Shown: positions 1 through 64,000 of the stretch, piece by piece
Position numbering within the stretch: the stretch's first letter is position 1
How the letters are laid out: the number at the start of each line of letters is the position of its first letter
Source: Thalassobius sp. Cn5-15
Lineage (GTDB): Bacteria; Pseudomonadota; Alphaproteobacteria; Rhodobacterales; Rhodobacteraceae
Direction of reading: 5' to 3'
Assembly: GCF_022347685.1 (NCBI RefSeq)
Contig: NZ_JAKRGF010000004.1
Location: 124,001 to 188,000, forward strand
DNA: 64,000 bases
Made by a program: the position numbers and the translations under genes
Notes under the pieces: model-generated
What the model saw: the letters and a program-made list of their open reading frames with translations, nothing else
What the model was told of the DNA's origin: nothing
The model's database searches: none

Positions 1-1
1 T

Positions 2-1600
2 GTGGATGGCAACGTGGGCCAAGGCACTTACCGGCGTTTCGTCGATGCGCTGTCGGATCTGCCGGACGTGAAGTTCAGCCCGCGCCATCGCTGCGAATGG
101 GGCACTTGGGGATTGGTTGCCGCAACGCAAAGCGCCAGTGAGATGATGCTGGATCACTATGGTGAGGTGCGCCATGTCTATCTGGCTTCCGGGTCTTGTC
201 TGCCGCTACGTCCGGTTGAAGAACTGATCGATTATCTTGCCGATCGCCCGATGACTGATTTCATTGAAAGTGCGACCACCGCAGATGTGCCCTGGACCGT
301 TGGCGGTCTGGATGAGGAACGGTTCAACTTCTCCTTTCCGTTCAGCTGGAAACGGCAGCGGTATCTGTTTGATCGTTGGGTGAACTTGCAACGGTTGGCA
401 GGGCGCAAACGGGCGATGCCCAATGGCATTATCCCGCATATGGGCAGTCAGTGGTGGTGCCTGACGCGATCCACCCTGTCGGCGATCCTGGCCGACCCAG
501 ATCGTGAACTTTATGACAGCTTCTTCAAACGGGTCTGGATCCCCGATGAAAGCTATTTTCAGTCACTCGCCCGCCTGCATGGCAGCCAGATCGAAAGCCG
601 CTCGTTAACCCTGTCGAAGTTCGATTTTCAAGGCAAACCACATATATTCTACGACGATCACCTGCAGCTGTTGCGTCGATCTGACTGTTTTGTCGCGCGC
701 AAGATCTGGCCGCATGCGGATCGCCTGTATGACAGTTTCCTTGGTGATCCCACCAATATGGTGACGGGTGCTGAACCCAACCCGGGCAAGATTGACCGGA
801 TTTTTGCCAAGGCGGTAGACCGCCGGACCCGTGGGCGTCCGGGCCTCTATATGCAGTCGCGCTTCCCTCATGATGGTTGGGAAAACGGTGTGACCTCTTC
901 ACGCTATTCGGTGTTTCAGGGGTTTGGCGATCTGTTTGAGGGTTTCGACCAATGGTTGACACGGGCGGTGGATGTTCGGATGCACGGTCACCTGTTTGGC
1001 CAAGAGCGGGTGGAATATGCCGACGGGCAGACGGTGATGAACGGTGCGCTCAGTGACAGTGCGGCGGTGCGGGATTACAACCCGCAGGCCTTTCTCACCA
1101 ATCTGATTTGGAATTCCCGCGGCGAGCGGCAGTGTTTCCATTTCAGCCCGCGCGACGCGCAGGACATCGGCTGGATCTTTGCCAAGGATCCGAATGCGCA
1201 GGTCTCGGTCATTTCGGGCGCATGGGCGGTGCCATTGTTCCTGTCTAATCGCAGCTTTTCCGACCTGCGCCGCGAGGCCGCCGCGCTGCAGAAGATCGAG
1301 GCGGAACATCTGAAAATCCTGCGGTCACCCTATGCCACCGCACGGATCCGTATCTGGACTATGGCTGAATTTATTGAGGCGCCATTAGAGCCGCTGCAAA
1401 CCATTATCGATGAGATCGGCACCCGCCCCGGTCCCCGTCTGGCCGATGCGCCCAAGATGGTGGACCTGACGGGCTTCGGTCAGTTTTTGCAAAACCTCAA
1501 AAATCAGGGGATGCACCCCTATCTGATGGGGGATTTTGCCGTAGAGCGGGGGCTGAATGGCAACAAACGTCCCAAACGCAAACCATATTTGGCACGATAG
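2..1600 (+). CDS. Core-2/I-branching-type beta-1,6-N-acetylglucosaminyltransferase, 5' end cut by window
   Basis: The visible 532 residues match the bacterial Branch (Core-2/I-branching enzyme) family that in Rhodobacterales carries an extra C-terminal domain. Family hallmarks are the stretch HVYLASGSCLPLRPVEELI near residue 60 and the conserved tract MGSQWWCLTRSTL near residue 150; the part after about residue 270 is the family-specific extension. Such enzymes transfer a sugar to a glycan acceptor and are usually linked to surface polysaccharide. The frame is open to the window edge and the family's N-terminal nucleotide-binding strand is missing, so the GTG at position 2 is not the true start. 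The next gene begins 3 bases after the stop, suggesting cotranscription. The acceptor glycan is unknown. Confidence 0.8.
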   Translation: MDGNVGQGTYRRFVDALSDLPDVKFSPRHRCEWGTWGLVAATQSASEMMLDHYGEVRHVYLASGSCLPLRPVEELIDYLADRPMTDFIESATTADVPWTVGGLDEERFNFSFPFSWKRQRYLFDRWVNLQRLAGRKRAMPNGIIPHMGSQWWCLTRSTLSAILADPDRELYDSFFKRVWIPDESYFQSLARLHGSQIESRSLTLSKFDFQGKPHIFYDDHLQLLRRSDCFVARKIWPHADRLYDSFLGDPTNMVTGAEPNPGKIDRIFAKAVDRRTRGRPGLYMQSRFPHDGWENGVTSSRYSVFQGFGDLFEGFDQWLTRAVDVRMHGHLFGQERVEYADGQTVMNGALSDSAAVRDYNPQAFLTNLIWNSRGERQCFHFSPRDAQDIGWIFAKDPNAQVSVISGAWAVPLFLSNRSFSDLRREAAALQKIEAEHLKILRSPYATARIRIWTMAEFIEAPLEPLQTIIDEIGTRPGPRLADAPKMVDLTGFGQFLQNLKNQGMHPYLMGDFAVERGLNGNKRPKRKPYLAR

Positions 1601-1603
1601 GTA

Positions 1604-3031
1604 GTGATGAGCGACAGGTTTGATTATTTTGTTGTGTTTGCGGAAATGCGCACCGGCTCCAATTTTTTGGAGGCGAACCTGAACGCCTTCCCGTCGCTGA
1701 CTTGTCATGGTGAGGCGTTCAATCCCCATTTCATCGGTTACCCGAACAAGACCGAGATTTTGGGCGTCACGCAGGATATGCGCGATGATGATCCGCAGCG
1801 TCTGCTGGACACGATCCGCCAACACAGCGATGGGATGGGCGGCTTTCGATATTTCCACGATCATGATCCACGCATTCTGGACGCAATGCTTGACGATCCG
1901 CGCTGCGCCAAGATTGTGCTGACCCGCAACCCAGTCGAAAGCTACGTCAGTTGGAAAATCGCGCAGGCCACCGGCCAGTGGAAACTGACCAATGAGACCA
2001 AGCGCCGTGACAGCAAGGCTGTGTTTGATAAGGCTGAATTTGAAACCCATCTGGCCGATTTGCAGGCGTTTCAGGTCATGCTCTTAAACCGGTTGCAGGC
2101 GGCGGGGCAGACGGCATTTTATGTCGCCTATGAGGATCTGCAGGATCTGGATGTGACCAACGGTCTGGCCCGCTGGCTGGGGCAGGAGGATCAGCTGGAA
2201 GAGCTGGACGGTAAGCTGAAGAAGCAGAACCCCGCCCCGCTATCCCAGAAGGTGGAGAATTACCCGGAGATGGAGGCCGCGCTGTCCCATCTGGATCAGT
2301 TCAACCTGACCCGCACCCCGAATTTTGAACCGCGCCGTGGTGCTGTGGTTCCGTCCTACGTGGCAGCCAAGGACGCGTCGCTGTTGTTCATGCCGCTGCG
2401 CAATGGCTGTGACGATGCGGTCCGGCGCTGGATGGCGGCGCTGGATGATGTGGGCGCGGGGCAGTTGCAGGACGGTTTTTCGCAGAAAACGCTGCGGATG
2501 TGGAAGAAGGACCATGCAGGTTTCCGCAGCTTCTCGGTGCTGCGGCATCCGGTGGCGCGGGTGCATGATGCGTTTTGTTCGCGCATTCTGGCCACTGGCC
2601 GCGGCACCTACCCCAAGATCCGCAAGACGCTGAACCGCCGCTTTGATTTGGGCCTGCCTGATGAGGTGGACGCACAATATGATGCGCAGGCGCACCGCGC
2701 AGCCTTCCTTGGGTTCCTTGACTTCCTCAAGATGAATATGGCGGGCCAGACCGCGATCCGTGTGGATGCCACATGGTGTAGTCAAAGTCAGACTTTGCAG
2801 GGATTTGCCGATATCGCCCAGCCGGACATGATCCTGCGCGAAGATGAATTGGCGGATATGCTGCCGGTTCTGGCGGCGGCTGCCGGCCGCCTGGAGGCGC
2901 CAGAGTATGCCCGTCCGCCAGAGATGTCCCCAATCGGGTTAGAAGCGATTTATAACGCCGATCTGGAGGCACGCGTGGCCGCGATTTATCAAAAGGATTA
3001 CGTCAGCTTCGGCTTCACTAGCTGGGCCTGA
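1604..3031 (+). CDS. Double-domain sulfotransferase family protein
   Basis: The 475-residue protein has a first half resembling NodH/Stf0-type sulfotransferases. FAEMRTGSNFLEANL near residue 11 fits the 5'-phosphosulfate loop for PAPS, and KIVLTRNPVESYVSWK near residue 105 fits the 3'-phosphate motif. The second half contains FRSFSVLRHPVARVHDAF near residue 305, which again looks like the RHP element of the sulfotransferase-2 family, but I see no clear second 5'-phosphosulfate loop. The gene therefore looks like two sulfotransferase-like modules in tandem, the second perhaps degenerate or acceptor-binding. It sits 3 bases downstream of a branching glycosyltransferase, which suggests sulfation of a surface glycan. 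Family call is good; substrate is unknown. Confidence 0.75.
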   Translation: MMSDRFDYFVVFAEMRTGSNFLEANLNAFPSLTCHGEAFNPHFIGYPNKTEILGVTQDMRDDDPQRLLDTIRQHSDGMGGFRYFHDHDPRILDAMLDDPRCAKIVLTRNPVESYVSWKIAQATGQWKLTNETKRRDSKAVFDKAEFETHLADLQAFQVMLLNRLQAAGQTAFYVAYEDLQDLDVTNGLARWLGQEDQLEELDGKLKKQNPAPLSQKVENYPEMEAALSHLDQFNLTRTPNFEPRRGAVVPSYVAAKDASLLFMPLRNGCDDAVRRWMAALDDVGAGQLQDGFSQKTLRMWKKDHAGFRSFSVLRHPVARVHDAFCSRILATGRGTYPKIRKTLNRRFDLGLPDEVDAQYDAQAHRAAFLGFLDFLKMNMAGQTAIRVDATWCSQSQTLQGFADIAQPDMILREDELADMLPVLAAAAGRLEAPEYARPPEMSPIGLEAIYNADLEARVAAIYQKDYVSFGFTSWA

Positions 3032-3072
3032 TCGCAACTGCTGAACAACTCTATGTGGGTCTATGGGAGGCT

Positions 3073-3540
3073 TCAGGCCGCCTGTTGGCCGCCTTGTTCT
3101 GCGGTCAGGATAGTATGTAGCGTTGCCGGATCGGCATTGGCCCGCAATTTGGTGCACAGCGCCGCCTCGCGCAGCGAACGCGACACCAACGCCAGCGCTT
3201 TCAGGTGTTCAACACCCGCATCTTCGGGGGCGAAGAGGGCAAAGATCACGTCAACCGGCTGACGGTCTACCGCTTCGAAATCGATCGGCTTTTCCAGCAG
3301 CACGAATACACCGACCACGCGGTCGATGTCGGCGATGCGTGCGTGGGGCAGGGCCACACCGTGGCCCACGCCCGTTGGTCCCAGGGTTTCGCGCTCCAAG
3401 AGCGCTTCAACCGCAGCTTCGGGATTGATACCGTAGGCTGACGCGGCCAGATCACCCAGATCATGCAACAGTCGTTTCTTACTGGAGGTCGCGCCAATAA
3501 CCTTGACGGCCTCCGCTTTCAGGATGGTCGAAAGTTCCAT
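3073..3540 (-). CDS. ptsN: PTS IIA-like nitrogen-regulatory protein PtsN (EIIA-Ntr)
   Basis: This 155-residue protein is a full-length PTS EIIA-type 2 domain. The phosphoacceptor histidine lies in GVGHGVALPHARI around residues 57-69, with conserved flanks such as PVDVIFALFAPE and HLKALALVSRSLR. In the PTS-Ntr cascade it receives phosphate from NPr and signals nitrogen, potassium and cell-envelope status rather than importing sugar. It is the last gene of the minus-strand set lptC-lptA-lptB-hpf-ptsN, 44 bases after hpf, the usual alphaproteobacterial order. The gene for the sigma factor RpoN that often sits in this locus is absent. It converges with the sulfotransferase gene, and I see no strong terminator in the 41-base gap. 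Confidence 0.95.
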   Translation of the reverse strand: MELSTILKAEAVKVIGATSSKKRLLHDLGDLAASAYGINPEAAVEALLERETLGPTGVGHGVALPHARIADIDRVVGVFVLLEKPIDFEAVDRQPVDVIFALFAPEDAGVEHLKALALVSRSLREAALCTKLRANADPATLHTILTAEQGGQQAA

Positions 3541-3584
3541 GTGTGTCTTCAGCGCTCCGCTGGACGGGGGGGCCCGACCTGTGA

Positions 3585-4151
3585 TTACTGAGGATCAATC
3601 CAGCCTATATTGCCGTCTTCGCGACGATAGACCACGTTCACCCCATCTTTACCCTCATTCCGGAAAACAAGAACCGGTGCTCCGGCCAATTCCATCTGCA
3701 TGACCGCTTCACCGACGGACAAGGATGGGATCTTGGTTTCCATCTCTGCGACGATGATCGGCTGCAGATCCGCAGGTTCCGAGTCAGTTTCGTCGGCCTC
3801 AGATGCGAGGATATAGGACGAAGCTCCGAATTGTTCAACAGGTTCCGAGCGCACGCTGTGGTGGTCTTTCAGTCGACGCTTGTAGCGGCGTAGCTGTTTT
3901 TCCATCTTGTCACAGCATTTTTCAAAGGCAGCGTAGATTTCATGGTCGTGGGCTTTGGCCTGCGCTGTCAGGCCGGTGGACAGATGCACGGTTGCTTCGC
4001 AAACGTATTCGTTTGCCGACTTGGAGAAGATGACATTGGCGTCCGTAGGACGTTCTGCATATTTCTGTACAGCGGCCCCCAGGCCATCCTGCACGTGGGT
4101 TTGCAGCGCGTTGCCGATATCAATCTGTTTTCCAGTGATTTGATAGCGCAT
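3585..4151 (-). CDS. hpf: Ribosome hibernation promoting factor, long form
   Basis: The 188-residue protein starts MRYQITGKQIDIG. It has the N-terminal S30Ae fold that sits in the decoding centre of idle 70S ribosomes, and a C-terminal dimerisation domain from about residue 130 to the end, with MQMELAGAPVLVFRNE near the middle. That makes it the long HPF form, which alone can pair ribosomes into 100S dimers. I chose the ATG at 4151 because AAGGAG lies just upstream at the right spacing, and residues coded further upstream in the open frame do not resemble the family. A candidate promoter and an inverted repeat lie in the 322-base leader toward lptB. ptsN follows closely. Confidence 0.95.
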   Translation of the reverse strand: MRYQITGKQIDIGNALQTHVQDGLGAAVQKYAERPTDANVIFSKSANEYVCEATVHLSTGLTAQAKAHDHEIYAAFEKCCDKMEKQLRRYKRRLKDHHSVRSEPVEQFGASSYILASEADETDSEPADLQPIIVAEMETKIPSLSVGEAVMQMELAGAPVLVFRNEGKDGVNVVYRREDGNIGWIDPQ

Positions 4152-4369
4152 CAGGTCTCCTTTTCGTGACACTCCACCAATAAAAACACAGCCAGTCCCG
4201 TCAGACGGGATCGGTGCGGTTAAATGGGGAGGTGGGATTGTAAAATGGCCGAAACTCGCACGTCGGATCGACGCAGGGTCAAGTGCAAGGATGTGGCCTG
4301 CGTGCGGACGGGTCTTGTTGCCAAGACCGACCGTTTCAAAGCTGCACATGCAAGAGTCGCCATACCCCA

Positions 4370-4398
4370 ATCGAACCCCTTTGTTGCGCCGGTGTCAA
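4370..4398 (-). promoter_or_regulatory. Candidate hpf promoter (TTGACA, 17 bases, TTCGAT)
   Basis: On the minus strand TTGACA (4393-4398) is followed after exactly 17 bases by TTCGAT (4370-4375). The -35 is perfect and the -10 is weak, matching TATAAT at three positions. It would give hpf a leader of about 210 bases. This is an inference from spacing only. Confidence 0.35.
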
Positions 4399-4403
4399 TC
4401 AAT

Positions 4404-4434
4404 CTGTGCAAGTTTTTTGAACTGACTTGCACAG
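4404..4434. repeat. 10-bp perfect inverted repeat upstream of hpf
   Basis: CTGTGCAAGT at 4404-4413 is repeated in inverse orientation at 4425-4434 with an 11-base loop. No U-tract follows on either strand, so it is not a standard terminator. It lies just upstream of the candidate hpf -35 and could be an operator or the processed 3' end of the lptB transcript. Confidence 0.5.
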
Positions 4435-4473
4435 CCAGCAAGCGACTGTAAGATGGGTTCGCTGATCAGAGGA

Positions 4474-5232
4474 TTAGGAAATTTTGAAGTTGTCGCCCAG
4501 ATAGACGCGGCGCACGTTTTCGTTTTCCACCACTTCCTCCGGCGTGCCGGACATCAGTACCTTACCGTCATGCAGAATGTAGGCGCGGTCTACGATTTCC
4601 AGTGTTTCGCGGACATTGTGATCTGTGATCAACACGCCGATCCCGCGTTTTTTCAGATCCGCCACCAGATGGCGGATATCGCCGACGCTGATCGGGTCCA
4701 CACCGGCGAAGGGTTCATCCAGCAGCAGGTATTTCGGGTTTGCCGCCAGACAGCGGGCAATCTCTACCCGTCGGCGTTCACCGCCTGATAGCGCCAGCGC
4801 AGGCGCGCGGCGCAGGTGTTCGATTGAAAATTCTGACAGTAGTTCTTCCAGCCGTTCACGGCGCTTGTGGCGGCTTTTCTCCGCGATATCGAGGATCGAG
4901 GCGATGTTGTCCTCAACGCTCAGTCCACGGAAAATCGACATCTCCTGCGGTAGGTAACCAATGCCCAGTTTGGCGCGGCGATACATCGGCAGGCCGGTGA
5001 CATCGCGCCCGTCGATCTTCACATGGCCACCTTCCGGGTAGACCAGACCGGCGATGGAATAAAACGTTGTGGATTTGCCGCAGCCGTTCGGACCCAGCAG
5101 GGCGACAACCTCACCCCGGTTCAACGACATGGAAAAATCGCGGATCACCACGCGGGTTTTGTAACTTTTGCGCAGGTTCTCAACGCTCAGCCCCTGACTG
5201 CCTTCGGTCAGGGTTAGGTCCGGGGTCGCCAT
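4474..5232 (-). CDS. lptB: LPS export ABC transporter ATP-binding protein LptB
   Basis: LptB is the cytoplasmic ATPase of the LptB2FGC complex that pulls LPS out of the inner membrane onto the Lpt bridge. The protein shows Walker [10 protein letters not shown], the Q-loop within [13 protein letters not shown], the signature [13 protein letters not shown], Walker [11 protein letters not shown] and the switch histidine in [10 protein letters not shown], all typical of LptB rather than other ABC ATPases. I place the start at 5232 (MATPDLTL), giving 252 residues; an upstream in-frame codon would overlap lptA. lptA ends 4 bases upstream, so translation is probably coupled. The partners LptF and LptG are not in this window. 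Confidence 0.95.
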
Positions 5233-5236
5233 GTCG

Positions 5237-5770
5237 TCAGTTCCCTGTCTGCAGGGTGGTGCGCACACGGCCGCCTGCGGTTGCAGTGCCGGTGGTCAGA
5301 TTGATGGTCACCTTTTCGCCGGTGATCACATTGTCGCCTTGGGCCAGCAGAACCTTACCGGTCAGCACCACAAGGCCTGTGTCGATGTTATAGTCGGCAG
5401 CCTGCGCCTCTGCCGCGTCTGGACCGCTGGCCAGCGTTACGCCGCCTGTGGCCTTCAGGGAGGCGATTTTCTGGCTGTCCTCTTTGTAGACTACCCGCAC
5501 ATTGGCAGCGGACAGCATCATGTCGCCCTGTTCGATGACGACATTGCCACTGAAAATCGCGGTGCCATCTGCCTGATTGACCGATAGGCTGTCAGCAGCC
5601 ACCGATACTGGCGTGTCCGCCGAGGGGCGGGTGCTGCCAAAGGCCAGTTCCTGACCTGCGCCCTGGGCCACGGCTTGCGCACCCCATGGCACCATAGCGG
5701 CCAGCGTCATTGCCGTTGCGGTCAGCAGCGAAAGGGTCTTGGATCGGGGCAATATGGTACGGATCATCAT
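5237..5770 (-). CDS. lptA: LPS transport periplasmic protein LptA
   Basis: LptA forms the periplasmic beta-jellyroll bridge that carries LPS from LptC to the outer-membrane LptD/LptE complex. After an N-terminal signal sequence (hydrophobic run [16 protein letters not shown], cleavage probably after QAVAQ) the protein shows the OstA-like repeats [19 protein letters not shown] and [12 protein letters not shown] typical of the family. The open frame extends upstream only to a TTG; the paired ATG codons at 5770 lie behind AGGACC at good spacing, so I take 5770, giving 177 residues. It sits between lptC (28 bases upstream of this start) and lptB (4 bases downstream) in one operon. Confidence 0.9.
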
Positions 5771-5798
5771 CGTCTTGGTCCTATTGGGGGCCAAAGGT

Positions 5799-6398
5799 TC
5801 AGGGCTGATATATCAGCTTTACGCCATTTGTGAAAAGCAAATGGACATCACCGGTTTGTGTGTCCTGCGATAACTCCATCCGGCCTGCGTCCAGCGTTCC
5901 GGCGGGGCCTTGGGCGGTGACTGGACCGGGCGTATGGGCTGAAACGGCGGCCATGTCGCTGGTCAGTGCATCGGTTTCGATGTGATAGCCAGTGGAGCTG
6001 TAGATCATCACGTCGCCAGCCATTTGCGCCACCTGATCGCGGGTGTTCAGCGTGCCAGAGTGAGCGGAGAAGGTGACGCGCGTGCCGCTGGTCAGGTTAA
6101 TCTGTGCCCGCAATGCCTTGGCCTGCGCCATGTGTGGGATCACCGGATCAGGCTGGGCGGTATCCGCGGCAAAGGTGATCAGATCGCCAGATGTGCTGGC
6201 ACCGGCAAAGCGCGGGTTTGACACGACTTCGGCACTGGCACGTTCCTGTAGATCGTTCAGTGCAAAAGGCAGATCGCCTGACGGGCCGCGCCTGTCGGAA
6301 AGCAGAAACAGCGTTGACAATAGTCCCAGCGCCGCCAGCGGTAGCAGGATCTTCGCCAAGACGACAAAGCGGGAATAAAGTCCGTTATGTGTTGCCAT
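5799..6398 (-). CDS. lptC: LPS export system protein LptC
   Basis: This 199-residue protein has a single N-terminal membrane anchor (FVVLAKILLPLAALGLLSTL, about residues 11-30) followed by a periplasmic beta-rich domain with OstA-like motifs such as NTRDQVAQMAGDVMIYSSTG. LptC sits in the inner membrane, receives LPS from the LptB2FG pump and hands it to LptA. Position directly before lptA and lptB supports the call, since LptC sequences are otherwise poorly conserved. RNase D ends 18 bases upstream, so the four genes probably share a transcript. Confidence 0.88.
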   Translation of the reverse strand: MATHNGLYSRFVVLAKILLPLAALGLLSTLFLLSDRRGPSGDLPFALNDLQERASAEVVSNPRFAGASTSGDLITFAADTAQPDPVIPHMAQAKALRAQINLTSGTRVTFSAHSGTLNTRDQVAQMAGDVMIYSSTGYHIETDALTSDMAAVSAHTPGPVTAQGPAGTLDAGRMELSQDTQTGDVHLLFTNGVKLIYQP

Positions 6399-6416
6399 CC
6401 GCCAACGCCCTTTGGG

Positions 6417-7043
6417 TTAGTGCGAAAAGATATCGACGTCAGACCAGCCGGCCAGATCCAGCTGGGCGCGGGTGGGTAGGAAATCAAAACAGGACTGCGC
6501 CAAGGCGCTGCGGCCCTCACGCTCCAGCATACGGTCCAGTTCGGCCTTTAGGCGGTGCAGGTACAAAACGTCAGAGGCAGCATAATCCAACTGCGCTTTG
6601 GTCAGCTCCGATGCGCCCCAGTCGCTGCTTTGCTGCTGTTTGGAGATGTCTTGTTGTAGCAGCTCCTGCAGCAAGTTTTTCAGCCCATGACGGTCGGTGT
6701 AGGTACGAACCAGTTTGCTGGCGATCTTGGTGCAGTAAACTGGTGCGGCCAGCGTGTTAAAGGCGTTGTACATTGCCGCAATGTCAAACCGGCCGTAGTG
6801 AAACAGTTTCACCACATCAGGGTTTTCCAAAAGCGCGCAGAGATTCGGCGCAGCTGCCTTGCCCTTCCCGATCTGATCCTGACTGATCTGCACGATATGC
6901 GCATGCCCGTCGCCGCCCGACAGTTGCACCACGCACAGTCGATCGCGATGCGGGTTAAGCCCCATGGTTTCGCAGTCGATGGCCACCATCGGGCCAAGGT
7001 CCAGCCCATCGGGCAGGTCATTGTGGTAAAGGTGGTTGGTCAT
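6417..7043 (-). CDS. rnd: Ribonuclease D-like 3'-5' exonuclease
   Basis: The protein (208 residues from the chosen start) is a single DEDDy-type 3'-5' exonuclease domain. Exo I is VAIDCETMGL, Exo II contains LFHYGRFDIAAM, and Exo III is YAASDVLYLHRL with the tyrosine and aspartate four residues apart. The HRDC domains of E. coli RNase D are missing, which is usual for the short alphaproteobacterial form. It probably trims tRNA or other structured RNA 3' ends using two metal ions. I chose the ATG at 7043 because GAAAGA precedes it, whereas the ATG at 7061 has no ribosome site. It leads the lptCAB operon. Confidence 0.88.
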   Translation of the reverse strand: MTNHLYHNDLPDGLDLGPMVAIDCETMGLNPHRDRLCVVQLSGGDGHAHIVQISQDQIGKGKAAAPNLCALLENPDVVKLFHYGRFDIAAMYNAFNTLAAPVYCTKIASKLVRTYTDRHGLKNLLQELLQQDISKQQQSSDWGASELTKAQLDYAASDVLYLHRLKAELDRMLEREGRSALAQSCFDFLPTRAQLDLAGWSDVDIFSH

Positions 7044-7561
7044 GCGGGTCTTTCGGGCCATAGAATCAGCGGTGCCGTCATCAGGATATGTGCGCTATAC
7101 CCTTGCGGTTCTAGGGCCCTCAGCCCGATTTGCCAAGTTTGCCCCCCACATCTGCCTGCGGGGAATCGCCTAAAAGTATGAGAATACGGCCCAGATCGAA
7201 CGGTCTAGACCAAATTGACGAGAATTAGGCCTTTTCTGCGTTGATCCACGCTTCTGTTAAGGGTTTGGAAATACTTTGAAATTACAAGGTGTCTGTAACT
7301 TTCGGAAAATGCGCCACTTACCAAAGTATGTATGCACATACCAATACCCAGATACCCAAGTTGGGCGGTCTTCGGGTAAAAACAATACCAAGGTACTGGT
7401 GATGAGTTCCAAAGTTGTAAGTAACCTGTATCTAGTTCTGTAACGAGTAATCAGGAGCGCGAGAGTTAGAAAACACACTAGGCAGTCAACCGTTGTTTTC
7501 GATGTCCCCCCCCTCGCTCGCGCTCCTTTTAAACAGTTTGTTTTCTCTCCTGATCAAGTCC

Positions 7562-7591
7562 AAACCCCGGTCCACATGACCGGGGTTTCTT
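7562..7591 (+). terminator. Rightward intrinsic terminator without an upstream gene
   Basis: AAACCCCGGTC (7562-7572), loop CACAT, then the perfect 11-bp complement (7578-7588) followed by a short pyrimidine/T tail TTTCTT. The stem is strong and the T tail modest. No protein gene on the plus strand lies upstream, so it suggests a non-coding transcript. Confidence 0.65.
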
Positions 7592-7641
7592 GTTGCGGCG
7601 CGCGCATGCTGGGAGCGTTTATCCGTATCTACAAACCATAG

Positions 7642-7667
7642 AAAAAGCCCCGAACGCGCGTTCGGGG
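7642..7667 (-). terminator. Terminator of the response regulator gene
   Basis: The 20-base perfect palindrome CCCCGAACGCGCGTTCGGGG at 7648-7667 is followed on the minus strand by CTTTTTC (7641-7647). It lies 30 bases past the stop of the response-regulator gene. Confidence 0.85.
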
Positions 7668-7696
7668 CCGCTCAGAAGCTAAAAAATTTCAAAGCC

Positions 7697-8308
7697 TTAC
7701 AGCAGCCCGTGATCACGTGCCAGCAGTGCCGCCTGTGTGCGGTTTTGCACGTTTAGCTTCTTGTTGATCAGGGTCACGAACTGTTTCACTGTGGTTTCGC
7801 GGATGCCCAGCTCATAGGCGATGCTTTTGTTCGTCTTGCCTGTGGCAATTTCGCGTAGGATCTCTGTCTCTCGCCGTGAGAGCTGTTCGAAGAACGGGTT
7901 CTGCCCCCCCTCCGCGCCTTCGGCAAATTCATCGGGCATATGTTTGCCGCCCATCGCCAGATATTTCAGCGTCTGGACGAAGTAGTTGGCCGATACCGAT
8001 TTGGCGATCACGCCAACAGCACCCAGGCGGAAGGCTTCGCGCGCCTCAGTTGCGGGGATCTGGCCGGACATCAGCGCCACATGTTTTACATTCTCTGCCT
8101 CTAACACCTGTTTCAGGCCCAAGAGGCCGTTCATGCCGGGCATCTGGTAATCCAGTACGACAAGGTCGTAGTCATGGCCGCTGTTCAGCAGCTGCATCGC
8201 CGCAGGCAGCGTAGCGGCCTTGTCGACCGCAACAGTGTCATCCTGACACAGATAGGTTGCGATCATCTCGATAAGTAGCAGATGATCATCAGCAAGAAGG
8301 ATACGCAT
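7697..8308 (-). CDS. LuxR/NarL-family two-component response regulator, orphan
   Basis: The 203-residue protein has an N-terminal receiver domain with acidic pocket ADDH near residue 7, the phosphoacceptor aspartate in VVLDYQMPGMNG near residue 53, and conserved lysine in VIAKSVSANYF near residue 103. A C-terminal LuxR-type helix-turn-helix runs from about residue 142 (LSRRETEILREIATGKTNK). It should be a phosphorylation-controlled DNA-binding regulator. No histidine kinase lies in the window, so the input is unknown. It stands alone, with an AT-rich upstream region containing TATACT and its own strong terminator downstream. The target genes cannot be inferred from position. Confidence 0.9.
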   Translation of the reverse strand: MRILLADDHLLLIEMIATYLCQDDTVAVDKAATLPAAMQLLNSGHDYDLVVLDYQMPGMNGLLGLKQVLEAENVKHVALMSGQIPATEAREAFRLGAVGVIAKSVSANYFVQTLKYLAMGGKHMPDEFAEGAEGGQNPFFEQLSRRETEILREIATGKTNKSIAYELGIRETTVKQFVTLINKKLNVQNRTQAALLARDHGLL

Positions 8309-8501
8309 GATCTGTCAAACCTGCCTTTCCGGCTACCATAGAACTTAATAAAACTGCGTTTAGTATAGTCTGGCACGACCTTTGCAGGAAGCGGCGCGAG
8401 TCAGGTCATTGGGCGAATGCGGCCCGAAAAAGGTGGGGCGTGTCCCGTCAAACGGGTGGCTGTGCCCCATAAAGATGGGTGATTTTTTGTGATCTGCCGA
8501 G

Positions 8502-9281
8502 TCACTCGGGCGGACGGCCACCCAGTACCGTGGTCAGTTCTGTCGCCAATCGCTTCACCGTTTCGCCTGTTTCCGCCACCTTCTGCGGGGTCATCCGCGC
8601 GGCAAGGCCAGAAACGGAGATGGCGCAGGCCGGATCGCCTGCAGGCCCCCAGACCACGGCGGCGACACAGCGCAGGCCGATCACAAACTCTTCATCATCC
8701 AGTGCATAGCCACGGCTGCGAATGCGCTTAATCTCATCATGCACCGCCGCTGGATCGGTCAGCGATCGTTTGGTCATTGCCCGCAGCCCGTGGCGGTCGA
8801 TCACGCGGTTGATGGCGTCATCTTCCCATGTCGCGATGATCGCCTTGCCCATGCCGGAACAGATTACCGGCACCCGCCCGCCGGGGGGGGATATTGTGCG
8901 CTTTACCTCGCGGCTTTCCACCTGGCTGAGGGTGATCACCTCCCCATCCTCAATCACGCCGAGGTTGGCGGTTTCCCGCGTCGCATCGCGTAGACGGCGC
9001 AGGAAGGGCAGGGCGGGAGCAACGAAACTGCGCTGTTTGGTGTAGGCGGATCCCACAGCAAAGGCGCGCTGCCCGACATGCCAGCGATTGGAGGCGGCAT
9101 CGGAATAGACAAAACCGCTGTGCTCCAGCGTGGTCAACAACCGGTGCACGGTCGACGGTGCAAGTCCTGTGGTTCGCGCCAGGTCGGTCAGGCGTGCGCC
9201 ACCCGGCACCTTTGACACCTGCGTCAGCAGATCCAGCGCCCGCTGCACGGACTGCACGCCGTTGGTCTGTCGGTCTGTCAC
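8502..9281 (-). CDS. IclR-family transcriptional regulator next to malate synthase
   Basis: The 259-residue protein has the IclR layout: an N-terminal winged helix (residues about 8-70, with LARTTGLAPSTVHRLLTTLE) and a C-terminal effector-binding GAF-like domain with the characteristic ICSGMGKAIIA and YALDDEEFVIGLRCVAA motifs. Translation starts at GTG 9281 behind GGGAG. The gene is divergent from glcB with a 131-base spacer holding a near-consensus IclR operator, so it very probably controls malate synthase and itself in response to a C2 metabolite such as glyoxylate. That effector is an inference. Confidence 0.9.
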   Translation of the reverse strand: MTDRQTNGVQSVQRALDLLTQVSKVPGGARLTDLARTTGLAPSTVHRLLTTLEHSGFVYSDAASNRWHVGQRAFAVGSAYTKQRSFVAPALPFLRRLRDATRETANLGVIEDGEVITLSQVESREVKRTISPPGGRVPVICSGMGKAIIATWEDDAINRVIDRHGLRAMTKRSLTDPAAVHDEIKRIRSRGYALDDEEFVIGLRCVAAVVWGPAGDPACAISVSGLAARMTPQKVAETGETVKRLATELTTVLGGRPPE

Positions 9282-9300
9282 TGGCTTTCTCCCTTTGAGC

Positions 9301-9320
9301 TAGCGCATCCTCAAGCGCTA
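9301..9320. promoter_or_regulatory. Inverted repeat TAGCGC-N8-GCGCTA in the iclR-glcB spacer
   Basis: TAGCGC at 9301-9306 and GCGCTA at 9315-9320 form a perfect 6-bp inverted repeat directly beside the IclR-like operator and 20 bases upstream of the regulator's GTG. It could be a second protein-binding site or part of the regulator's leader. Confidence 0.4.
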
Positions 9321-9348
9321 TTTTTCCACGATGTGGAAAAAATTTCCG
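9321..9348. promoter_or_regulatory. Probable IclR operator controlling glcB
   Basis: Two overlapping symmetrical elements are visible. TTTTTCCAC-GAT-GTGGAAAAA (9321-9341) is a perfect 9-bp inverted repeat. TGGAAAAAATTTCCG (9334-9348) matches 12 of the 14 defined positions of the E. coli IclR consensus TGGAAATNATTTCCA. The location between an IclR gene and malate synthase fits an operator. Confidence 0.75.
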
Positions 9349-9412
9349 ATAGGCAAGACGACTCGGCCCTCGGGGGGTAGGAAAGGCGTAAAGATCATGA
9401 GGAGTGATAGAG

Positions 9413-11560
9413 ATGACCACTTATGTGGCCCGCGCTGGGTTGGATGTGGCTGCTGAATTGGCAGACCTGATGGAAAACGAAGTCTTCCCGGGACTAGGTC
9501 TTGAGGCGGATGTGGTTTGGTCCGGCTACGCTGCGATGCTGGCCGACATGGTTCCTGAAAACCGCCGCTTGTTGGCTGTGCGTGCTGAAATGCAGTCGAA
9601 AATCGATGCTTATCTGCTGGAGCGTAAGGGCCAACCGTGGGAGGCGGCCGAGTATGAAGCGTTTCTGCGTGACATTGGCTACCTTCTGGACGAAGGCGAA
9701 GCGTTCGAAATCGATACCGGCAATGTAGATCCTGAAATTGCCACCATCGCTGGCCCGCAGCTGGTTGTTCCGGTGATGAACGCTCGTTTCGCGCTGAACG
9801 CCGCGAACGCGCGGTGGGGTTCGCTCTATGATGCGCTTTACGGCACTGATGCGCTGCCCGGCGTGCCCGAAGGCAAAGGCTACGACCCCAAGCGCGGTGC
9901 ACAGGCTGTTGCGTGGTCGGCAGACTTCCTCGACAAATCGGTGCCGCTGGCCAAAGGCAGCCATGCCGATGTCACCGCCTACCGTCGTGACGGCGCTGCA
10001 CTGGTGGCAGAGGTCGCTGGTGAAACCGTTGGTTTCGCCGATGCCGGCGCATTTGTTGGCTACAGCGAAGAGGGTGACAAAGCGTCCTACGTTCTGGTCA
10101 ACAACGGCATGCACATTGAGCTGCTGATCGATCCCGGCCATCCGGTTGGCGCAGCGCATGCAGCTGGCCTGCGAGACGTGGTACTGGAAAGCGCGCTGAC
10201 CGCGATTCAGGATTGCGAAGACTCGGTCGCTGCAGTGGACGCCGAAGACAAGGTCACGATCTACAGAAACTGGCTGGGCCTGATGAAAGGCGATCTGTCA
10301 GAGACTTTCACCAAAGGCGGTCAGGAAATGACCCGAAGCCTGAACGGTGATAAGATTCTGGTTGGCCCCGAAGGTGGCGAGGTTGTCTTGCCCGGCCGCG
10401 CGGTTCTGCTGGTCCGTAACGTTGGTCACCTGATGACCACCGATGCTGTCAAACTGAACGGCGAAGAAACCCCCGAAGGCATGTTGGACGCGCTGTGCAC
10501 GGTTGCCTGCGCCATGCACGACCTGCAGAAAACCGAAGGTCCGCGCAATTCACGCGCTGGCTCGGTTTATATCGTGAAGCCCAAGATGCACGGCCCCGAA
10601 GAGGTGGCCTTTGCCAACACCATGTATGGCCGTGTTGAGGAAATTTTGGGTCTGGCGGCCAACACTGTCAAGCTGGGCGTCATGGATGAAGAACGCCGCA
10701 CTTCGGCCAACCTGCGCGAATGTATCCGTCAGGTGAAAGAGCGTCTGGTGTTCATCAACACAGGCTTCCTTGATCGGACCGGCGATGAAATCCATACCTC
10801 GATGCATGCAGGTGCCTTCATCCCGAAGGATGAGATGAAAACCGCACTGTGGCTGATCACCTATGAAAACGGCAATGTAGATGCAGGTCTGGCGACGGGC
10901 ATGCAGGGTCAGGGCCAGATTGGCAAAGGCATGTGGGCGAAGCCTGACATGATGGACGAAATGCTGGGTGCCAAAATCGGTCACCCGAAATCCGGCGCCA
11001 ACACCGCTTGGGTTCCGTCGCCGACCGCGGCAACGCTGCACGCCACACATTATCATCAGGTTGATGTTTTCGCGGTACAGGACGATATGAAATCGCGTGA
11101 GGCTGCCAGCCTGACCGATCTGCTGACTCCGCCGCTTCTGGCGGGTCGCAATCTGACCGACGAAGAAGTGCGCCGTGATCTGGACAACAACTGTCAGGGT
11201 ATCCTTGGCTACGTTGTGCGTTGGGTTGATCAGGGTGTTGGCTGTTCCAAAGTGCCGGACATCAACGATGTGGGCCTGATGGAAGATCGCGCGACCTTGC
11301 GTATCTCGTCTCAGTATCTGGCCAACTGGCTGCTGCACGGTCTGGTGACCGAAGAGCAAGTGATGGATAGCCTGAAGCGCATGGCGCTGGAAGTGGATCG
11401 CCAGAATGTTGGTGACACGGCCTACAGGCCGATGGCACCGGGCTATGACGGTGTGGCCTTTGCCGCCGCTTGTGATCTGATCTTCAAGGGTGTGGAGCAA
11501 CCCTCGGGTTACACCGAGCCAGTCTTGCATGCCCGCCGCCGCGAAGCCAAAGCGCAATAA
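9413..11560 (+). CDS. glcB: Malate synthase G
   Basis: The 715-residue protein is full-length malate synthase G (about 720 residues), which condenses glyoxylate with acetyl-CoA to malate in the cytosol. Family features include [27 protein letters not shown] split around residue 120, the catalytic core tract [22 protein letters not shown] and the long form's extra N-terminal domain. I chose the ATG at 9413, with GAGGAG eight bases upstream, over the in-frame GTG at 9404. glcG follows after 33 bases. Isocitrate lyase is not in the window; the enzyme may serve glycolate or ethylmalonyl-CoA metabolism. Control by the divergent IclR protein is likely. Confidence 0.97.
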
Positions 11561-11593
11561 GCGGCAAAACGAAGTGGTAAGGACATACAGACA

Positions 11594-12016
11594 ATGATGA
11601 CTGTACAACGACTGGACATCTCGGACGCCCGTATCTTGATTGCGGGCGCACGGGCCAAGGCCGAAGAGATCGGCGTGCCTATGTGCATCGCCATCACCGA
11701 TGACGGCGGTAACCTGATCGCCTTTGAACGCATGGACGGTGGCAAGGTGACCTCGACCCATATTGCGATCGATAAATCCTACACCGCCTCGGGTGCCAAA
11801 AAAGCGACCCACGAATATGGCGAGGTTAGCCAGCCGGGCAAACCGGCCTATGGAATTGCCTCGGCTATCGGTGGCCGTCTGATGGTGGTGGGCGGTGGCT
11901 TGCCGGTGATTGTAGATGGCGCTGTTGTTGGCGGCATCGGCATCTCTTCAGGTACACCAGGCCAGGATCAGGAAGTCGCACAGGCCGGTATCGACGCCTT
12001 TCTGGCGCAGCTTTGA
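11594..12016 (+). CDS. glcG: GlcG/HbpS-family protein
   Basis: This 140-residue protein is a single GlcG/HbpS domain, with the conserved tracts MCIAITDDGGNLIAFERMDG and GGGLPVIVDGAVVGGIGISSG. GlcG proteins are repeatedly found with glycolate-utilisation genes and HbpS homologues bind haem, but the biochemical role of GlcG is not established. It follows glcB after 33 bases and is ended by a strong terminator, so the two genes form a bicistron. The usual glcDEF glycolate oxidase genes are not present here. Confidence 0.88.
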   Translation: MMTVQRLDISDARILIAGARAKAEEIGVPMCIAITDDGGNLIAFERMDGGKVTSTHIAIDKSYTASGAKKATHEYGEVSQPGKPAYGIASAIGGRLMVVGGGLPVIVDGAVVGGIGISSGTPGQDQEVAQAGIDAFLAQL

Positions 12017-12042
12017 TCTGACGTTTCGTGATTGAGAAATAG

Positions 12043-12072
12043 AAAACGGCGCTCCATTGTGAGCGCCGTTTT
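12043..12072 (+). terminator. Terminator of the glcB-glcG operon
   Basis: A perfect 12-bp stem, AAAACGGCGCTC (12043-12054) and its complement at 12061-12072, with loop CATTGT, ends in TTTT and continues TTGTTTG. It lies 26 bases after the glcG stop; being A/T-flanked on both sides it may also work leftward. Confidence 0.9.
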
Positions 12073-12176
12073 GTTTGAGGTTAAGTGTGCTTTGCCCTCT
12101 TGGCCGTACGGCCAGCGCTACGTGCGTTTGGGGCTAATTGTTTTCCCCCAGAGCATTTGAGCAATGCTGAAAGCAT

Positions 12177-12728
12177 TTAGGGGTCGAAAGGCGTTTCGGT
12201 TAGCGCGGCGGCGATGTCATCATCCAGCGGCGTGTCAAAGCTGTTCAGGATATAGCCTAGCGTCGAGTAGAAGCCGACGGTTGCAATGACGTCGAACATA
12301 CCTTCGGTGCCGACCAGATCCACCAGTGCCGATTGGGTGTGGGGCGACAGGCGTTTTTCATAAAACAACTCATCCACCGCGCGGGCGATTGTGGCGTCAT
12401 CTTTGCGCATGCCTTCCAGTGGGCCGCGGACCTTGTTGATGCGGGAATCGCTCATGCCGATGGCGCGAGAGCGGTGAACGTGCTGCGCCCATTCGTAAGA
12501 CGATCCCAACCGGTGGCCAGTGCGCAGAATCGCAACCTCTGACAGCTCTGCGCCCAGTGCGTTGTCTTTCACCACATGTTGGCGCAGCGGTGCCCAGGCC
12601 TTCAGAAGGTCCGGGTTGTGGGCCATGGTGCGGTAGATGTTCAGCTGTGTGGCAAATCCGCCTTGAAGATCGGCGATCTGATCCGGCCAATCGTCATCGT
12701 GACGGGGTGGATAGGGGCGAGCTGTCAT
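12177..12728 (-). CDS. Carboxymuconolactone decarboxylase (CMD/AhpD-like) family protein
   Basis: The 183-residue protein has a CMD-type helical domain, seen in ELSEVAILRTGHRLGSSYEW and the following AQHVHRSRAIGMSD. The CXXC pair of peroxidase-type AhpD proteins is missing; this is the subfamily with SXXEW in that place, whose members are uncharacterised or act as lactone decarboxylases or hydrolases. The gene is monocistronic, converges with glcG and shares its terminator region. The substrate is unknown and the neighbours do not help. Confidence 0.75.
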   Translation of the reverse strand: MTARPYPPRHDDDWPDQIADLQGGFATQLNIYRTMAHNPDLLKAWAPLRQHVVKDNALGAELSEVAILRTGHRLGSSYEWAQHVHRSRAIGMSDSRINKVRGPLEGMRKDDATIARAVDELFYEKRLSPHTQSALVDLVGTEGMFDVIATVGFYSTLGYILNSFDTPLDDDIAAALTETPFDP

Positions 12729-12868
12729 GGGGATGTCCTGTATTGGTCCGGCACGGGGTGATTAGCCGCCGACATGCGCGGCGTATGGGCGAGTGTCAAG
12801 GTAGCTGTCTTGCGAATGTGATTCTGCAGCGGGCGCTGGCGGCGTAGGTTCATCCTGCTGAAGTGGCG

Positions 12869-12883
12869 TTAAGATTGCGTTAA
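12869..12883 (+). promoter_or_regulatory. CtrA-box-like site TTAA-N7-TTAA
   Basis: TTAAGATTGCGTTAA at 12869-12883 is an exact match to the alphaproteobacterial CtrA consensus TTAA-N7-TTAA, with the following CC adding to the resemblance. It lies 112 bases upstream of the start of a small secreted protein. CtrA governs motility and gene-transfer-agent genes in this order; binding here is an inference. Confidence 0.5.
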
Positions 12884-12994
12884 CCATTTCATTTTATGGT
12901 CCTGCTCTGTGTGCGCCCTGAGGGGTGTAGAGGGGTATGTGTGCAATCGGTTCTTGCCGTGTGTGCTGCATTTCAAATTGAACAGGGACAGACT

Positions 12995-13450
12995 ATGAAA
13001 CGATTTTTAGGGCATAGCTTTGCCGTTGCTGCGATGGTGCTGGGAACTTCGGTTGTGGCGCAGGAGGCTGCGCCGATTGATTTTGGTGCCTTGCTGGACA
13101 GCTGTAATGAAGCGCCGGCAGAATGTCAGGCCGCGTTGAGTGCGCAGATCGCCGCGATTGAGGCACTGCCTGTCGCCGCTGCGGTGAAGACGGAATATCT
13201 GCAGACCATCGCAACGGTTGCCGCAAGTGCAGCTGGGACCAATAGAACCCTTGGGCGGCAAATGGCTGACGTTGTCGCGAAAACGGCTGTTGCAGTGGAG
13301 AAGGTGGCGAAAACTGCTCCATCGTCCGGCACAGTGGCCACGCCTGTTGAAGCAACGCAATCAGTGGTCGCGGCATTGGAAAATATTTCCAGCCAGCTGG
13401 AAGCAGGCGATGCGGTCGATCTGTCAGCTATTGGTGGCAGTCCCAGTTAA
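12995..13450 (+). CDS. Small exported protein of unknown function
   Basis: The 151-residue product begins MKRFLGHSFAVAAMVLGTSV and has a clear Sec signal peptide with probable cleavage after VVA (AQE follows). The mature part is alanine-rich and mostly helical in appearance, with one close cysteine pair (DSCNEAPAEC) that could form a disulfide. I do not recognise a family. The ATG at 12995 fits the signal peptide; the open frame further upstream looks unrelated. A CtrA-like box lies upstream, and the gene converges with the next one with 13 bases between them. Confidence 0.7.
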   Translation: MKRFLGHSFAVAAMVLGTSVVAQEAAPIDFGALLDSCNEAPAECQAALSAQIAAIEALPVAAAVKTEYLQTIATVAASAAGTNRTLGRQMADVVAKTAVAVEKVAKTAPSSGTVATPVEATQSVVAALENISSQLEAGDAVDLSAIGGSPS

Positions 13451-13463
13451 GCCAGCGCAGGCG

Positions 13464-13979
13464 TCAGGCGCATTGTGGAATGCCCATACGGATCAGCTCT
13501 GCCCCGCCGATTGTGATCAGATCGTCTGAATGGCGGGCGGTGCTCATGAACCACTGGCGCAGCGGTGAGGGATAGTGGGTGGCCATCTGACGGGACCAGC
13601 GATCGAAGTCGTGTGGCAGCATCCGCAGGCCCTTGGTGGCCAGCTGGGGGCCATGAAACCCGAATCTTGCGCGCGGCGAAACACAGGTGGTGCTGAGGCC
13701 AAGGTAGAGTGTGCAGGCAGAGTTGCAGTATCCGCGCCGGATCGCCACGTGCTGCCCGCTTTGGCGTAGGGAAGCGATCTGATCGATCCGCGCCTGCAGG
13801 CTGCCGCCGGCGTCATTTCGGATCTCCAGCACAGGGCTCTCTAGCACAGGGGTCGGGGTTGCAAGGATGGGCTGGGGAGTCAGCACGCCAAATGCCAGCA
13901 GGCAGAGGGGCAATAGCCATCCCAAACAGTGCAGGCCAAAGCTGCGCCGTTCGGGGTCCAGGGTCGGATCCCGTGTCAT
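13464..13979 (-). CDS. ClpP-like (COG3904-type) exported protein
   Basis: The 171-residue protein has an N-terminal hydrophobic segment (LGWLLPLCLLAFGVLTPQP), so it is probably exported or anchored. The rest resembles the periplasmic ClpP/crotonase-like family: DAGGSLQARIDQIASLR, then the putative nucleophile serine in GYCNSACTLYLGL, then a histidine in RFGFHGPQL. These positions match the Ser and His of ClpP-type serine proteases, but activity of the family is not established. The ATG at 13979 is preferred to an upstream GTG, though neither has a strong ribosome site. It is divergent from the exopolysaccharide operon that follows. Confidence 0.65.
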   Translation of the reverse strand: MTRDPTLDPERRSFGLHCLGWLLPLCLLAFGVLTPQPILATPTPVLESPVLEIRNDAGGSLQARIDQIASLRQSGQHVAIRRGYCNSACTLYLGLSTTCVSPRARFGFHGPQLATKGLRMLPHDFDRWSRQMATHYPSPLRQWFMSTARHSDDLITIGGAELIRMGIPQCA

Positions 13980-14186
13980 CGTTACACTCACTGATAGGGA
14001 CGGCACGCCGCCCGAAAAGGCGTTCTGCCATCAGGTTAAGAGGCCGCGCACAGTCTGCAACGGCGCATCGGTCTGGTGTTGGCAGCCTTTGGTAGGGCGG
14101 TGCCGCACGTTGGGGGTGGGGCAGTGTCTTGTACGGACAGGATCGCGTCTGAATGAGGCGGGATTAGGTGGGAAAAGAGGGGTCGG

Positions 14187-14882
14187 ATGTGGCGAAAGAC
14201 TAAAACTCTATCCGTTTGGCGGTGGGGGCTTGTTGGTGGCTTTGTGTTGGCTGCGGCCGTAGCGCTGCGCCTTTTTGTTGATGAAGCAAAGGGACTGCAG
14301 GGCACAGTCTTTGATGTTCCGTCGACGCTGTTGCAAGCACGCAAGCAAGCGATAGACATCCCGCGCCCGCGTGGTTGGAAACAACAACAGCAGCTCTTGG
14401 TGCGTTGTGAGGATTTGCTGTCTTCTGTCTATTTGCAACTGGCGACGCCTGCGGTGCGTCGGAACGTTACCGTTCCCTGTCTGTCTTTTGCTGACGATGT
14501 GTTGCGCGGTGCCCCGACAGTTGCGATTGCGCATCTGATCCGCGCCGAGGTTTATGCGCTGCGCAACGCAGAGGAACAGGCGCGCGCTGCCTATCACACC
14601 GCGCAGCGTTTTGCCCCAGAGGAAGGCTGGCTTGCCGCGCGTCGGCTGCGTTTTGCCCTGCCGTTGTGGGGGGGGCTGGCTCGCGCGCCAGATGAGCAAG
14701 AGGCGTTGGTCAAGGATCAGCGATTGGTTCTGGCAACTGACAGATATCGCCCGCTGTTAGCACAACTTTACGACCAGAACCCGCAGGCGCGTGATTGGAT
14801 GATTATTCATCTTGAGGCTGCTCCTGCGCGACAGAAGGCGCAGTTTTTGAATGATATCCGGCAGCGTAGCAGAGGGCTGTGA
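14187..14882 (+). CDS. Membrane-anchored protein of an exopolysaccharide operon, function unknown
   Basis: The 231-residue protein has one N-terminal transmembrane helix (WGLVGGFVLAAAVALRLFV, about residues 13-31) and a largely helical remainder with a TPR-like stretch, AEVYALRNAEEQARAAYHTA, near residue 120. I do not recognise a specific family. It is the first gene of a plus-strand operon with an O-antigen ligase (overlapping by a few bases), a phosphatase and a Wzc-like kinase. By position it may be an accessory of polysaccharide polymerisation or export; that is inference. Confidence 0.7.
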   Translation: MWRKTKTLSVWRWGLVGGFVLAAAVALRLFVDEAKGLQGTVFDVPSTLLQARKQAIDIPRPRGWKQQQQLLVRCEDLLSSVYLQLATPAVRRNVTVPCLSFADDVLRGAPTVAIAHLIRAEVYALRNAEEQARAAYHTAQRFAPEEGWLAARRLRFALPLWGGLARAPDEQEALVKDQRLVLATDRYRPLLAQLYDQNPQARDWMIIHLEAAPARQKAQFLNDIRQRSRGL

Positions 14883-14884
14883 GG

Positions 14885-16381
14885 ATGGATTTCACCACGA
14901 CACAGCCCCGCAAAATCAGGTCGAATACGCCGCCTGCGCCTGCCGTTTCTATTGGGACAGGGACAGGGATAGGCACAGGGGCAGCCGCAGAAATGCCGAT
15001 CGTTTATGACGTCATCCCATTGAAACGCTGGGACGGGCGTGCACGCGCGGCAGTGATCAGCCGATTGAACGGGCGTCTCGCGCCGATACTGGCGATTTTC
15101 CTTACGTTGATTGCGGTGCCTTTTGGCGCCAACAACAGCCTCAGTTGGCTGGTCGCGGCGCTGTTTCTAACGTTGCTCTGTGCGGTCTATATGGGGGCTG
15201 TGGCCCACTATGATCCGTTGCGCCCGTCAGCGCTGCGCCAGTATAGGCTTTCACTAGCGCTGGGCGCACTGGTTATCCTGAGCGCGATGGCGCAGTTGTT
15301 GCCGCATGACCTTTTGCGGCTACCGGACGTGGCTGCGGGCGCGCCGCCGCGTCTTGGGACGATGACGCGACCGGCGACGGAATTGGCTGTGTTGCGGCTG
15401 ATATCCTACGCGGCGCTGTTCATTTTGGTGGTGGAGTGTTGTCACAATCGACGACGCGCGGTGCAGATGCTGCGCTGGATTTACGCGGGAGTTGTTCTGC
15501 ATGCGATCTGGGCGCTGATTTCCCTCTCTGTGTTGCAGGACCAACTCTTGTTCACCGAGAAGGTGGCCTATCACGGTATGGCTACGGGCACCTTCATCAA
15601 CCGCAACTCTTTTGCCACCTATCTGGCTATGGGGGCCACGGTTGGGACCGGTTTGATGTGGGTGGCCCTGCTGCGCCCAACCCAGCGGTCGGCGCGGCGC
15701 AGGCGGATGCCCACGTCGGTGGCGTTGCAACTGGGGGGGCTGGTGGTGGTTTTGGCGACTTTGGCGGCGACAGGATCGCGCATGGGGGCGTTGGTCGGCT
15801 GTTTAGGCGTTGGCAGCGTCAGTGCCTTGATGCTGTATCAGCATAGGGTTGCGCTGTGGCGTATCGGTCTGGGGACGCTGGCAGGTCTGTTGGTGCTGAT
15901 TGCGGGTGCGGTGTTGAGCGGGCAGTCGGTGACAGTGGAACGGCTGTTCTTTGCCCTTGCAGAAGGCGAGGCGCGGCCAGAGCTGTTCCGTCAGACATGG
16001 CAGATGATCGCCGCGAACCCGTGGTGGGGCTATGGGGTGGACAGCTATCCGCTGGCGTTTGAGCTCTACCGCAGTGAAGGGTTGCGCCCGGACCTGACTT
16101 GGCAGGCACCGCACAACACCTATCTGACGCTGTGGGTCGAATACGGAGTTGGGTTTGGCTCTGTGACGCTTCTGTTGGTCGCAACTCTTCTTTATTGGGT
16201 GGTTCAGGGTCTAAATGGGGCAGAGCGCGACATCTTGCCGGCAGCGATTGCAACGGCGGTTATTGTATTAACAGCGGTGCATGCCCTGGTCGATTTCAGT
16301 CTGGAGATTGCGGCAAACACCTATCTTTTTGTCGCGCTGGTGGCGCTGGGCCTGCCGTCTGGCGCACGGGGGGACGCATGA
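14885..16381 (+). CDS. O-antigen ligase/polymerase (Wzy/WaaL-type) membrane protein
   Basis: The 498-residue protein begins with about 60 soluble residues and then has some ten to twelve hydrophobic helices. The large periplasmic loop carries the signature region GMATGTFINRNSFATYLAM and, further on, NPWWGYGVDSY followed by the histidine in TWQAPHNTYLTLWVEYG, as in Wzy_C domain proteins. Such enzymes polymerise or ligate undecaprenyl-linked oligosaccharides in the periplasm. I start at ATG 14885 with GAGGG eight bases upstream; an in-frame GTG at 14879 overlaps the previous stop. Its TGA overlaps the next ATG (ATGA), coupling it to the phosphatase. Confidence 0.88.
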   Translation: MDFTTTQPRKIRSNTPPAPAVSIGTGTGIGTGAAAEMPIVYDVIPLKRWDGRARAAVISRLNGRLAPILAIFLTLIAVPFGANNSLSWLVAALFLTLLCAVYMGAVAHYDPLRPSALRQYRLSLALGALVILSAMAQLLPHDLLRLPDVAAGAPPRLGTMTRPATELAVLRLISYAALFILVVECCHNRRRAVQMLRWIYAGVVLHAIWALISLSVLQDQLLFTEKVAYHGMATGTFINRNSFATYLAMGATVGTGLMWVALLRPTQRSARRRRMPTSVALQLGGLVVVLATLAATGSRMGALVGCLGVGSVSALMLYQHRVALWRIGLGTLAGLLVLIAGAVLSGQSVTVERLFFALAEGEARPELFRQTWQMIAANPWWGYGVDSYPLAFELYRSEGLRPDLTWQAPHNTYLTLWVEYGVGFGSVTLLLVATLLYWVVQGLNGAERDILPAAIATAVIVLTAVHALVDFSLEIAANTYLFVALVALGLPSGARGDA

Positions 16382-17202
16382 ACTGGTTTCGCCGTCGCGC
16401 CGCAAACGTCCCCGCCGTGCGCCACGCTGCGGTTGCGCCGCATATCCTGCGTTTGGCGACTCCACCAGCTGCGGTTTATGCGGTTGGGGATGTGCATGGC
16501 CAACTTGCCCTCTATGAGGCGCTGGAGGCGCAGATCGTGGCCGATGGCGCGGCGATAGCCGGGGTAAAGCTGATCGTGATGCTGGGCGATCTGATTGACC
16601 GTGGCCCCGACAGCGCCGGTGTGGTGGCGCGGATGCTGGCACCGGCGCCTCAAGGTTTTCAACGGCTGGTATTGTCGGGCAATCACGAATGGATGTTCCT
16701 GCAGTTTCTGCGTGATCCGGCCCGCCATTTGGAATGGCTGACCTGCGGTGGGTTAGAAACGCTGCGCTCCTACGGGATCGCCATTGTGCCGGACGAAGAT
16801 CCGGCGGCAGACATTGCCCTGTTGAAACATCGGTTGGCGTTATCGGTGCCACAGGCGCACCGACAGTTTCTGGCGACGCTGGCCTTCGGGTTGGAAATGG
16901 GACGCTACCGTTTTGCCCACGCGGGCTATGATACAGGTCGTACTGCCGCTGCGCAGGATCCGCAGACACTGCTGTGGGGGCCGCGGCCTGTTGGGGCGGA
17001 ACAGGCTCTAACGCTGGTGCACGGCCATGTTCCGGTACCAGAGGTGCAACAGACTTCCCAAACAATTGCGCTGGATCTGGGCAGCTATCGTACCGGCCGT
17101 CTCGCGGCGCTGCGCATTCTATCGGATGACGCCAACGCCTCGCCTTCCGTCTCCTCCCATAAGGTGTTGCTGGTCGACAGTGCACCGCCCCATTTCACTT
17201 AA
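16378..17202 (+). CDS. PPP-family metallophosphoesterase (serine/threonine phosphatase type)
   Basis: The 274-residue protein has the complete PPP motif set: YAVGDVHGQ near residue 37, MLGDLIDRGPDS near residue 67, LSGNHEW near residue 100, and later histidines in YRFAHAGYD and LVHGHVPV. These bind two metal ions for phosphate ester hydrolysis. The start is the ATG that overlaps the ligase stop (ATGA), although the open frame extends far upstream. It lies 12 bases before a Wzc-like autokinase, so its natural substrate may be a phosphorylated kinase or operon partner. A sugar phosphate or diadenosine tetraphosphate (ApaH-like activity) is also possible. Confidence 0.88.
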   Translation: MNWFRRRAANVPAVRHAAVAPHILRLATPPAAVYAVGDVHGQLALYEALEAQIVADGAAIAGVKLIVMLGDLIDRGPDSAGVVARMLAPAPQGFQRLVLSGNHEWMFLQFLRDPARHLEWLTCGGLETLRSYGIAIVPDEDPAADIALLKHRLALSVPQAHRQFLATLAFGLEMGRYRFAHAGYDTGRTAAAQDPQTLLWGPRPVGAEQALTLVHGHVPVPEVQQTSQTIALDLGSYRTGRLAALRILSDDANASPSVSSHKVLLVDSAPPHFT

Positions 17203-17214
17203 GGTATTTAGAAA

Positions 17215-19467
17215 ATGACCCAACCCCGCGAAGACATGGTTGATATCCGCGAAACATTGGCGATCCTACGGCGTCAGGGGCGTTTGATCCTGATGACTGT
17301 TCTGCTCTTGCTGACACTGGCCTTTGTCTATGTGGTGCGGGCCACGCCGCTTTACACTGCGACGGCGCTGGTGCGGATTGATCCGCAGGAAACCAACTTG
17401 TTGGACCCAGAGGTAGCAGCGCGCAGCAATGCGGCTGTTGAAACCTCGCGCCTTGATACAGAGGTGGAGATTTTGCGTTCATCGCGGTTAGGGCTACAGA
17501 CCATCGCAGAGCGGCAGTTGCACAAAACGGAGGAGTTTGGGCCGACTGTCAGCCTGCTGGACAAGGCGCGGTTGGCCGTCGGGTTAGAGTTGCGGCGCAT
17601 GCCGTCGCCCACGCAACTGACCAACCAGACGTTGGAGCGTTTCTTTGACGTGCTTACCGTGCGGCGCAAGGGGCTGACCTATCTGGTCGCGGTTTCTGTC
17701 ACCAGCGCAGATCCCGATATGGCAGCTGATCTGGCTAATACGCATGCCCGCATCTACATCAGTGATCAGGTCGCCGCGCGGGTGGAGGCGGCGGCAATGG
17801 CCAGTGAGGTGCTGCGCAATGAGGTCACCAAGGCTGAGCGGCGGCTGTCGGTCAGCAATGCAGCACTGCGCGTCTATGTTTCGGACAATCTGGATCGGCT
17901 GACCGTTGAAGCCAATTCCGAAACCCTCAACGTCCTGAGTGCGAATTTCAAAACCAGCGTTGATCGGTTGGCTCAGGCTGAGGATCTGCTGTTGCAGGCG
18001 GACGGTGCATTTGGTCGGCGCAACTGGGAACAGCTGGCAGCGCAGATCGGGGATCAGAGCCTGCAGTCGTTGGAAGAGGAACGTCAGGCCCTGCGCACCC
18101 GGCTGCAGGGCAGCACGCTGGACCATCAAAAGGCATTAGACCTGGAGTCAGAGATTGCGCGGCTGGAGGCCGATCTGGAAGCGCGCGCCGCCGCCTCTGT
18201 CGCCGGATTGCAGGGGGAGGTGCGGCAGGTCCGTCAGGATCAGGACGGTGTACTGGACCGCATCCAGAAAGAGCTGACGCAGGCGGGCCTTAGCGCGCAG
18301 ACGCTGACAGAGGTTTACGCACTCAATCAGGACGCACTGATTTCGCAGCGCCAGTATGATCAAATGATCAATCGCCTGCGCGATTTTGAGGCTCAGGCAG
18401 TGGTGCAGGTCGCAGACAGTCAACTGGTTGCAGAGGCGTTGCGGCCTAACAGCCCATCCTATCCGAAACCGGAATTGGTGATCGGTGTGGCGCTGTTGCT
18501 GGGTTTGGGTCTGGGCGTCGCCTTGGCGTTGGTGAAAGAGTTCTACTTTGGCGGCGTGACCTCTGCAAATCAGCTCGCCAACGTGATCGGTGCCAAGGTT
18601 GGCGCGGTGGTGCCACGGGTCAACGGTGGGACTGAGGGTCGCACGCTGGCCGATAAGGTTGTCGTCGAACAGATGAGTCAGTTCGCCGAGGCGTTTCGCA
18701 AATTGCGCGCAGGCCTTGATCAGGGATTGGGTCGCCGCAAGGATAAAGTCGCAGATGTGTCGGCAACGCGGGGGGCCGTCATACTGGTGACATCGGCCAT
18801 TCCGGCAGAGGGCAAATCAACCTCTGCGCTGTCGCTGGCGCGTACCTACGCCTTGGCGGGCAAGCGGACGTTGTTGATCGATGCAGACCTGCGCAAACCC
18901 AGCATCCATAGTTTCGTTAAAGAAGAGCCAGAGATGGGGCTGCTGGAATATTTGCAATCCTATGATCTGGCGCAGGATCTGCCCCCAAACCCACCCCAAG
19001 AACCGGTCGGTGGAACACCGAAAAGCCTATCTGCAGCGGCACCGGGCGATCCGTCTGAAGGTCGTCCTCAGACCGCCACGCCTGCGGCGGATGCGCAGTT
19101 CTATGTGCTGGATCCACTGAGCAAGCTGGGCATTATCCTGGGGGGACGTCGCGCCAATGTGCCCACCGACGCGCCGCTGCAATCGGTGGCTTTCCGAAAT
19201 CTGGTCGAAAATGCACGCGGGGCTTTTGACATCGTGGTGATCGACACCGCGCCGTTGCTGCCGGTGGTTGACACGCAATATATCGCCCCGATGGTAGATG
19301 CTGCGGTGGTCTGTGTGCGGTTTGCTGAATCTACTCAGGCCGAGCTGCGCACAACGATGGCGCATCTGCGCGATGCCTTGCCCGAAGGTGCGGTGGTGAT
19401 GGGGGTTCTGAGTTGTTTTGAAGGCGGGCAACAGGGCGGGCGTTACGATGGGTACTATGGCGGTTAA
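17215..19467 (+). CDS. Wzc/ExoP-type polysaccharide co-polymerase with fused tyrosine autokinase
   Basis: The 750-residue protein combines a Wzz chain-length domain (TM1 about residues 25-44, coiled-coil periplasmic part, TM2 LLGLGLGVALALV near 425-440) with a cytoplasmic BY-kinase. Walker A is SAIPAEGKS at about 527-535, Walker A' RTLLIDADLRKPS near 555, Walker B FDIVVIDTAP near 671. The C-terminus RYDGYYGG provides three tyrosines, fewer than the six or more of E. coli Wzc. Such proteins set chain length and gate export by cycles of autophosphorylation. A proline/serine-rich insert of about 50 residues lies between the A' motif and Walker B. It ends the operon. Confidence 0.92.
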   Translation: MTQPREDMVDIRETLAILRRQGRLILMTVLLLLTLAFVYVVRATPLYTATALVRIDPQETNLLDPEVAARSNAAVETSRLDTEVEILRSSRLGLQTIAERQLHKTEEFGPTVSLLDKARLAVGLELRRMPSPTQLTNQTLERFFDVLTVRRKGLTYLVAVSVTSADPDMAADLANTHARIYISDQVAARVEAAAMASEVLRNEVTKAERRLSVSNAALRVYVSDNLDRLTVEANSETLNVLSANFKTSVDRLAQAEDLLLQADGAFGRRNWEQLAAQIGDQSLQSLEEERQALRTRLQGSTLDHQKALDLESEIARLEADLEARAAASVAGLQGEVRQVRQDQDGVLDRIQKELTQAGLSAQTLTEVYALNQDALISQRQYDQMINRLRDFEAQAVVQVADSQLVAEALRPNSPSYPKPELVIGVALLLGLGLGVALALVKEFYFGGVTSANQLANVIGAKVGAVVPRVNGGTEGRTLADKVVVEQMSQFAEAFRKLRAGLDQGLGRRKDKVADVSATRGAVILVTSAIPAEGKSTSALSLARTYALAGKRTLLIDADLRKPSIHSFVKEEPEMGLLEYLQSYDLAQDLPPNPPQEPVGGTPKSLSAAAPGDPSEGRPQTATPAADAQFYVLDPLSKLGIILGGRRANVPTDAPLQSVAFRNLVENARGAFDIVVIDTAPLLPVVDTQYIAPMVDAAVVCVRFAESTQAELRTTMAHLRDALPEGAVVMGVLSCFEGGQQGGRYDGYYGG

Positions 19468-20209
19468 CGTCACATCGCTTTCGATGATATAGGCACAATC
19501 ACTGATCTGATTGTACTCAGTCTGGAAATCCCGCCGGGAATGACGGTACAGATGCCGATCATACGGCTGAGCACGAACATCGACATGATGCCAAGCCCCG
19601 ACCGGGCAAGCATGGCGAAGATAACGAGTGCGTTGAGGGCAAATCCTATTTTGAGGTTGCCTTATGTGCAGCTGTTGGGCGCCGGACCTCACCGCTCTGA
19701 CTAAACGAAGATTCCGGAACCGATTGGGTCTGTGCTGGATTTGGACTTGTCACGGAATTGTTCCGTTCCTTGGACTTGGTATTTTGCCGACAAGGAGAAC
19801 GGAAATGGCAAATGGGCACAGCGAAGAATTCAAGCGCGATGCGGTGCGCATTGCTTTAACGAGCGGTTTGACACGATGCCAGGTTGCGCCCAACCTGTTG
19901 GATCAAGGCGTCTCAGCAAGTGGGCCAAACCAGAAGTGGGCTGGCTTGAACCTCAATTGCATTGAATGCAATGGCACCAATGCATAGGTCAGCAAAGGCA
20001 GACTCGCCTCGAAAAGCACAGCTCAATGAAGAATATTGGCGGTGCCAACAAAGCTGACGTCCGACTTCGTCAATTCTTCAGATTTTGGCGAATTTCGGGG
20101 CATTTTTGCCTGTCCCGAAACTCGCCCAATTTCATAAAAGCGAACGACTTTGCGTGCTTCGCGAACGCTTATGGGTGTCGCGAACGATTGTGGAGCATCC
20201 TACAGCAGA
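19468..20209. other. Gene-poor region with IS3-type remnant downstream of gyrB
   Basis: These 742 bases separate the kinase gene from gyrB. They hold a decayed transposase start (see the pseudogene entry), no intact gene, and three loosely spaced GCGAACG repeats (20140, 20161, 20180) close to the gyrB end. The stretch 19490-19700 has no recognisable coding content. I found no convincing paired terminal repeats or target duplication. Confidence 0.6.
19804..19968 (+). pseudogene. Truncated, frameshifted IS3-family OrfA transposase remnant
   Basis: The first frame reads MANGHSEEFKRDAVRIALTS and GLTRCQVAP, which is the start of an IS3/IS911-type OrfA helix-turn-helix. The expected continuation, LSKWAKPEVGWLEP, is found in the next frame, so a one-base shift occurred near 19895-19920. 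After that homology ends: there is no leucine zipper, no OrfB and no DDE catalytic domain. The ribosome site AAGGAGA upstream at 19792 is still visible. It is a dead fragment that marks a past insertion between the exopolysaccharide operon and gyrB. Confidence 0.75.
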
Positions 20210-22681
<2,472 letters not shown>

Positions 22682-22793
22682 TCACGCCCCTTAGGCGATT
22701 TTGGGCCAATGGCAAGGCGTGCTGTCGTGGCTGTGTTTGGTGGTGTGTTTCAGGGCTTGCTGTGGGCGTGGAAACGGGTTGCTGCGCTAGGTG

Positions 22794-23897
22794 TTAATGC
22801 TGGATCACGGTTGAGGTGCCGGCGTCATCGCGCACCTCCAGATACTGTGCGCGATCGCCCAGCTTATTGAACAGTTCCGGTCCCGTGCCGGTCATCCACG
22901 CCTGGGCTCCAAAACCGCAAATCTCATCATAAAGCGCGGCCAGGCGGGTAGCGTCCAGATGCGCTGCGACTTCATCCAGTAACAGGATTGGCGGCATACC
23001 GATCTGATCTGCCAGTGCCCGCGCATTGGCCAGGATCAACGAGACAAGCAGGGCCTTTTGCTCCCCTGTTGAACAATCCTTTGCCGGAACGCCCTTGGCG
23101 GCGAAAACACCATAAAGGTCGGTGCGATGCGGTCCGATTAGCGTGCGTCCTGCGCTCAGGTCGCGGAACCGGCTTTCGGACAGTGCGGTTAGTAAGTCAT
23201 CCGCGTTTTGTGGCATTTCACCTTCGCTTTGGGTCAGTTCCAGATCCGCAGTGGGAAAGGCGGTTTCCGCCCGCATCTGCGCGGCTGCGATGAAGGCAAG
23301 GCTGCGCTGGCGGTTGTCATGAATGACCGCACCATGTTCGGCCATCTGCGCTTCTAGCGCCTTGTACCAAAAGGCATCGCGCTGCTGATCCTTCAGCAGA
23401 CGGTTGCGTTCGCGCATCGCTTTTTCATAGGCCAGCGTCGCCTCGCCGTGGTTTGGGAAAAATGACAGCGCCATACGGTCCAGAAAGCGGCGGCGGCCTT
23501 CGGCGCCTTCGATCCATAGTCTGTCCATCGACGGGATCAGCCACAGGATCCGCGCCTGTTTGGCCAGTTCCAGCTGCGGCTGTGATTTGCTGTCGATCTT
23601 CAGCTGCCGCGCCGCACCACCTTCGGACCAGATCTCAATATCGGAGACTTGGCTGTCGCGGTGCAGCAAGCCGGTCAGTTTCCACCCCAACGCTTCTGGG
23701 CGGCGCGTCATCTCCTCTGCCGAGGCACGGCGCAAGCCCCGACCGGGCGAAAAGAGCGAGACCGCTTCTAAAATACTGGTCTTGCCGGCACCATTGCCGC
23801 CATAGATGGCTACAGGCCGGCCATCACAGTCAATCTTCGCCCGCTTGTGCGACCGAAAATGGGATAAGGTGAGGGATTTAAGTGCAAGTTCTGCCAT
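22794..23897 (-). CDS. recF: DNA replication and repair protein RecF
   Basis: The 367-residue SMC-like ATPase has Walker A YGGNGAGKTSILEAVS near residue 33, the signature STGEQKALLVSLILANA and Walker B PILLLDEVAAHLD near the C-terminus. RecF works with RecO and RecR to load RecA at gaps and stalled forks. The start at 23897 (MAELALKSLTLSHFRSH) fits the family. No ribosome site is visible; instead a perfect 12-bp hairpin ends four bases before the ATG. dnaN lies 70 bases upstream. Confidence 0.96.
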   Translation of the reverse strand: MAELALKSLTLSHFRSHKRAKIDCDGRPVAIYGGNGAGKTSILEAVSLFSPGRGLRRASAEEMTRRPEALGWKLTGLLHRDSQVSDIEIWSEGGAARQLKIDSKSQPQLELAKQARILWLIPSMDRLWIEGAEGRRRFLDRMALSFFPNHGEATLAYEKAMRERNRLLKDQQRDAFWYKALEAQMAEHGAVIHDNRQRSLAFIAAAQMRAETAFPTADLELTQSEGEMPQNADDLLTALSESRFRDLSAGRTLIGPHRTDLYGVFAAKGVPAKDCSTGEQKALLVSLILANARALADQIGMPPILLLDEVAAHLDATRLAALYDEICGFGAQAWMTGTGPELFNKLGDRAQYLEVRDDAGTSTVIQH

Positions 23898-23901
23898 AGA
23901 G

Positions 23902-23950
23902 GGCGTTTTCTGGACCAGAAAACGCCAGCGGAGTTTGGAGGAAACCCCGC
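23902..23950 (-). promoter_or_regulatory. Tandem hairpins between dnaN and recF, abutting the recF start
   Basis: Reading leftward, the first hairpin is 23950-23942 paired with 23936-23928 (9 bp, one G-U pair only on the minus-strand RNA). The second is a perfect 12-bp stem at 23926-23915 and 23913-23902 with a single-base centre, ending four bases before the recF ATG. No Shine-Dalgarno sequence lies outside the stem. The arrangement suggests control of recF translation or of readthrough from dnaN. Confidence 0.6.
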
Positions 23951-23967
23951 CAGCGGGACCGTTTGGG

Positions 23968-25086
23968 TCAGACGCGCATCGGCATCACGACATAGACGGC
24001 AGAGGTATCACTGCCCTCTCGCATCAGGGTCGGATCACCGGAGGAGTTGAACATAAAGACCGCGTTTTCGCGATCAACCTGACTGGCAATCTCCAGCAGA
24101 TATTTTGCATTAAAGCCGATCTCTAGCCGTTCGTCGCTGTAGGCGACGGCCAGCTCTTCTTCGGCGGCGCCACTGTCGGGTGCGTTGACGGACAGGATCA
24201 GGCGATCCTCTTCCAGCGACATTTTCACGGCACGCGAGCGTTCGGACGAAACGGTGGCCACACGGTCGACGGCAGATGCGAATTCAGAGGCGTCCACTTC
24301 CATCTTGCGGGTGTTGCCCATTGGAATGACGCGGCTGTAGTCGGGGAAGGTGCCGTCGATGACTTTGGAGGTCAGGGTGATGTTAGGGGTTGCGAAGCGG
24401 ATCTTCGTTTCGCTTACAGACACCGCGATCAGCATGTCGTCGTCATCAAGCAGCTTGCGCAGCTCACCCACGGTTTTGCGCGGCACAATGACGCCGGGCA
24501 TGTCGCCCGAATCCATTGGCAAGTCGGCGTCAATGCGAGCCAGACGGTGACCATCGGTGGCCACGGCGCGCAGGACCTTGCCGCCGTCGGCGTCTGCAAC
24601 GTGCAGATACACACCGTTCAGATAATACCGGGTTTCCTCGGTTGAGATGGCGAATTTCGATTTATCGAACAGGCGGCGCAGCATCGGCGCGGGCGCCGAG
24701 AAGTTGCTGGCATATTCCGCGCTGGCCATGACAGGGAAATCTTCCTTCGGCAGGGTTGCGAGGTTGAAGTTCGAGCGGCCCGCCTCAACAGTCAGGCGAC
24801 CGGCAACACCGTCTTCTGTCAGGGTGACCAGTGCGCCGTCAGGCAGTTTGCGAACGATTTCATGCAGTGTCACTGCGGACACTGTGGTGGCCCCGGCTTT
24901 TTCCACCTGCGCGGTGGCTTTATCCACGACTTCGATGTCCAGATCCGTGGCGCGGAACTGGACGGTGTCGCCTTCTGCCTCGATGAGGACATTTGCCAGA
25001 ATCGGAATGGTGTTGCGGCGCTCGACAACTGATTGCGCCTGAGAGACGGCCTTCAGAAGTGTCCCGCGTTCGATGCTGAATTTCAT
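23968..25086 (-). CDS. dnaN: DNA polymerase III beta subunit (sliding clamp)
   Basis: The 372-residue protein is a standard beta clamp built of three similar domains. It begins MKFSIERGTLLKAVSQAQSV and ends PTLMREGSDTSAVYVVMPMR, with the C-terminal residues forming the partner-binding pocket. It encircles DNA and tethers DNA polymerase III and other clamp-binding proteins. The ATG at 25086 is the family start; upstream codons in the frame are spurious. It lies 211 bases downstream of dnaA in the usual order. Confidence 0.98.
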   Translation of the reverse strand: MKFSIERGTLLKAVSQAQSVVERRNTIPILANVLIEAEGDTVQFRATDLDIEVVDKATAQVEKAGATTVSAVTLHEIVRKLPDGALVTLTEDGVAGRLTVEAGRSNFNLATLPKEDFPVMASAEYASNFSAPAPMLRRLFDKSKFAISTEETRYYLNGVYLHVADADGGKVLRAVATDGHRLARIDADLPMDSGDMPGVIVPRKTVGELRKLLDDDDMLIAVSVSETKIRFATPNITLTSKVIDGTFPDYSRVIPMGNTRKMEVDASEFASAVDRVATVSSERSRAVKMSLEEDRLILSVNAPDSGAAEEELAVAYSDERLEIGFNAKYLLEIASQVDRENAVFMFNSSGDPTLMREGSDTSAVYVVMPMRV

Positions 25087-25297
25087 TCCCTCGCTCCTAT
25101 CCCTGTGTGGCCGTTCCGGGGGGATGCCCGGGGGATGCAAAGTATCGCAATCTCGTGCGGCCTCAAGCCTTTTCTTGGTTTCTGGGGGTGTTTGGCGGGG
25201 CCGTCAAGTAGATGGGCGCCGCAAGCGGATGCTGCGACGCCCAATTGTGCGGTTCCGGTGACGGTTTTGTCGTTACCGGGCTGTATCGGTCTGCACT

Positions 25298-26761
25298 TTA
25301 TGCTTCCAGTGCGCGGCGCAGCAGTTCCAGATCTTCGGCGATCTGGCCGTCCTGCTGGCGCAATTCCTCGATGCGTTTCACCCCGTGCATCACTGTGGTG
25401 TGGTCACGACCACCGAAGCGACGCCCGATTTCTGGTAGCGAGCGGCTGGTCAACTGCTTGCACAGGTACATTGCCACCTGACGCGGGCGGGCATAGGTGC
25501 GCACACGCTTGGGGCCGATCATGTCGGACAGGCGGATATTGTAATGTTCAGAAACCTTACGCTGGATCTCTTCTACGGTGATCTTGCGCTCGGATGCGCG
25601 CAGCACGTCGGCCAGACAATCCTGTGTCAGTTCCATGGTGATCGGGCGGCCAACCAGAGACGCGAATGCGAACAGACGGGTCAGCGCACCTTCCAGCACA
25701 CGAACGTTGGTGCTGATGCGGTGGGCAAGAAACTCCAGCACACCGGGTGCCAGTTCCAGACCGGGGTATTGTTGCGAGTGCTGCTCGACCTTGGACTGCA
25801 GAATGCCGAGGCGCAGTTCATAGTCGGTGGGGTGCAGGTCAACAACCAGACCACACTGCAGACGCGATTTGATTCGATCTTCCAGATCTTTGATTTCACC
25901 CGGCGCGCGATCCGCCGAAATGATGATCTGTTTGTTCTGATCAACCAGCGCGTTGAAAGTATGGAAGAACTCTTCTTGTGTGCTGTCTTTGCCAGCGATG
26001 AATTGCACATCGTCGACCATTAGAACGTCAACCGAACGGAAAAGCTGTTTGAAGTCCATCATCTTGCGGTCGCGCAGCGCTTGAACGAAACGGTACATGA
26101 ATTGTTCAGCCGACAGGTAAACCACGTTGAGGTCGGGGCGTTTGGTCTGCAGTTCCCATGCGATGGCGTGCATCAGGTGGGTTTTACCAAGGCCAACACC
26201 GCCATAAAGAAACAGCGGGTTAAAAGTGACGGGACCACCTTCGGCGACGCGACGCGCGGCGGCGTGGGCCAGTTCGTTTGGCTTGCCCACCACAAAGGTG
26301 TCAAAGGTGAACCGCGCATCAAGTGGGGCGCCGGGCAGTAGGTCCTGCGCGATGGTCGTGCCAGAGGGGGCGTCGGTTACAGAATCGATCGTGGCAGGGC
26401 GGATGGTTTCGGGGGTATCGGCCAGACGGGGCTGGGCGGTGGCCGATGCGGTAACGGTTTCATAAGCGGCGGGCGCTGCAGCAGGGCGCGCCGCGGAGGC
26501 TTTAGCGCGTGGTGTGTTGGTGGTGCCCACGCGGAAATGGATGCGACGCACGTTTGCGCCACCTTCGTTCAGCTTGTGGACAATCAGGTCGCCGAAGTTC
26601 TGCGAGACATAATTGCCCAGAAAGGTTGTCGGTGCATGGAAGCTGGCAACACCATCGACGATCTCGACAAATTCGAGTGGTTCGATCCATGTTGCGAAAT
26701 TGTTCTTACCTACTGTGTTCAATAGGTTTTGTTTGAGTTGGCCCCACTGATCCTGCGTCAT
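25298..26761 (-). CDS. dnaA: Chromosomal replication initiator protein DnaA
   Basis: The 487-residue protein has all DnaA domains: N-terminal DnaB-interaction domain (about 1-80), an alanine/proline-rich linker (about 80-145), AAA+ ATPase with Walker [10 protein letters not shown] at 187-195 and Walker B LMVDDVQF at 247-254, and the C-terminal DNA-binding domain with signature [17 protein letters not shown] near residue 450. It binds DnaA boxes and melts the origin. Several in-gene features are conserved, but I do not find the 9-mer TTATCCACA in the adjacent spacers. Start at 26761 fits the family sequence [14 protein letters not shown]. Confidence 0.98.
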
Positions 26762-27343
26762 ATTCCCCTAATCCCAGCCTGTCTAATCTTCGCCATATCT
26801 TCTGTCGACGCTCTACCTGCGCCGCAAAACTCGTACCAACTTGGCCTCAGACAAAAACAATCCTTTCCGTTGCAGCATTGTTGCAACGGTTAGATCGTCC
26901 AGATCTGGACCGAACGTCACGCCACACACCACGATCTGCGCATGCCTGTCCCCCAACGGACATGCCTATGGTGCGCTGAAAGCGCGTCTTTACATTAGGA
27001 CCGGCGGCAATAGCCTAAGGTGCCGCGCAATACGTTGTTCACTGCTTGAACAACCCTCACACGGAGCCGATGAAACCCTCATGGTACCATTCGCAGTCGA
27101 ATGGAATCACTTAGGCGCCTGTCCCCCCAAGGCGATGTGGAATCGCTGTAGGGAGAAGGTATCAACTCGGCGCCTCGAGTCGCAACTGAACTTCTGGGCT
27201 TGACTCCGAGAATCCGAAAAAGAATCTCTCGGCCGAAATTTGCCTGCACCCATCGATAGAATTTATCTCAACCAGAATGAAAAAAGACGCCACCGTAGGG
27301 TGACGCCTTTTTCATTTGTTTACAGCGCATTGCTGGGGTGCTG
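26762..27343. other. 582-base non-coding region between rpsT and dnaA, with palindromes
   Basis: No credible gene is present. Visible structure: a perfect 14-bp palindrome GTCCAGATCTGGAC (26897-26910), a 7-bp hairpin CCATTCG-CAGT-CGAATGG (27087-27104), a 6-bp inverted repeat CCGAGA/TCTCGG (27206-27232), and the rpsT terminator at its right end. It must contain the dnaA promoter. No canonical DnaA box or AT-rich unwinding element is evident, so I do not call an origin. Confidence 0.7.
27280..27307 (-). terminator. Terminator of rpsT
   Basis: Arms 27299-27307 and 27286-27294 pair over nine positions with loop GTAG (plus strand) only when transcribed leftward, because two pairs are G-U in that RNA and mismatches in the other. 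Six T residues follow on the minus strand (27285-27280). It lies 36 bases past the rpsT stop. Confidence 0.85.
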
Positions 27344-27607
27344 TTAGCCCAGAGCCTTCACGCGGGACGCGAGGCGCGACATTTTACGCGATGCGGTGTT
27401 CTTGTGAAATACGCCTTTAGAAACGCCACGCATCAGTTCGGGCTGGCATTCGCGCAGAGCGGCAGTTGCTGCCTCTTTGTCGCCGGATGCGATTGCTTCT
27501 TCAACTTTGCGCAGGAAGGTGCGGATGCGAGAACGACGTGCTTTGTTTACTGCAAAACGGGTTTCGTTCTGACGGGCGCGTTTTTTTGCCTGAGGCGAGT
27601 TTGCCAT
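27344..27607 (-). CDS. rpsT: 30S ribosomal protein S20
   Basis: The 87-residue basic protein [18 protein letters not shown] is a full-length S20, a three-helix primary binder of 16S rRNA near the body of the 30S subunit. Conserved internal tract: [14 protein letters not shown]. Its position next to dnaA is common in alphaproteobacteria. It has its own terminator and lies 582 bases upstream of dnaA on the same strand. Confidence 0.98.
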
Positions 27608-27752
27608 TGCGATGGTCCCTATGGTTCGGGGTTAGATGTAATCAGCACGTGCCCCACCTGACAGCAGAGTTCTGTCGGGAATCATCTAGCCAGAGCGGGC
27701 TTCACGCGCATGTCTGGCGCCCTTTTAGCTAAGATTCGCCGGGATGCAACTG

Positions 27753-27779
27753 AAAAACGGGCAGTCAGGCCGCCCGTTT
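27753..27779 (-). terminator. Terminator of the enoyl-CoA hydratase gene
   Basis: AAACGGGC (27755-27762) pairs with GCCCGTTT (27772-27779), and five T residues follow on the minus strand (27757-27753). It lies 47 bases past the stop. Confidence 0.8.
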
Positions 27780-27825
27780 CCCTTATTTTTATATGTCCTA
27801 ACCTTTGGGGTAGGGGGCGATCGTG

Positions 27826-28602
27826 TTACTTGTCGCGGAACTGCGGGGTGCGCTTGTCCACAAAAGCGGCCATGCCTTCTTTCTGATCCTCGGTCGCAAA
27901 GAGCGAGTGGAACAGGCGGCGTTCAAACAAGAGGCCCTGATCCAGCGGCATTTCAAAGGACTGGTTCACCGCCTCTTTGATGGCCATCAGCGACACCATA
28001 CCCTTTTCAGCGATTTTGCCAGCGGCGCTCATCGCTTCGTCCATCAGCTTCTTGGCGGGTACGACGCGGCTGACAAGGCCTGCGCGCTCTGCCTCTTCAG
28101 CATCCATAAAGCGGCCCGTCAGGTTCATATCCATCGCCTTGGCTTTGCCAATGGCATGAGTCAGACGCTGGGTGCCACCGATGCCGGCCATCACGCCCAG
28201 GTTCACCTCGGGCTGGCCAAATTTGGCGGTGTCGGAACAGATGATGAAGTCACACATCATCGCCAGTTCACAGCCCCCGCCCAGCGCATAGCCGGAGACG
28301 GCAGCGATCACCGGTTTGCGGACATTGGTGATTTCGGCGCATTCAGCGCCAAACAGATCTTCGGTGAAAACCTCTGTGTAGGTCTTTTCACTCATCATCT
28401 TGATGTCAGCGCCGGCGGCGAACGCCTTTTCGCTGCCAGTGAGGACGATGCAACGCACTTTGTCATTTGTCTGTGCGGATTTCATCGCATCAGCAAGTTC
28501 GCTCATCAACTGCGCGCTGAGCGCGTTCATAGCGTCAGGGCGGTTCAGCTTGATCAGTGCGATGTGGTCTTCTACTTCGACGATGATCGTCTCATAGGCC
28601 AT
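27826..28602 (-). CDS. Enoyl-CoA hydratase (crotonase family)
   Basis: The 258-residue protein is a full-length crotonase: oxyanion-hole motifs GSEKAFAAGADIKMM and AVSGYALGGGCELAMMCD, with both catalytic glutamates present, one in GGGCELAM and one in FGQPEVNLGVM. It should hydrate trans-2-enoyl-CoA to 3-hydroxyacyl-CoA in beta-oxidation or a related pathway. It is close to short-chain enoyl-CoA hydratases of the mitochondrial ECHS1 type. It lies between rpsT and mutM, an arrangement common in Rhodobacterales, and has its own terminator. Confidence 0.93.
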   Translation of the reverse strand: MAYETIIVEVEDHIALIKLNRPDAMNALSAQLMSELADAMKSAQTNDKVRCIVLTGSEKAFAAGADIKMMSEKTYTEVFTEDLFGAECAEITNVRKPVIAAVSGYALGGGCELAMMCDFIICSDTAKFGQPEVNLGVMAGIGGTQRLTHAIGKAKAMDMNLTGRFMDAEEAERAGLVSRVVPAKKLMDEAMSAAGKIAEKGMVSLMAIKEAVNQSFEMPLDQGLLFERRLFHSLFATEDQKEGMAAFVDKRTPQFRDK

Positions 28603-28666
28603 GAATTCAGCTTTCCATTGTTCCGGTCAGTGCTGATTACTGGCCAATACCGTCGCCCGGATCAAG

Positions 28667-29518
28667 CTATCTTTGACAAGTGGGGCAGTAAAAACTGGAT
28701 CTGCCCGATTGAACCACACGTTGCACGGTGCCTGTGCAGCCCTTGCGTTTACAGGGTTTGCCTTCGCGATCGTAGACGTCAAACTGGTGTTGAAAATAAC
28801 CCAATTCGCCGCCTGCACTGCGAAAGTCTTTGAGGGAGGAGCCGCCCGCCGCAATCGCATCCTGCAGCACTTCGCGGATAATTGGCACCAAACCGGCAAC
28901 TTTCTGCTGAGCGATGGCGCCTGCTTTGCGCTTGGGGCTGATGCCAGCACGGTAGAGGGTTTCACAGACATAGATGTTGCCGAGGCCTGCGATGATTCCC
29001 TGATCAAGCAGTGCGGTCTTTACTGGGCTTTTCTTGTTTTCAAAGGCGTTGATCAGGTGCTGTTCGGAAAACTGGTTGCCCAGTGGTTCCGGCCCCAGCA
29101 CGCTGAGGAGCTTGCTGTCCTCTGCCGTGGCGGTGTCCAGCAGGTCCATCGCCCCGAACCGACGCGGATCATTGAAGGTGATGCGCGCGCCATTGTCCAT
29201 GTCTAGCACCACATGATCGTGCTTTTCCGCCGTCGGATGGTCATGCACAAACTGGCCTAACGGATCACCGGACACCAGCATCCGCCCCGACATCCCTAAA
29301 TGGATTAGCAACGTTTCTCCTGACGCCAGATCGACGAGGATATATTTTGATCGCCGCCGCAGACGATCTACTCGTTGCCCCATCAGCCGATCCGCCATCC
29401 GGTCGGGAAACGGCCAGCGCAGATCGGGACGGTTCACCTGTGCCCGCGCGATCACCGCGCCCTCCATCGAGGGGGCAAGGCCGCGCATCACGGTTTCAAC
29501 TTCGGGCAATTCAGGCAT
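28667..29518 (-). CDS. mutM: Formamidopyrimidine-DNA glycosylase
   Basis: The 283-residue protein starts [14 protein letters not shown], where Pro2 is the catalytic amine and Glu3 the proton donor of the Fpg family. It has the helix-two-turn-helix region and a complete C-terminal zinc finger ([11 protein letters not shown], then FYCPTCQR). MutM excises 8-oxoguanine and ring-opened purines and nicks the abasic site. The ATG at 29518 is fixed by the requirement for Pro2. It is divergent from ubiE and lies 64 bases upstream of the enoyl-CoA hydratase gene. Confidence 0.97.
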
Positions 29519-29603
29519 TCGTGACTCCAATGACAGATAGGCGCATTGCAGCGCCCTGTGAGCACTCTATAAGAAAGGGGAGATTAACGGACTGGCAAGG
29601 CCT

Positions 29604-30356
29604 ATGACCCAGAACAGCGAAAACACCACTCACTTTGGTTTTGAAACCGTGCCCGAGTCGGAAAAGGCCGGACGGGTTCAGGGGGTCTTTGGCTCTGTGG
29701 CGTCGAAATATGACGTGATGAACGACGCGATGAGCATGGGCATCCACCGCATTTGGAAGGATGCGATGATGGATTGGATTGCCCCGCGTCCGGGGACCAA
29801 GCTGCTGGATGTTGCAGGCGGTACAGGGGATATTTCCTTTCGTTACCTGAAACGTGCAGGCCATGGCCATGCCACCGTCTGCGATCTGACCGAACCGATG
29901 CTGATTGCAGGGCGCCAGCGGGCAGAGGCGGATCAGATGGCCGACAGTCTGGATTGGGTCACTGGCGATGCAATGGCGCTGCCGTTTCCAGATAACACCT
30001 TTGACACCTACACCATCAGCTTTGGCATTCGAAACGTGACCCGCCCGCAGGAGGCGCTGAACGAGGCCTATCGCGTGCTGAAACCCGGCGGGCGTCTGAT
30101 GGTGCTGGAGTTTAGCCAGATCCCTAATGAGATGATGCAGAAGGTTTATGACCTCTATTCCTTCAACATCATCCCCAAAATGGGTCAGGTGATCGCGGGT
30201 GACAGTGACAGCTATCAGTATTTGGTCGAATCGATCCGCAAGTTTCCTGATCAGGACACCTTCCTGAGTATGGTGAAACAGGCAGGGTTTGAAAACGCCA
30301 AGTATCGCAATCTGACCATGGGCATTGCTTGTCTGCATTCGGGGTGGAAGATCTAA
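29604..30356 (+). CDS. ubiE: Ubiquinone/menaquinone biosynthesis C-methyltransferase UbiE
   Basis: The 250-residue SAM-dependent methyltransferase carries the UbiE signatures [18 protein letters not shown], the SAM-binding [13 protein letters not shown], and [25 protein letters not shown]. It C-methylates the demethoxy-benzoquinol intermediate in ubiquinone synthesis. It is 3 bases upstream of ubiB, a tight pair for the same pathway, and divergent from mutM. Confidence 0.97.
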
Positions 30357-30359
30357 GCG

Positions 30360-31892
30360 ATGCGTGGACCACATAACATTTGGCGTCTGGTCCGCACCGG
30401 CGCTACCTTTGAACGTACTGGCGCAATGGGGCAGGCGCTGGATGCTGTCGATGCGCCGCGCGCGATCCGCATCGCTGCCCGCGTGCTGGCATGGCCGTTT
30501 CGCTGGTTGGGATACAAGGGTGATCCCAACATGCCACCGGTGACCCGCGCGATCACTGCGCTGGGACCGGCTTATATTAAGTTCGGTCAGATCCTTTCGA
30601 CCCGTCCCGATGTTGTTGGCCCCGAAATGGCCCAGCAACTGCGCGTGTTGCAGGACCAGCTGCCACCGTTTTCCATTGAGGAGGCCCGTCACTGCGTCGA
30701 AGAGGAACTGGGCCGCCCACTGGAAGAAGTCTATTCTGAATTTAGCGATCCTGTTGCCGCCGCCTCTATCGCGCAGGTGCACCGTGCGCGGCGTGTGGAT
30801 ACGGGCGAAGAGGTCGCGGTGAAGGTGCTGCGCCCCGGTATCGTGCGTGCGTTTCAGAAGGATATCGATGCGTTCTATCTTGCGGCAGACACGATTCAGT
30901 TGCTGTCGCCCGCCTCGCGCCGGTTGCGTCCGCGGGATGTGATCGAACACTTCGAGGGCGTGGTGAAGGGTGAGCTGGACCTGCGCCTTGAGGCGGCATC
31001 GGCGTCTGAATTTCAGGCCAACACCGAAAAGGACGAAGGGTTCCAGCTGCCGCAGGTGCGCTGGGGGCTGTCTGGTCGTCAGATCATGACAATGGATTGG
31101 GCCGATGGTCTGCCCTTGGGCGACAATGACGCGCTGGACGCTGCCGGGCTGGATCGCCGTGCGATTGGCGAACGGGTGCTGCAGCTGTTCCTCAGCCATG
31201 CGCTGCGCGACGGTTTCTTCCACGCCGATATGCATCAGGGCAACCTGAAGGTCGCCGCAAATGGTGACATCATCGCCTATGACTTTGGCATCATGGGTCA
31301 GATCGATGAATACACCCGTCGGGTCTATGCCGAGATTCTCTATGGTTTCATTCGCCGTGACTACAAACGTGTGGCGCAGGTCCATTTTGAGGCAGGCTAT
31401 GTGCCCGCTGATCAGGACGTTGATGAGTTTGCCCGCGCCCTGCGTGCGGTGGGTGAGCCGATTTTTGGCATGGACGCCACCCAGATTTCGATGGGGCGGT
31501 TGCTGAACTATCTGTTTGAGGTGACAGAGCGGTTCGGCATGGAAACCCGCACCGAACTGATCCTGTTGCAGCGTACAATGGTTGTCGTCGAAGGTGTCGC
31601 GCGTTCGCTGCACCCCGAGATTAACATCTGGGACGTGGCCAAACCGGTAGTCGAAGATTACATCAAAGGCAGCATTGGCCCCCGCGCTGCGCTGTCCGAT
31701 CTGGCCAAAACCGCCGTGGTGCTGGGCCGTTTCGGTCCCCGCCTTCCAGAGTTGGTAGAAGCTGCGTTGATCCGTCAGACGCAGGAAGAGGCGCTGCCTG
31801 TTGGAACCTCTACGCGCTCTCGTCTTGTGTGGCTGGGTGGAGGCGTTGTCTTGGGCGCATTGTCGAGTGGTTTGGTGCTTTACTGCATCTGA
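30360..31892 (+). CDS. ubiB: Ubiquinone biosynthesis protein UbiB (ABC1/ADCK-family atypical kinase)
   Basis: The 510-residue protein has the UbiB hallmark KxGQ motif in YIKFGQILSTRPDVV, the alanine-rich nucleotide loop region SDPVAAASIAQVH, and kinase motifs HADMHQGNLKV and AYDFGIMGQID. A C-terminal hydrophobic segment (LVWLGGGVVLGALSSGLVL) anchors it in the inner membrane. UbiB supports ubiquinone biosynthesis, probably by ATP-driven handling of lipid intermediates. It follows ubiE by 3 bases. Its last 13 bases overlap the convergent kinase gene. Confidence 0.96.
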   Translation: MRGPHNIWRLVRTGATFERTGAMGQALDAVDAPRAIRIAARVLAWPFRWLGYKGDPNMPPVTRAITALGPAYIKFGQILSTRPDVVGPEMAQQLRVLQDQLPPFSIEEARHCVEEELGRPLEEVYSEFSDPVAAASIAQVHRARRVDTGEEVAVKVLRPGIVRAFQKDIDAFYLAADTIQLLSPASRRLRPRDVIEHFEGVVKGELDLRLEAASASEFQANTEKDEGFQLPQVRWGLSGRQIMTMDWADGLPLGDNDALDAAGLDRRAIGERVLQLFLSHALRDGFFHADMHQGNLKVAANGDIIAYDFGIMGQIDEYTRRVYAEILYGFIRRDYKRVAQVHFEAGYVPADQDVDEFARALRAVGEPIFGMDATQISMGRLLNYLFEVTERFGMETRTELILLQRTMVVVEGVARSLHPEINIWDVAKPVVEDYIKGSIGPRAALSDLAKTAVVLGRFGPRLPELVEAALIRQTQEEALPVGTSTRSRLVWLGGGVVLGALSSGLVLYCI

Positions 31893-32782
31893 TTGGCGCA
31901 GTGCTCTAACGCCGCCAGCTCAAGGGGCAGGGCCGCCGTGTAAGCCGCGCTGCCCTGTTTAGACTTCCATCCGCAATAGGTCGCCATGCGCCAGTGATGC
32001 CAGGGGGCCATTGCCTTTATCCGCGGGTGAATGGCGTCATTGCCATAGCCTGCCAGAAACGCTCTTTGCTCTGCTGCTGTCAGGACGCGACCGCGATAGA
32101 TCTGTTGCATCGCAGGGGATAGGAATATCGCCAGATCTTCCACCGGATCACCGATGGCGGGGCATTGCCAGTCGATCAGCATGTCCTGCGCAGGGTGGTT
32201 GCCCGTCAGAATATTGCCAGGCACCGGATCACCATGCAGCAGGCAGGTGAGATCGCTGCCTGTGATCGTTGTCTGTGGTTTCAGTCGGGTCAGTTGTTCC
32301 TGCAATGGAGCACCTAACTGCGGCAACATCTGTGTCACCTGCGCCTCGACCATTGCTGAACCACCGAGGATCTGGCGCAGGCCTGTCGGGGCCGGTGACA
32401 GATGCAACCGCCGCAGCAATTGACCGGCGCGTGCGGCGTCCGTCTGCCAAGGGGTTCCCTCCTGATGAGCATAGATCAGAACCGCTCCAACCGCACACTG
32501 GCCGGAATGCAGCAGCGCGGGCGCCAAATCCTGTGGCGCGAGATGGCGTAACATTACAGCCTCTTGGGCTGGATCATTGGGAAACAGCGGGGTTGCGCCG
32601 GAGGCGCTGAACAGTTTCACCACGATCTGCGCCCCGCCACCGCAAAGGTGCCATAGCCGGTTTGTTTGCCCCCCTTGCAACGGATGCCAGACTGCATTCT
32701 GCGGTAGCAGGTCAAGGGATTTTATGTAGTCCGCCAAGTCGATTGGCACATGATCAGGCAATTTTTGGGGGGGCGGGGCCAT
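31880..32782 (-). CDS. Phosphotransferase (aminoglycoside/choline kinase-like) family protein
   Basis: The 300-residue protein has the APH/choline-kinase fold: the nucleotide-binding region near the N-terminus (GGQTNRLWHL, IVVKLFSA), the catalytic loop LLHGDPVPGNIL near residue 185, and the metal-binding aspartate in MLIDWQCPAIGDPVEDLA. It should phosphorylate a small hydroxylated molecule. It ends inside ubiB on the opposite strand and lies about 100 bases downstream of phnM, so it may belong to the phosphonate region, but no phosphonate-specific kinase of this family is known to me. The substrate is undetermined. Confidence 0.75.
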   Translation of the reverse strand: MAPPPQKLPDHVPIDLADYIKSLDLLPQNAVWHPLQGGQTNRLWHLCGGGAQIVVKLFSASGATPLFPNDPAQEAVMLRHLAPQDLAPALLHSGQCAVGAVLIYAHQEGTPWQTDAARAGQLLRRLHLSPAPTGLRQILGGSAMVEAQVTQMLPQLGAPLQEQLTRLKPQTTITGSDLTCLLHGDPVPGNILTGNHPAQDMLIDWQCPAIGDPVEDLAIFLSPAMQQIYRGRVLTAAEQRAFLAGYGNDAIHPRIKAMAPWHHWRMATYCGWKSKQGSAAYTAALPLELAALEHCANQMQ

Positions 32783-32883
32783 AGCGCGTTCCGGTGCAAA
32801 ACTGACGCGACGCTATGCGCTTTGGCCCTGATGGGCAAGCGCCGCTGCGATAGCCTAGCCCTGCCAGCCGCCCCACGCGCCGA

Positions 32884-34026
32884 TCAGGCGACGCGGTTGC
32901 CCTGTACCCAAGTACCACGCAGTACGGGCGCATTGGTGATGCGTTTGACGCGGATCATGTCAGCCCGCTGCCCAATGGCGATGTCGCCGCGATCCTTGAG
33001 CCCGCTGGCGCGCGCTGGCGTCTGGGTGATCGTCTTGATCCCCCGCGCTGTATTGCCCCACATATCGCCCAAGAGCAGACCGGCGGCCAAAAGCGCGGCT
33101 GGAACATAGTCAGACGATATGATGTCCAACAGATCCAGTTCGGCCAGCTCGCCCGCCGCAACGTTGCCCGAATGCGATCCACCACGGATCAGGTTCGGCG
33201 CCCCCATCATCACGGCAATCCCGTGATCGCGGCAGGCCTGCGCGGCCTCAACTGTGGTGGGAAATTCTGCCAGATGAATGCCATGGCGCGCTGAGGTTTC
33301 CACATGACCACGGGTGGTGTCATCGTGACTGGCCAATACGGCACCGTATCGTTTTGCCTCCGCCACCGCGATGGCCTCATGGCGGTCGCCATTGCGGGCG
33401 CGCATATCCTGCAGGTTGGCGACGTGATCGGCGAACTCTTCTTCATTCAGGTTGTTTTTGCCCATCACATAGGTTTTCAGCTTGCTGATATCGCGAAACT
33501 GTCGCTGACCGGGGGTGTGATCCATTAGGCTGATGATGCCCACGCGATCCTCTGGTCCAAAGGCGGCCATTTCCTCTTCCAGCGTTTCAGAACAGACCTC
33601 TGCCCGCAGGTGCAGGTAGTGGCTGATCTTCAGCGCACCGGCGCTGCGCATATCCAGCAATTCGGTCGCTAGCGCGCGGGCGTAGGCACTATAGCGTCCT
33701 TTGCCCGTCGGGACGGATCCGACGCGCATCGCGTCAAAGACAGTGGTGATGCCAGTACTGGCCAGTTCTGCGTCATGTGCTACTAGGGCGGCGGCATGGG
33801 GCCAGTCGACTTTTGGACGTGGCTGAATGTGACGTTCCAAATTGTCGGTGTGCAGTTCTACCAGACCGGGGCATAACAGGTCGCCGTCGAAATCTTCTGC
33901 CCCTGCTGGCACGGAGGTGCCGGTGTCGATTGCGGTGATTACGCCGTCGCGCACGGTGACGGCACCGTGGATCACGTGATCTGGTAGAACGATATTGGCA
34001 TTGGCGAAGATCTGCTCTTTTGTCAT
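32884..34026 (-). CDS. phnM: Alpha-D-ribose 1-methylphosphonate 5-triphosphate diphosphatase PhnM
   Basis: The 380-residue amidohydrolase-family protein matches PhnM: GLVELHTDNLERHIQPRP near residue 55, ISLMDHTPGQRQFRD near residue 190, LASHDDTT near residue 230 and GAPNLIRGGSHSGNV near residue 285. PhnM removes pyrophosphate from ribose 1-phosphonate 5-triphosphate to give the substrate of the C-P lyase PhnJ. I chose the ATG at 34026. It is divergent from the DUF1045 gene with 68 bases between starts. A second, divergent PhnM paralogue occurs at 41351. Confidence 0.93.
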   Translation of the reverse strand: MTKEQIFANANIVLPDHVIHGAVTVRDGVITAIDTGTSVPAGAEDFDGDLLCPGLVELHTDNLERHIQPRPKVDWPHAAALVAHDAELASTGITTVFDAMRVGSVPTGKGRYSAYARALATELLDMRSAGALKISHYLHLRAEVCSETLEEEMAAFGPEDRVGIISLMDHTPGQRQFRDISKLKTYVMGKNNLNEEEFADHVANLQDMRARNGDRHEAIAVAEAKRYGAVLASHDDTTRGHVETSARHGIHLAEFPTTVEAAQACRDHGIAVMMGAPNLIRGGSHSGNVAAGELAELDLLDIISSDYVPAALLAAGLLLGDMWGNTARGIKTITQTPARASGLKDRGDIAIGQRADMIRVKRITNAPVLRGTWVQGNRVA

Positions 34027-34094
34027 GGTCGCGTTACCTTTGCGCGGCATCTGGGCCGCTATTGTCGAAGTTAAGAAAAGGTGAGGCCAGCCCT

Positions 34095-34790
34095 GTGACC
34101 AAATCTGTAAGCGAGTTTAAGCGCTATGCCATCTATTACGCCCCCGAAGCGGGAGACTTGGCTGATTTCGGTGCCAGTTGGCTGGGCTGGGATCTGGCCG
34201 CTGGGGCGGCTGTAGATCATCCGGTCGTTGAGGGTTTGGATGTAGCCGCCCTTACTGATGTGCCGCGTAAATACGGGCTGCATGGGACGGTCAAGCCGCC
34301 CTTTCGTCTGGCTGATGGGATGACGGTTGAGGCGCTGATGGAAGCGACGCAGGCTTTTTGCGCCACCCGCGCGCCGGTGGTTCTGGATGAGTTGCAGCTG
34401 ACGTCGCTGGGCCGGTTTTTGGCGCTGACCGTTCAGGGGAACGCAATGGCGTTGAATGATCTTGCGGGTGCCACGGTTGCCGCGCTGGACCCGTTTCGCG
34501 CGCCGCTGAACGCGGCCGAACTGGCCAAGCGTCGCCAGTCCCGCCTGAGTGAACGGCAGGAGGCGTTGCTGGCGCAGTGGGGTTATCCGTATGTGATGGA
34601 AGAATTTCGTTTTCACCTGACAATGACGGGCAAGGTTCCCAAAGCGCAGCTTGAAAACATACGGAAGCGTATGGAGCCATTGCTGACCCCGATCCTGCCG
34701 CGCCCGTTTGTCATTCGTGACCTCTGCCTTGTGGGTGAAGATCAAGAGGGCATGTTCCATCTGATCCACCGTTACGCCCTTTCCGGCTGA
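34095..34790 (+). CDS. DUF1045 2H-phosphoesterase-like phosphonate metabolism protein
   Basis: The 231-residue protein belongs to the DUF1045 family found almost only in phosphonate loci. It has two H-x-T motifs, YGLHGTVKPPF near residue 65 and FRFHLTMTGKV near residue 173, the signature of 2H phosphodiesterases that open cyclic phosphates. Translation starts at GTG 34095, behind AAGGTGAGG, followed soon by the family start RYAIYYAPE. It is the only plus-strand gene inside the minus-strand phn set and overlaps phnN by 19 bases tail to tail. As no phnP is present, it may hydrolyse 5-phosphoribosyl 1,2-cyclic phosphate; this is inference. Confidence 0.85.
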   Translation: MTKSVSEFKRYAIYYAPEAGDLADFGASWLGWDLAAGAAVDHPVVEGLDVAALTDVPRKYGLHGTVKPPFRLADGMTVEALMEATQAFCATRAPVVLDELQLTSLGRFLALTVQGNAMALNDLAGATVAALDPFRAPLNAAELAKRRQSRLSERQEALLAQWGYPYVMEEFRFHLTMTGKVPKAQLENIRKRMEPLLTPILPRPFVIRDLCLVGEDQEGMFHLIHRYALSG

Positions 34791-35329
34791 AGCGCGGCGT
34801 CGATCTGCGCGATGGCCTGCGACAGCGGGCCGTCATTTTTGATCACGATCGGGTTTAGCCCCTCAGCGATCTGAAACTGTGCCCGTTTCAGGCGGCGCGC
34901 CTGCTCTTCCACGCTTTCACGGCCACGGGCGGCCAGACGGGCGGCCAGCACCTCTTCGGGTGCAGTGATTAGCAGGATCGCAGAGCGCTCAAACCGTTCA
35001 GTCAGTACCGGCAGCACCGAACGGGACAGATTCGCCATCACATCGCGTCCCTCTGCAAGTGCTGCATCCACGCCTGTGGGGATGCCATAATACAACCCGT
35101 GTGCCTGCCAGTGCAGCGCAAATTCCCCTGCGGCTTCCATCGCCTGAAACTCGGTCACGGAAACTGCGTCAGAGTCCTCCCCCACAGCCTCAGCCGAGCG
35201 GGTGATCACCCGCCGCGTGCGCAGGACGGTCGGATGGACGGCGCAATAGGCATCCATCACACTGTCCTTGCCCACGCCTGACGGGCCGACCACGGCGATG
35301 AAACGTCCCTGTGGCTCTGTTTGGGTCAT
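34772..35329 (-). CDS. phnN: Ribose 1,5-bisphosphate phosphokinase PhnN
   Basis: The 185-residue guanylate-kinase-like P-loop protein has Walker A VVGPSGVGKDSVMDAY near residue 13 and family motifs such as RRVITRSAEAVGEDS and HGLYYGIP. PhnN phosphorylates ribose 1,5-bisphosphate to PRPP, returning the C-P lyase sugar to nucleotide metabolism. Its ATG overlaps the phnL stop (ATGA), so it is translationally coupled as the last gene of the phnG-to-phnN operon. Confidence 0.93.
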   Translation of the reverse strand: MTQTEPQGRFIAVVGPSGVGKDSVMDAYCAVHPTVLRTRRVITRSAEAVGEDSDAVSVTEFQAMEAAGEFALHWQAHGLYYGIPTGVDAALAEGRDVMANLSRSVLPVLTERFERSAILLITAPEEVLAARLAARGRESVEEQARRLKRAQFQIAEGLNPIVIKNDGPLSQAIAQIDAALQPERA

Positions 35330-36009
35330 GCGGCACGCACGGGGGTGAACCCAGTTACGTCCACCACCCGATCACAAACACGATCGCGCGCGGCCTCATC
35401 ATGGAAAATCCCGATAATCGCGGCGCCGCCGGCTTTTGCATCCTCAATTAGCGACAGCACCACTTCACGGTTTTTGGCATCCAGAGATGCCGTGGGTTCA
35501 TCCAGCAGCAGGGCCGGATAGCGGTGGGCAAAGCCACGGGCGATGTTCACCCGCTGCTGTTCGCCACCGGAGAAGGTAGTGGGTGACAGCGACCACAGGC
35601 GTTCGGGGATATTGAGTTGTGCCAGCAGGTCTTGGGCCCGTGCCTCTGCCTCTTCCACCGGCGTGCCCAGCGCCAACAGCGGCTCTGCCACAACACTTAG
35701 CGTTGGCACCCGTGGCACCACGCGCAGGAACTGGCTGACATAGCCCAGAACCTCGCGGCGAAGTGTCAGGATCTCACGCGGCTCGGCGCGGGCGACATCC
35801 ACGTCGCCCACTTTAATGGACCCACCATTGGCCAGATAATTGCCGTAGATCATTCGCATCAAAGTGGATTTTCCCGCGCCCGACGCGCCGGTCAGCGCCA
35901 CGCATTCGCCCGCCGACACATCCAGATGCGCGCCTGCCATCACAGGGATCACCGCTGCGCCCTGATTGTGAAGGACAAAGCTTTTCTCAAGGTTCCGAAT
36001 CTCAATCAT
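35326..36009 (-). CDS. phnL: Phosphonate C-P lyase system ATPase subunit PhnL
   Basis: The 227-residue ABC-type ATPase has Walker [16 protein letters not shown], signature FSGGEQQRVNIARGF and Walker B ALLLDEPTASLD, plus the PhnL feature YVSQFLRVVPRV in the Q-loop region. PhnL and PhnK are ABC ATPases of the soluble C-P lyase complex rather than transporter parts; PhnL is needed for attaching phosphonate to ribose. The start at 36009 (MIEIRNLEKSF) lies 14 bases after phnK, and the stop overlaps phnN. Confidence 0.94.
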   Translation of the reverse strand: MIEIRNLEKSFVLHNQGAAVIPVMAGAHLDVSAGECVALTGASGAGKSTLMRMIYGNYLANGGSIKVGDVDVARAEPREILTLRREVLGYVSQFLRVVPRVPTLSVVAEPLLALGTPVEEAEARAQDLLAQLNIPERLWSLSPTTFSGGEQQRVNIARGFAHRYPALLLDEPTASLDAKNREVVLSLIEDAKAGGAAIIGIFHDEAARDRVCDRVVDVTGFTPVRAA

Positions 36010-36023
36010 TGTGCTTCCCCCTA

Positions 36024-36794
36024 TCAAACCTGCAGAACCGAACTGACCAGCAACTGCGTATAGCCATGCTGCGGATCATCCAGAACCTGATCAGTCAGCC
36101 CCTGTTCGACCACATGCCCCGATTTCATCACCATCAGACGATCTGCCAGCAGGCGTACCACCGCCAGATCGTGAGTGACGATTATGGCGCTCAGCCCCAT
36201 GTCACGCACCAGGCCGCGCAAGAGGTCAAGGAGGCGTGCCTGCACCGAAACGTCCAAACCGCCTGTTGGTTCATCCATAAAGACCAGACGCGGGCCGGTG
36301 ACCAGATTGCGCGCGATTTGCAGCCGCTGCTGCATGCCGCCGGAAAAGGCGCTGGGGCGGTCATCAATGCGGTCACCTGCAATTTCGACCCGTTCCAGCC
36401 AATCTAGCGCCTGTGTGCGGATGTTGCCGTAGTTTCGTGCGCCGACAGCCATCAGCCGTTCTCCCACGTTGCCACCGGCACTGACACCCATGCGCAACCC
36501 GTCACGGGCGTGCTGGTGAACAAAGGCCCAATCGGTCCGCCCCAGCATCCGCCGCTCGGGTTCCGACATGGTCACGGTATCACGCTGCCCATCTGCGCGG
36601 GTGTCAAACAGCACCTCACCTTGATCAGGCGCCAGATGTCCGGCCAGACAGTTCAGTAGTGTGGATTTGCCTGACCCAGATTCGCCCACGATGCCCAAAA
36701 CCTCACCGGGATAGAGGTCAAAGGACACATTGGTGCAGCCCACGCGGCCGCCGTAGAACTTTGCGATGTCACGCACTTGCAAAAGCGGGGTCAT
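36024..36794 (-). CDS. phnK: Phosphonate C-P lyase system ATPase PhnK
   Basis: The 256-residue ABC-type ATPase carries Walker A IVGESGSGKSTLLNCL, the Q-loop TDWAFVHQHARDGLRM typical of PhnK, signature FSGGMQQRLQIARN and Walker B RLVFMDEPTGGLD. PhnK docks on PhnJ of the PhnGHIJ core complex and couples ATP use to the reaction cycle. Its ATG overlaps the phnJ stop (ATGA). Confidence 0.95.
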   Translation of the reverse strand: MTPLLQVRDIAKFYGGRVGCTNVSFDLYPGEVLGIVGESGSGKSTLLNCLAGHLAPDQGEVLFDTRADGQRDTVTMSEPERRMLGRTDWAFVHQHARDGLRMGVSAGGNVGERLMAVGARNYGNIRTQALDWLERVEIAGDRIDDRPSAFSGGMQQRLQIARNLVTGPRLVFMDEPTGGLDVSVQARLLDLLRGLVRDMGLSAIIVTHDLAVVRLLADRLMVMKSGHVVEQGLTDQVLDDPQHGYTQLLVSSVLQV

Positions 36795-37660
36795 GCTGAA
36801 ACCTCTTCAAACGGCACACCTTGGTGCCCCACGTGGCCAGCCGCACGGCGCGACTGGCAGTAATCGGTATCGGAACAAACAAACATCCGGCTGCCGCTGT
36901 CATCCATGATGACCTCATCCAGATAGCTGTCTTCGCTGCCGCAGAGGCCACAGGGGTGATCGGCCTTTGACGGATCAAATGGGTGATCCTCAAAATCCAG
37001 ACTGACGACCTGCGTGTAGGGTGGCAGAGCATAGATGCGCTGTTCACGGCCCGCGCCGAACAGCTGCACCGCAGCCATTTCCAGTTTCGGGTTGTCAAAC
37101 TTCGGGATTGGGGAGGGATCCATGACATAGCGCCCCTCCACCTTCACCGGATAGGCGTAGGAGGTGGCGATGGCGCCGTTGCGCGCGATGTCCTCGTAGA
37201 GTTTCACATGCATCAGCCCGTATTCCTCTAGCGCGTGCATTTTGCGCGTCTCGACCTCACTGGGTTCCAGAAAACGCAGGGGTTCGGGGATCGGCACCTG
37301 ATAGACAAGGATCTGATCCTCGCGCAGGTCCTGTTCGGGGATGCGGTGGCGGGTTTGGATCACGTCCGCCTCCTTCGTTGTTTCGGTGGTGGCGACCTCT
37401 GCCGTCTTCTCAAAAAACTTGCGGATCGATACGGCGTTGGTGGTGTCGTCAGCGCCTTGGTCGATGACCTTCATCGTGTCCTCTGGGCACAGAACCGCGG
37501 CAGACACCTGCACGCCACCGGTGCCCCAGCCATAAGGCATCGGCATTTCACGGCTGGCGAACGGCACCTGATAGCCCGGCACGGCCAACCCCTTTAGGAT
37601 GGCGCGGCGGATCATCCGCTTGGTCTGTTCGTCAAGATAGGCGAAGTTATAGTCGCTCAT
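36791..37660 (-). CDS. phnJ: Alpha-D-ribose 1-methylphosphonate 5-phosphate C-P lyase PhnJ
   Basis: PhnJ is the radical-SAM enzyme that breaks the C-P bond. The 289-residue protein has the four C-terminal cysteines in HPCGLCGSEDSYLDE and, 21 residues on, FVCSDTDYC; three bind the 4Fe-4S cluster and one acts in catalysis in the E. coli enzyme. The start MSDYNFAYLDEQTKRMIRRA at 37660 overlaps the stop of the preceding HAD gene (ATGA). The open frame upstream is spurious. Confidence 0.97.
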   Translation of the reverse strand: MSDYNFAYLDEQTKRMIRRAILKGLAVPGYQVPFASREMPMPYGWGTGGVQVSAAVLCPEDTMKVIDQGADDTTNAVSIRKFFEKTAEVATTETTKEADVIQTRHRIPEQDLREDQILVYQVPIPEPLRFLEPSEVETRKMHALEEYGLMHVKLYEDIARNGAIATSYAYPVKVEGRYVMDPSPIPKFDNPKLEMAAVQLFGAGREQRIYALPPYTQVVSLDFEDHPFDPSKADHPCGLCGSEDSYLDEVIMDDSGSRMFVCSDTDYCQSRRAAGHVGHQGVPFEEVSA

Positions 37661-38271
37661 AGCAGGCCCCTTTGTTCCAGTGCCGTGCGCAGGGCATCCG
37701 CCCCGGTGAAGTGGATGGCATCCCAACCCGCCGCGCGTGCGCCGTCGACGTTTTTGGGGCTGTCATCAATGAAAACGCAGTCTTCGGGTGCCACATTTGC
37801 GCGGTCACACAGAATGTCGAAGATGCGGCGGTCGGGTTTGATCACGCCTTCACGGCCAGAGATGACGAGGGTGCCAAACACCTCATCCAGTCGCGGGTGA
37901 GCTTTCAGGCCCTCGGGCCATGTCTCTGCCGACCAGTTGGTGATCGCATGCACCGGCACGCCACGGGATTTCAGATCGTCCAAGATCTCCCACGTGCCAG
38001 CCACCGCGTTTTGCACGGTTCTGGCATAGTTTGGCACATAATCCGCCAGTCGCCGCTGGTCTGCGGGATCCGCCAGTTCCTGTGCCATATCGGCGAAGGT
38101 TTCGCCGTTGTCACCGCGTAGATTGCGGTCGTAGAAATCGACACGCTGCATAAAGGCGTGGATGGCCGCCAGATCGTCAAACTGATCGGCCCAGGCCAAT
38201 TCCGGCTGCCAGTTGACCAGCACCTTGCCGATGTCAAAGACAACGACGGTGGGTTTCGCGGTCACGCTCAT
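37657..38271 (-). CDS. HAD-IA family hydrolase embedded between phnI and phnJ
   Basis: The 204-residue protein is a haloacid dehalogenase-type hydrolase. Motif I is VVVFDIGKVLVNW near residue 11 (DxG form, as in YihX-like phosphatases), motif II includes HAITNWSAETW, the lysine is in GVIKPDRRIFD, and motif IV is CVFIDDSPKNVDGA. It is most likely a sugar-phosphate phosphatase. It overlaps both phnI and phnJ by four bases (ATGA at each end), so it is translated in step with the C-P lyase core. That suggests a role in the pathway, perhaps removing a phosphate from a ribose phosphate intermediate; this is inference. Confidence 0.88.
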   Translation of the reverse strand: MSVTAKPTVVVFDIGKVLVNWQPELAWADQFDDLAAIHAFMQRVDFYDRNLRGDNGETFADMAQELADPADQRRLADYVPNYARTVQNAVAGTWEILDDLKSRGVPVHAITNWSAETWPEGLKAHPRLDEVFGTLVISGREGVIKPDRRIFDILCDRANVAPEDCVFIDDSPKNVDGARAAGWDAIHFTGADALRTALEQRGLL

Positions 38272-39362
38272 TCCGCCGCCTCCTGTTGCGGGGCGATGTT
38301 CGCCTCGGCCTCTGCACGCAGTTTACGCACCAGTTCCAGTTCGGACTGGAAATCGACGTAATGCGGCAGCTTGATATGTTCGAGGAAGCCGGTCGCCTGA
38401 ATATTGTCCGCGTGGTAGAGGACAAATTCAACGTCCTGCGCCGGGGCGCCCATGTTGTCCTCGCCCAGCTCTTCCCAACGCAAGGCGCGATCAACCAGCG
38501 CCATCGAGATCGACTTGCGCTCCGACTGACCGAAGACCAGACCGTAGCCACGGGTGAACTGTGGCGGTTCGGTTTTGGATCCGGTGAATTGGTTCACGGT
38601 TTCACATTCGGTCAGCTCAACCTCGCCCACCTCTATGGCAAATCCCAGCTCGGGGATCTCCATCTCTACCGCACAGGTGCCGATGCGCAATTCGCCAACA
38701 AAGGCGTGGTTGCGTGCATAGCCACGCTGGGTGGAATAGGCCATGCCAAGGACAAAACCTTCATCTCCACGGGTCAGTGCCTGAAGACGCAGCGCGCGAT
38801 CAGCAGGCAGTTCCAGTGGTTCGCGGGTCAGGTCGCGGGGGGTCTCGCCTGTGTCTACCTCTGTCTGGATCACACCCTCTTGCTTGAGGAAGGTGGTGAT
38901 ATGCGGCGTTGCTTCTTGCGGGGCATCGCGCGTCGGTGCTTTGGCCAGTTCACCATCGGCGGCCAGTTTGAAATCCAGCAGGCGGTGTGTGTAGTCAAAC
39001 GTCGGGCCCAGAACCTGACCGCCTGGCGCATCCTTGAAGGTGGCACTGACACGACGGTCGCAGGTCATCTCGGCGGTTTCCACCGGCAGGGTGGCGCCGA
39101 AACGCGGCAACGTGGTGCGGTAGGCGCGGATCAGGAACACAGCTTCGATCAGATCGCCACGGGCCTGTTTGATCGCCAGCGCGGCCAGATCGGGATCATA
39201 CAGCGATCCTTCGGCCATCACGCGGTTCACGGACAGCGCCAGTTGTTCGCGGATCTGTGCGACGGACAGTTCGGCGATGGCGGTATCCCCACGGCGTTCT
39301 TCCGCCAGCCAGGCGTGGGCGGCATCAATGGCCTTTTCGCCGCCTTTAACAGCTACATACAT
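38268..39362 (-). CDS. phnI: Phosphonate C-P lyase core subunit PhnI
   Basis: The 364-residue protein matches PhnI throughout, from MYVAVKGGEKAIDAAHAWLA to the C-terminal GFLEHIKLPHYVDFQSEL. PhnI is the nucleosidase-like subunit of the PhnGHIJ core complex; with PhnG, PhnH and PhnL it replaces the base of a nucleoside triphosphate with phosphonate. I chose the ATG at 39362, which overlaps the phnH stop by one base (TGATG). Its own stop overlaps the HAD gene. Confidence 0.96.
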   Translation of the reverse strand: MYVAVKGGEKAIDAAHAWLAEERRGDTAIAELSVAQIREQLALSVNRVMAEGSLYDPDLAALAIKQARGDLIEAVFLIRAYRTTLPRFGATLPVETAEMTCDRRVSATFKDAPGGQVLGPTFDYTHRLLDFKLAADGELAKAPTRDAPQEATPHITTFLKQEGVIQTEVDTGETPRDLTREPLELPADRALRLQALTRGDEGFVLGMAYSTQRGYARNHAFVGELRIGTCAVEMEIPELGFAIEVGEVELTECETVNQFTGSKTEPPQFTRGYGLVFGQSERKSISMALVDRALRWEELGEDNMGAPAQDVEFVLYHADNIQATGFLEHIKLPHYVDFQSELELVRKLRAEAEANIAPQQEAAE

Positions 39363-39955
39363 CAGACGGTCCTCACCTTGGTGGAACGGGGCAGGGCGGC
39401 CAGTTGGTCGCCTGCGCATAAAAACAAGTCATAGCCAAGAGGGAACAGTGCAGTGTTGGCGCGGGCAGCGGCGACGTCAGGTAGAGACAGCTGCGCGCTG
39501 TCCTTGATGCCGGGGCCGGTCAGGATGGCGCCGGTGTTGGAGAGCGCTGTCATCTCTACCACCAGTGTCGCGCTGCGGTCGGGGTATTCTGGCGTGCCGA
39601 TGCGGTAGGCACTGACAGGCTGCAGCGCGTCCCAGTCTCCAAAGGCAAAATCGGCCTCTTCCGCAGTTGCGAAAGGTGCGCTGGTGTGAAATGTCAGCCA
39701 GTCGCGCACGGCCGCGCAGTCCCATTTCCCCGCCAGATAGACTGGCGTGTTGTGGTCCAGCAACGTCAGCGCCAGCGTGCCTGCGGCTACAGATAAGGGC
39801 GCGGGGGGCAAGGCGAGGTCCAGCGTTTCGATCATACCGGGACGAGCCATAACATTCATCACCGCGCGAAAGGCGCGGGCGGATTGCTGTGGGGCCTCGG
39901 TGAAACCACCGCTCAAGGTTGGGGTTTGGGCCAGAGTTTGGGTAAGGGTCTGCAT
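39362..39955 (-). CDS. phnH: Phosphonate C-P lyase core subunit PhnH
   Basis: The 197-residue protein is a PhnH, a PLP-transferase-like fold without PLP in the C-P lyase core complex. Family features are SARAFRAVMNVMARPGMIETL near residue 25 (shown split) and GPGIKDSAQL near residue 150. It overlaps phnG and phnI by one base each (TGATG), which indicates translational coupling along the operon. Confidence 0.94.
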   Translation of the reverse strand: MQTLTQTLAQTPTLSGGFTEAPQQSARAFRAVMNVMARPGMIETLDLALPPAPLSVAAGTLALTLLDHNTPVYLAGKWDCAAVRDWLTFHTSAPFATAEEADFAFGDWDALQPVSAYRIGTPEYPDRSATLVVEMTALSNTGAILTGPGIKDSAQLSLPDVAAARANTALFPLGYDLFLCAGDQLAALPRSTKVRTV

Positions 39956-40422
39956 CAGTCCTCTCCTCTCGCCATGGTGAAGAAATCGACCTTAGTCGCG
40001 GCGGCTTTGGCGGCGCGGACGGCTTTGGCGCTGGCGCGTGCTTCGGCCAAGGGCGTCAGAATCTCGGCATGGATCGACTCGGCAGCATCGGTTTGCATCA
40101 TGGCGTCCACCAGTGCTGCAATCCGCGCCTTTTCCTTGCTGCGGCCCTGCACATAGGCGTGGCCAATAGGCCCATCGCTTAGTTGGACCGAACAGCGGGT
40201 TATCGTCATTTCGCCAAGGTTAAAAGCATTGCCGGTGGCGCCAATGCGGCCGCGCACCATGGTGCTGCCAAGTTCGGGTGTGCGCAGCATCTGGTGATCG
40301 GGGGCGGGGCGTTCCCCCCAAAGGGCCAGCACCTGCGCCTCTGGCGCTTTGGCCAGCAGGCTCATCCACGCCTTGCGCGCAGCCTGTTTTGGATCGCCGT
40401 TGAGGGCGGTTCTATCGCTCAT
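39955..40422 (-). CDS. phnG: Phosphonate C-P lyase core subunit PhnG
   Basis: The 155-residue protein is a PhnG, with ARKAWMSLLAKAPEAQV near the N-terminus, GRIGATGNAFNLGEMTITRC in the middle and the C-terminal KVDFFTMARGED. It is the first gene of the minus-strand operon phnG-H-I-HAD-J-K-L-N. The 115 bases between phnG and the divergent phnF hold a cluster of TTGTCTA-type half-sites, so repression by PhnF is likely. Confidence 0.94.
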   Translation of the reverse strand: MSDRTALNGDPKQAARKAWMSLLAKAPEAQVLALWGERPAPDHQMLRTPELGSTMVRGRIGATGNAFNLGEMTITRCSVQLSDGPIGHAYVQGRSKEKARIAALVDAMMQTDAAESIHAEILTPLAEARASAKAVRAAKAAATKVDFFTMARGED

Positions 40423-40467
40423 CTAGACACCTTGCAGATTTGTCTATTTATCTATACAACTAGACAA
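40423..40467. promoter_or_regulatory. Probable PhnF operator cluster between phnG and phnF
   Basis: TTGTCTA (40440-40446) and TAGACAA (40461-40467) form a perfect inverted repeat with 14 bases between; inside lies TCTATACAA (40451-40459) and, next to the phnG ATG, TCTAGACA (40423-40430). All are variants of one half-site, TTGTCTA/TAGACAA, as expected for a GntR/HutC-type regulator. The position covers the phnG start region, so binding would block phnG transcription. Confidence 0.7.
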
Positions 40468-40537
40468 GTCATAAGATTTTGTCGCCGCATGAGGCAAGTT
40501 TTGTTTTGTGAAACCTTGGTGACAGCGTGAGGGGCAG

Positions 40538-41245
40538 ATGGCGAAGACACCGATCTGGAAATCGATTTCCAACACACTGAATGGCGAGATTGCGGCCGGC
40601 CATTATCGCGCTGGGGATAAGCTGCCGACTGAATCCCAACTGGCGGCGCGGTTTAGCGTGAACCGTCATACGGTGCGCCGCGCGTTGCAGGCGTTGCAGG
40701 AGCAGGGGCTGACGCAATCACGACGCGGCGCAGGTGTGTTTGTGATGGCTGAGCCGACTGACTATCCCATTGGCCAGCGCGTGCGCTTTCACCAAAGCCT
40801 GCAGGCGGCGGGGCGCATGGCGACCAAGAAGGTGCTGAACCTGCAAACCCGCCCCTCGAACAAGGCAGAGGCAGAGGCGCTGGGCCTCTATCAGGGCGAT
40901 CCGGTGCATGTCTATGAAGGGGTCTCATTGGCCGATCACGTACCAGTGGCGCTGGCACGCACGGTGTTTCCTGCAGCACGTTTTCCCGGTCTGCCGGCAA
41001 GTCTGATGCATTTCGGATCAATAACCGAGGCGCTTGCCGCCGAAGGTGTGGCGGACTACACTCGCAAATCCACCCGCATCACGGCTGTGGTTGCCGATGC
41101 GACTCAAGCCAGTCAGTTGAACATCACCGAAGGTGCGCCTTTGTTGCGGACAAAGGCGATCAGCGTCGATGAACAGGGCAGTAGGGTTGAGTATGGTCAT
41201 ACATGGTTCGTCGGCGACCGTATGACGGTGGTGGTAGAGGGGTGA
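40538..41245 (+). CDS. phnF: GntR/HutC-family phosphonate regulator PhnF
   Basis: The 235-residue protein has an N-terminal GntR winged helix (AGDKLPTESQLAARFSVNRH followed by TVRRALQALQEQG) and a C-terminal UTRA ligand-binding domain (from about residue 90, with LYQGDPVHVYEGVSLAD). It matches PhnF regulators of C-P lyase operons. GAGGGG precedes the ATG. It is divergent from phnG with a half-site cluster between, and is followed by the second phnM-like gene. Confidence 0.92.
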   Translation: MAKTPIWKSISNTLNGEIAAGHYRAGDKLPTESQLAARFSVNRHTVRRALQALQEQGLTQSRRGAGVFVMAEPTDYPIGQRVRFHQSLQAAGRMATKKVLNLQTRPSNKAEAEALGLYQGDPVHVYEGVSLADHVPVALARTVFPAARFPGLPASLMHFGSITEALAAEGVADYTRKSTRITAVVADATQASQLNITEGAPLLRTKAISVDEQGSRVEYGHTWFVGDRMTVVVEG

Positions 41246-41350
41246 AAGTGACCCCTAGGCGCCATTTATTCGTGAAAACTCAACGGATCTGTCACCTCGC
41301 CGACACAGAAGTTGCGTAATAAGAAGGCAACTTGGTCATGAGGCAGGCAA

Positions 41351-42535
41351 ATGCAGCACCGACTCCCCCCTGTGCGTCTGACCGGCGCAACCGTCCTGCG
41401 TGACGGCGAAATGCAGAACCGATCCGTGGTGATCGAGGATGGCCGGATCACCAAAGGTCCGCGCCCGGCGATTGATTTGTCGGGTTATTATATCTTGCCG
41501 GGCATCATTGACCTGCATGGGGACGCCTTCGAACGTCATATCGCACCGCGCCCCTCGGCGCCGTTTCCGATTGAAACTGGTCTGCAGCTGACAGATCGCG
41601 ATGCGGCTGCGAATGGGGTGACCACAGCTTGGCTGGCGCAAAGCTGGTCATGGGAAGGCGGCATGCGCGGTCCCGATTTTGCCGAGGATGTGCTGGTCAA
41701 GCTGGCCGACTATCGGGCCCAAGCGTTGACTGACCTGCGCATTCAGATCCGCTATGAAACGCACATGGTCGACACGGTAGAACGGCTGCTGTGCGCGGTG
41801 CGCCGCTACGGCGTCGATTATGTGGCCTTCAACAACCATATTGATGAGGCATTTAGCAGCGCGCAGGTCAATCCGGCGCGTATCGCTCAATGGGCTGCGC
41901 AAAGTGGCCGCACCGCGCGCGAACATCTGACCGTGGTCGAAAAGGCCGCTGCCCGTGCGTCCGAAGTGCCGCGCAGCCTGTGCCGCCTGGCCGAGGCGTT
42001 TGATACGCTGGGTATCCTGTACGGATCGCATGATGACGCCACCGCCGAACAGCGCGAGCATTACGCAATGATCGGGGCACGGATCTGTGAATTTCCAACC
42101 GCCCGCCCCCCTGCCGCAGCTGCGGCAGCGATGGGGGATCCGGTTCTGTTGGGCGCACCCAATGTGGTGCGAGGAGGCTCTCAGGCGGGCAACATTTCAG
42201 CCACGCATCTGATCCGTGAGGGGCTGTGTGACGCCTTGGTTTCTGATTATTTCTACCCTGCGCTGTCGCAGGCGGCCTTTGCCTTGGTGGATCAGGGTGT
42301 TCTGTCTCTGCCCAAGGCATGGGCGCTGATTTCCCAAGGTCCGGCCGAAATTCTGCGTCTGGCGGATCGTGGGGCGATTGCGCCCGGCAAACGCGCCGAT
42401 CTGACGATCGTGCACAAGGAACGCCGCACAGTAGAGGCGACGATCTGTGATGGGCGCCTGTCCTTCCTCAGTGGTGAGGCGGCGCAGCGGTTTATGATGA
42501 TTGAAGATCGCGACATGAGGTTGGCGGCGGAATAA
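41351..42535 (+). CDS. phnM: Second PhnM-like amidohydrolase
   Basis: The 394-residue protein is a divergent PhnM paralogue: GIIDLHGDAFERHIAPRP near residue 52 parallels the first PhnM, YGSHDDATAEQREHY replaces its SHDDTT region, and GAPNVVRGGSQAGN and DALVSDYFYPAL match the family. The HxDNxERH motif has become HGDAFERH, so metal or substrate contacts may differ. It may act on a different ribose-phosphonate triphosphate. It lies 105 bases after phnF with GAGG before its ATG; a weak Pho-box-like CTGTCAC-N4-CCGACAC is at 41289-41306. A terminator follows. Confidence 0.85.
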   Translation: MQHRLPPVRLTGATVLRDGEMQNRSVVIEDGRITKGPRPAIDLSGYYILPGIIDLHGDAFERHIAPRPSAPFPIETGLQLTDRDAAANGVTTAWLAQSWSWEGGMRGPDFAEDVLVKLADYRAQALTDLRIQIRYETHMVDTVERLLCAVRRYGVDYVAFNNHIDEAFSSAQVNPARIAQWAAQSGRTAREHLTVVEKAAARASEVPRSLCRLAEAFDTLGILYGSHDDATAEQREHYAMIGARICEFPTARPPAAAAAAMGDPVLLGAPNVVRGGSQAGNISATHLIREGLCDALVSDYFYPALSQAAFALVDQGVLSLPKAWALISQGPAEILRLADRGAIAPGKRADLTIVHKERRTVEATICDGRLSFLSGEAAQRFMMIEDRDMRLAAE

Positions 42536-42651
42536 CGGCTGCTTTTGCCTTGATCCAGTCACCGAATCGTCAAGAAAAGCAGATATCCATGAGGAGAGGC
42601 GAGTGAGTGCGCCTCTATATTTAAGCACCAAATCTTAGCCTATTCCCAAGC

Positions 42652-42682
42652 ATGCGGCCCTTTCCCCAAGGGTCGCATTTTT
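42652..42682 (+). terminator. Terminator of the phnF-phnM2 unit
   Basis: ATGCGGCCCTT (42652-42662) pairs with AAGGGTCGCAT (42668-42678), with one G-U pair and loop TCCCC, and then a run of T (42678-42682). It lies about 115 bases past the second phnM-like gene. Confidence 0.8.
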
Positions 42683-42699
42683 GGTGTGCGGACGCTGCA

Positions 42700-43320
42700 T
42701 TAAGCACCTTCATATTTTTCCAGAAATGCCTCAGCGGGCATTGCGCGAAAATGAGGCAGGGCCGCGCGCAGGCGGTCATGATCCCAATCCCACCATGCCA
42801 ATGCGATCATGCGGTCTGCCACGTCCTCCGTAAAACGGCGGCGCAGGGGCTGGGCGCTGACGCCGGCGACGATGGTGTAGGGGGCCACATCCTTGGTCAC
42901 GATGGCGCCAGATGCGATGATGGCACCATGGCCGATGGTTATCTCTGGCTTGACCTGCGCATTGTGGCCGATCCAGACATCATGGCCGATGGTGATGCAG
43001 CGGGAAGCCCGGTGGGCAAAGAACGCTTCGTCCACGCCTGCGCCGTCCCAATAATCATCAGAACGATAGAGGAAGTGGTGCATGCTGGCGGTGTGCATCG
43101 GATGATCAGTGGCGCCAAGGCGCACGTAGCTGGCGATATTTGCAAACTTGCCGACGTCCGCGTTCGCCACATCCGCGTAGCGGTCACAGTAGGAATAATC
43201 GCCAAAGCTACTGTTCTGGATGCGGCTGCCGCGTCCCACCTCGCAATAGCTGCCAAAGGTGCTGCCCCTCACCTCTGCATCGGGGTGCAGAAAGGGGGTG
43301 TCTGCGCTTAGTCTGGGCAT
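42700..43320 (-). CDS. Phosphonate-locus hexapeptide-repeat acyltransferase
   Basis: The 206-residue protein is a left-handed beta-helix (hexapeptide repeat) acyltransferase of the kind found in phosphonate loci. Repeats such as STFGSYCEVGRGSRIQNS and ITIGHGAIIASGAIVTKDVA are clear, and the catalytic histidine is probably in ATDHPMHTASMHH. It may acetylate an aminophosphonate before C-P lysis, as PhnO does, although PhnO is a GNAT enzyme and unrelated. It lies downstream of the phnCDE1E2 transporter on the same strand, but after that operon's terminator. Confidence 0.88.
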   Translation of the reverse strand: MPRLSADTPFLHPDAEVRGSTFGSYCEVGRGSRIQNSSFGDYSYCDRYADVANADVGKFANIASYVRLGATDHPMHTASMHHFLYRSDDYWDGAGVDEAFFAHRASRCITIGHDVWIGHNAQVKPEITIGHGAIIASGAIVTKDVAPYTIVAGVSAQPLRRRFTEDVADRMIALAWWDWDHDRLRAALPHFRAMPAEAFLEKYEGA

Positions 43321-43339
43321 TGGTCATGTCCTTTTCAGT

Positions 43340-43372
43340 AAAAAGGCCCGCCAGCGGTAAAGCCGGCAGGCC
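43340..43372 (-). terminator. Terminator downstream of phnE2
   Basis: Arms 43362-43372 and 43345-43355 pair over 11 positions with six bases in the loop; two G-U pairs form only in the leftward RNA. A run of five T follows on the minus strand (43344-43340). It would separate the transporter operon from the acyltransferase, perhaps incompletely. Confidence 0.8.
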
Positions 43373-43398
43373 CTCGATCAACGGAAGGGGGAGGATCC

Positions 43399-44697
43399 TT
43401 AGCCTTTGATCAATTTGCGCCGCAGGATGCCGGACAGCCAGTCCATCATCATCACCATCACGATGATCAGCATGATGTAGTAAGACACTTCTTCCCAGTC
43501 TTTCTGCGTAATGATCGCCTGTGTCAGCAGCAGACCAATGCCGCCGCCGGTGATCGCGCCAATGATGGTGGCCGAACGGGTGTTACTTTCGAGGAAGTAG
43601 AGCACCTGACTTAGCAGGATTGGTGTCACCTGCGGCAGCACGCCGAACCGGTAGCGCTGCAGCGGCTTGGCGCCGGTGGACTGGATGCCCTCAATCTGTT
43701 TGCCATCGACGTTTTCCAGCGCCTCCGAGAACATTTTGCCGAAGCTGCCAGTGTCGGTGATCAGGATCGCCAACGCGCCGGTTAGCGGGCCGGGGCCGAA
43801 GGCGCGGGACAACACGATGGTCCAGATCAGCGCATCCACCCCACGGAAGAAGTCGAACACCCGTCGCATTGCAAAGCGCAGCGCCATCAGCGGGGCAAAG
43901 TTCTTGGCCGCCAGAAAGGCCAGCGGCAGAGATACCAGTGCCGCACCACAGGTGCCGAGGAAGGCCATCAGGATGGTTTCAAAGATCGCCCATGCCACAT
44001 CCGCATGACGCCACATCTTATTGTTCCAGACATCACTGGCAATGGCACCCGCCTCGCCAGTGACGGCGCGGCTCAGCACCTCACCCCAGCCCATATTGTG
44101 ATAGGGGCTGTCGAGGGTGAAGAAGAACAATTCCCAGCCATAGTTGTATTTGAACACTTCGGACCGGTTGCGGGTCACGGTCAGGCGGCCTGCGTCGGTG
44201 TAAACTGCCAGACGGTTTTTAGATGCGTTGATCCAGTCGGGCAGATCCCCTGCGGGGAATTGTGCCTGAACGCCGCGTCGGCCCGGTTCGGTGACGATCA
44301 GCCCGTAGTCCGGAATGTCATAGGTCACCTGCGTTTCGCCAAATGTCACGACGTGGCCGTTGCCCAGATCAATCACGGTGTCAGTGCCAAAGGTTACCCA
44401 GTCCGGCGATTGGCCTGCGGGGTAGGCGCCTTTGCGTTCGCCTTCGACAGCGATGGAAACGGTGGCATTGCGGTTGTCACGGGTGACGTGTGTTTTGTAG
44501 CTGTAGCTGTCACGCACCAGCGTTTTGCCGTTGTCCAGATTGGCGCGGCCTGACAGACCCGCGATATCAAAGGCAAAGAAGATATAGGCGAAATAGGCCA
44601 GTACCAGTGCGGGCAGGCCAAAGGCCAGAAGGCGCTTGCGCCAGAACAGCGTGTCGATCTGCGGTTTCAGCGCAGTTGCATCAGCGGTCATGGTCAT
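43399..44697 (-). CDS. phnE: Phosphonate ABC transporter permease PhnE, long form
   Basis: The 432-residue protein has one N-terminal helix (LLAFGLPALVLAYFAYIFFAF, about 27-47), then some 180 mostly polar residues likely to be periplasmic, then a regular permease core from about residue 235 with the EAA-like cytoplasmic loop EALENVDGKQIEGIQSTGAK and a final helix near the C-terminus. A usual PhnE has under 300 residues, so the insert is the remarkable part. It overlaps phnE1 by four bases (ATGA), so the two permeases probably pair as a heterodimer. Confidence 0.92.
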   Translation of the reverse strand: MTMTADATALKPQIDTLFWRKRLLAFGLPALVLAYFAYIFFAFDIAGLSGRANLDNGKTLVRDSYSYKTHVTRDNRNATVSIAVEGERKGAYPAGQSPDWVTFGTDTVIDLGNGHVVTFGETQVTYDIPDYGLIVTEPGRRGVQAQFPAGDLPDWINASKNRLAVYTDAGRLTVTRNRSEVFKYNYGWELFFFTLDSPYHNMGWGEVLSRAVTGEAGAIASDVWNNKMWRHADVAWAIFETILMAFLGTCGAALVSLPLAFLAAKNFAPLMALRFAMRRVFDFFRGVDALIWTIVLSRAFGPGPLTGALAILITDTGSFGKMFSEALENVDGKQIEGIQSTGAKPLQRYRFGVLPQVTPILLSQVLYFLESNTRSATIIGAITGGGIGLLLTQAIITQKDWEEVSYYIMLIIVMVMMMDWLSGILRRKLIKG

Positions 44698-45575
44698 TGG
44701 GTAGCCTCTTTCAGCTTTGCACCATGGGTCAGACGGTGTCGCACTTCGGATGACAGCTGATCCACGATCACGATGGTGGCAAACAGCAGGATAAAGATGG
44801 CGGCGGCCTCGTCATATTGACCTTTGCCCCAGGACATAGCGTTCTTCAGCTCATAGCCGATGCCGCCTGCACCGACGAAGCCCAGGATAGCGGAGGCGCG
44901 AATGTTCACCTCAAACCGCAACAGCGCGTAGCTGAGGAAGTTGGGCATCACCTGCGGCAGAACCCCAAGGATCATACGCTGCGACCAGCTGGCGCCAACC
45001 GATTGCAGACCCTCAACCGGTTTGAGGGAGGCGTTTTCATTGACCTCGGAAAACAGTTTTCCAAGGGCACCTACGGTGTGCAGTGAAATGGCGATCATCG
45101 CAGGCACCGGACCACCGCCAAGGATAAAGATAAGAATCAGTGCGATCACAATCTCGGGGATGGCACGGGTGATGTCCATCAGGCGCCGGAACAGTGGTAT
45201 CAGGCGCGGCCACCGCGCCAGCCCACGGGTCGACAGTAGCGACAGAACAATCGCCGCCATCGCACCTAGCAGGGTCGAGGCACCGGCGATGTTGATCGTT
45301 TCAATCAGCGAGGGCAGGAATGTCACAAAATGGGCCGGCATTTCCGCCAGCTTTTGTCCTGCTTCACCTAATACTTCGGCGGGGAAGTCAAACAGACGGT
45401 GCATCCCGTCAAAGAAGCCGCCCGCGTTGCGGTCATCGGCAGTGCGGAAACCCGCGACCATCAGGGCCACAAACACCGCCAACATGATGGCGCTATAGGT
45501 GCGGCGACGACGGGTCATTTCCAGATAATGGGTGCGGATGTCCGCAATCGGCGCATCGGCGGTTAGATCGGCCAT
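44694..45575 (-). CDS. phnE: Phosphonate ABC transporter permease PhnE, standard form
   Basis: The 293-residue inner-membrane permease has an N-terminal helix (YSAIMLAVFVALMVAGF), a BPD_transp-1 core of about five helices and the EAA-type loop SEVNENASLKPVEGLQSVGA that contacts the ATPase PhnC. It overlaps phnE2 by four bases and lies downstream of phnD, separated by a terminator-like hairpin. With PhnC and PhnD it forms the phosphonate importer. Confidence 0.94.
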   Translation of the reverse strand: MADLTADAPIADIRTHYLEMTRRRRTYSAIMLAVFVALMVAGFRTADDRNAGGFFDGMHRLFDFPAEVLGEAGQKLAEMPAHFVTFLPSLIETINIAGASTLLGAMAAIVLSLLSTRGLARWPRLIPLFRRLMDITRAIPEIVIALILIFILGGGPVPAMIAISLHTVGALGKLFSEVNENASLKPVEGLQSVGASWSQRMILGVLPQVMPNFLSYALLRFEVNIRASAILGFVGAGGIGYELKNAMSWGKGQYDEAAAIFILLFATIVIVDQLSSEVRHRLTHGAKLKEATQ

Positions 45576-45591
45576 GATGTATACCTCAAGT

Positions 45592-45626
45592 AAAAACAGG
45601 CCCCGGCATGAAATGCGGGGCCTGTT
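45592..45626 (-). terminator. Hairpin between phnD and phnE1, partial terminator
   Basis: A stem of about 12-14 bp (45613-45626 with 45595-45608; core AACAGGCCCCG) is followed by five T on the minus strand. It lies 16 bases past phnD and inside the operon, so it probably attenuates rather than ends transcription, giving more binding protein than permease. It may also protect the phnD mRNA 3' end. Confidence 0.75.
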
Positions 45627-45642
45627 TCAAGAAAGGGAAAGC

Positions 45643-46551
45643 TTAGTTGGACTTCAGCTTACGCGCTTCGATGATGACTTCATATGCGTCATGATCGATG
45701 GGCTGGACGCCTTTGGCGTCGCCGGCCAGAACACCATAGGCGCAGTCAGGGTCAATCGCGGGCAGCGAGGCCAGCAGCGCGGTGAACTTTACTTTGACAT
45801 CTTCAGGCAGCTCTTTACGCAGCACAAAGGGGCCTTCGGGGATCGGTTTGGATTTCCAGATCTGAACCAATTCGTTCATGTCGATCAGGCCAGCATCCAC
45901 CGCACGACGCAGGGCGCCAGAGGTGTAGCCATCTTCCCATTCGCCCAGACCGTCGGCCCAGGTGACACCGCCATCGAAGTCGCCGTTGTAAACGCCAACG
46001 ATGGTCTGCTCGTGACCGCCGGAGAATTTAACGTCGCCGAAGTAGTCGCCCGAGTCCATAGTGGCGCCGGTGATTTCAGGGATCTCGATCGAGGGGATCA
46101 GGAAGCCGGAGGTAGAGTTCGGATCACCGAAGCCGAAGGTTTTGCCCTTCATCGCTTCCAGTGTTTCAATGCCGCTGTCCTTGCGGGCAAAGCCGATGGA
46201 GTGGTAGCCGTAGCCGCCGTCCAGGTTCACCTTCACCAGAATCGGCTCAACCGCTTCGGGGTCAGACAGATAGGTTTTGGCGTATCCCGACGCGCCCAAC
46301 CAAGCCATGTCGATGGTGCCGCCCAGCAGGCCCTGAATAACGCCGTTATAGTCAGCAGGCGCAAACAGTTTGGTGGGAACGCCCAGCACTTCTTCGGTTT
46401 TGGCGCGCAGGCATTCGTTGTTGTTCAGACGGTCTTGGGCGTTTTCGCCACCCAGCAGGCCGATGCGGAATTCGGTGATGGCTTTGTCTTCGGCCAGAAC
46501 TGGTGTTGTCAGGGCGGTGGTGGCCGCAATGGCCGCGATCAGTTTTTTCAT
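45643..46551 (-). CDS. phnD: Phosphonate ABC transporter substrate-binding protein PhnD
   Basis: The 302-residue protein has a Sec signal peptide (MKKLIAAIAATTALTTPVLA, cleaved before EDK) and a type-II periplasmic binding fold. Characteristic PhnD elements are FRIGLLGGENAQDRLNNNE, IDMAWLGASGYAK and FGDPNSTSGFLIPS, whose serine/threonine side chains bind the phosphonate group. The ATG at 46551 is fixed by the signal peptide. It follows phnC by 76 bases and is ended by a partial terminator. Confidence 0.95.
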   Translation of the reverse strand: MKKLIAAIAATTALTTPVLAEDKAITEFRIGLLGGENAQDRLNNNECLRAKTEEVLGVPTKLFAPADYNGVIQGLLGGTIDMAWLGASGYAKTYLSDPEAVEPILVKVNLDGGYGYHSIGFARKDSGIETLEAMKGKTFGFGDPNSTSGFLIPSIEIPEITGATMDSGDYFGDVKFSGGHEQTIVGVYNGDFDGGVTWADGLGEWEDGYTSGALRRAVDAGLIDMNELVQIWKSKPIPEGPFVLRKELPEDVKVKFTALLASLPAIDPDCAYGVLAGDAKGVQPIDHDAYEVIIEARKLKSN

Positions 46552-46627
46552 CTTCTCTCTCCGATGTTGAACCCTGCCTGTCGCGGCAGGAGATGAAAAC
46601 TTGGTCAATCGTTAATGGGGTATGTCG

Positions 46628-47437
46628 TTACGCTGGCACGGCCGCAGGGCGCTGGGTGTTCAGTGCCTCGATCGAGGTGCTGGTGGCGGCCTCGGAAAAA
46701 CTGGCGTCGGCGCCGTAGATGTCGCGGGCCGCGCCGGTGGTCAGCTGGTCGGGCGTGCCGTCAAAGACCACGCGGCCGTGACGCATGCCGATCACGCGGT
46801 CACAGTAGCGGCGGGCGGTGTCCAGCGTGTGCAGGTTGGCGATGACCAGACGGCCATCCTCGTCATGCAGGCGACGCAGGTCGTCCATCACGATCTGGGC
46901 GTTCATAGGGTCCAGCGAGGCGATGGGTTCATCGGCCAGCACAATCTTCGGATTTTGCATGACCGCGCGGGCAATCGCCACGCGCTGCTGCTGACCGCCA
47001 GACAGGGCTTCAGCCCGTTTGGCGGCGTGACCGGCGATGCCAAGGCGTTCCAGAATGTCCAGAGCGCGGTGAATGTCAGAGGTGGGGTACAGATTGAACA
47101 GTGTCGCTGCGGTCGAACGTTTGTTCAGTGTGCCGTGCAGAACGTTGCTGACAACATCCATGCGCGGCACCAGATTGAACTGCTGAAAGATCATCGCGCA
47201 GTCCGCCTGCCATCGACGTTTGTCCGCGCCTTGCAGGCCGGTCACGTCCTGGCCGTCAAAGACAATGCGGCCTGAGCTGGCGTCTTCCAGACGGTTCAGC
47301 ATCCGCAACATGGTGGATTTGCCCGCGCCTGATGCACCAATCACGCCGATCATCATCGGTTTGTCCACTTTGATCGACACATTGTCGACGGCGGTATTGG
47401 CACCAAAGATCTTGGTCAGGTTTTCGATGTTCAGCAT
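46628..47437 (-). CDS. phnC: Phosphonate ABC transporter ATP-binding protein PhnC
   Basis: The 269-residue ABC ATPase has Walker [18 protein letters not shown]-loop [14 protein letters not shown] typical of PhnC, signature [14 protein letters not shown], Walker [14 protein letters not shown] and the switch histidine in [10 protein letters not shown]. It powers phosphonate import through PhnD/PhnE. It is the first gene of phnCDE1E2; a Pho-box-like repeat lies 55-72 bases upstream. Confidence 0.95.
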
Positions 47438-47471
47438 GGTCTGTCCCCAGTTCGTTAGGACAGCCTGCTAA

Positions 47472-47488
47472 AGCGATCAGGAATCGCT
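47472..47488. repeat. Inverted repeat AGCGAT-N5-ATCGCT in the phnC leader
   Basis: A perfect 6-bp inverted repeat (47472-47477 and 47483-47488) sits between the Pho-box-like element and the phnC start. It could be an operator or a leader hairpin; no trend with other sites in the window is seen. Confidence 0.35.
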
Positions 47489-47491
47489 CAG

Positions 47492-47509
47492 TTGACAGTT
47501 TGATTAAAG
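47492..47509 (-). promoter_or_regulatory. Pho-box-like direct repeat upstream of phnC
   Basis: On the minus strand CTTTAAT (47509-47503), four bases, CTGTCAA (47498-47492) match the PhoB half-site CTGTCAT at five and six of seven positions, with the normal four-base spacer. Phosphate-starvation control of a phosphonate importer fits biology well. Matching is by eye. Confidence 0.6.
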
Positions 47510-47557
47510 TTTTGTGACCCCCCCGACTTGGGCTGTTTGAAGCTACGGGAGGCTAGA

Positions 47558-48310
47558 TCATTCCTGTGACCGCAGTTTTGACCGCATCACATGACCGGGC
47601 AGAATGGCGAAGTTCTTGGCATAACGCGACGCCAGCCGCGCTGGATTGCCCAGCATCCGCCATAGCCATTCCATTGCCATCTGGCGAACCCATCGCGGTG
47701 CGCGTGTCTGCGTTCCCGCCAGAAAATCCAAGCCCGCCCCTATAGAGACAAAGCCAAGGTCGGGCGTCAGCTGACGGCCGCGCGCGGCGAACCGCTCTTG
47801 TTTTGGAGCCCCCAGTGCCAACAGGCAGACCCGCGCGCCTGCATCCTGCGCAGCGTTCAGAATATCGACGGCCTCCTCACCCATCGGGTCAAACCCCATC
47901 TTGGGTGCATGTTGATAGGCGATTTTCAGATCGGGATTTTCAGCGCGCAGCGCCTCCGCCGCGCGGGACAGGGCGTCTGCCTGGCTGCCGATCAGCGCAA
48001 TCGGTACCTGATGCGCAGCACAGAGTGTGGTGATCGGCAGAACCAGATCGGACCCCGGCATCAGATCTACAGGCCGGCCCGCCAGCCGTGACATCCAGAC
48101 AATCGGGTTGCCATCAGCCACCACCAGATCCTGTGCTCGATAGGCCTGCCGGAATGCCTCATCACGGCGCAGTTTTTCCAGATGGTCCATGTTCAGTGTC
48201 GCCAGCGCAAATCCTTGATGGGCTTCAAACCGCTGTACCAGCGCCTGCTGCAACCCCGCCCATTCAGCGACATTCACTGAGAGAGAGTAGGACCCGATCC
48301 AGAATTTCAT
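47558..48310 (-). CDS. WecG/TagA/CpsF-family glycosyltransferase
   Basis: The 250-residue protein matches the GT26 family: LATLNMDHLEKLRRDEAFRQ near residue 38, VVADGNPIVWMSRLAG near residue 64, and ALGAPKQERFAARG near residue 165. Such enzymes add N-acetylmannosaminuronic acid, N-acetylmannosamine or related sugars to a lipid-linked intermediate at the membrane face. It is divergent from the polysaccharide operon that begins at 48506, sharing a 195-base control region. It is probably an early glycosyltransferase of that locus. The exact sugar cannot be read from sequence. Confidence 0.9.
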   Translation of the reverse strand: MKFWIGSYSLSVNVAEWAGLQQALVQRFEAHQGFALATLNMDHLEKLRRDEAFRQAYRAQDLVVADGNPIVWMSRLAGRPVDLMPGSDLVLPITTLCAAHQVPIALIGSQADALSRAAEALRAENPDLKIAYQHAPKMGFDPMGEEAVDILNAAQDAGARVCLLALGAPKQERFAARGRQLTPDLGFVSIGAGLDFLAGTQTRAPRWVRQMAMEWLWRMLGNPARLASRYAKNFAILPGHVMRSKLRSQE

Positions 48311-48466
48311 GCAATTCCCCGATACACTGGATTAATTACGTTGGTTATGACTTTATAAATATCGCAATAGTAGATGCGACTTCGCTATCAAATTGAAGGG
48401 GCTTTGCCCAGTATTGGCTTTGGGCGTGGTTTCTGACGCACTATGTGACAATACGCACGACGTTCA

Positions 48467-48488
48467 GGCCCACCACGAAGAGTGGGCC
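48467..48488 (+). promoter_or_regulatory. Leader hairpin before the second polysaccharide operon
   Basis: GGCCCAC (48467-48473) and GTGGGCC (48482-48488) form a perfect 7-bp stem with an eight-base loop, immediately before GGAGGGTGA and the GTG start at 48506. No T-run follows, so it may affect translation or mRNA stability. Confidence 0.45.
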
Positions 48489-48505
48489 GTGTTGGAGGGT
48501 GACAA

Positions 48506-49636
48506 GTGATCAAAGGCGATGTGGTTCTGATAGGTTGCGGCTTTGTTGCCGACCTCTATATGCGGTCATTTCAGACTTTCCCCGGTATTCGTATCCTTGG
48601 CGCTTATGATCACGCCCCCGCGCGGCTGCAGCGGTTTTGCGATTACTGGGATTTGCCGCGCTTTGCCTCGCTGTCTGATTGTCTGGCGGCGCTGCCGCAG
48701 GGCGGTGTGGCGCTGAATCTGACCAACCCGTCAGCGCATTTTGTGGTCAACAAGGCGATTTTGGACGCAGGTCATCATTGCTATTCGGAAAAGCCACTGG
48801 CCTTGGAAATGACAGAGGCGAAGGTGCTCTATGATCTGGCACAGGCGCGTGGGCTGATGCTGTCTTCGGCCCCCTGTAGCGTGCTGGGGGAGGCGGCGCA
48901 GACACTGGCGCAGGCGGTGCGTGATAAGGTGGCTGGCCCCGTTCGATTAATCTACGCAGAGCTGGACGATGGGTTCATTCCGCAGGCTCCGCTAGAGGAT
49001 TGGAAGAGTGAGAGTGGCGCGCCCTGGCCTTTTGAGGATGAGTTTCAGGTGGGCTGCACGCTGGAACATGCGGGGTATTACCTCAGCTGGTTGATTGCGA
49101 TGTTCGGCACCGTGCGTCGGGTTGTTGCCGCCTCGGCAGAGGTGTTGCCGGACAAGCGCGGCGTAGCAGATACCGCGCCCGATTTTTCGGTCGCAACCCT
49201 GTTTTTTGAAGCGGGCCCGGTGGTGCGGTTGACCTGTTCCATCGCCGCGCCCCATGATCACCAGATCCGCGTTGTTGGCGACAAAGGCGTCTTGGTGGTG
49301 AAACAGGCCTGGCACAATGGCGCGGCCGTGCGATTTCATCGCCGGTTCCGATTGCGCCGACGCTTGATCGACAGCCCATTGGGGCGTCGTCAGCGCTTGC
49401 GGGAGGTAACGCCGCCCAAGGTCGGGCGGCGCGGCGCGGCCTCGATGAACTTCGCGCTTGGCGTGGCAGAGATGTTGGCCGCTCTGGTGGATGATCGGGG
49501 CTGCAGATTGTCGAATGAGTTCGCGCTTCACCTTAATGAGGTCACATTGGCCATTCAAAACGCGGGCGAAACATCGGGTGCATGCACGATGACCAGCCGC
49601 TGTCCGCCGATGGCGACGGTTGGCTGGCCAGCGTAA
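48506..49636 (+). CDS. Gfo/Idh/MocA-family NAD(P)-dependent oxidoreductase
   Basis: The 376-residue protein starts at GTG with GGAGGG upstream. It has a Rossmann fold with VVLIGCGFVADLY at the N-terminus and the family's catalytic lysine motif YSEKPLALEM near residue 94, followed by the C-terminal beta-sheet domain. Such enzymes oxidise or reduce nucleotide sugars, for example in the making of uronic or amino-sugar precursors. It is first in the operon of sugar-modifying enzymes and glycosyltransferases, so its substrate is probably a sugar nucleotide. Confidence 0.85.
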   Translation: MIKGDVVLIGCGFVADLYMRSFQTFPGIRILGAYDHAPARLQRFCDYWDLPRFASLSDCLAALPQGGVALNLTNPSAHFVVNKAILDAGHHCYSEKPLALEMTEAKVLYDLAQARGLMLSSAPCSVLGEAAQTLAQAVRDKVAGPVRLIYAELDDGFIPQAPLEDWKSESGAPWPFEDEFQVGCTLEHAGYYLSWLIAMFGTVRRVVAASAEVLPDKRGVADTAPDFSVATLFFEAGPVVRLTCSIAAPHDHQIRVVGDKGVLVVKQAWHNGAAVRFHRRFRLRRRLIDSPLGRRQRLREVTPPKVGRRGAASMNFALGVAEMLAALVDDRGCRLSNEFALHLNEVTLAIQNAGETSGACTMTSRCPPMATVGWPA

Positions 49637-49688
49637 CGAAGGGCGTCAATAGTTTAGACGATCTGGTGTTTGAGTAGATGAGGGTTTT

Positions 49689-50693
49689 GTGACAGATCAG
49701 GCAATGCAAGGCAAAGAGACGGGGCAGGTGTTGCGGCTGTTGATCACCGGCGCGACGGGCGCGTTGGGGTGTGAAGTGGTGCGCCAGTGTCTGGTCGCGG
49801 GCCATCATCTGACGTTGGTTGTACGTGATCCGTCCCGCTGTCCGCCAGCGTGGCGGATTGATCAACGCATTACAGTGGTTGAGCGTGATCTGACCTCAAT
49901 AACCGAGCTGCCGCAGGCAGATGTGGTGCTGCACCTCGCGGCGTCCCTCTCTGGCGATGCTGCGAAGCAGCAGAAAAATACCGTCGAGGCGACGCAGTCG
50001 TTGATGTGCGCAGCACAGCGAAGCGAGGTGCCTCCTGCGATCGTGCTGGCGGGGTCGATGTCTGTTTATTCGGCGATGCATCTGTCTGCGGGGGATGTGG
50101 TGGACGAAACCCGACCACTAGAGGATCAGCCGCATCTGCGAGACGCCTATTGTCACGCCAAGTTGGCGCAGGAACAGATGTGTCGCGACGCTGCTGTTGC
50201 CATGAACGTCCCGCTGCAAATCCTGCGGATTGGGGCCATTTGGGGCCCGGGGCGTTTGTGGAATGCCCATCTTGGCGTCATGTTGGGGCCGGTTTTCTTG
50301 CGTCTTGAAAACAAGGGCGAGTTGCCGCTATCCCACATTCGCCATGCTGCACAGGCGCTGCGATTGGCGGCAGAGGCGGCGGCGCGCGGGCAGTCGGATG
50401 TGATCAATGTGGTGGACAGTGATTTGCCGGATCGCACAACCTATCTGGCGCAGCATCGGCGCACAGGCTGGCCGCGTCTGGTGCTGCCGTTCCCATGGAA
50501 AATATTGGCGCTGGCAGCGCGGTTGACCCGGTCCTGTTTGCCGATTGGTCTGTTGAAATTGCCAACTATACGCTATCGTATGATGCCATTGCGTTTTGCC
50601 AACACGGCATTGACCGAACGCCTCAAATGGCGGCCTGAGGCAGGGTTTCAGACATTGATGGATGAGGCCGTGCGGCGGGGGGGTAAGCCATGA
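49689..50693 (+). CDS. NAD-dependent epimerase/dehydratase (extended SDR)
   Basis: The 334-residue protein starts at GTG 49689 with GATGAGGG upstream. It has the NAD-binding glycine motif LITGATGALGCEVVR near residue 17 and the active-site YCHAK (YxxxK) near residue 155, with the serine in VLAGSMSVY. It probably epimerises or dehydrates a nucleotide sugar. Its stop overlaps the next start (ATGA), linking it to the GT4 gene. Confidence 0.87.
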   Translation: MTDQAMQGKETGQVLRLLITGATGALGCEVVRQCLVAGHHLTLVVRDPSRCPPAWRIDQRITVVERDLTSITELPQADVVLHLAASLSGDAAKQQKNTVEATQSLMCAAQRSEVPPAIVLAGSMSVYSAMHLSAGDVVDETRPLEDQPHLRDAYCHAKLAQEQMCRDAAVAMNVPLQILRIGAIWGPGRLWNAHLGVMLGPVFLRLENKGELPLSHIRHAAQALRLAAEAAARGQSDVINVVDSDLPDRTTYLAQHRRTGWPRLVLPFPWKILALAARLTRSCLPIGLLKLPTIRYRMMPLRFANTALTERLKWRPEAGFQTLMDEAVRRGGKP

Positions 50694-51961
50694 CTGATCA
50701 GATCCACATCGCCTACCTCACTGGTGAATATCCTCGCGCTACCGATACTTTCATCCAGCGTGAGGTTGCGGCGCTGCGCGATCAGGGATTTACCGTCTCC
50801 ACCTGTTCCATCCGCCGCACAGGGGCGGAACATCTGGTAGGCGCCGAACAGTGCGCCGAACAGGCTCGCACCTTCCATGTGCTGGAGGCTGCGCTGAGCC
50901 CGTTGACCGCTCTGCGCGCGCACTGGCGGGCGCTGTGCAACCCGCGTCGTTATCTGCGGGCGCTGAAACTTGCGCTAACAACCTCTCCCGGCGGGATCAA
51001 ACCGACGATTTATCAGCTGTTCTACTTTGCCGAAGCTGTGGTGCTGGCTGATCATCTACGGACCCATGACGTGCAGCATCTGCACAACCACATTGCCAAG
51101 GCCAGCTGCACCGTGGCCATGCTATGCGAGGAGTTAAGCGGTATTCCCTATAGCTTCACCCTGCATGGGCCGGACATCTTCTTTGAACCCATACGCTGGC
51201 GTCTGGATGCGAAAATCGCGCGGGCGCGGTTTGTTGTCTGCATCAGTGATTTCTGTCGCTCACAAGGGATGAGTTTTGCGCACCGTCGCGATTGGTCGCG
51301 GATGCACATCGTGCACTGCGGCGTGACGCCAGAGCGGTATGACAGCGCGCCCAATCGCACTGGCAATCACCTGTTGTTCGTGGGGCGTCTGGCCGCTGTT
51401 AAAGGCGTGCCTGTCTTGTTGGAGGCGCTGGTCGAGGCGCGGCGCGAAAACCCCGAACTGCATCTGTCTCTGATTGGAGATGGGCCCGAGCGGGCAGAGT
51501 TGGAGGCCGAGGCGCAGGCGCTGGGATTGGGGCATGCGGTTCAGTTCCTTGGCTACCGTTCGCAGTCAGCGGTTGCGGAAATGCTATCCGAGGTGGACGC
51601 ATTGGTCCTGCCCAGTTTCGCCGAAGGTGTTCCCGTGGTGTTGATGGAGGCAATGGCCGCAGGCCTGCCCGTGGTCACAACCCGCATCGCGGGCATTCCC
51701 GAACTGGTGGATGATGGGGTCAGCGGTCATGTGGTGTCACCGGGCGATGTTGATGCGTTGAGACGTGCATTGCGCGACGTGCTGGCGGATGCTGACGGCG
51801 CCGCACAGATGGGCGCAGCGGGTCGCGCCAAGGTGAAGGCTGAATTTGACATCGCGCAGGAGGCGGCGCGCTTGGGTGGCTTGTTCCGTGCTTATCATGG
51901 GGGCAAATCGCCGAATGTGGTGCGCGCGCCATTGCCAGATAAGGCGGGGGATCGACCATGA
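50690..51961 (+). CDS. Glycosyltransferase family 4 protein
   Basis: The 423-residue protein is a GT-B glycosyltransferase: an N-terminal acceptor domain starting HIAYLTGEYPRATDTFIQRE, and a C-terminal donor domain with LLFVGRLAAVKGVPVLLEAL near residue 225 and the EX7E-type motif FAEGVPVVLMEAMAAGLPVV near residue 307. It is close to colanic-acid-type enzymes that transfer a sugar from NDP-sugar with retention. ATGA overlaps at both ends couple it to the epimerase and the GT2. Confidence 0.92.
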   Translation: MTDQIHIAYLTGEYPRATDTFIQREVAALRDQGFTVSTCSIRRTGAEHLVGAEQCAEQARTFHVLEAALSPLTALRAHWRALCNPRRYLRALKLALTTSPGGIKPTIYQLFYFAEAVVLADHLRTHDVQHLHNHIAKASCTVAMLCEELSGIPYSFTLHGPDIFFEPIRWRLDAKIARARFVVCISDFCRSQGMSFAHRRDWSRMHIVHCGVTPERYDSAPNRTGNHLLFVGRLAAVKGVPVLLEALVEARRENPELHLSLIGDGPERAELEAEAQALGLGHAVQFLGYRSQSAVAEMLSEVDALVLPSFAEGVPVVLMEAMAAGLPVVTTRIAGIPELVDDGVSGHVVSPGDVDALRRALRDVLADADGAAQMGAAGRAKVKAEFDIAQEAARLGGLFRAYHGGKSPNVVRAPLPDKAGDRP

Positions 51962-52929
51962 CCCAGCCCACCGTCGCCGCCGTTGCCATTGGCCGTAACG
52001 AAGGGGAACGCTTGATCCGCTGCCTTATCAGCCTGCGCGGGCAGGTGGATCAGGTGGTCTATGTTGATTCCGGTTCCACCGATGGATCTGTGCAGGCAGC
52101 GCGGGATTTGGGTGTTGCGGTGGTGGAGTTGGACGCCTCTGCGCCCTTCACCGCCGCGCGGGCGCGCAATGCGGGGTTTGACGTCTTGCGTCAGGATTTG
52201 CCCACGTTCGTGCAATTCGTCGATGGCGACTGCGGGGTTGAAGATGGCTGGATTGCCGCCGCACTGGATGCTTTTTCGGGGCGCGAGGATTTGGCCATTG
52301 TCACCGGATGGCGCTACGAGGTGCATCCTGAGGCCAGTGTTTACAACCGCCTCGTGGACTATGAATGGCACCGTCCAGCTGGTGACATTAGTGCCTGCGG
52401 GGGCGACATGATGGTGCGCAGTGCGGATTTCATCGCGGTGGGTGGATTTGACCCAACCGTGATTGCCGCCGAAGATGATGAGTTCTGCACCCGCCTTCGC
52501 AAATCCGGCAGGCATCTGCTGCGTATCCCGCTGGCGATGACGCGCCATGACGCAGCTATGTTGCGCTTTGGTCAATGGTGGCAGCGCGCGGTACGATCCG
52601 GCCATGGCTTTGCGCAGGTGGGGGATTTGCACCCCGATTACTTTCGTCCTGAACGGCGGCGTGTGATGCTGTACGGTGGCGTGCTGCCTGCGATCGCCCT
52701 TATCGGGGCCCTATGGTTCTGGCCGCTACTGCTGCTGGTGGTTGCCCTCTATACGATATCGTATGGTCGCACAGTGCAGGGGCTACGGCGCGGGGATTTG
52801 CCGCGTAAAGAGGCATTGCATCAGGCTCTCTTCCTCAGCCTGTCGAAATGTCCCAATCTTTCCGGCATGATCCGCTACCATCTGCGCAAAGCGCGCGGGC
52901 GTGCCATGCATATTATTGAATACAAGTAA
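51958..52929 (+). CDS. Glycosyltransferase family 2 protein
   Basis: The 323-residue GT-A enzyme has VAAVAIGRNEGERLIRCL at its start, VVYVDSGSTDGSVQAARDLG near residue 30 and the metal-binding DGD in FVQFVDGDCGVED near residue 85. One or two C-terminal hydrophobic helices (about residues 236-262) may hold it at the membrane. It transfers a sugar, with inversion, to the growing polysaccharide repeat. The start overlaps the GT4 stop (ATGA). Confidence 0.9.
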   Translation: MTQPTVAAVAIGRNEGERLIRCLISLRGQVDQVVYVDSGSTDGSVQAARDLGVAVVELDASAPFTAARARNAGFDVLRQDLPTFVQFVDGDCGVEDGWIAAALDAFSGREDLAIVTGWRYEVHPEASVYNRLVDYEWHRPAGDISACGGDMMVRSADFIAVGGFDPTVIAAEDDEFCTRLRKSGRHLLRIPLAMTRHDAAMLRFGQWWQRAVRSGHGFAQVGDLHPDYFRPERRRVMLYGGVLPAIALIGALWFWPLLLLVVALYTISYGRTVQGLRRGDLPRKEALHQALFLSLSKCPNLSGMIRYHLRKARGRAMHIIEYK

Positions 52930-52940
52930 GGAGGCCCGAT

Positions 52941-55028
52941 TTGCCGCATTCTTCCTCCACCCCTCGCCGGATCGGCATTATTGGCGCTGGCTATATCGCC
53001 ACCTGGCACGCAGATGCGCTGAAGGCTTCGCCTCATGCGACTGTGACGGCTGTTTGTGACGTGTCGCTTAGTACGGCAGAAGCTTTGGCAGCGGGGTACG
53101 GTGCGCAGGCTTTTGGGTCGGTGGCCGATATGGTGGCGGCCGAGGTGGTTGATGCGGTGCACATCTTGACGCCGCCGCATTTACACCTGCCCATCGCGCT
53201 GGAGTGCATTGCGGCAGGACTGGACATACTGGTGGAGAAGCCAGTAGCAGAAAGTGCGGCTGAGCTGCGCCAGATTGCGGATGCCGCAGCGGCGGCTGGG
53301 GTGCAGTTTCACGCCGGTCACAACTTCCTTGCCGTACCGGGCTATCAGCGGCTGAAACAGGCGTTGGATCAGGGCCGCATCGGGCGGCTGTCATCGGTTG
53401 AGGTGAACTGGCATCTGCCCTTGGCCCCGTTGCGGTCGGGGCCGTATGGTTTGTGGCTGCTGCGAGAGGCCCGCAACTTGCTGCTGGAATTGGGTCCGCA
53501 TCCGTTTTCTTTTGCTGTGGACCTGCTGGGTCCGCTGACGATCAAACACCTAGAGGTCAACCAGCCGATCACCCTGCCGGGTGGGGCGGTGCGCCATCAG
53601 GGCTGGCGCATCCTGGCAGAGGCAGGGGATGTGGCGGTGACGCTGAATCTGTCGATGGTGGAAACTCATGATGACCGCTCGCTCACTTTGCGGGGATCGT
53701 CGGGTTTGGCGCGGCTTGATTATGCGGCGGACGCTTTGGTTCTGGCGTCTGACAATGCGGCGGATCTGGTGATGAACCCGTTCTTGAAACAGATGTCTCT
53801 GGCGGGGCAGCACCTGCGCGAGGGGGTGGTGAACGCCGCCCGACAGTTGGTGACATTGAATCAGAAATCGCCCTACGGCCTCAGCTTCCGCGGTATGGTC
53901 GATGCGGTCTGGGGGCCGCAAACTTCGCCACAGTTTGCGCCCGAGGGGGCGGGCCATGTGATGCAGGCGATTGACGATGCTCTGGCGATGATGCCTGCGC
54001 CGGTTGAGGCTATGACAGTCACCGGCACCCCCGCCCCCCGCGTGATGGTCATTGGGGGTACCGGATTTATCGGCCGCAACCTGACCCGTCGTCTGGTTGC
54101 CGCAGGGCATGATGTACGGGTTCTCAGCCGGGGATCGTTTGGACCTTTTGCCGATCTTGCCGATCATGTGGAAACCATGGCCGTTAGCCTGCGAGACAAA
54201 CAGGCCCTTATCGCGGCGATGGACGGCATCGACGTGGTGTTCAATCTGGCGAAGTCTATGGATAACACATGGGAGGCCGCGCTGGAAAACGATGTGGGGA
54301 CTGCCCTGCGCATTGCTGAGGCGGCACAGGATGCGGGTGTGAAGCGGCTGATCTACACCGGGACCATCGCATCCTACGACATGTCGGATCCACGCCAGAC
54401 AATTACCGAGGATACGGAATTCGGTGACATGTCCAGTCGCAACCTCTATGCGCGCTCCAAGGCGGAGTGTGAGGCGCGGCTGCTTCAAATGCACTGCGAC
54501 AGTGACCTGCCTTTGGTCATTGCCCGCCCCGGTATCGTGATTGGCGAAGGTGGGCCGCTACAACATTGGGGCATCGGGCGTTGGCATGGTGCCGGGGCGG
54601 TGCGGATCTGGGGCGGTGGTGACCATACGCTGCCGTTTGTGCTGGCCGATGATGTGTCTGATGCGCTGATTATGATGATGGACCACTCTGATGCGGTGGG
54701 CCGTAGTTTCAATCTGATTGGCGACCCCATGTTGTCTGCGCGCGGCTATTTCGACGCGATCGAGCAGTCGCTGGGCGCACGGATAAAGGTGCGTCGCGGC
54801 AGCCTCATTGTCTTCTGGGCGGTGGATGGGATGAAGTATCTGCTGAAAACTAAGGTGCTGCGCCGCCATGGTGTTGTGCGTCCCTCGCTCAAGGATTGGC
54901 AGAGTCGCGCGCATTTCTCCCTTTTTGACAATGCGCAGCCTAAAGCGGTGCTGGGCTGGCAGCCGGAAGCGGACGCAAAGCGTTTTGTGGACCGTGGCAT
55001 CCGCGACGCAAACCTGTTCGGTCTATAG
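52941..55028 (+). CDS. Fusion of a Gfo/Idh/MocA oxidoreductase and an SDR epimerase
   Basis: The 695-residue protein joins two NAD-dependent enzymes. Residues 1 to about 350 are a MocA-type oxidoreductase (IGIIGAGYIATWHADAL near residue 11, LVEKPVAESAAEL near residue 96). Residues from about 368 form an extended SDR (VMVIGGTGFIGRNLTRRLVA, then YARSK as YxxxK, with IYTGTIASY before it). TTG at 52941 is the start, with AAGGAGG six bases upstream and no in-frame ATG at a better place. It would carry out two consecutive steps on one sugar nucleotide, for example oxidation or reduction plus epimerisation; the substrate is unknown. Confidence 0.88.
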   Translation: MPHSSSTPRRIGIIGAGYIATWHADALKASPHATVTAVCDVSLSTAEALAAGYGAQAFGSVADMVAAEVVDAVHILTPPHLHLPIALECIAAGLDILVEKPVAESAAELRQIADAAAAAGVQFHAGHNFLAVPGYQRLKQALDQGRIGRLSSVEVNWHLPLAPLRSGPYGLWLLREARNLLLELGPHPFSFAVDLLGPLTIKHLEVNQPITLPGGAVRHQGWRILAEAGDVAVTLNLSMVETHDDRSLTLRGSSGLARLDYAADALVLASDNAADLVMNPFLKQMSLAGQHLREGVVNAARQLVTLNQKSPYGLSFRGMVDAVWGPQTSPQFAPEGAGHVMQAIDDALAMMPAPVEAMTVTGTPAPRVMVIGGTGFIGRNLTRRLVAAGHDVRVLSRGSFGPFADLADHVETMAVSLRDKQALIAAMDGIDVVFNLAKSMDNTWEAALENDVGTALRIAEAAQDAGVKRLIYTGTIASYDMSDPRQTITEDTEFGDMSSRNLYARSKAECEARLLQMHCDSDLPLVIARPGIVIGEGGPLQHWGIGRWHGAGAVRIWGGGDHTLPFVLADDVSDALIMMMDHSDAVGRSFNLIGDPMLSARGYFDAIEQSLGARIKVRRGSLIVFWAVDGMKYLLKTKVLRRHGVVRPSLKDWQSRAHFSLFDNAQPKAVLGWQPEADAKRFVDRGIRDANLFGL

Positions 55029-55107
55029 AAATCTGGTGCTTTACCGGCTGTTCACCACGATGCGGGCACATTTTTGCCTATGTTCGCGCGCTACATGAAG
55101 GAGAGGT

Positions 55108-55135
55108 CCTGCGCGATTCGCAGGCCGAGTATAAT
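55108..55135 (+). promoter_or_regulatory. Candidate promoter and inverted repeat before the CpsD-like kinase
   Basis: A perfect TATAAT lies at 55130-55135, about 30 bases before the ATG, but the -35 (TCCTGC at 55107-55112) is poor. The inverted repeat CCTGCG-CGATT-CGCAGG (55108-55124) covers the -35 position, as for an activator- or repressor-controlled promoter. Confidence 0.4.
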
Positions 55136-55165
55136 TTTGCACCCGTGTAAGGGTTAGGCGATAGT

Positions 55166-56269
55166 ATGGTTGAGCAGTCGAAGAAAGCAATTCGTCAAAA
55201 ACGGCAAGCCCGCCGTGCGGCCCGCGCTGCGCAGGCGGCGGCTGAGGCATTGCAGGATACCCCCGTGGAAGAGGGTAAGCGCGAGGGTGGTTTCCTGATG
55301 CCCAGCGGCACCACTGCTGACGATATCGCTGATCAGGACCGTGCCCTGCGCGCGGCCTTCCCAATGTGGGAAGAGGATGAGGCAGAAGATGAGGTCGTCT
55401 CTTCTGCTGAACCTGTGCCTGAGCCTGCCGTTGAGGTTGCGCCTGCGCTGAAACCAGCCCCACTTCTGCTGACCCCTGCCGAAGCAGCACCCGCCGTGGA
55501 AAATATCGCTGCGGTATCGCACGATGACATCAAGGAAGAGGCGGTGGACGACTGGCCGTTTCTGGGTCCAATGCCGGTGCAGCGCGGCGCACTGTCGCGC
55601 AATCTGATCATCACCGCCAGTCGCCGCAATTCTGTGCATGCAGCCTTCGACGTCTTACGGACGCGGTTGGTGCAGGCGCTGTCGGAAAACGGCTGGAAAC
55701 GGGTTGGGATAACCTCGCCCACGCGCGACTGCGGCAAAACCTTTGTGTCGGTCAATCTTGCTGTGGCCCTGTCACGTTATGACAATTGTCGCACGGTGCT
55801 GATGGATATGGATATGCGCAATCCTAGTGTTGCCAAAACGCTGGCACTGCGCGATGTGGGCAGCATCGGTGACTATCTGCGCGGGCAGGTTGCGACTCGC
55901 GATCAGTTTTTCAAGTTTGACCGCAACGACCTGAAGATTGGCGATAATCTGGCGGTTGCAATGAATGAACAGGTAGAGAGTTTTGCTGGTGAGTTGTTGC
56001 AGCAACCCGAAACTCGCGAACGCCTGCAACAGATGGAGGAGGAGCTGCATCCCGATGTGGTCCTCTTCGATCTGCCGCCTGCGCTGGCGAATGACGATGT
56101 TATTGCCTTCAAGTCGCAGTTTGATGGTGTGTTGGTCGTGATTGACGGCACCCGCACCAGTGCCGCACAGGTGCGGGAAGTGATGCGCCGTCTGGGCAAG
56201 GATACCCCGCTTCTGGGCGTTGTGCTGAATAAGGCCGAAGATGCCACTGGCGAGGAATATCGCTACTAA
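55166..56269 (+). CDS. CpsD/CapB-like tyrosine autokinase with long N-terminal extension
   Basis: The 367-residue protein is a free-standing BY-kinase. About 130 N-terminal residues are basic at first and then acidic and proline/alanine-rich, and likely disordered. The kinase part has Walker A SPTRDCGKTFVSVN near residue 183, A' TVLMDMDMRNPS near residue 210 and Walker B DVVLFDLPPAL near residue 293. The C-terminus EEYRY offers two tyrosines. It should pair with a Wzz-type membrane activator; the nearest lies convergently at 56348. It ends the plus-strand polysaccharide operon. Confidence 0.88.
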   Translation: MVEQSKKAIRQKRQARRAARAAQAAAEALQDTPVEEGKREGGFLMPSGTTADDIADQDRALRAAFPMWEEDEAEDEVVSSAEPVPEPAVEVAPALKPAPLLLTPAEAAPAVENIAAVSHDDIKEEAVDDWPFLGPMPVQRGALSRNLIITASRRNSVHAAFDVLRTRLVQALSENGWKRVGITSPTRDCGKTFVSVNLAVALSRYDNCRTVLMDMDMRNPSVAKTLALRDVGSIGDYLRGQVATRDQFFKFDRNDLKIGDNLAVAMNEQVESFAGELLQQPETRERLQQMEEELHPDVVLFDLPPALANDDVIAFKSQFDGVLVVIDGTRTSAAQVREVMRRLGKDTPLLGVVLNKAEDATGEEYRY

Positions 56270-56336
56270 TCCTGTGGAAATCACCAAAACAGACCAAAGG
56301 TCCCGGCATTGTCAGGGCCCGTTTGTGTATGTGCCA

Positions 56337-56346
56337 GGGGGGGGGG
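56337..56346. repeat. G10 homopolymer next to the Wzz stop codon
   Basis: Ten consecutive G lie at 56337-56346, one base beyond the TGA of the Wzz gene on the minus strand (56348-56350). Such runs vary in length by slippage, but here the protein end is not altered. It may be a sequencing-sensitive site. Confidence 0.8.
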
Positions 56347-56347
56347 C

Positions 56348-57604
56348 TCAGCCGCGCCCGAACAGACCGGCCAGACGCCGCCGCAGCGGTGGGCGGTCGG
56401 TGTTGGCAGCGGTGTAGCCACGCGGTGTGCGCAGGTGCGGAATGATCACCACAGGGCGCACATCCAATGCTTGCTCCACATGGCGACTGGTGCGCAGCAC
56501 GGGGCTGAGAAGCTCTATCAACAGCGCCAGCCCCAGCGCCCCGAAGACCGAGGCGATGCATCCCGCCAATACGATCTTAAACTTGCGTGAGGTGACCGCG
56601 TATTCCGGCACCAATGCGGTTTCCAGAACCTCGAACCGTTCGAACTGATCCTGACTTTCCAGCTGGCGAGCCATCGCGGCCTCTGTCCGGCGCTGGGTGA
56701 TCTGTTGGTATTCGGTCTGCAGCTGTGCCGATTGACGCGCCAATAGGGTAAAGACACGCTCCACCTCTGGCGCGCCGGCCAGGGCGCGTTCGATACCAGC
56801 GATCCGCTCGTTCACCAGCGCGATCTGCTGGCGCAGTACCTCTGCCTGACGGACGCGTTCATCGGTGCGCAACCGTTCCGAACTGGTTTCGATCTGAATC
56901 AGCCGGTTTTCCAGCGTCAACTGGTTCTGCCGCAACAGCGCCAGCTGTTCGCGCTGGTCAGTGATCACGCTTGGCAGCGAGTCGGCGTGTTGTTCTTTGT
57001 AGCGTGCGAATTCAATCTCGAGTGCGTCCATCGCGGCGCTGATGCGTGCCTCTTCGGCCTCAAAGAAGGCAAGCGTCTGGGTTGTCTGGCCTTCGCTGCG
57101 TTTTTTGCCCTCAACCAGCACCTGTGCCAGCAGCTCGTTGGCTACATCTGCGGCCTGCTCGGGATCTTCCAGCCGTGCGGTGATCACCAGACCTGAGGGT
57201 TGTACATCGGTGCGCCATGCCTGAGAGGGGTCGATCAATTCGACAATTTCCACAGATTCACGCAAGGCGGTGACCTTTTCCGCCTGTGTCAGATCGGCAG
57301 AGCGGTTGAACAGATCAAATTTTTCCACCACAGCCAGCACGCTGTCGCGTGACATTAGTTTTTGTTCGATCAGCTTCAAGCGGTTGCGGTTGTTGCTGGA
57401 CACAATCGCTGTGCCCGCGCCTTGCAGCGCGGTGGAGACCTGCGGTGCCTCGATCTGGATGACCGCGCTGGCTTCATAGACCGCGGGGCGGTTCAACGCA
57501 AACAGCACGGACAGAATGGATCCGCAGATCATGGTCGCAATGATCAGCAAGGCACGCCGGCACAAAATCCGATAAAGGCTGGAGGGAGAGATTAGAGAGC
57601 TCAT
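56348..57604 (-). CDS. Wzz/GumC-type polysaccharide chain-length determinant
   Basis: The 418-residue protein has two transmembrane helices, near residues 15-36 (ALLIIATMICGSILSVLFAL) and 375-396 (VLAGCIASVFGALGLALLIE), with a periplasmic part between them that is rich in coiled coil (RLRTDERVRQAEVLRQQIA). It has no kinase domain and ends with a short basic tail. It should act with the separate CpsD-like kinase encoded convergently 78 bases away. ATG 57604 (MSSLISPSSLYRIL) is chosen because TM1 then lies at the expected place. Confidence 0.9.
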   Translation of the reverse strand: MSSLISPSSLYRILCRRALLIIATMICGSILSVLFALNRPAVYEASAVIQIEAPQVSTALQGAGTAIVSSNNRNRLKLIEQKLMSRDSVLAVVEKFDLFNRSADLTQAEKVTALRESVEIVELIDPSQAWRTDVQPSGLVITARLEDPEQAADVANELLAQVLVEGKKRSEGQTTQTLAFFEAEEARISAAMDALEIEFARYKEQHADSLPSVITDQREQLALLRQNQLTLENRLIQIETSSERLRTDERVRQAEVLRQQIALVNERIAGIERALAGAPEVERVFTLLARQSAQLQTEYQQITQRRTEAAMARQLESQDQFERFEVLETALVPEYAVTSRKFKIVLAGCIASVFGALGLALLIELLSPVLRTSRHVEQALDVRPVVIIPHLRTPRGYTAANTDRPPLRRRLAGLFGRG

Positions 57605-57637
57605 AAATCGTCCTGTCGTGCGATACCGTCGCGTACT

Positions 57638-57658
57638 TGCGGACAAAACACGTCCGCA
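57638..57658 (-). promoter_or_regulatory. Inverted repeat in the Wzz leader
   Basis: TGCGGAC (57638-57644) and GTCCGCA (57652-57658) form a perfect 7-bp inverted repeat with a seven-base loop, 34 bases upstream of the Wzz ATG. It could be an operator or leader hairpin. No T-run makes a terminator unlikely. Confidence 0.45.
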
Positions 57659-57764
57659 TACTGCGTTTAGGTTAGCAGATCTGGCGCTTTGTTCCCAATT
57701 TTTTGGGGTATTTAGGGTGGAAACAATTTCTTTCTGGATCGTGGATCGGCGCCATGTTTCTGCC

Positions 57765-58778
57765 TTATTTGGTGGGGTTTTCGGCAAAAATGCCACTCAG
57801 GGGTTGGGTTTTGACCACCTCCCAGGTGATTTCTTGCATCAAACGGGCGGTTTCTGCGGGAATCGGGCTGAATGCGCTGCCATCAGTGCGCGTCAATTCA
57901 TGAGGCAGGCCGACGGGGGATCGCTGGTAGATCGTTGCAAAATGGGTCAGCGCCGTCAGATAGGCGCCCAGATCGTTGATGTGGATCGGATCTAGATCAC
58001 CCGATTCGGTGCGCGCAAACAGATCGTTGCGATCCTGCATGCCCGGCATACCGCCGCGGGCCTCTACCGCCCGGGTGACGGCGGCCATGACCTGACCGGT
58101 GGGTATGACGTGGATGCGTGTCGCCTCTGGCAGGTTCAGCAGTGCGGGGAATAGGATCTGACCTGTCCAATAGCGATCCAGATCCAGATCCAACCTGGTC
58201 AGCCATCCTGCGGGATCTGTCACCTCATGCCATGTTTCATAGAAATAGATCCGCACGTTCGGATTGCCTTGCCGCGCCAAACGCGCCCAGTTGGTCAAGG
58301 CCTCGGCACTGTCGAAATAGGCGATGGCATCGCGGATCTCGACCATCTCGGTCAGCACAACGGCGTCATAGTCACCAGAGGTCAGCGCCTCTTTGGCGTC
58401 GCGGTAGTGGGGGTGAGCGTTTTCAGTGTCAAAGCCGTTGATCGTCTCGGCGGGATCCCAATGCGCGCGTAGTGGCGTGCCCCAACCCAGTTGTGAATGA
58501 TGATCTGGTGCGGTGCCAAAATGCGCGGCGGTCAGCTGTTGTAGCATCACCGGCATATCGCGACCCACCAGTGAATGCCCAAGGTGAAAGACCGCGCCTG
58601 CCTGATCCAACCCGTCCGCAGGTACGGCAAATCGCGCCGCGATGTCGGGATCTGTGCGAGGGATCACCGTGGGTGCCATGAGGGGTGGGATCACCTCCAT
58701 CGCCATACGGATCAGTATGGCCAGCGCGGCCAATGATAAAACCGGATATCGTCTGATGTGTCGCAACACAGAGACCAT
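57765..58778 (-). CDS. SGNH-hydrolase-like membrane-anchored protein
   Basis: The 337-residue protein has a single N-terminal hydrophobic helix (PVLSLAALAILIRMAMEVI, about 12-30) and a predicted periplasmic domain. Two elements resemble SGNH/GDSL esterases: VFHLGHSLVGRDM, with a candidate nucleophile Ser69, and LDPIHINDLGAYL near residue 270, which fits the DxxH block. Such proteins often add or remove acetyl groups on surface polysaccharide. It follows the phosphopantetheinyl transferase by 15 bases and precedes wzz by 160. Family assignment is moderate; enzymatic role is inference. Confidence 0.6.
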   Translation of the reverse strand: MVSVLRHIRRYPVLSLAALAILIRMAMEVIPPLMAPTVIPRTDPDIAARFAVPADGLDQAGAVFHLGHSLVGRDMPVMLQQLTAAHFGTAPDHHSQLGWGTPLRAHWDPAETINGFDTENAHPHYRDAKEALTSGDYDAVVLTEMVEIRDAIAYFDSAEALTNWARLARQGNPNVRIYFYETWHEVTDPAGWLTRLDLDLDRYWTGQILFPALLNLPEATRIHVIPTGQVMAAVTRAVEARGGMPGMQDRNDLFARTESGDLDPIHINDLGAYLTALTHFATIYQRSPVGLPHELTRTDGSAFSPIPAETARLMQEITWEVVKTQPLSGIFAENPTK

Positions 58779-58793
58779 CGCGTTTCTCCCGTC

Positions 58794-59462
58794 TCAGCGA
58801 TCCTTGAGGGTGCAGGCAGAAATGACCCACCGGTCAGTTTGCACATAACGCCCTGTGGCGACAAACCCTGTTTGGAATGAACCCAGCTGTTGATTGAACC
58901 GCGCGGCGAACCGGTCGCCGTCTAACGTCACATCGAGTGCCTGAAAGTCGCACAGCTGATGGGTTAATGGATATTGCGCCTTGTAGACGGCTTCTTTGAT
59001 GGAAAAGAGGACTTTAACCTGCTGAGCGCGGCGCCAGAAAGGCAGTTGCACCAGCGCTCGCTGTTCGCGTGAGGTGAGGATGATCGACCATGCTTCTTTC
59101 TCCAGCGGAGCGGTATTTTCGATGTCTACCCCGACAGCGCGCCAGACAGACATGGGGCAGGCCACTGCGACGCAGAGGTTGGCGCAATGGCTGATTGACC
59201 CCATGATGCCTGCGGGCCAGACGGGACTGCGATCTGCGGCTTGCGGGATGGCCTGCGGTGGCATGTTGATGTCCGCCAGCGCCATGCGGGCAGCAGCGCG
59301 GCCGGCGGCAAATTCGATCTGTCGCTTGGGGATTGCATTGGTGACAGCAGGCTGTTCGGGTGCCATCAGGGTATGGGAGGTGTCGCGGGGGTTGGTCACG
59401 CCGACCCCGACATCCGATCCAAAAAGATCCCGTAGGATCACACAAATTTTGCCGTTCACCAT
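58794..59462 (-). CDS. 4'-phosphopantetheinyl transferase (Sfp/EntD type)
   Basis: The 222-residue protein has the Sfp-superfamily motifs: RQIEFAAGRAAARMAL near residue 47, the substrate loop MGSISHCANLCVAVAC near residue 87, the metal site AVGVDIENTAPL near residue 109 and FSIKEAVYKAQYP near residue 152. It transfers phosphopantetheine from CoA to the serine of a carrier domain; EntD-like members serve NRPS. It begins 9 bases after the NRPS gene, so it is very probably dedicated to that enzyme's carrier domain. Confidence 0.92.
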   Translation of the reverse strand: MVNGKICVILRDLFGSDVGVGVTNPRDTSHTLMAPEQPAVTNAIPKRQIEFAAGRAAARMALADINMPPQAIPQAADRSPVWPAGIMGSISHCANLCVAVACPMSVWRAVGVDIENTAPLEKEAWSIILTSREQRALVQLPFWRRAQQVKVLFSIKEAVYKAQYPLTHQLCDFQALDVTLDGDRFAARFNQQLGSFQTGFVATGRYVQTDRWVISACTLKDR

Positions 59463-59471
59463 TCTGTCGTT

Positions 59472-62400
59472 CTAGTGGTTTCTCTTGGCCATACGGCGCT
59501 TGCGCATTTCCCGGCGCCGCGCCATTGCGTCGCTTCTTGATTGGGGGCCATCCTGTGCGGTTTGAGTTGTGGGCGCAAGGGGCGTGTGGTTTTCTGTTGC
59601 GGCGGGCGTGCTGGGCTTGGTGGAGAGACCTTCGGTCAGTTTGGCGCACAATGCCTCCAGTACGGGGAAGCGGAAGATATCCGTGATCGCCAGAGAGGTT
59701 GCGCCCAGTCGCATACGGATTTCACGGTGGGCCTGTACCGCCAGTAGCGAATGACCGCCGAGGTCAAAGAAGTTGTCGCGCGGCCCGATCTGATGCACGC
59801 CAAGGATATCGGACCAGATCGCGGCCACCTGATGTTGAATGTCGTCGCTGAGCGGCAGGGCTGGCACGGCTTCGGCACGGCGCGTTTCGGGCGCGGGCAG
59901 GGCGTTGCGGTCAATCTTCTTGTTTGGCGTCAGTGGGAACTGATCCATTCTGACAAAGGCGCTGGGCACCATATAGTCGGGCAGATTAGTCGCTAGACCC
60001 GCGCGCAGGGCCGCTTCATCTACGGCAGCAGAGGCCGTGTAATAGCCCACCAGCTGCGTGGTGCCAGAGGTGCCGTCGCGGGCCACGACCACCGCCTGCG
60101 TGATGGCGGCATTGGTTGCGATTGCAGCCTCAATCTCTCCCAGTTCAATCCGGTAACCGCGCAGTTTTACCTGATGGTCGGCGCGGCCCAGATAATCCAG
60201 ACGTCCGTCACCGCGCCAGCGCACCAGATCGCCGGTGCGGTAGATGCGGTTGCCGGGGATAAACGGATCGGGCAGGAAACGTTCCGAAGTCAGATCCTCG
60301 TGCTGCCAATAGCCACGCGTCACACCCGCGCCACCGATATACAACTCCCCCTCCGCACCGATGGGCATCGGCTGCATCTGGTCATCCAGCACATAGACCT
60401 GCTGGTTGGCCAGTGGTGTGCCGATATTAGCGGTTGCCTCATCGCCCGTCGCAGCCGCTGTGGTGGACCAGATCGTGGTTTCGGTCGGCCCATACATGTT
60501 GCTAATCCGCGCCTCTGTCACGCTGCGCAGGTCGGAGACCAGATCACCGGGCAAAGCCTCCCCCCCGATCAGCAGGTGATTGATCCGACCAAGAGCGAAG
60601 CGCGCCTCATCGTTCATCGCAATCATCCGCGCCATCGACGGGGTACATTGCAGGTGGGTTACATCATGGCGTAGAATTTGCGCTGCGATGGAGAAGTCAT
60701 CGTCGGCCAGTGTATCGCAAACATTCGCCCCTTCCAGTACGCGGGCCAGATGAGTCAGCCCCTGCAACACGGTTTTCTTTTCAATGCCATAGTCGATTAG
60801 GCACGCGACCTCATCCACGCCGATGCGTTTCAGTTGTTCGACCCGCGCCAGGCAGTCATTCACGGTACCAAATAGCCCTGAGTCTTCAAAATACCGCTGA
60901 AAAGCGAAATCAAGGATCGCCTCCAGCTCTTCCCCGTCGAGCGAGTCGAGGTTGAGGTCAAAGGCGTTTTTCACTCCCTCAGGCCGCTTGAAGGCGGGAA
61001 AGGCCCAAGCGAATTGCTTGATCAGCCCAGCGGCAGAGCGCAGATAATCCTTCATCGGCTCACGGGCGATGTCGCGGGCGGCTTCGCGATCCTCTGCCAC
61101 AAAGGTGTGTAGCATCAGCGTCACGGTGAAATCCGCCGGATCATGGCCTGCCTCGCGCAGGGCGGCGTGGTAGATCTTGATCTTTTCACCCACTTCCTCA
61201 ATCGACTGGCCCAGAAGGTGGGTTAGCACATTGGCGCCGATCTCTCCCGCTTCGCGCCATGTGGCGGGATTGCCTGCGGTGGTGACCCAGATTTGCAACG
61301 TCTTCGACACTGGGCGCGGTTGGGTGACGATGGGGTGCATGGAGCCATCGCCCATGGGAAACTCAACCGCTTCGCCACGCCACAGTGCGCGTAGCTGTTC
61401 TATGCTGCGCAGCATGGCGGGTTTGTTTTCCGGGGGGGTGTTTTCAGGGCGCAGAACAAAATCATGCGGCTGCCAGCCTGAGGCAATGCCGATGCCTGTG
61501 CGCCCGTTGGTCAGGTTGTCGATCACCGCCCATTCCTCTGCCACCCGCGCGGGATGGTGAAGGGGGGCAACGCAGCTGCCTGCACGTACGGCGATGTTCT
61601 GGGTCAGCGCGGCAACAGCGGCACCGGTCACAGACGGGTTGGGATAAGGCCCACCAAAGGCGTGGAAGTGGCGTTCTGGCGTCCAGACCGCGCAGAACCC
61701 GTTCTGGTCGGCGAATGTCGCCCCTTCGAACAACAGTTCGTACTTGTCACGGCCGACGCCATCATCGTTGCCCCAGTAAAACAGGCTGAAATCCATGCCG
61801 CGGCCTGTCTGATTCACCGGCCCAGATGACACCAGTGCACGGTTGTCGTCCGCGGACAGCACCAGCTTGAAACCGCGCGTCAGGGTATAGAACAGTTCCA
61901 ACACCGAAATGTCGAAGTTCAGCGAAGTGACTGCCAACCATACGGTACCGTCTGCCGGGCAGATCACCCCGTCCATACCTGTGAAGAAGTTGCTAAGGTT
62001 GCGGTGTTCGACCATTACCCCTTTGGGCCGCCCGGTGGAGCCAGAGGTATAGATCATATAAGCCAGATCGCTGCCTGCGACCACGACATCCAGATTGTCA
62101 GTGGGCGCTGACAGGATGCGTGGATCCCTGTCCATCGCCAGCACCTCTGCCTGATGGGCCGGCAGATCGCCCAGCATGCCTTGTTGGGTGACGATAATCT
62201 GGCAAGCGCTATCTTCAACATATAGTGCGATGCGATCCGGCGGGAACGCGGGGTCCAGCGGTACATAGGCGCCGCCAGCCTTTAGGATGCCAAGGGCACC
62301 GATTATCAGATGTGGCGTGCGTTGAGTGTTGAGGCCGACGAGCGTTCCGGGTTTCACCCCCAAATCGCGCAAAACATGCGCCACCTGATTGGCGCGGGTG

Positions 62401-63998
62401 TTCAGTTCCAGATAGGTGAAACTGTCGCCTTCCACCACCAATGCTGTAGCATGCGGAGTCTGCGCGACCTGCCGTTCAAACATCTGATGCAGGCAGAGGT
62501 CAGCGTTATAATCGACCGCGGTCTGGTTCCAATCGCTTAGAACCATCTCTCGCTCTGCTGTGGCAAGACGGGGTAGGTCTGCAATGGCCCCGTCGGCGCT
62601 GGCCAGCATGCCGACGCGGGCGGCCAGTGCGGTGAGCATCGGCTGCGGTACCTGTGCAGCGTCAGCCCGTAAGGTTGGTGCGGGCGACAGGCATAGTGTA
62701 ACCAGTGCATCAGGGCAGGGATCTACGCTGTCACTGATGGCAAGCAGTGGCTGCGCTTGCAGCGCACCAGGCAGGCGGGCAGGAAGGTCTGCAGCGACAG
62801 CGCCAAGGGAACGTGCCTGCGTTAGGGCGGCGTGTAATGTCTCATGTGCTTTCGTCACATCCGCGTCGGTGACCATGCGCAGTGGTGTCCACGGCAACAG
62901 ATAGGCGTCCGCCGATGGACGCGACGCGTGATAGGCCAGATCGACACTTGCATTGCCGGTGATTTGCGCCGCGACCAGTCCCCATGCGGTGATTGCCTGA
63001 TCAGCGGGCAAGTCCAATGGTTGCTCCAGCAGACCGGTTGCTCCCGTAGGCATGGCGGGCAGGGTCGCTGGTGTCAGCGTTTCAAACAACGGGCGCAGCA
63101 TGGCCTCGGCCTGTGCGGCGGGTTGCAGGGCTGCGGAGATGTCAGCGGTTTCTGTCGCGTCAGGCTGCGTCAGGCGGGCGCCAACCACAGGCAGCGCGAT
63201 GTCAAAGGCGCGGTCATTTAGCGCGCTTAATTTGCTGAAGATCACCGCCCCATCGCCGCAGGCCACGGTCAGTGCGTCCGCATCCGCCGCGAGTACCGTG
63301 CCCGGCGCTGTGCCTGCGGGCACTGTCAGGGTTGCGGGTTGTGCGCTGCCAACCAGCGCTAGCCTGTCCGCCAGCGTGATCTTGGCGCAGCAGAGTGGGT
63401 TCCAGTATCCACCATGATCCAGCGCCCGTACCAAAGCGCTGATTTCACCTGCGCCTTGGGTGAAATCCAGGTGTCCACCGGCTGCGGGCCGATCGCTGAA
63501 CCCATAATAACTGCGCTGGGCGAAATCCTGCGGCTGCCCCGCGACGTCCCCTGTTTCCAGCAGGTCCATCAGATCGGGGAAGCTGTCCAGCGCTGCTTCA
63601 TAGCAGCGGGTGTTCAGGGTCAGAGCAGTGTCATTTGGGTGAATGTCAAACAGACGTTGCACCAGAATATTGCCGCGATCGGCGCCGCTGGTGATGTGGT
63701 GCCAGCTGATGCCATGGCGGGCCTCGCCATTTTTCAGCGCCCATACGGGGGCGTTTAGGCCGGCATAGGCGGGCAGCGGGCCATCGTGGAAATTGATTCC
63801 GCCGCGCTGCGGGCATGCCAGCACATCGGCGTCCAGCATGTCGAGGTTGGCAATCGACAGCAGCCAGTCGAAGGTCGCAGGCAGGTGCGTCACCAGATCC
63901 GGGCCGGGGGTAATGGTATGCAGCCCCTTTTCTGCTGCCCAGACGGCGACGTCTTTGGACCGTGTGACCACCGCCGCCACGCCATGTCCGCGCGTCAA
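59472..63998 (-). CDS. NRPS: formyltransferase, adenylation domain with inserted luciferase-like monooxygenase, carrier domain; 5' end cut
   Basis: The visible 1508 residues contain, in order: a formyltransferase domain (about 1-190; N69, H71 in GINFHDGPLPAYAG and D106-107 region in SGADRGNI give the Asn/His/Asp triad); a poorly defined linker (about 240-480); the N-terminal part of an adenylation domain (505-705; A3 YTSGSTGRPKGV at 650-661, A4 FDIS at 695-698); a luciferase-like flavin monooxygenase (about 735-1070, MDFSLFYWGNDDGVG to RIGVDEVACLIDYG); the rest of the adenylation domain (1100-1370; A5 YGPTETT, A7 YRTGDLVR, A10 TPNKKIDRN); a carrier domain with Ser1417 in DLGGHSLLAV; and a basic tail. 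No condensation or thioesterase domain is visible. The true start lies beyond the window. Confidence 0.9.
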   Translation of the reverse strand: MTRGHGVAAVVTRSKDVAVWAAEKGLHTITPGPDLVTHLPATFDWLLSIANLDMLDADVLACPQRGGINFHDGPLPAYAGLNAPVWALKNGEARHGISWHHITSGADRGNILVQRLFDIHPNDTALTLNTRCYEAALDSFPDLMDLLETGDVAGQPQDFAQRSYYGFSDRPAAGGHLDFTQGAGEISALVRALDHGGYWNPLCCAKITLADRLALVGSAQPATLTVPAGTAPGTVLAADADALTVACGDGAVIFSKLSALNDRAFDIALPVVGARLTQPDATETADISAALQPAAQAEAMLRPLFETLTPATLPAMPTGATGLLEQPLDLPADQAITAWGLVAAQITGNASVDLAYHASRPSADAYLLPWTPLRMVTDADVTKAHETLHAALTQARSLGAVAADLPARLPGALQAQPLLAISDSVDPCPDALVTLCLSPAPTLRADAAQVPQPMLTALAARVGMLASADGAIADLPRLATAEREMVLSDWNQTAVDYNADLCLHQMFERQVAQTPHATALVVEGDSFTYLELNTRANQVAHVLRDLGVKPGTLVGLNTQRTPHLIIGALGILKAGGAYVPLDPAFPPDRIALYVEDSACQIIVTQQGMLGDLPAHQAEVLAMDRDPRILSAPTDNLDVVVAGSDLAYMIYTSGSTGRPKGVMVEHRNLSNFFTGMDGVICPADGTVWLAVTSLNFDISVLELFYTLTRGFKLVLSADDNRALVSSGPVNQTGRGMDFSLFYWGNDDGVGRDKYELLFEGATFADQNGFCAVWTPERHFHAFGGPYPNPSVTGAAVAALTQNIAVRAGSCVAPLHHPARVAEEWAVIDNLTNGRTGIGIASGWQPHDFVLRPENTPPENKPAMLRSIEQLRALWRGEAVEFPMGDGSMHPIVTQPRPVSKTLQIWVTTAGNPATWREAGEIGANVLTHLLGQSIEEVGEKIKIYHAALREAGHDPADFTVTLMLHTFVAEDREAARDIAREPMKDYLRSAAGLIKQFAWAFPAFKRPEGVKNAFDLNLDSLDGEELEAILDFAFQRYFEDSGLFGTVNDCLARVEQLKRIGVDEVACLIDYGIEKKTVLQGLTHLARVLEGANVCDTLADDDFSIAAQILRHDVTHLQCTPSMARMIAMNDEARFALGRINHLLIGGEALPGDLVSDLRSVTEARISNMYGPTETTIWSTTAAATGDEATANIGTPLANQQVYVLDDQMQPMPIGAEGELYIGGAGVTRGYWQHEDLTSERFLPDPFIPGNRIYRTGDLVRWRGDGRLDYLGRADHQVKLRGYRIELGEIEAAIATNAAITQAVVVARDGTSGTTQLVGYYTASAAVDEAALRAGLATNLPDYMVPSAFVRMDQFPLTPNKKIDRNALPAPETRRAEAVPALPLSDDIQHQVAAIWSDILGVHQIGPRDNFFDLGGHSLLAVQAHREIRMRLGATSLAITDIFRFPVLEALCAKLTEGLSTKPSTPAATENHTPLAPTTQTAQDGPQSRSDAMARRREMRKRRMAKRNH

Positions 63999-64000
63999 CA

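Follow-up and report, generated by a model that had tools for sequence, protein, structure and literature searches.

A PKS-NRPS Assembly Line Co-Inherited with Exopolysaccharide Genes in Rhodobacteraceae Probably Serves Acyl Decoration of the Polymer

The exopolysaccharide locus at the end of the window (the whole 64,000-nucleotide stretch of DNA that was analyzed, G000:C12:124001-188000) encodes an NRPS and a type I PKS among its polymer genes. We propose that the locus encodes a Wzx/Wzy-type exopolysaccharide system with its own two-protein assembly line, whose product probably decorates the repeat unit as an acyl group. In other words, because the assembly line lies inside the polymer genes, it most likely makes a small group that decorates the polymer. 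A function of the assembly line in the polysaccharide is very likely, and the exact acyl structure and its acceptor, as modelled below, are tentative. Genome comparisons establish, at the level of sequence, that the NRPS, PKS, and GT2b genes form a near-invariant cassette that is embedded in, and co-inherited with, polysaccharide genes.

Organization of the Locus

The polysaccharide locus extends ~16.7 kb beyond the window end and totals ~33 kb (Table 1). The window end cuts the NRPS gene, whose start lies 64 bases outside (window-equivalent 64064). On the minus strand, the NRPS gene is followed after a 9-base gap by the PPTase gene, and the latter after a 15-base gap by the SGNH gene. The PKS and GT2b genes are upstream of the NRPS gene in operon order, and the PKS, GT2b, NRPS, and PPTase genes overlap or are at most 9 bases apart. 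The plus- and minus-strand arms converge at 56270-56347, where a scan for a terminator plus promoter found nothing above chance. The genes, strands, and gaps described in an earlier sequence-only reading were all reproduced, and its domain calls for the NRPS (formyltransferase N and C, split AMP-binding, luciferase-like monooxygenase, PP-binding) hold.

Table 1. Genes of the locus. Coordinates without a contig name are window coordinates (C12 coordinate minus 124000); "as NRPS" denotes the strand of the NRPS gene.
Feature	Coordinates	Strand	Remarks
WecG/TagA/CpsF glycosyltransferase	47558..48310	-	EpsA-like
GFO/IDH/MocA oxidoreductase	48506..49636	+	
SDR epimerase/dehydratase-type sugar enzyme	49689..50693	+	
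GT4 glycosyltransferase	50690..51961	+	EpsE-like
GT2 glycosyltransferase	51958..52929	+	EpsD-like
MocA oxidoreductase-SDR epimerase fusion	52941..55028	+	
CpsD-type cytoplasmic tyrosine autokinase	55166..56269	+	Wzz partner
Wzz-type polysaccharide co-polymerase	56348..57796	-	PF02706, TIGR03007-like; listed start probably too long
SGNH/GDSL-fold protein	57765..58778	-	
4'-Phosphopantetheinyl transferase (PPTase)	58794..59462	-	PptT/EntD-like
NRPS	59472..64000+	-	Full gene G000:C12:183472-188064, 1530 aa; F-linker-A(Gly, LLM between a4 and a5)-PCP, Arg-rich tail
GT2b glycosyltransferase	C12:188066-189172	as NRPS	One base from NRPS gene
Type I PKS	C12:189169-195633	as NRPS	2154 aa; 4-base overlap with GT2b
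Wzx flippase	C12:195776-197134	as NRPS	
Second GT2	C12:197131-197946	as NRPS	
Second GT4	C12:198144-199397	+	
Secreted SGNH/RTX protein	C12:199418-202303		
Wzy-like protein	C12:202408-203841		Putative polymerase
Priming sugar-phosphate transferase	C12:203950-204699		

The machinery for making and exporting a polymer is represented by a Wzx flippase (PF13440 match), a priming sugar-phosphate transferase (PF02397 match), and the Wzz and CpsD pair; a Wzy-like protein is the putative polymerase. The Wzy-like protein is polytopic (477 aa, at least 8 hydrophobic segments) and had no Pfam or NCBIfam match. No Wza outer-membrane exporter was found in the locus; the genome has two Poly_export matches, both outside it, on C9 and C17. 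The locus resembles methanolan-type Wzx/Wzy loci (EpsA, D, E; XrtA-type Wzz, kinase) in its WecG/CpsF glycosyltransferase, GT4, GT2, split Wzz/CpsD, and priming transferase, with matches below curated cut-offs. We know of no assembly line in methanolan-type loci.

Co-Inheritance of the Assembly Line with Polysaccharide Genes

The main evidence comes from a sample of 198 Rhodobacteraceae genomes, approximately one per genus. The NRPS was found in 69 of them, i.e., in about one-third of the sampled genera of this largely marine family. The PKS was present in 68 of the 69 NRPS-bearing genomes and in 2 of the 129 without the NRPS, a count from which 14 genomes with only a weak or partial PKS match were excluded by hand. 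GT2b followed the same pattern (65/69 versus 2/129), as did this Wzx flippase (63/69 versus 6/129), at score thresholds of 1e-70 and 1e-100, respectively, that were both set post hoc. A Wzy-like protein scoring at least 335 bits occurred in 60/69 versus 2/129 genomes, and both exceptions have an altered NRPS. Likewise, 30 of the 31 carriers of the MocA-SDR fusion bear the NRPS, and the sole exception has a decayed one. Fisher values ranged from 1e-15 to 1e-49; the genomes are related and independence is overstated, so these values denote a strong association only.

Gene order gives a consistent picture. The order PKS, GT2b, NRPS on one strand was found in 61 of the 62 loci having all three genes on one contig, and the flippase was at most 18 kb away in 50 of 52 cases where it shared the contig. 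The trio was also present in all of 80 named loci, drawn from genomes of Roseovarius, Phaeobacter, Sulfitobacter, Shimia, Loktanella, Paracoccus, Gemmobacter, Hydrogenophaga, and others. In 76 of these loci, a homologue of at least one of Wzx, Wzy, Wzz, CpsD, WbaP, and WecG lay within ~10 kb, and the remaining four showed no polysaccharide machinery within the sequence covered. The PPTase was present in 72 of the 80. The order of the trio is fixed while the remaining polysaccharide genes differ in arrangement from locus to locus. The sequence-only reading had tied the NRPS to the polysaccharide locus; signs of mere chance adjacency were looked for in the 198 genomes, and the tie held.

Could the PKS-NRPS line instead yield a free small molecule, such as an antibiotic, signal, or siderophore that may carry a sugar added by GT2b, with the exopolysaccharide genes merely sharing the locus? 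Glycine-formyl starters and alpha-hydroxylating glycine modules occur in pathways to free products (conglobatin, solanimycin, myxothiazol), and genome papers class such clusters as secondary-metabolite clusters. However, the association with Wzx, Wzy, and the MocA-SDR fusion holds in genus after genus almost without exception, neither a siderophore receptor nor a drug exporter was found among the locus genes examined, and the single extension module would give only a C4 product. A free product is unlikely.

Domain Architecture and Predicted Chemistry of the NRPS

The A domain of the NRPS is interrupted by a monooxygenase that matches TIGR04020 with 482 bits against a cut-off of 244. This insertion spans residues ~750-1110 of the 1530, between motif a4 (FDISVLELF, 717-725) and motif a5 (1189-1199, with NMYGPTE at 1189-1195). 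The ten-residue code of the A domain reads DILQLGMIWK in the window and DILQ(L/M/F)GMIWK in relatives. Four glycine-activating A domains with MOX are reported to have exactly the code DILQLGMIWK (PMC12283262). In the myxothiazol and melithiazol synthetases, a flavin monooxygenase located between a4 and a5 hydroxylates the alpha carbon of glycine (PMC10204066). The sequence-only reading had suggested a formylated and N-oxidized amino acid. The formylated amino acid is supported by the glycine code and by the formyltransferase motif N-x-H...D, which is kept in 98% of 80 sequences. N-oxidation by the NRPS monooxygenase appears unlikely by analogy, because in both its code and its insertion point the A domain matches the myxothiazol and melithiazol modules, in which hydroxylation is on the alpha carbon. 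The predicted fold of the formyltransferase matches ArnA and Fmt (Z ~27, rmsd 2.5-2.9 Å over 284-289 residues). The F domain would supply an N-acylglycine, which is a substrate of such a monooxygenase. It is fairly probable that the NRPS product combines glycine, a formyl group, and C-alpha oxidation, and we infer that formylation and oxidation occur in vivo.

A hydroxamate siderophore on the polymer (N-hydroxy-N-formylglycine), a candidate prompted by the name of Atu3671, was rejected. The glycine-MOX precedent concerns carbon, and the precedent of FbnE also stands against it: FbnE of fabrubactin is reported to make alpha-hydroxycarboxylates.

The NRPS combines traits of two known kinds of module. 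The MtaG and MelG modules of myxothiazol and melithiazol have the same glycine code and a flavin monooxygenase between a4 and a5. However, MtaG and MelG end the assembly line, where they cleave the peptide to an amide and are followed by a thioesterase, whereas the NRPS described here is a starter with an F domain. The upstream condensation domain and the own thioesterase of MtaG/MelG were both absent from a domain search of the NRPS; the thioesterase is on the PKS. N-formylglycine starter modules of the type F-A(Gly)-PCP feed a PKS in conglobatin and oxazolomycin (PMC4504003). The start unit passed to the PKS is the same here, but those pathways have many PKS modules, an oxazole, and no described inserted monooxygenase, whereas the present line has one module and lies in a polysaccharide locus. 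No oxazole cyclodehydratase (CongE/OzmP) was seen among the locus genes, as judged without comparison to a reference sequence.

Two further regions of the NRPS may be considered. The conserved Arg-rich tail may serve in docking to the PKS. The linker at residues 300-505 has a confidently predicted fold, and its fold-search matches were taken up by the formyltransferase part; a remnant condensation domain has been considered for it.

The PKS Partner and GT2b

The PKS is a single module with the domain order KS-AT-KR-DH-ACP-TE. In alignments of 73 to 80 relatives, its catalytic residues were invariant (KS Cys and His, AT GHSMG, KR Ser/Tyr, DH His and Asp, ACP Ser, TE Ser/His), and the PCP and F motifs of the NRPS were 97-98% conserved. 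Given this conservation, both synthases look active. The sequence-only reading took the NRPS product to be the final group. This idea is not supported, given the constant linkage of a PKS module with its own thioesterase, separated from the NRPS by a single gene. The NRPS thus belongs to the polysaccharide as half of a PKS-NRPS line.

An alternative place for the acyl group is the main chain or a reducing-end anchor. In this alternative, GT2b glycosylates a hydroxyacyl group and thereby links sugars or anchors the polymer, and the hydroxyl would come from the KR. GT2b is indeed the only glycosyltransferase locked between the synthases (61/62). However, the DH, whose catalytic residues are intact in 73 of 73 PKSs, would eliminate the KR hydroxyl, and GT2b does not hold this intermediate position in G622, G729, Shinella, and Aminobacter, all outside Rhodobacteraceae and Hydrogenophaga. 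Such a placement is improbable.

The SGNH Protein beside the PPTase

The SGNH protein has one N-terminal membrane helix (residues 11-35) and the motifs G-H-S-L and D-x-I-H. Its structure is predicted with a pLDDT of 92 as an SGNH fold, the best match being a DUF4886 protein and carbohydrate esterases. The protein was found in 33 of the 80 named loci, i.e., it is absent from over half. The sequence-only reading had proposed it as a transferase or editor. A role as a cytoplasmic acyl transferase was rejected because of its membrane anchor and its patchy presence. It is most likely periplasmic and accessory; it could edit the exported polymer but would not take an acyl group from cytoplasmic synthases. 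The sequence-only reading as a whole, in the version where the NRPS alone makes a formylated, N-oxidized amino acid and the SGNH protein attaches it to the polymer, draws on the formyltransferase and flavin monooxygenase domains of the NRPS and on the proximity of the SGNH and PPTase genes. It is highly improbable in view of the constant linkage of a thioesterase-bearing PKS, the helix and patchy presence of the SGNH protein, and the alpha-carbon hydroxylation of the glycine-MOX precedent.

A Model for Acyl Decoration

How would the assembly line decorate the polymer? Judging from domains and precedent, the PPTase would prime the carrier domains of the NRPS and PKS. The NRPS would load glycine, its F domain would formylate it, and the flavin monooxygenase would hydroxylate the alpha carbon. 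The PKS would then add one malonate unit, which would be reduced and dehydrated. The resulting C4 acyl group (4-formamido, C4-oxidized) would be released or transferred by the PKS thioesterase to a sugar nucleotide or a lipid-linked sugar, and GT2b may add or accept the acylated sugar. The thioesterase could also merely release a free acid. The repeat unit, thus decorated before export, would be flipped by Wzx and polymerized by Wzy/Wzz/CpsD, and beyond the membrane the SGNH protein, where present, would edit the polymer. A polysaccharide structure was found for none of the bearers of the NRPS, and the acyl group is thus a prediction. The carbinolamide formed by the oxidation may either persist or collapse to an aldehyde. 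One speculative and rather unlikely extension is that the glycine carbon of the C4 group is a hemiaminal, i.e., a masked aldehyde. This widespread exopolysaccharide would then carry latent reactive groups that could crosslink the polymer or bind proteins and surfaces, a class of modification that would originate from a PKS-NRPS and not from acyl-CoA or sugar-nucleotide chemistry.

Dedicated acyl pathways encoded in glycan loci are known, as in the tetronate of Vibrio cholerae O1, the modified viosamine of Pseudomonas syringae, and RkpA of Sinorhizobium, and the present locus likewise has such a pathway within it. To our knowledge, none of these glycan acylations relies on a formylating, monooxygenase-bearing NRPS-PKS hybrid. 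PKS-NRPS assembly lines are usually credited with making antibiotics. If the model is correct, we know of no earlier case of a hybrid PKS-NRPS that modifies an exopolysaccharide. A cryptic cluster that ranks among the commonest of the family (69/198 sampled genomes) would then represent surface chemistry, with a bearing on biofilms and algal attachment, and the polymer, not culture extracts, would be the place to look for its product. Roseobacter and Paracoccus genome papers count PKS/NRPS hybrids as cryptic secondary-metabolite clusters, and once as antimicrobial candidates. A literature search that covered mainly open-access papers found none linking a PKS-NRPS to polysaccharide loci.

Occurrence beyond the Family and Natural Variants

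The link between the NRPS and polysaccharide genes also exists in Rhizobiaceae, Phyllobacteriaceae, and Hydrogenophaga. On Shinella and Aminobacter plasmids, the NRPS adjoins a PPTase, a divergent PKS, a flippase, a glycosyltransferase, and priming or export genes. Two alphaproteobacterial genomes (G622, G729) have the NRPS and PKS with polysaccharide genes, and another genome (G486) has them near a Wzy_C protein. Two others (G175, G757) have only related A-LLM modules, within larger NRPS/PKS clusters. On plasmid pCP157_02 of Paracoccus marcusii CP157, the cassette lies beside EpsE, flippase, WecB/CpsF, and sugar-transferase genes; a hybrid homoserine-lactone/NRPS/PKS cluster of this plasmid has been discussed as an antimicrobial candidate (PMC8273931). 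A PKS/NRPS cluster common to four related genera, including Aquicoccus porphyridii and Lentibacter, has been described in passages that draw no link to polysaccharide (PMC10608839). The Aquicoccus and Lentibacter loci are both among the 80 named loci.

Natural variants come from the two genomes that have the PKS and GT2b without a full NRPS match (G116 and G128). In G116, the NRPS keeps its F domain, a glycine-type code (DILQLGLIWK), and the PCP but lacks the monooxygenase, and the PKS keeps KS, AT, KR, ACP, and TE but lacks the DH. Because the monooxygenase and the DH were lost together, this one genome points to a common intermediate as their substrate. In G128, the NRPS has lost its monooxygenase, F motif, and PCP serine, and the KS and AT have decayed while the polysaccharide genes remain, which suggests that polysaccharide genes may outlive the assembly line.

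Distribution and variants of the NRPS cassette

The cassette is present in L090, L093, and L103, loci of genomes filed under Hydrogenophaga (Burkholderiales). The NRPS in these loci shares 56-57% identity with the NRPS of the window. Because most of the alphaproteobacterial family shows the same identity, this sequence comparison suggests that the cassette moved between bacterial classes. Two genomes, G163 and G157, each carry the NRPS cassette twice.

The locus of genome G116 (L173:6198-15831) is a natural domain-loss variant, in which an NRPS lacking the monooxygenase and a PKS lacking the dehydratase occur together. In genome G128 (L172:9190-19512), both the NRPS, whose F motif and PCP serine are gone, and the PKS have decayed, and the polysaccharide genes next to them look intact.

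Associated and neighboring genes

A secreted protein that occurs in 42 of the 80 NRPS-bearing loci is possibly a polymer-degrading enzyme; its middle part has no Pfam match. The NRPS-bearing polysaccharide locus is directly adjoined by a putative phosphonate cluster. The window possibly also holds a second polysaccharide export set, whose Wzc-like protein is unsplit, in contrast to the split Wzz/CpsD pair of the NRPS-bearing locus.

Features in the window and in locus L029
Feature	Position	Basis or composition
Possible polysaccharide export set, separate from the NRPS-bearing locus	window 14187-19467	by eye
Wzc-like co-polymerase/kinase	window 17215-19467	by eye
Putative C-P lyase-type cluster that would also serve phosphonate uptake and contains ABC transporter genes	window 32884-47437	by eye
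Secreted protein, 961 aa	L029:11919-14804	SGNH-like N-terminal part and RTX repeat

Follow-up and report, generated by a model that had tools for sequence, protein, structure and literature searches.

We report that an NRPS gene at the edge of the analysed DNA (the window, a stretch of 64,000 nucleotides corresponding to positions 124001-188000 of the contig) very probably encodes a loading module that feeds a PKS from the same operon. The assignment to a two-module NRPS–PKS is based on the reduction of the condensation (C) domain of the NRPS to its C-terminal lobe and on the presence of the PKS in the operon. Taken as a whole, we regard it as fairly probable that this compact line yields a formylated, glycine-derived acyl unit, perhaps as decoration of a polysaccharide.

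Results

The NRPS gene occupies 59472..64000 on the minus strand (also L003:3472-8064, minus strand) and encodes 1530 amino acids with the architecture FT–C-lobe–A(LLM)A–PCP. The window end falls inside the gene; on the extended contig, the true start is an ATG 64 bases past this end, at extrapolated position 64064, and not the TTG at 63998, such that the full gene runs from 59472 to 64064. All parts lie on the minus strand. The formyltransferase (FT; residues 1-300, 63165..64000, continuing to 64064) matches Formyl_trans_N (76-161) and Formyl_trans_C (197-285) in Pfam/NCBIfam searches of the full protein and carries the triad N91, H93 and D129. After residues 302-525 (62490..63161), a C-terminal condensation-domain lobe with no HHxxxDG lobe, the AMP-binding match comes in two stretches: the first part of the adenylation (A) domain, up to A4 (residues 529-742, 61839..62480), and the second, A5-A10, from about residue 1112 (to 1390, 59895..60731), including AMP-binding_C (1310-1383). 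Between them, and between the motifs FDIS (717-720) and YGPTET (from 1191), sits a luciferase-like monooxygenase (LLM; residues 759-1109, 60738..61790) matching TIGR04020 with 482 bits at a cut-off of 244. A single peptidyl carrier domain (PCP; PP-binding, residues 1412-1474, 59643..59831) with Ser1439 follows. FT triad and carrier serine are identical in 76 of 76 homologues. The split A domain, the intact N-terminal triad and the one C-terminal carrier were all recognised in the sequence-only reading and are borne out here. The protein ends in a conserved basic tail (AMARRREMRKRRM; 59475..59564), whose motif (D)AMxRRRxMRxRR recurs in 68 of 76 NRPS homologues and is lacking from all 75 PKS tails; one may guess that it is a docking helix.

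A search of other genomes, as proposed in the earlier reading for this domain order, gave full-length homologues in at least 80 of them (511 loci were confirmed, of which 80 were kept), indicating that the architecture is not due to chance. An assembly error or pseudogene was rejected, as all active sites are intact in dozens of genomes. The relatives belong mostly to Rhodobacterales, and Hydrogenophaga and Curvibacter are also represented. Among 199 genomes of the window's family, sampled nearly throughout as one per genus, 70 gave a strong TIGR04020 match, as did 24 of 397 genomes sampled across the phylum; the matching frames of the 70 almost all span some 1200-1900 codons. The LLM matches in L101, L103 and L104 were left out as members of other assembly lines.

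The operon comprises, on the same strand, PKS, GT2, NRPS and PPTase, with the first two upstream of the NRPS and beyond the window. The PKS (2154 aa, KS-AT-KR-DH-ACP-TE) overlaps the glycosyltransferase gene by 4 bases, the latter ends 1 base before the NRPS start, and an Sfp-type 4'-phosphopantetheinyl transferase (Pfam; 58794..59462, minus strand) follows 9 bases downstream. The order PKS–GT2–NRPS(–PPTase) was observed in 58 of 59 loci with all genes called, at median gaps of -4 and -4 bases; outside Rhodobacterales, the NRPS–PKS pair has no GT2 between its genes. The checked catalytic residues of FT, PCP, KS, AT, KR, DH, ACP and TE are conserved in 75-76 homologues. The KR keeps the last Asp of the LDD motif, which by general rules leads to an E double bond, and such a bond would be expected in the predicted product. 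The AT motif AAHS is invariant among the homologues and is neither the textbook malonyl nor the textbook methylmalonyl motif, hence the extender unit is uncertain.

Across several bacterial families and in varied gene orders, the NRPS–PKS cassette sits with, and is inherited with, surface-polysaccharide genes, which makes for a strong tie. In the window, it is followed by genes for a Wzz-like chain-length protein (56348..57796, minus strand; marginal Pfam match), a Wzc/ParA-like ATPase of the polysaccharide locus (55166..56269, plus), a fused Gfo/Idh–NAD-epimerase of 695 aa (52941..55028, plus), a family 2 glycosyltransferase (51958..52929, plus), a Glycos_transf_1 glycosyltransferase (50690..51961, plus), an NAD-dependent epimerase (49689..50693, plus), a Gfo/Idh/MocA oxidoreductase (48506..49636, plus) and a WecG/TagA/CpsF glycosyltransferase (47558..48310, minus). 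On the other side, 0.5 kb past the PKS, comes the genome's only strong flippase match. The genome encodes two sugar transferases, one of them at a distance of 8 kb from the PKS. Counting flippase, Wzz, Wzc, Wzy, sugar transferase and WecG within the fetched flanks as core markers, we found them in 74 of 80 loci of this cassette alone; among the six marker-free loci, two are short or cut contigs, three hold rhamnose, mannose or polysaccharide-deacetylase/GT genes, and the sixth is L077. Polysaccharide neighbours outside Rhodobacterales include a flippase (L097), an export protein (L100) and WecG, a sugar transferase and a flippase (L102). On Shinella and Aminobacter plasmids, the pair again lies amid polysaccharide genes; in Shinella, Gfo/Idh, epimerase, two glycosyltransferases and the fused Gfo/Idh–epimerase are ordered as at 48506-55028 of the window, with 41-66% identity. 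The fused enzyme co-occurs with the NRPS: it is present in 35 of the 199 family genomes, 34 of which carry the NRPS (about 12 expected, given 70 of 199 overall; Fisher p 1e-17, uncorrected for phylogeny).

Between PPTase and Wzz-like gene lies a gene for an SGNH-like protein (57765..58778, minus strand) with GHSLVG ... DPIHIN motifs and no Pfam match; some of the relatives likewise have it next to the cassette. A second protein with SGNH-like motifs adjoins the cassette (L002:7418-10303), and one of the two has an RTX repeat; both are recurrent in relatives and are possible polysaccharide esterases or acyltransferases. Further along, a phosphonate-type set (40538-47437; PhnM-like hydrolase, two permeases, binding protein, ATPase and GntR-like regulator, judged by eye on the translations) is apparently unrelated to the NRPS.

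Judging from the adjoining glycosyltransferase and the constant polysaccharide setting, the acyl unit may be glycosylated and/or used as a decoration, and we consider the chances of a role as polysaccharide decoration to be evenly balanced. The alternative that fares best is that the product of the cassette is a small molecule, secreted in free and possibly glycosylated form, and that the polysaccharide setting reflects shared carriage on islands or plasmids instead of function. Occurrence of the cassette also on plasmids and the dedicated glycosyltransferase inside the operon would fit such a metabolite, as would the Curvibacter locus L077, in which GT2 is the only polysaccharide gene, and the related loading modules that serve the longer lines L099 and L110, where no polysaccharide locus is in view. 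Yet the polysaccharide link recurs in several bacterial families whose gene orders differ, and the fused Gfo/Idh–epimerase accompanies the NRPS even in six genomes in which the two do not lie within 30 kb of each other (some of these assemblies are fragmented), making a free metabolite the rather less probable outcome.

Substrate specificity, singled out as a point to check in the sequence-only reading, could be addressed via the ten-residue code. It reads DILQLGMIWK in the window NRPS and DILQ[MLFY]GMIWK in 76 of 76 homologues; distant relatives share the pattern, one of them with C at the variable position. A survey of 2051 A domains reports DILQLGMIWK for each of four glycine domains that contain a MOX insert (PMC12283262). 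Given this identity, the A domain can with good confidence be predicted to activate glycine. What the inserted monooxygenase would do to glycine is suggested by its relatives. In myxothiazol and melithiazol biosynthesis, a monooxygenase between a4 and a5 hydroxylates glycine in alpha position and the carbinolamide is then cleaved, while solanimycin B retains alpha-hydroxyglycine (PMC10204066). The former outcome counts against our scheme, as it stems from the same kind of insert, and leads to an alternative in which alpha-hydroxylation is followed by carbinolamide collapse and loss of the formamide, the resulting glyoxylyl thioester being extended by the PKS or hydrolysed by the TE. Insertion site, code and the known cleavage outcome (PMC10204066) all speak for this course. 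It appears unlikely to us, however: formylating the nitrogen only to discard the formamide would be wasteful, all 76 homologues keep the FT triad, and alpha-hydroxyglycine is retained in solanimycin B (PMC10204066).

Residues 1-300 form a complete two-domain FMT/ArnA-type formyltransferase fold (structure comparison, Z 28). The formyltransferase is not directly joined to the A domain, since 224 residues lie in between, and this linker is nearly invisible as a half C domain by sequence: alone, it had no match in Pfam, and a weak condensation match appeared in just one of 65 homologues scanned. Foldseek with residues 1-530 gave formyltransferases alone among the matches listed; residues 302-525 were therefore modelled separately, based on 65 homologues (mean pLDDT 94). 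All matches listed for this model, in both structure comparisons, were condensation-type domains, the best being RzmA (7c1r; 196 residues, 3.7 A, Z 14.7), aligned over its residues 176-431, i.e. the C-terminal half. Together with a profile match of the linker region to McyB, the predicted fold identifies residues 302-525 as a C-terminal condensation-domain lobe. The earlier statement that the protein has no condensation domain thus stands as far as an active one is concerned and fails for this lobe.

The catalytic N-terminal lobe with HHxxxDG is absent from the NRPS and the formyltransferase stands in its place, whereas a relative from another alphaproteobacterial family (L098:7041-12620) has a full C domain before A(LLM) and an additional N-methyltransferase-like domain. 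From the missing lobe and this full-length counterpart, we infer that, in the loading module, a formyltransferase has taken over the position of a C domain's catalytic lobe; L098, whose C-A(LLM)-nMT-PCP module is divergent from its PKS, is possibly an ancestor-like form. Paracoccus marcusii (L109:13598-18189) encodes the formyltransferase on its own, in a gene that overlaps the one for A(LLM)-PCP. An enzyme for N-formyl sugars was considered and rejected, as the formyltransferase is fused to A-PCP and the fusion is kept in homologues, with the separate gene of P. marcusii noted above.

The direction of the line was deduced from relatives. Two loci (L096 and L097) encode FT-A(LLM)-PCP followed on the same strand by KS-AT-KR-DH-ACP-TE. 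Likewise on the same strand, FT-A(LLM)-PCP precedes KS-AT-KR-DH-ACP-C-A-PCP in L099, and in Aliiroseovarius (L110:13459-27198, plasmid) the loading module precedes KS-AT-KR-DH-ACP-C-A-PCP-TE. The Aliiroseovarius line adjoins genes for exosortase XrtD and VPLPA-CTERM proteins. These colinear relatives indicate loading by the FT module and extension by the PKS, with the caveat that the window operon itself is not colinear. F-A-PCP loading modules ordinarily do without an active C domain. The line is thus predicted to consist of two modules, in which the KS would condense and the TE release.

The sequence-only reading had described an isolated module with neither condensation nor release function, a view that finds no support, as the PKS of the same operon supplies KS and TE. 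As grounds for refuting it, that reading had named a condensation domain or further NRPS or PKS genes directly upstream, which would make the gene one module of a large assembly line. A PKS is indeed encoded one glycosyltransferase gene upstream, and the refutation largely applies; the line is not a large one, though, since no condensation domain was found in the whole genome with the Pfam model and two modules account for the line. A variant of the stand-alone view, in which oxidised formylglycine passes straight to an acceptor and the PKS is not involved, draws on the NRPS having neither an active C domain nor an R domain or TE of its own, and we judge it very unlikely: the PKS was found by tblastn in 79 of 80 NRPS loci, NRPS and PKS divergence are correlated across loci (r 0.88), and in relatives the PKS comes directly after the module. 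A reversed order, with a PKS-made acyl chain passed by the half-C region to glycine and the NRPS as terminal module, might be read from the PKS being the first gene of the operon and from the full C domain of L098, and is hardly credible given the missing catalytic lobe, the TE of the PKS itself and an FT that would cap the very amine needed by a C domain.

Discussion

Returning to the NRPS as loading module, we propose the following route. The PPTase would prime the carriers, and the A domain would activate glycine, as its code predicts. The intact triad suggests that the FT then formylates Gly-S-PCP with formyl-THF as donor, and, judging from the relatives in the myxothiazol, melithiazol and solanimycin pathways, the in-line FMN monooxygenase may hydroxylate the glycyl alpha carbon. 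The KS of the PKS would accept the N-formyl-(alpha-hydroxy)glycyl unit and add one putative malonate-type unit, after which KR and DH are expected to reduce and dehydrate the extended unit. The TE would finally release or transfer a 4-formamido(-4-hydroxy)but-2-enoyl-type (crotonyl-type) acid, which could be glycosylated and/or attached as acyl decoration of a surface polysaccharide. The route agrees with the earlier prediction of a single amino acid that undergoes activation, loading, formylation and probably oxidation on the carrier before it is passed on, with glycine indicated by the code. We think it likely that the product keeps its formyl group, whereas the alpha-hydroxyl could just as well be retained as lost. 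More broadly, and with doubts slightly prevailing, we put forward that many Alphaproteobacteria and some Burkholderiales, including about one third of the sampled genera of the window's family, use a dedicated two-module NRPS–PKS to make an acyl unit, started from N-formyl-(hydroxy)glycine, for attachment to extracellular polysaccharide, its loading module having arisen by the exchange of the catalytic lobe of a C domain for a formyltransferase.

If so, a widespread, well-conserved marine bacterial cluster, orphan since 2007, gains a concrete product class: a formamide-bearing C4 acyl unit, predicted to be built from glycine and one extender unit and thus testable. The place to look would be the polysaccharide fraction and not the culture extract, a reason for which metabolite screens might have overlooked the product. 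It would be unusual for an NRPS–PKS product to serve as a polysaccharide substituent, and the fusion of a formyltransferase to half a C domain provides a natural example of an elongation module turned into a loading module.

Several known systems share parts of this design. The initiation module LgrA of linear gramicidin likewise has an N-terminal FT, one A domain, one PCP and no active upstream C domain. Unlike the window NRPS, it has neither a C-lobe between F and A nor a monooxygenase insert, and it continues with a C domain rather than a KS; the FT of the window NRPS, in comparison, matches FMT/ArnA over its full length. MtaG and MelG from myxothiazol and melithiazol biosynthesis have an FMN-type monooxygenase between A4 and A5 as well, but their modules possess a full upstream C domain and end the chain with amide-forming cleavage, whereas the module analysed here has the C-lobe alone, bears a formyltransferase and would open the chain. 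Solanimycin SolF also carries a monooxygenase within a glycine A domain and its alpha-hydroxyglycine is retained; in contrast to the window NRPS, the insert is located between a8 and a9 in an elongation module of a large line (PMC10204066). RkpA and WcbR are type I PKSs in capsular polysaccharide loci (PMC3908369) and resemble the window PKS in this setting; no NRPS loading module is described for them (PMC3908369).

According to the accessible text, roseobacters share a conserved cluster of PKS, glycosyl transferase, NRPS and phosphopantetheinyl transferase whose product is unknown (Martens et al. 2007, cited in PMC5014874), and Inhi_1972 and Inhi_1974 of P. inhibens belong to this orphan PKS/NRPS cluster (PMC4062626). 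It resembles the window operon in having the four genes adjacent (PMC5014874), while the accessible parts of both descriptions mention neither the FT/half-C/LLM anatomy nor an occurrence outside roseobacters nor a polysaccharide tie (PMC5014874, PMC4062626). In the searchable literature, subscription papers being outside reach, we found no description of the combination FT–C-lobe–A(MOX)–PCP and, beyond the orphan description, none of a polysaccharide tie of an NRPS–PKS or of a function of the cluster. The cluster is hence a known orphan, and precedents exist for F-A-PCP loading modules and, independently, for MOX glycine domains; the FT/half-C fusion and the polysaccharide tie of the NRPS–PKS look new.
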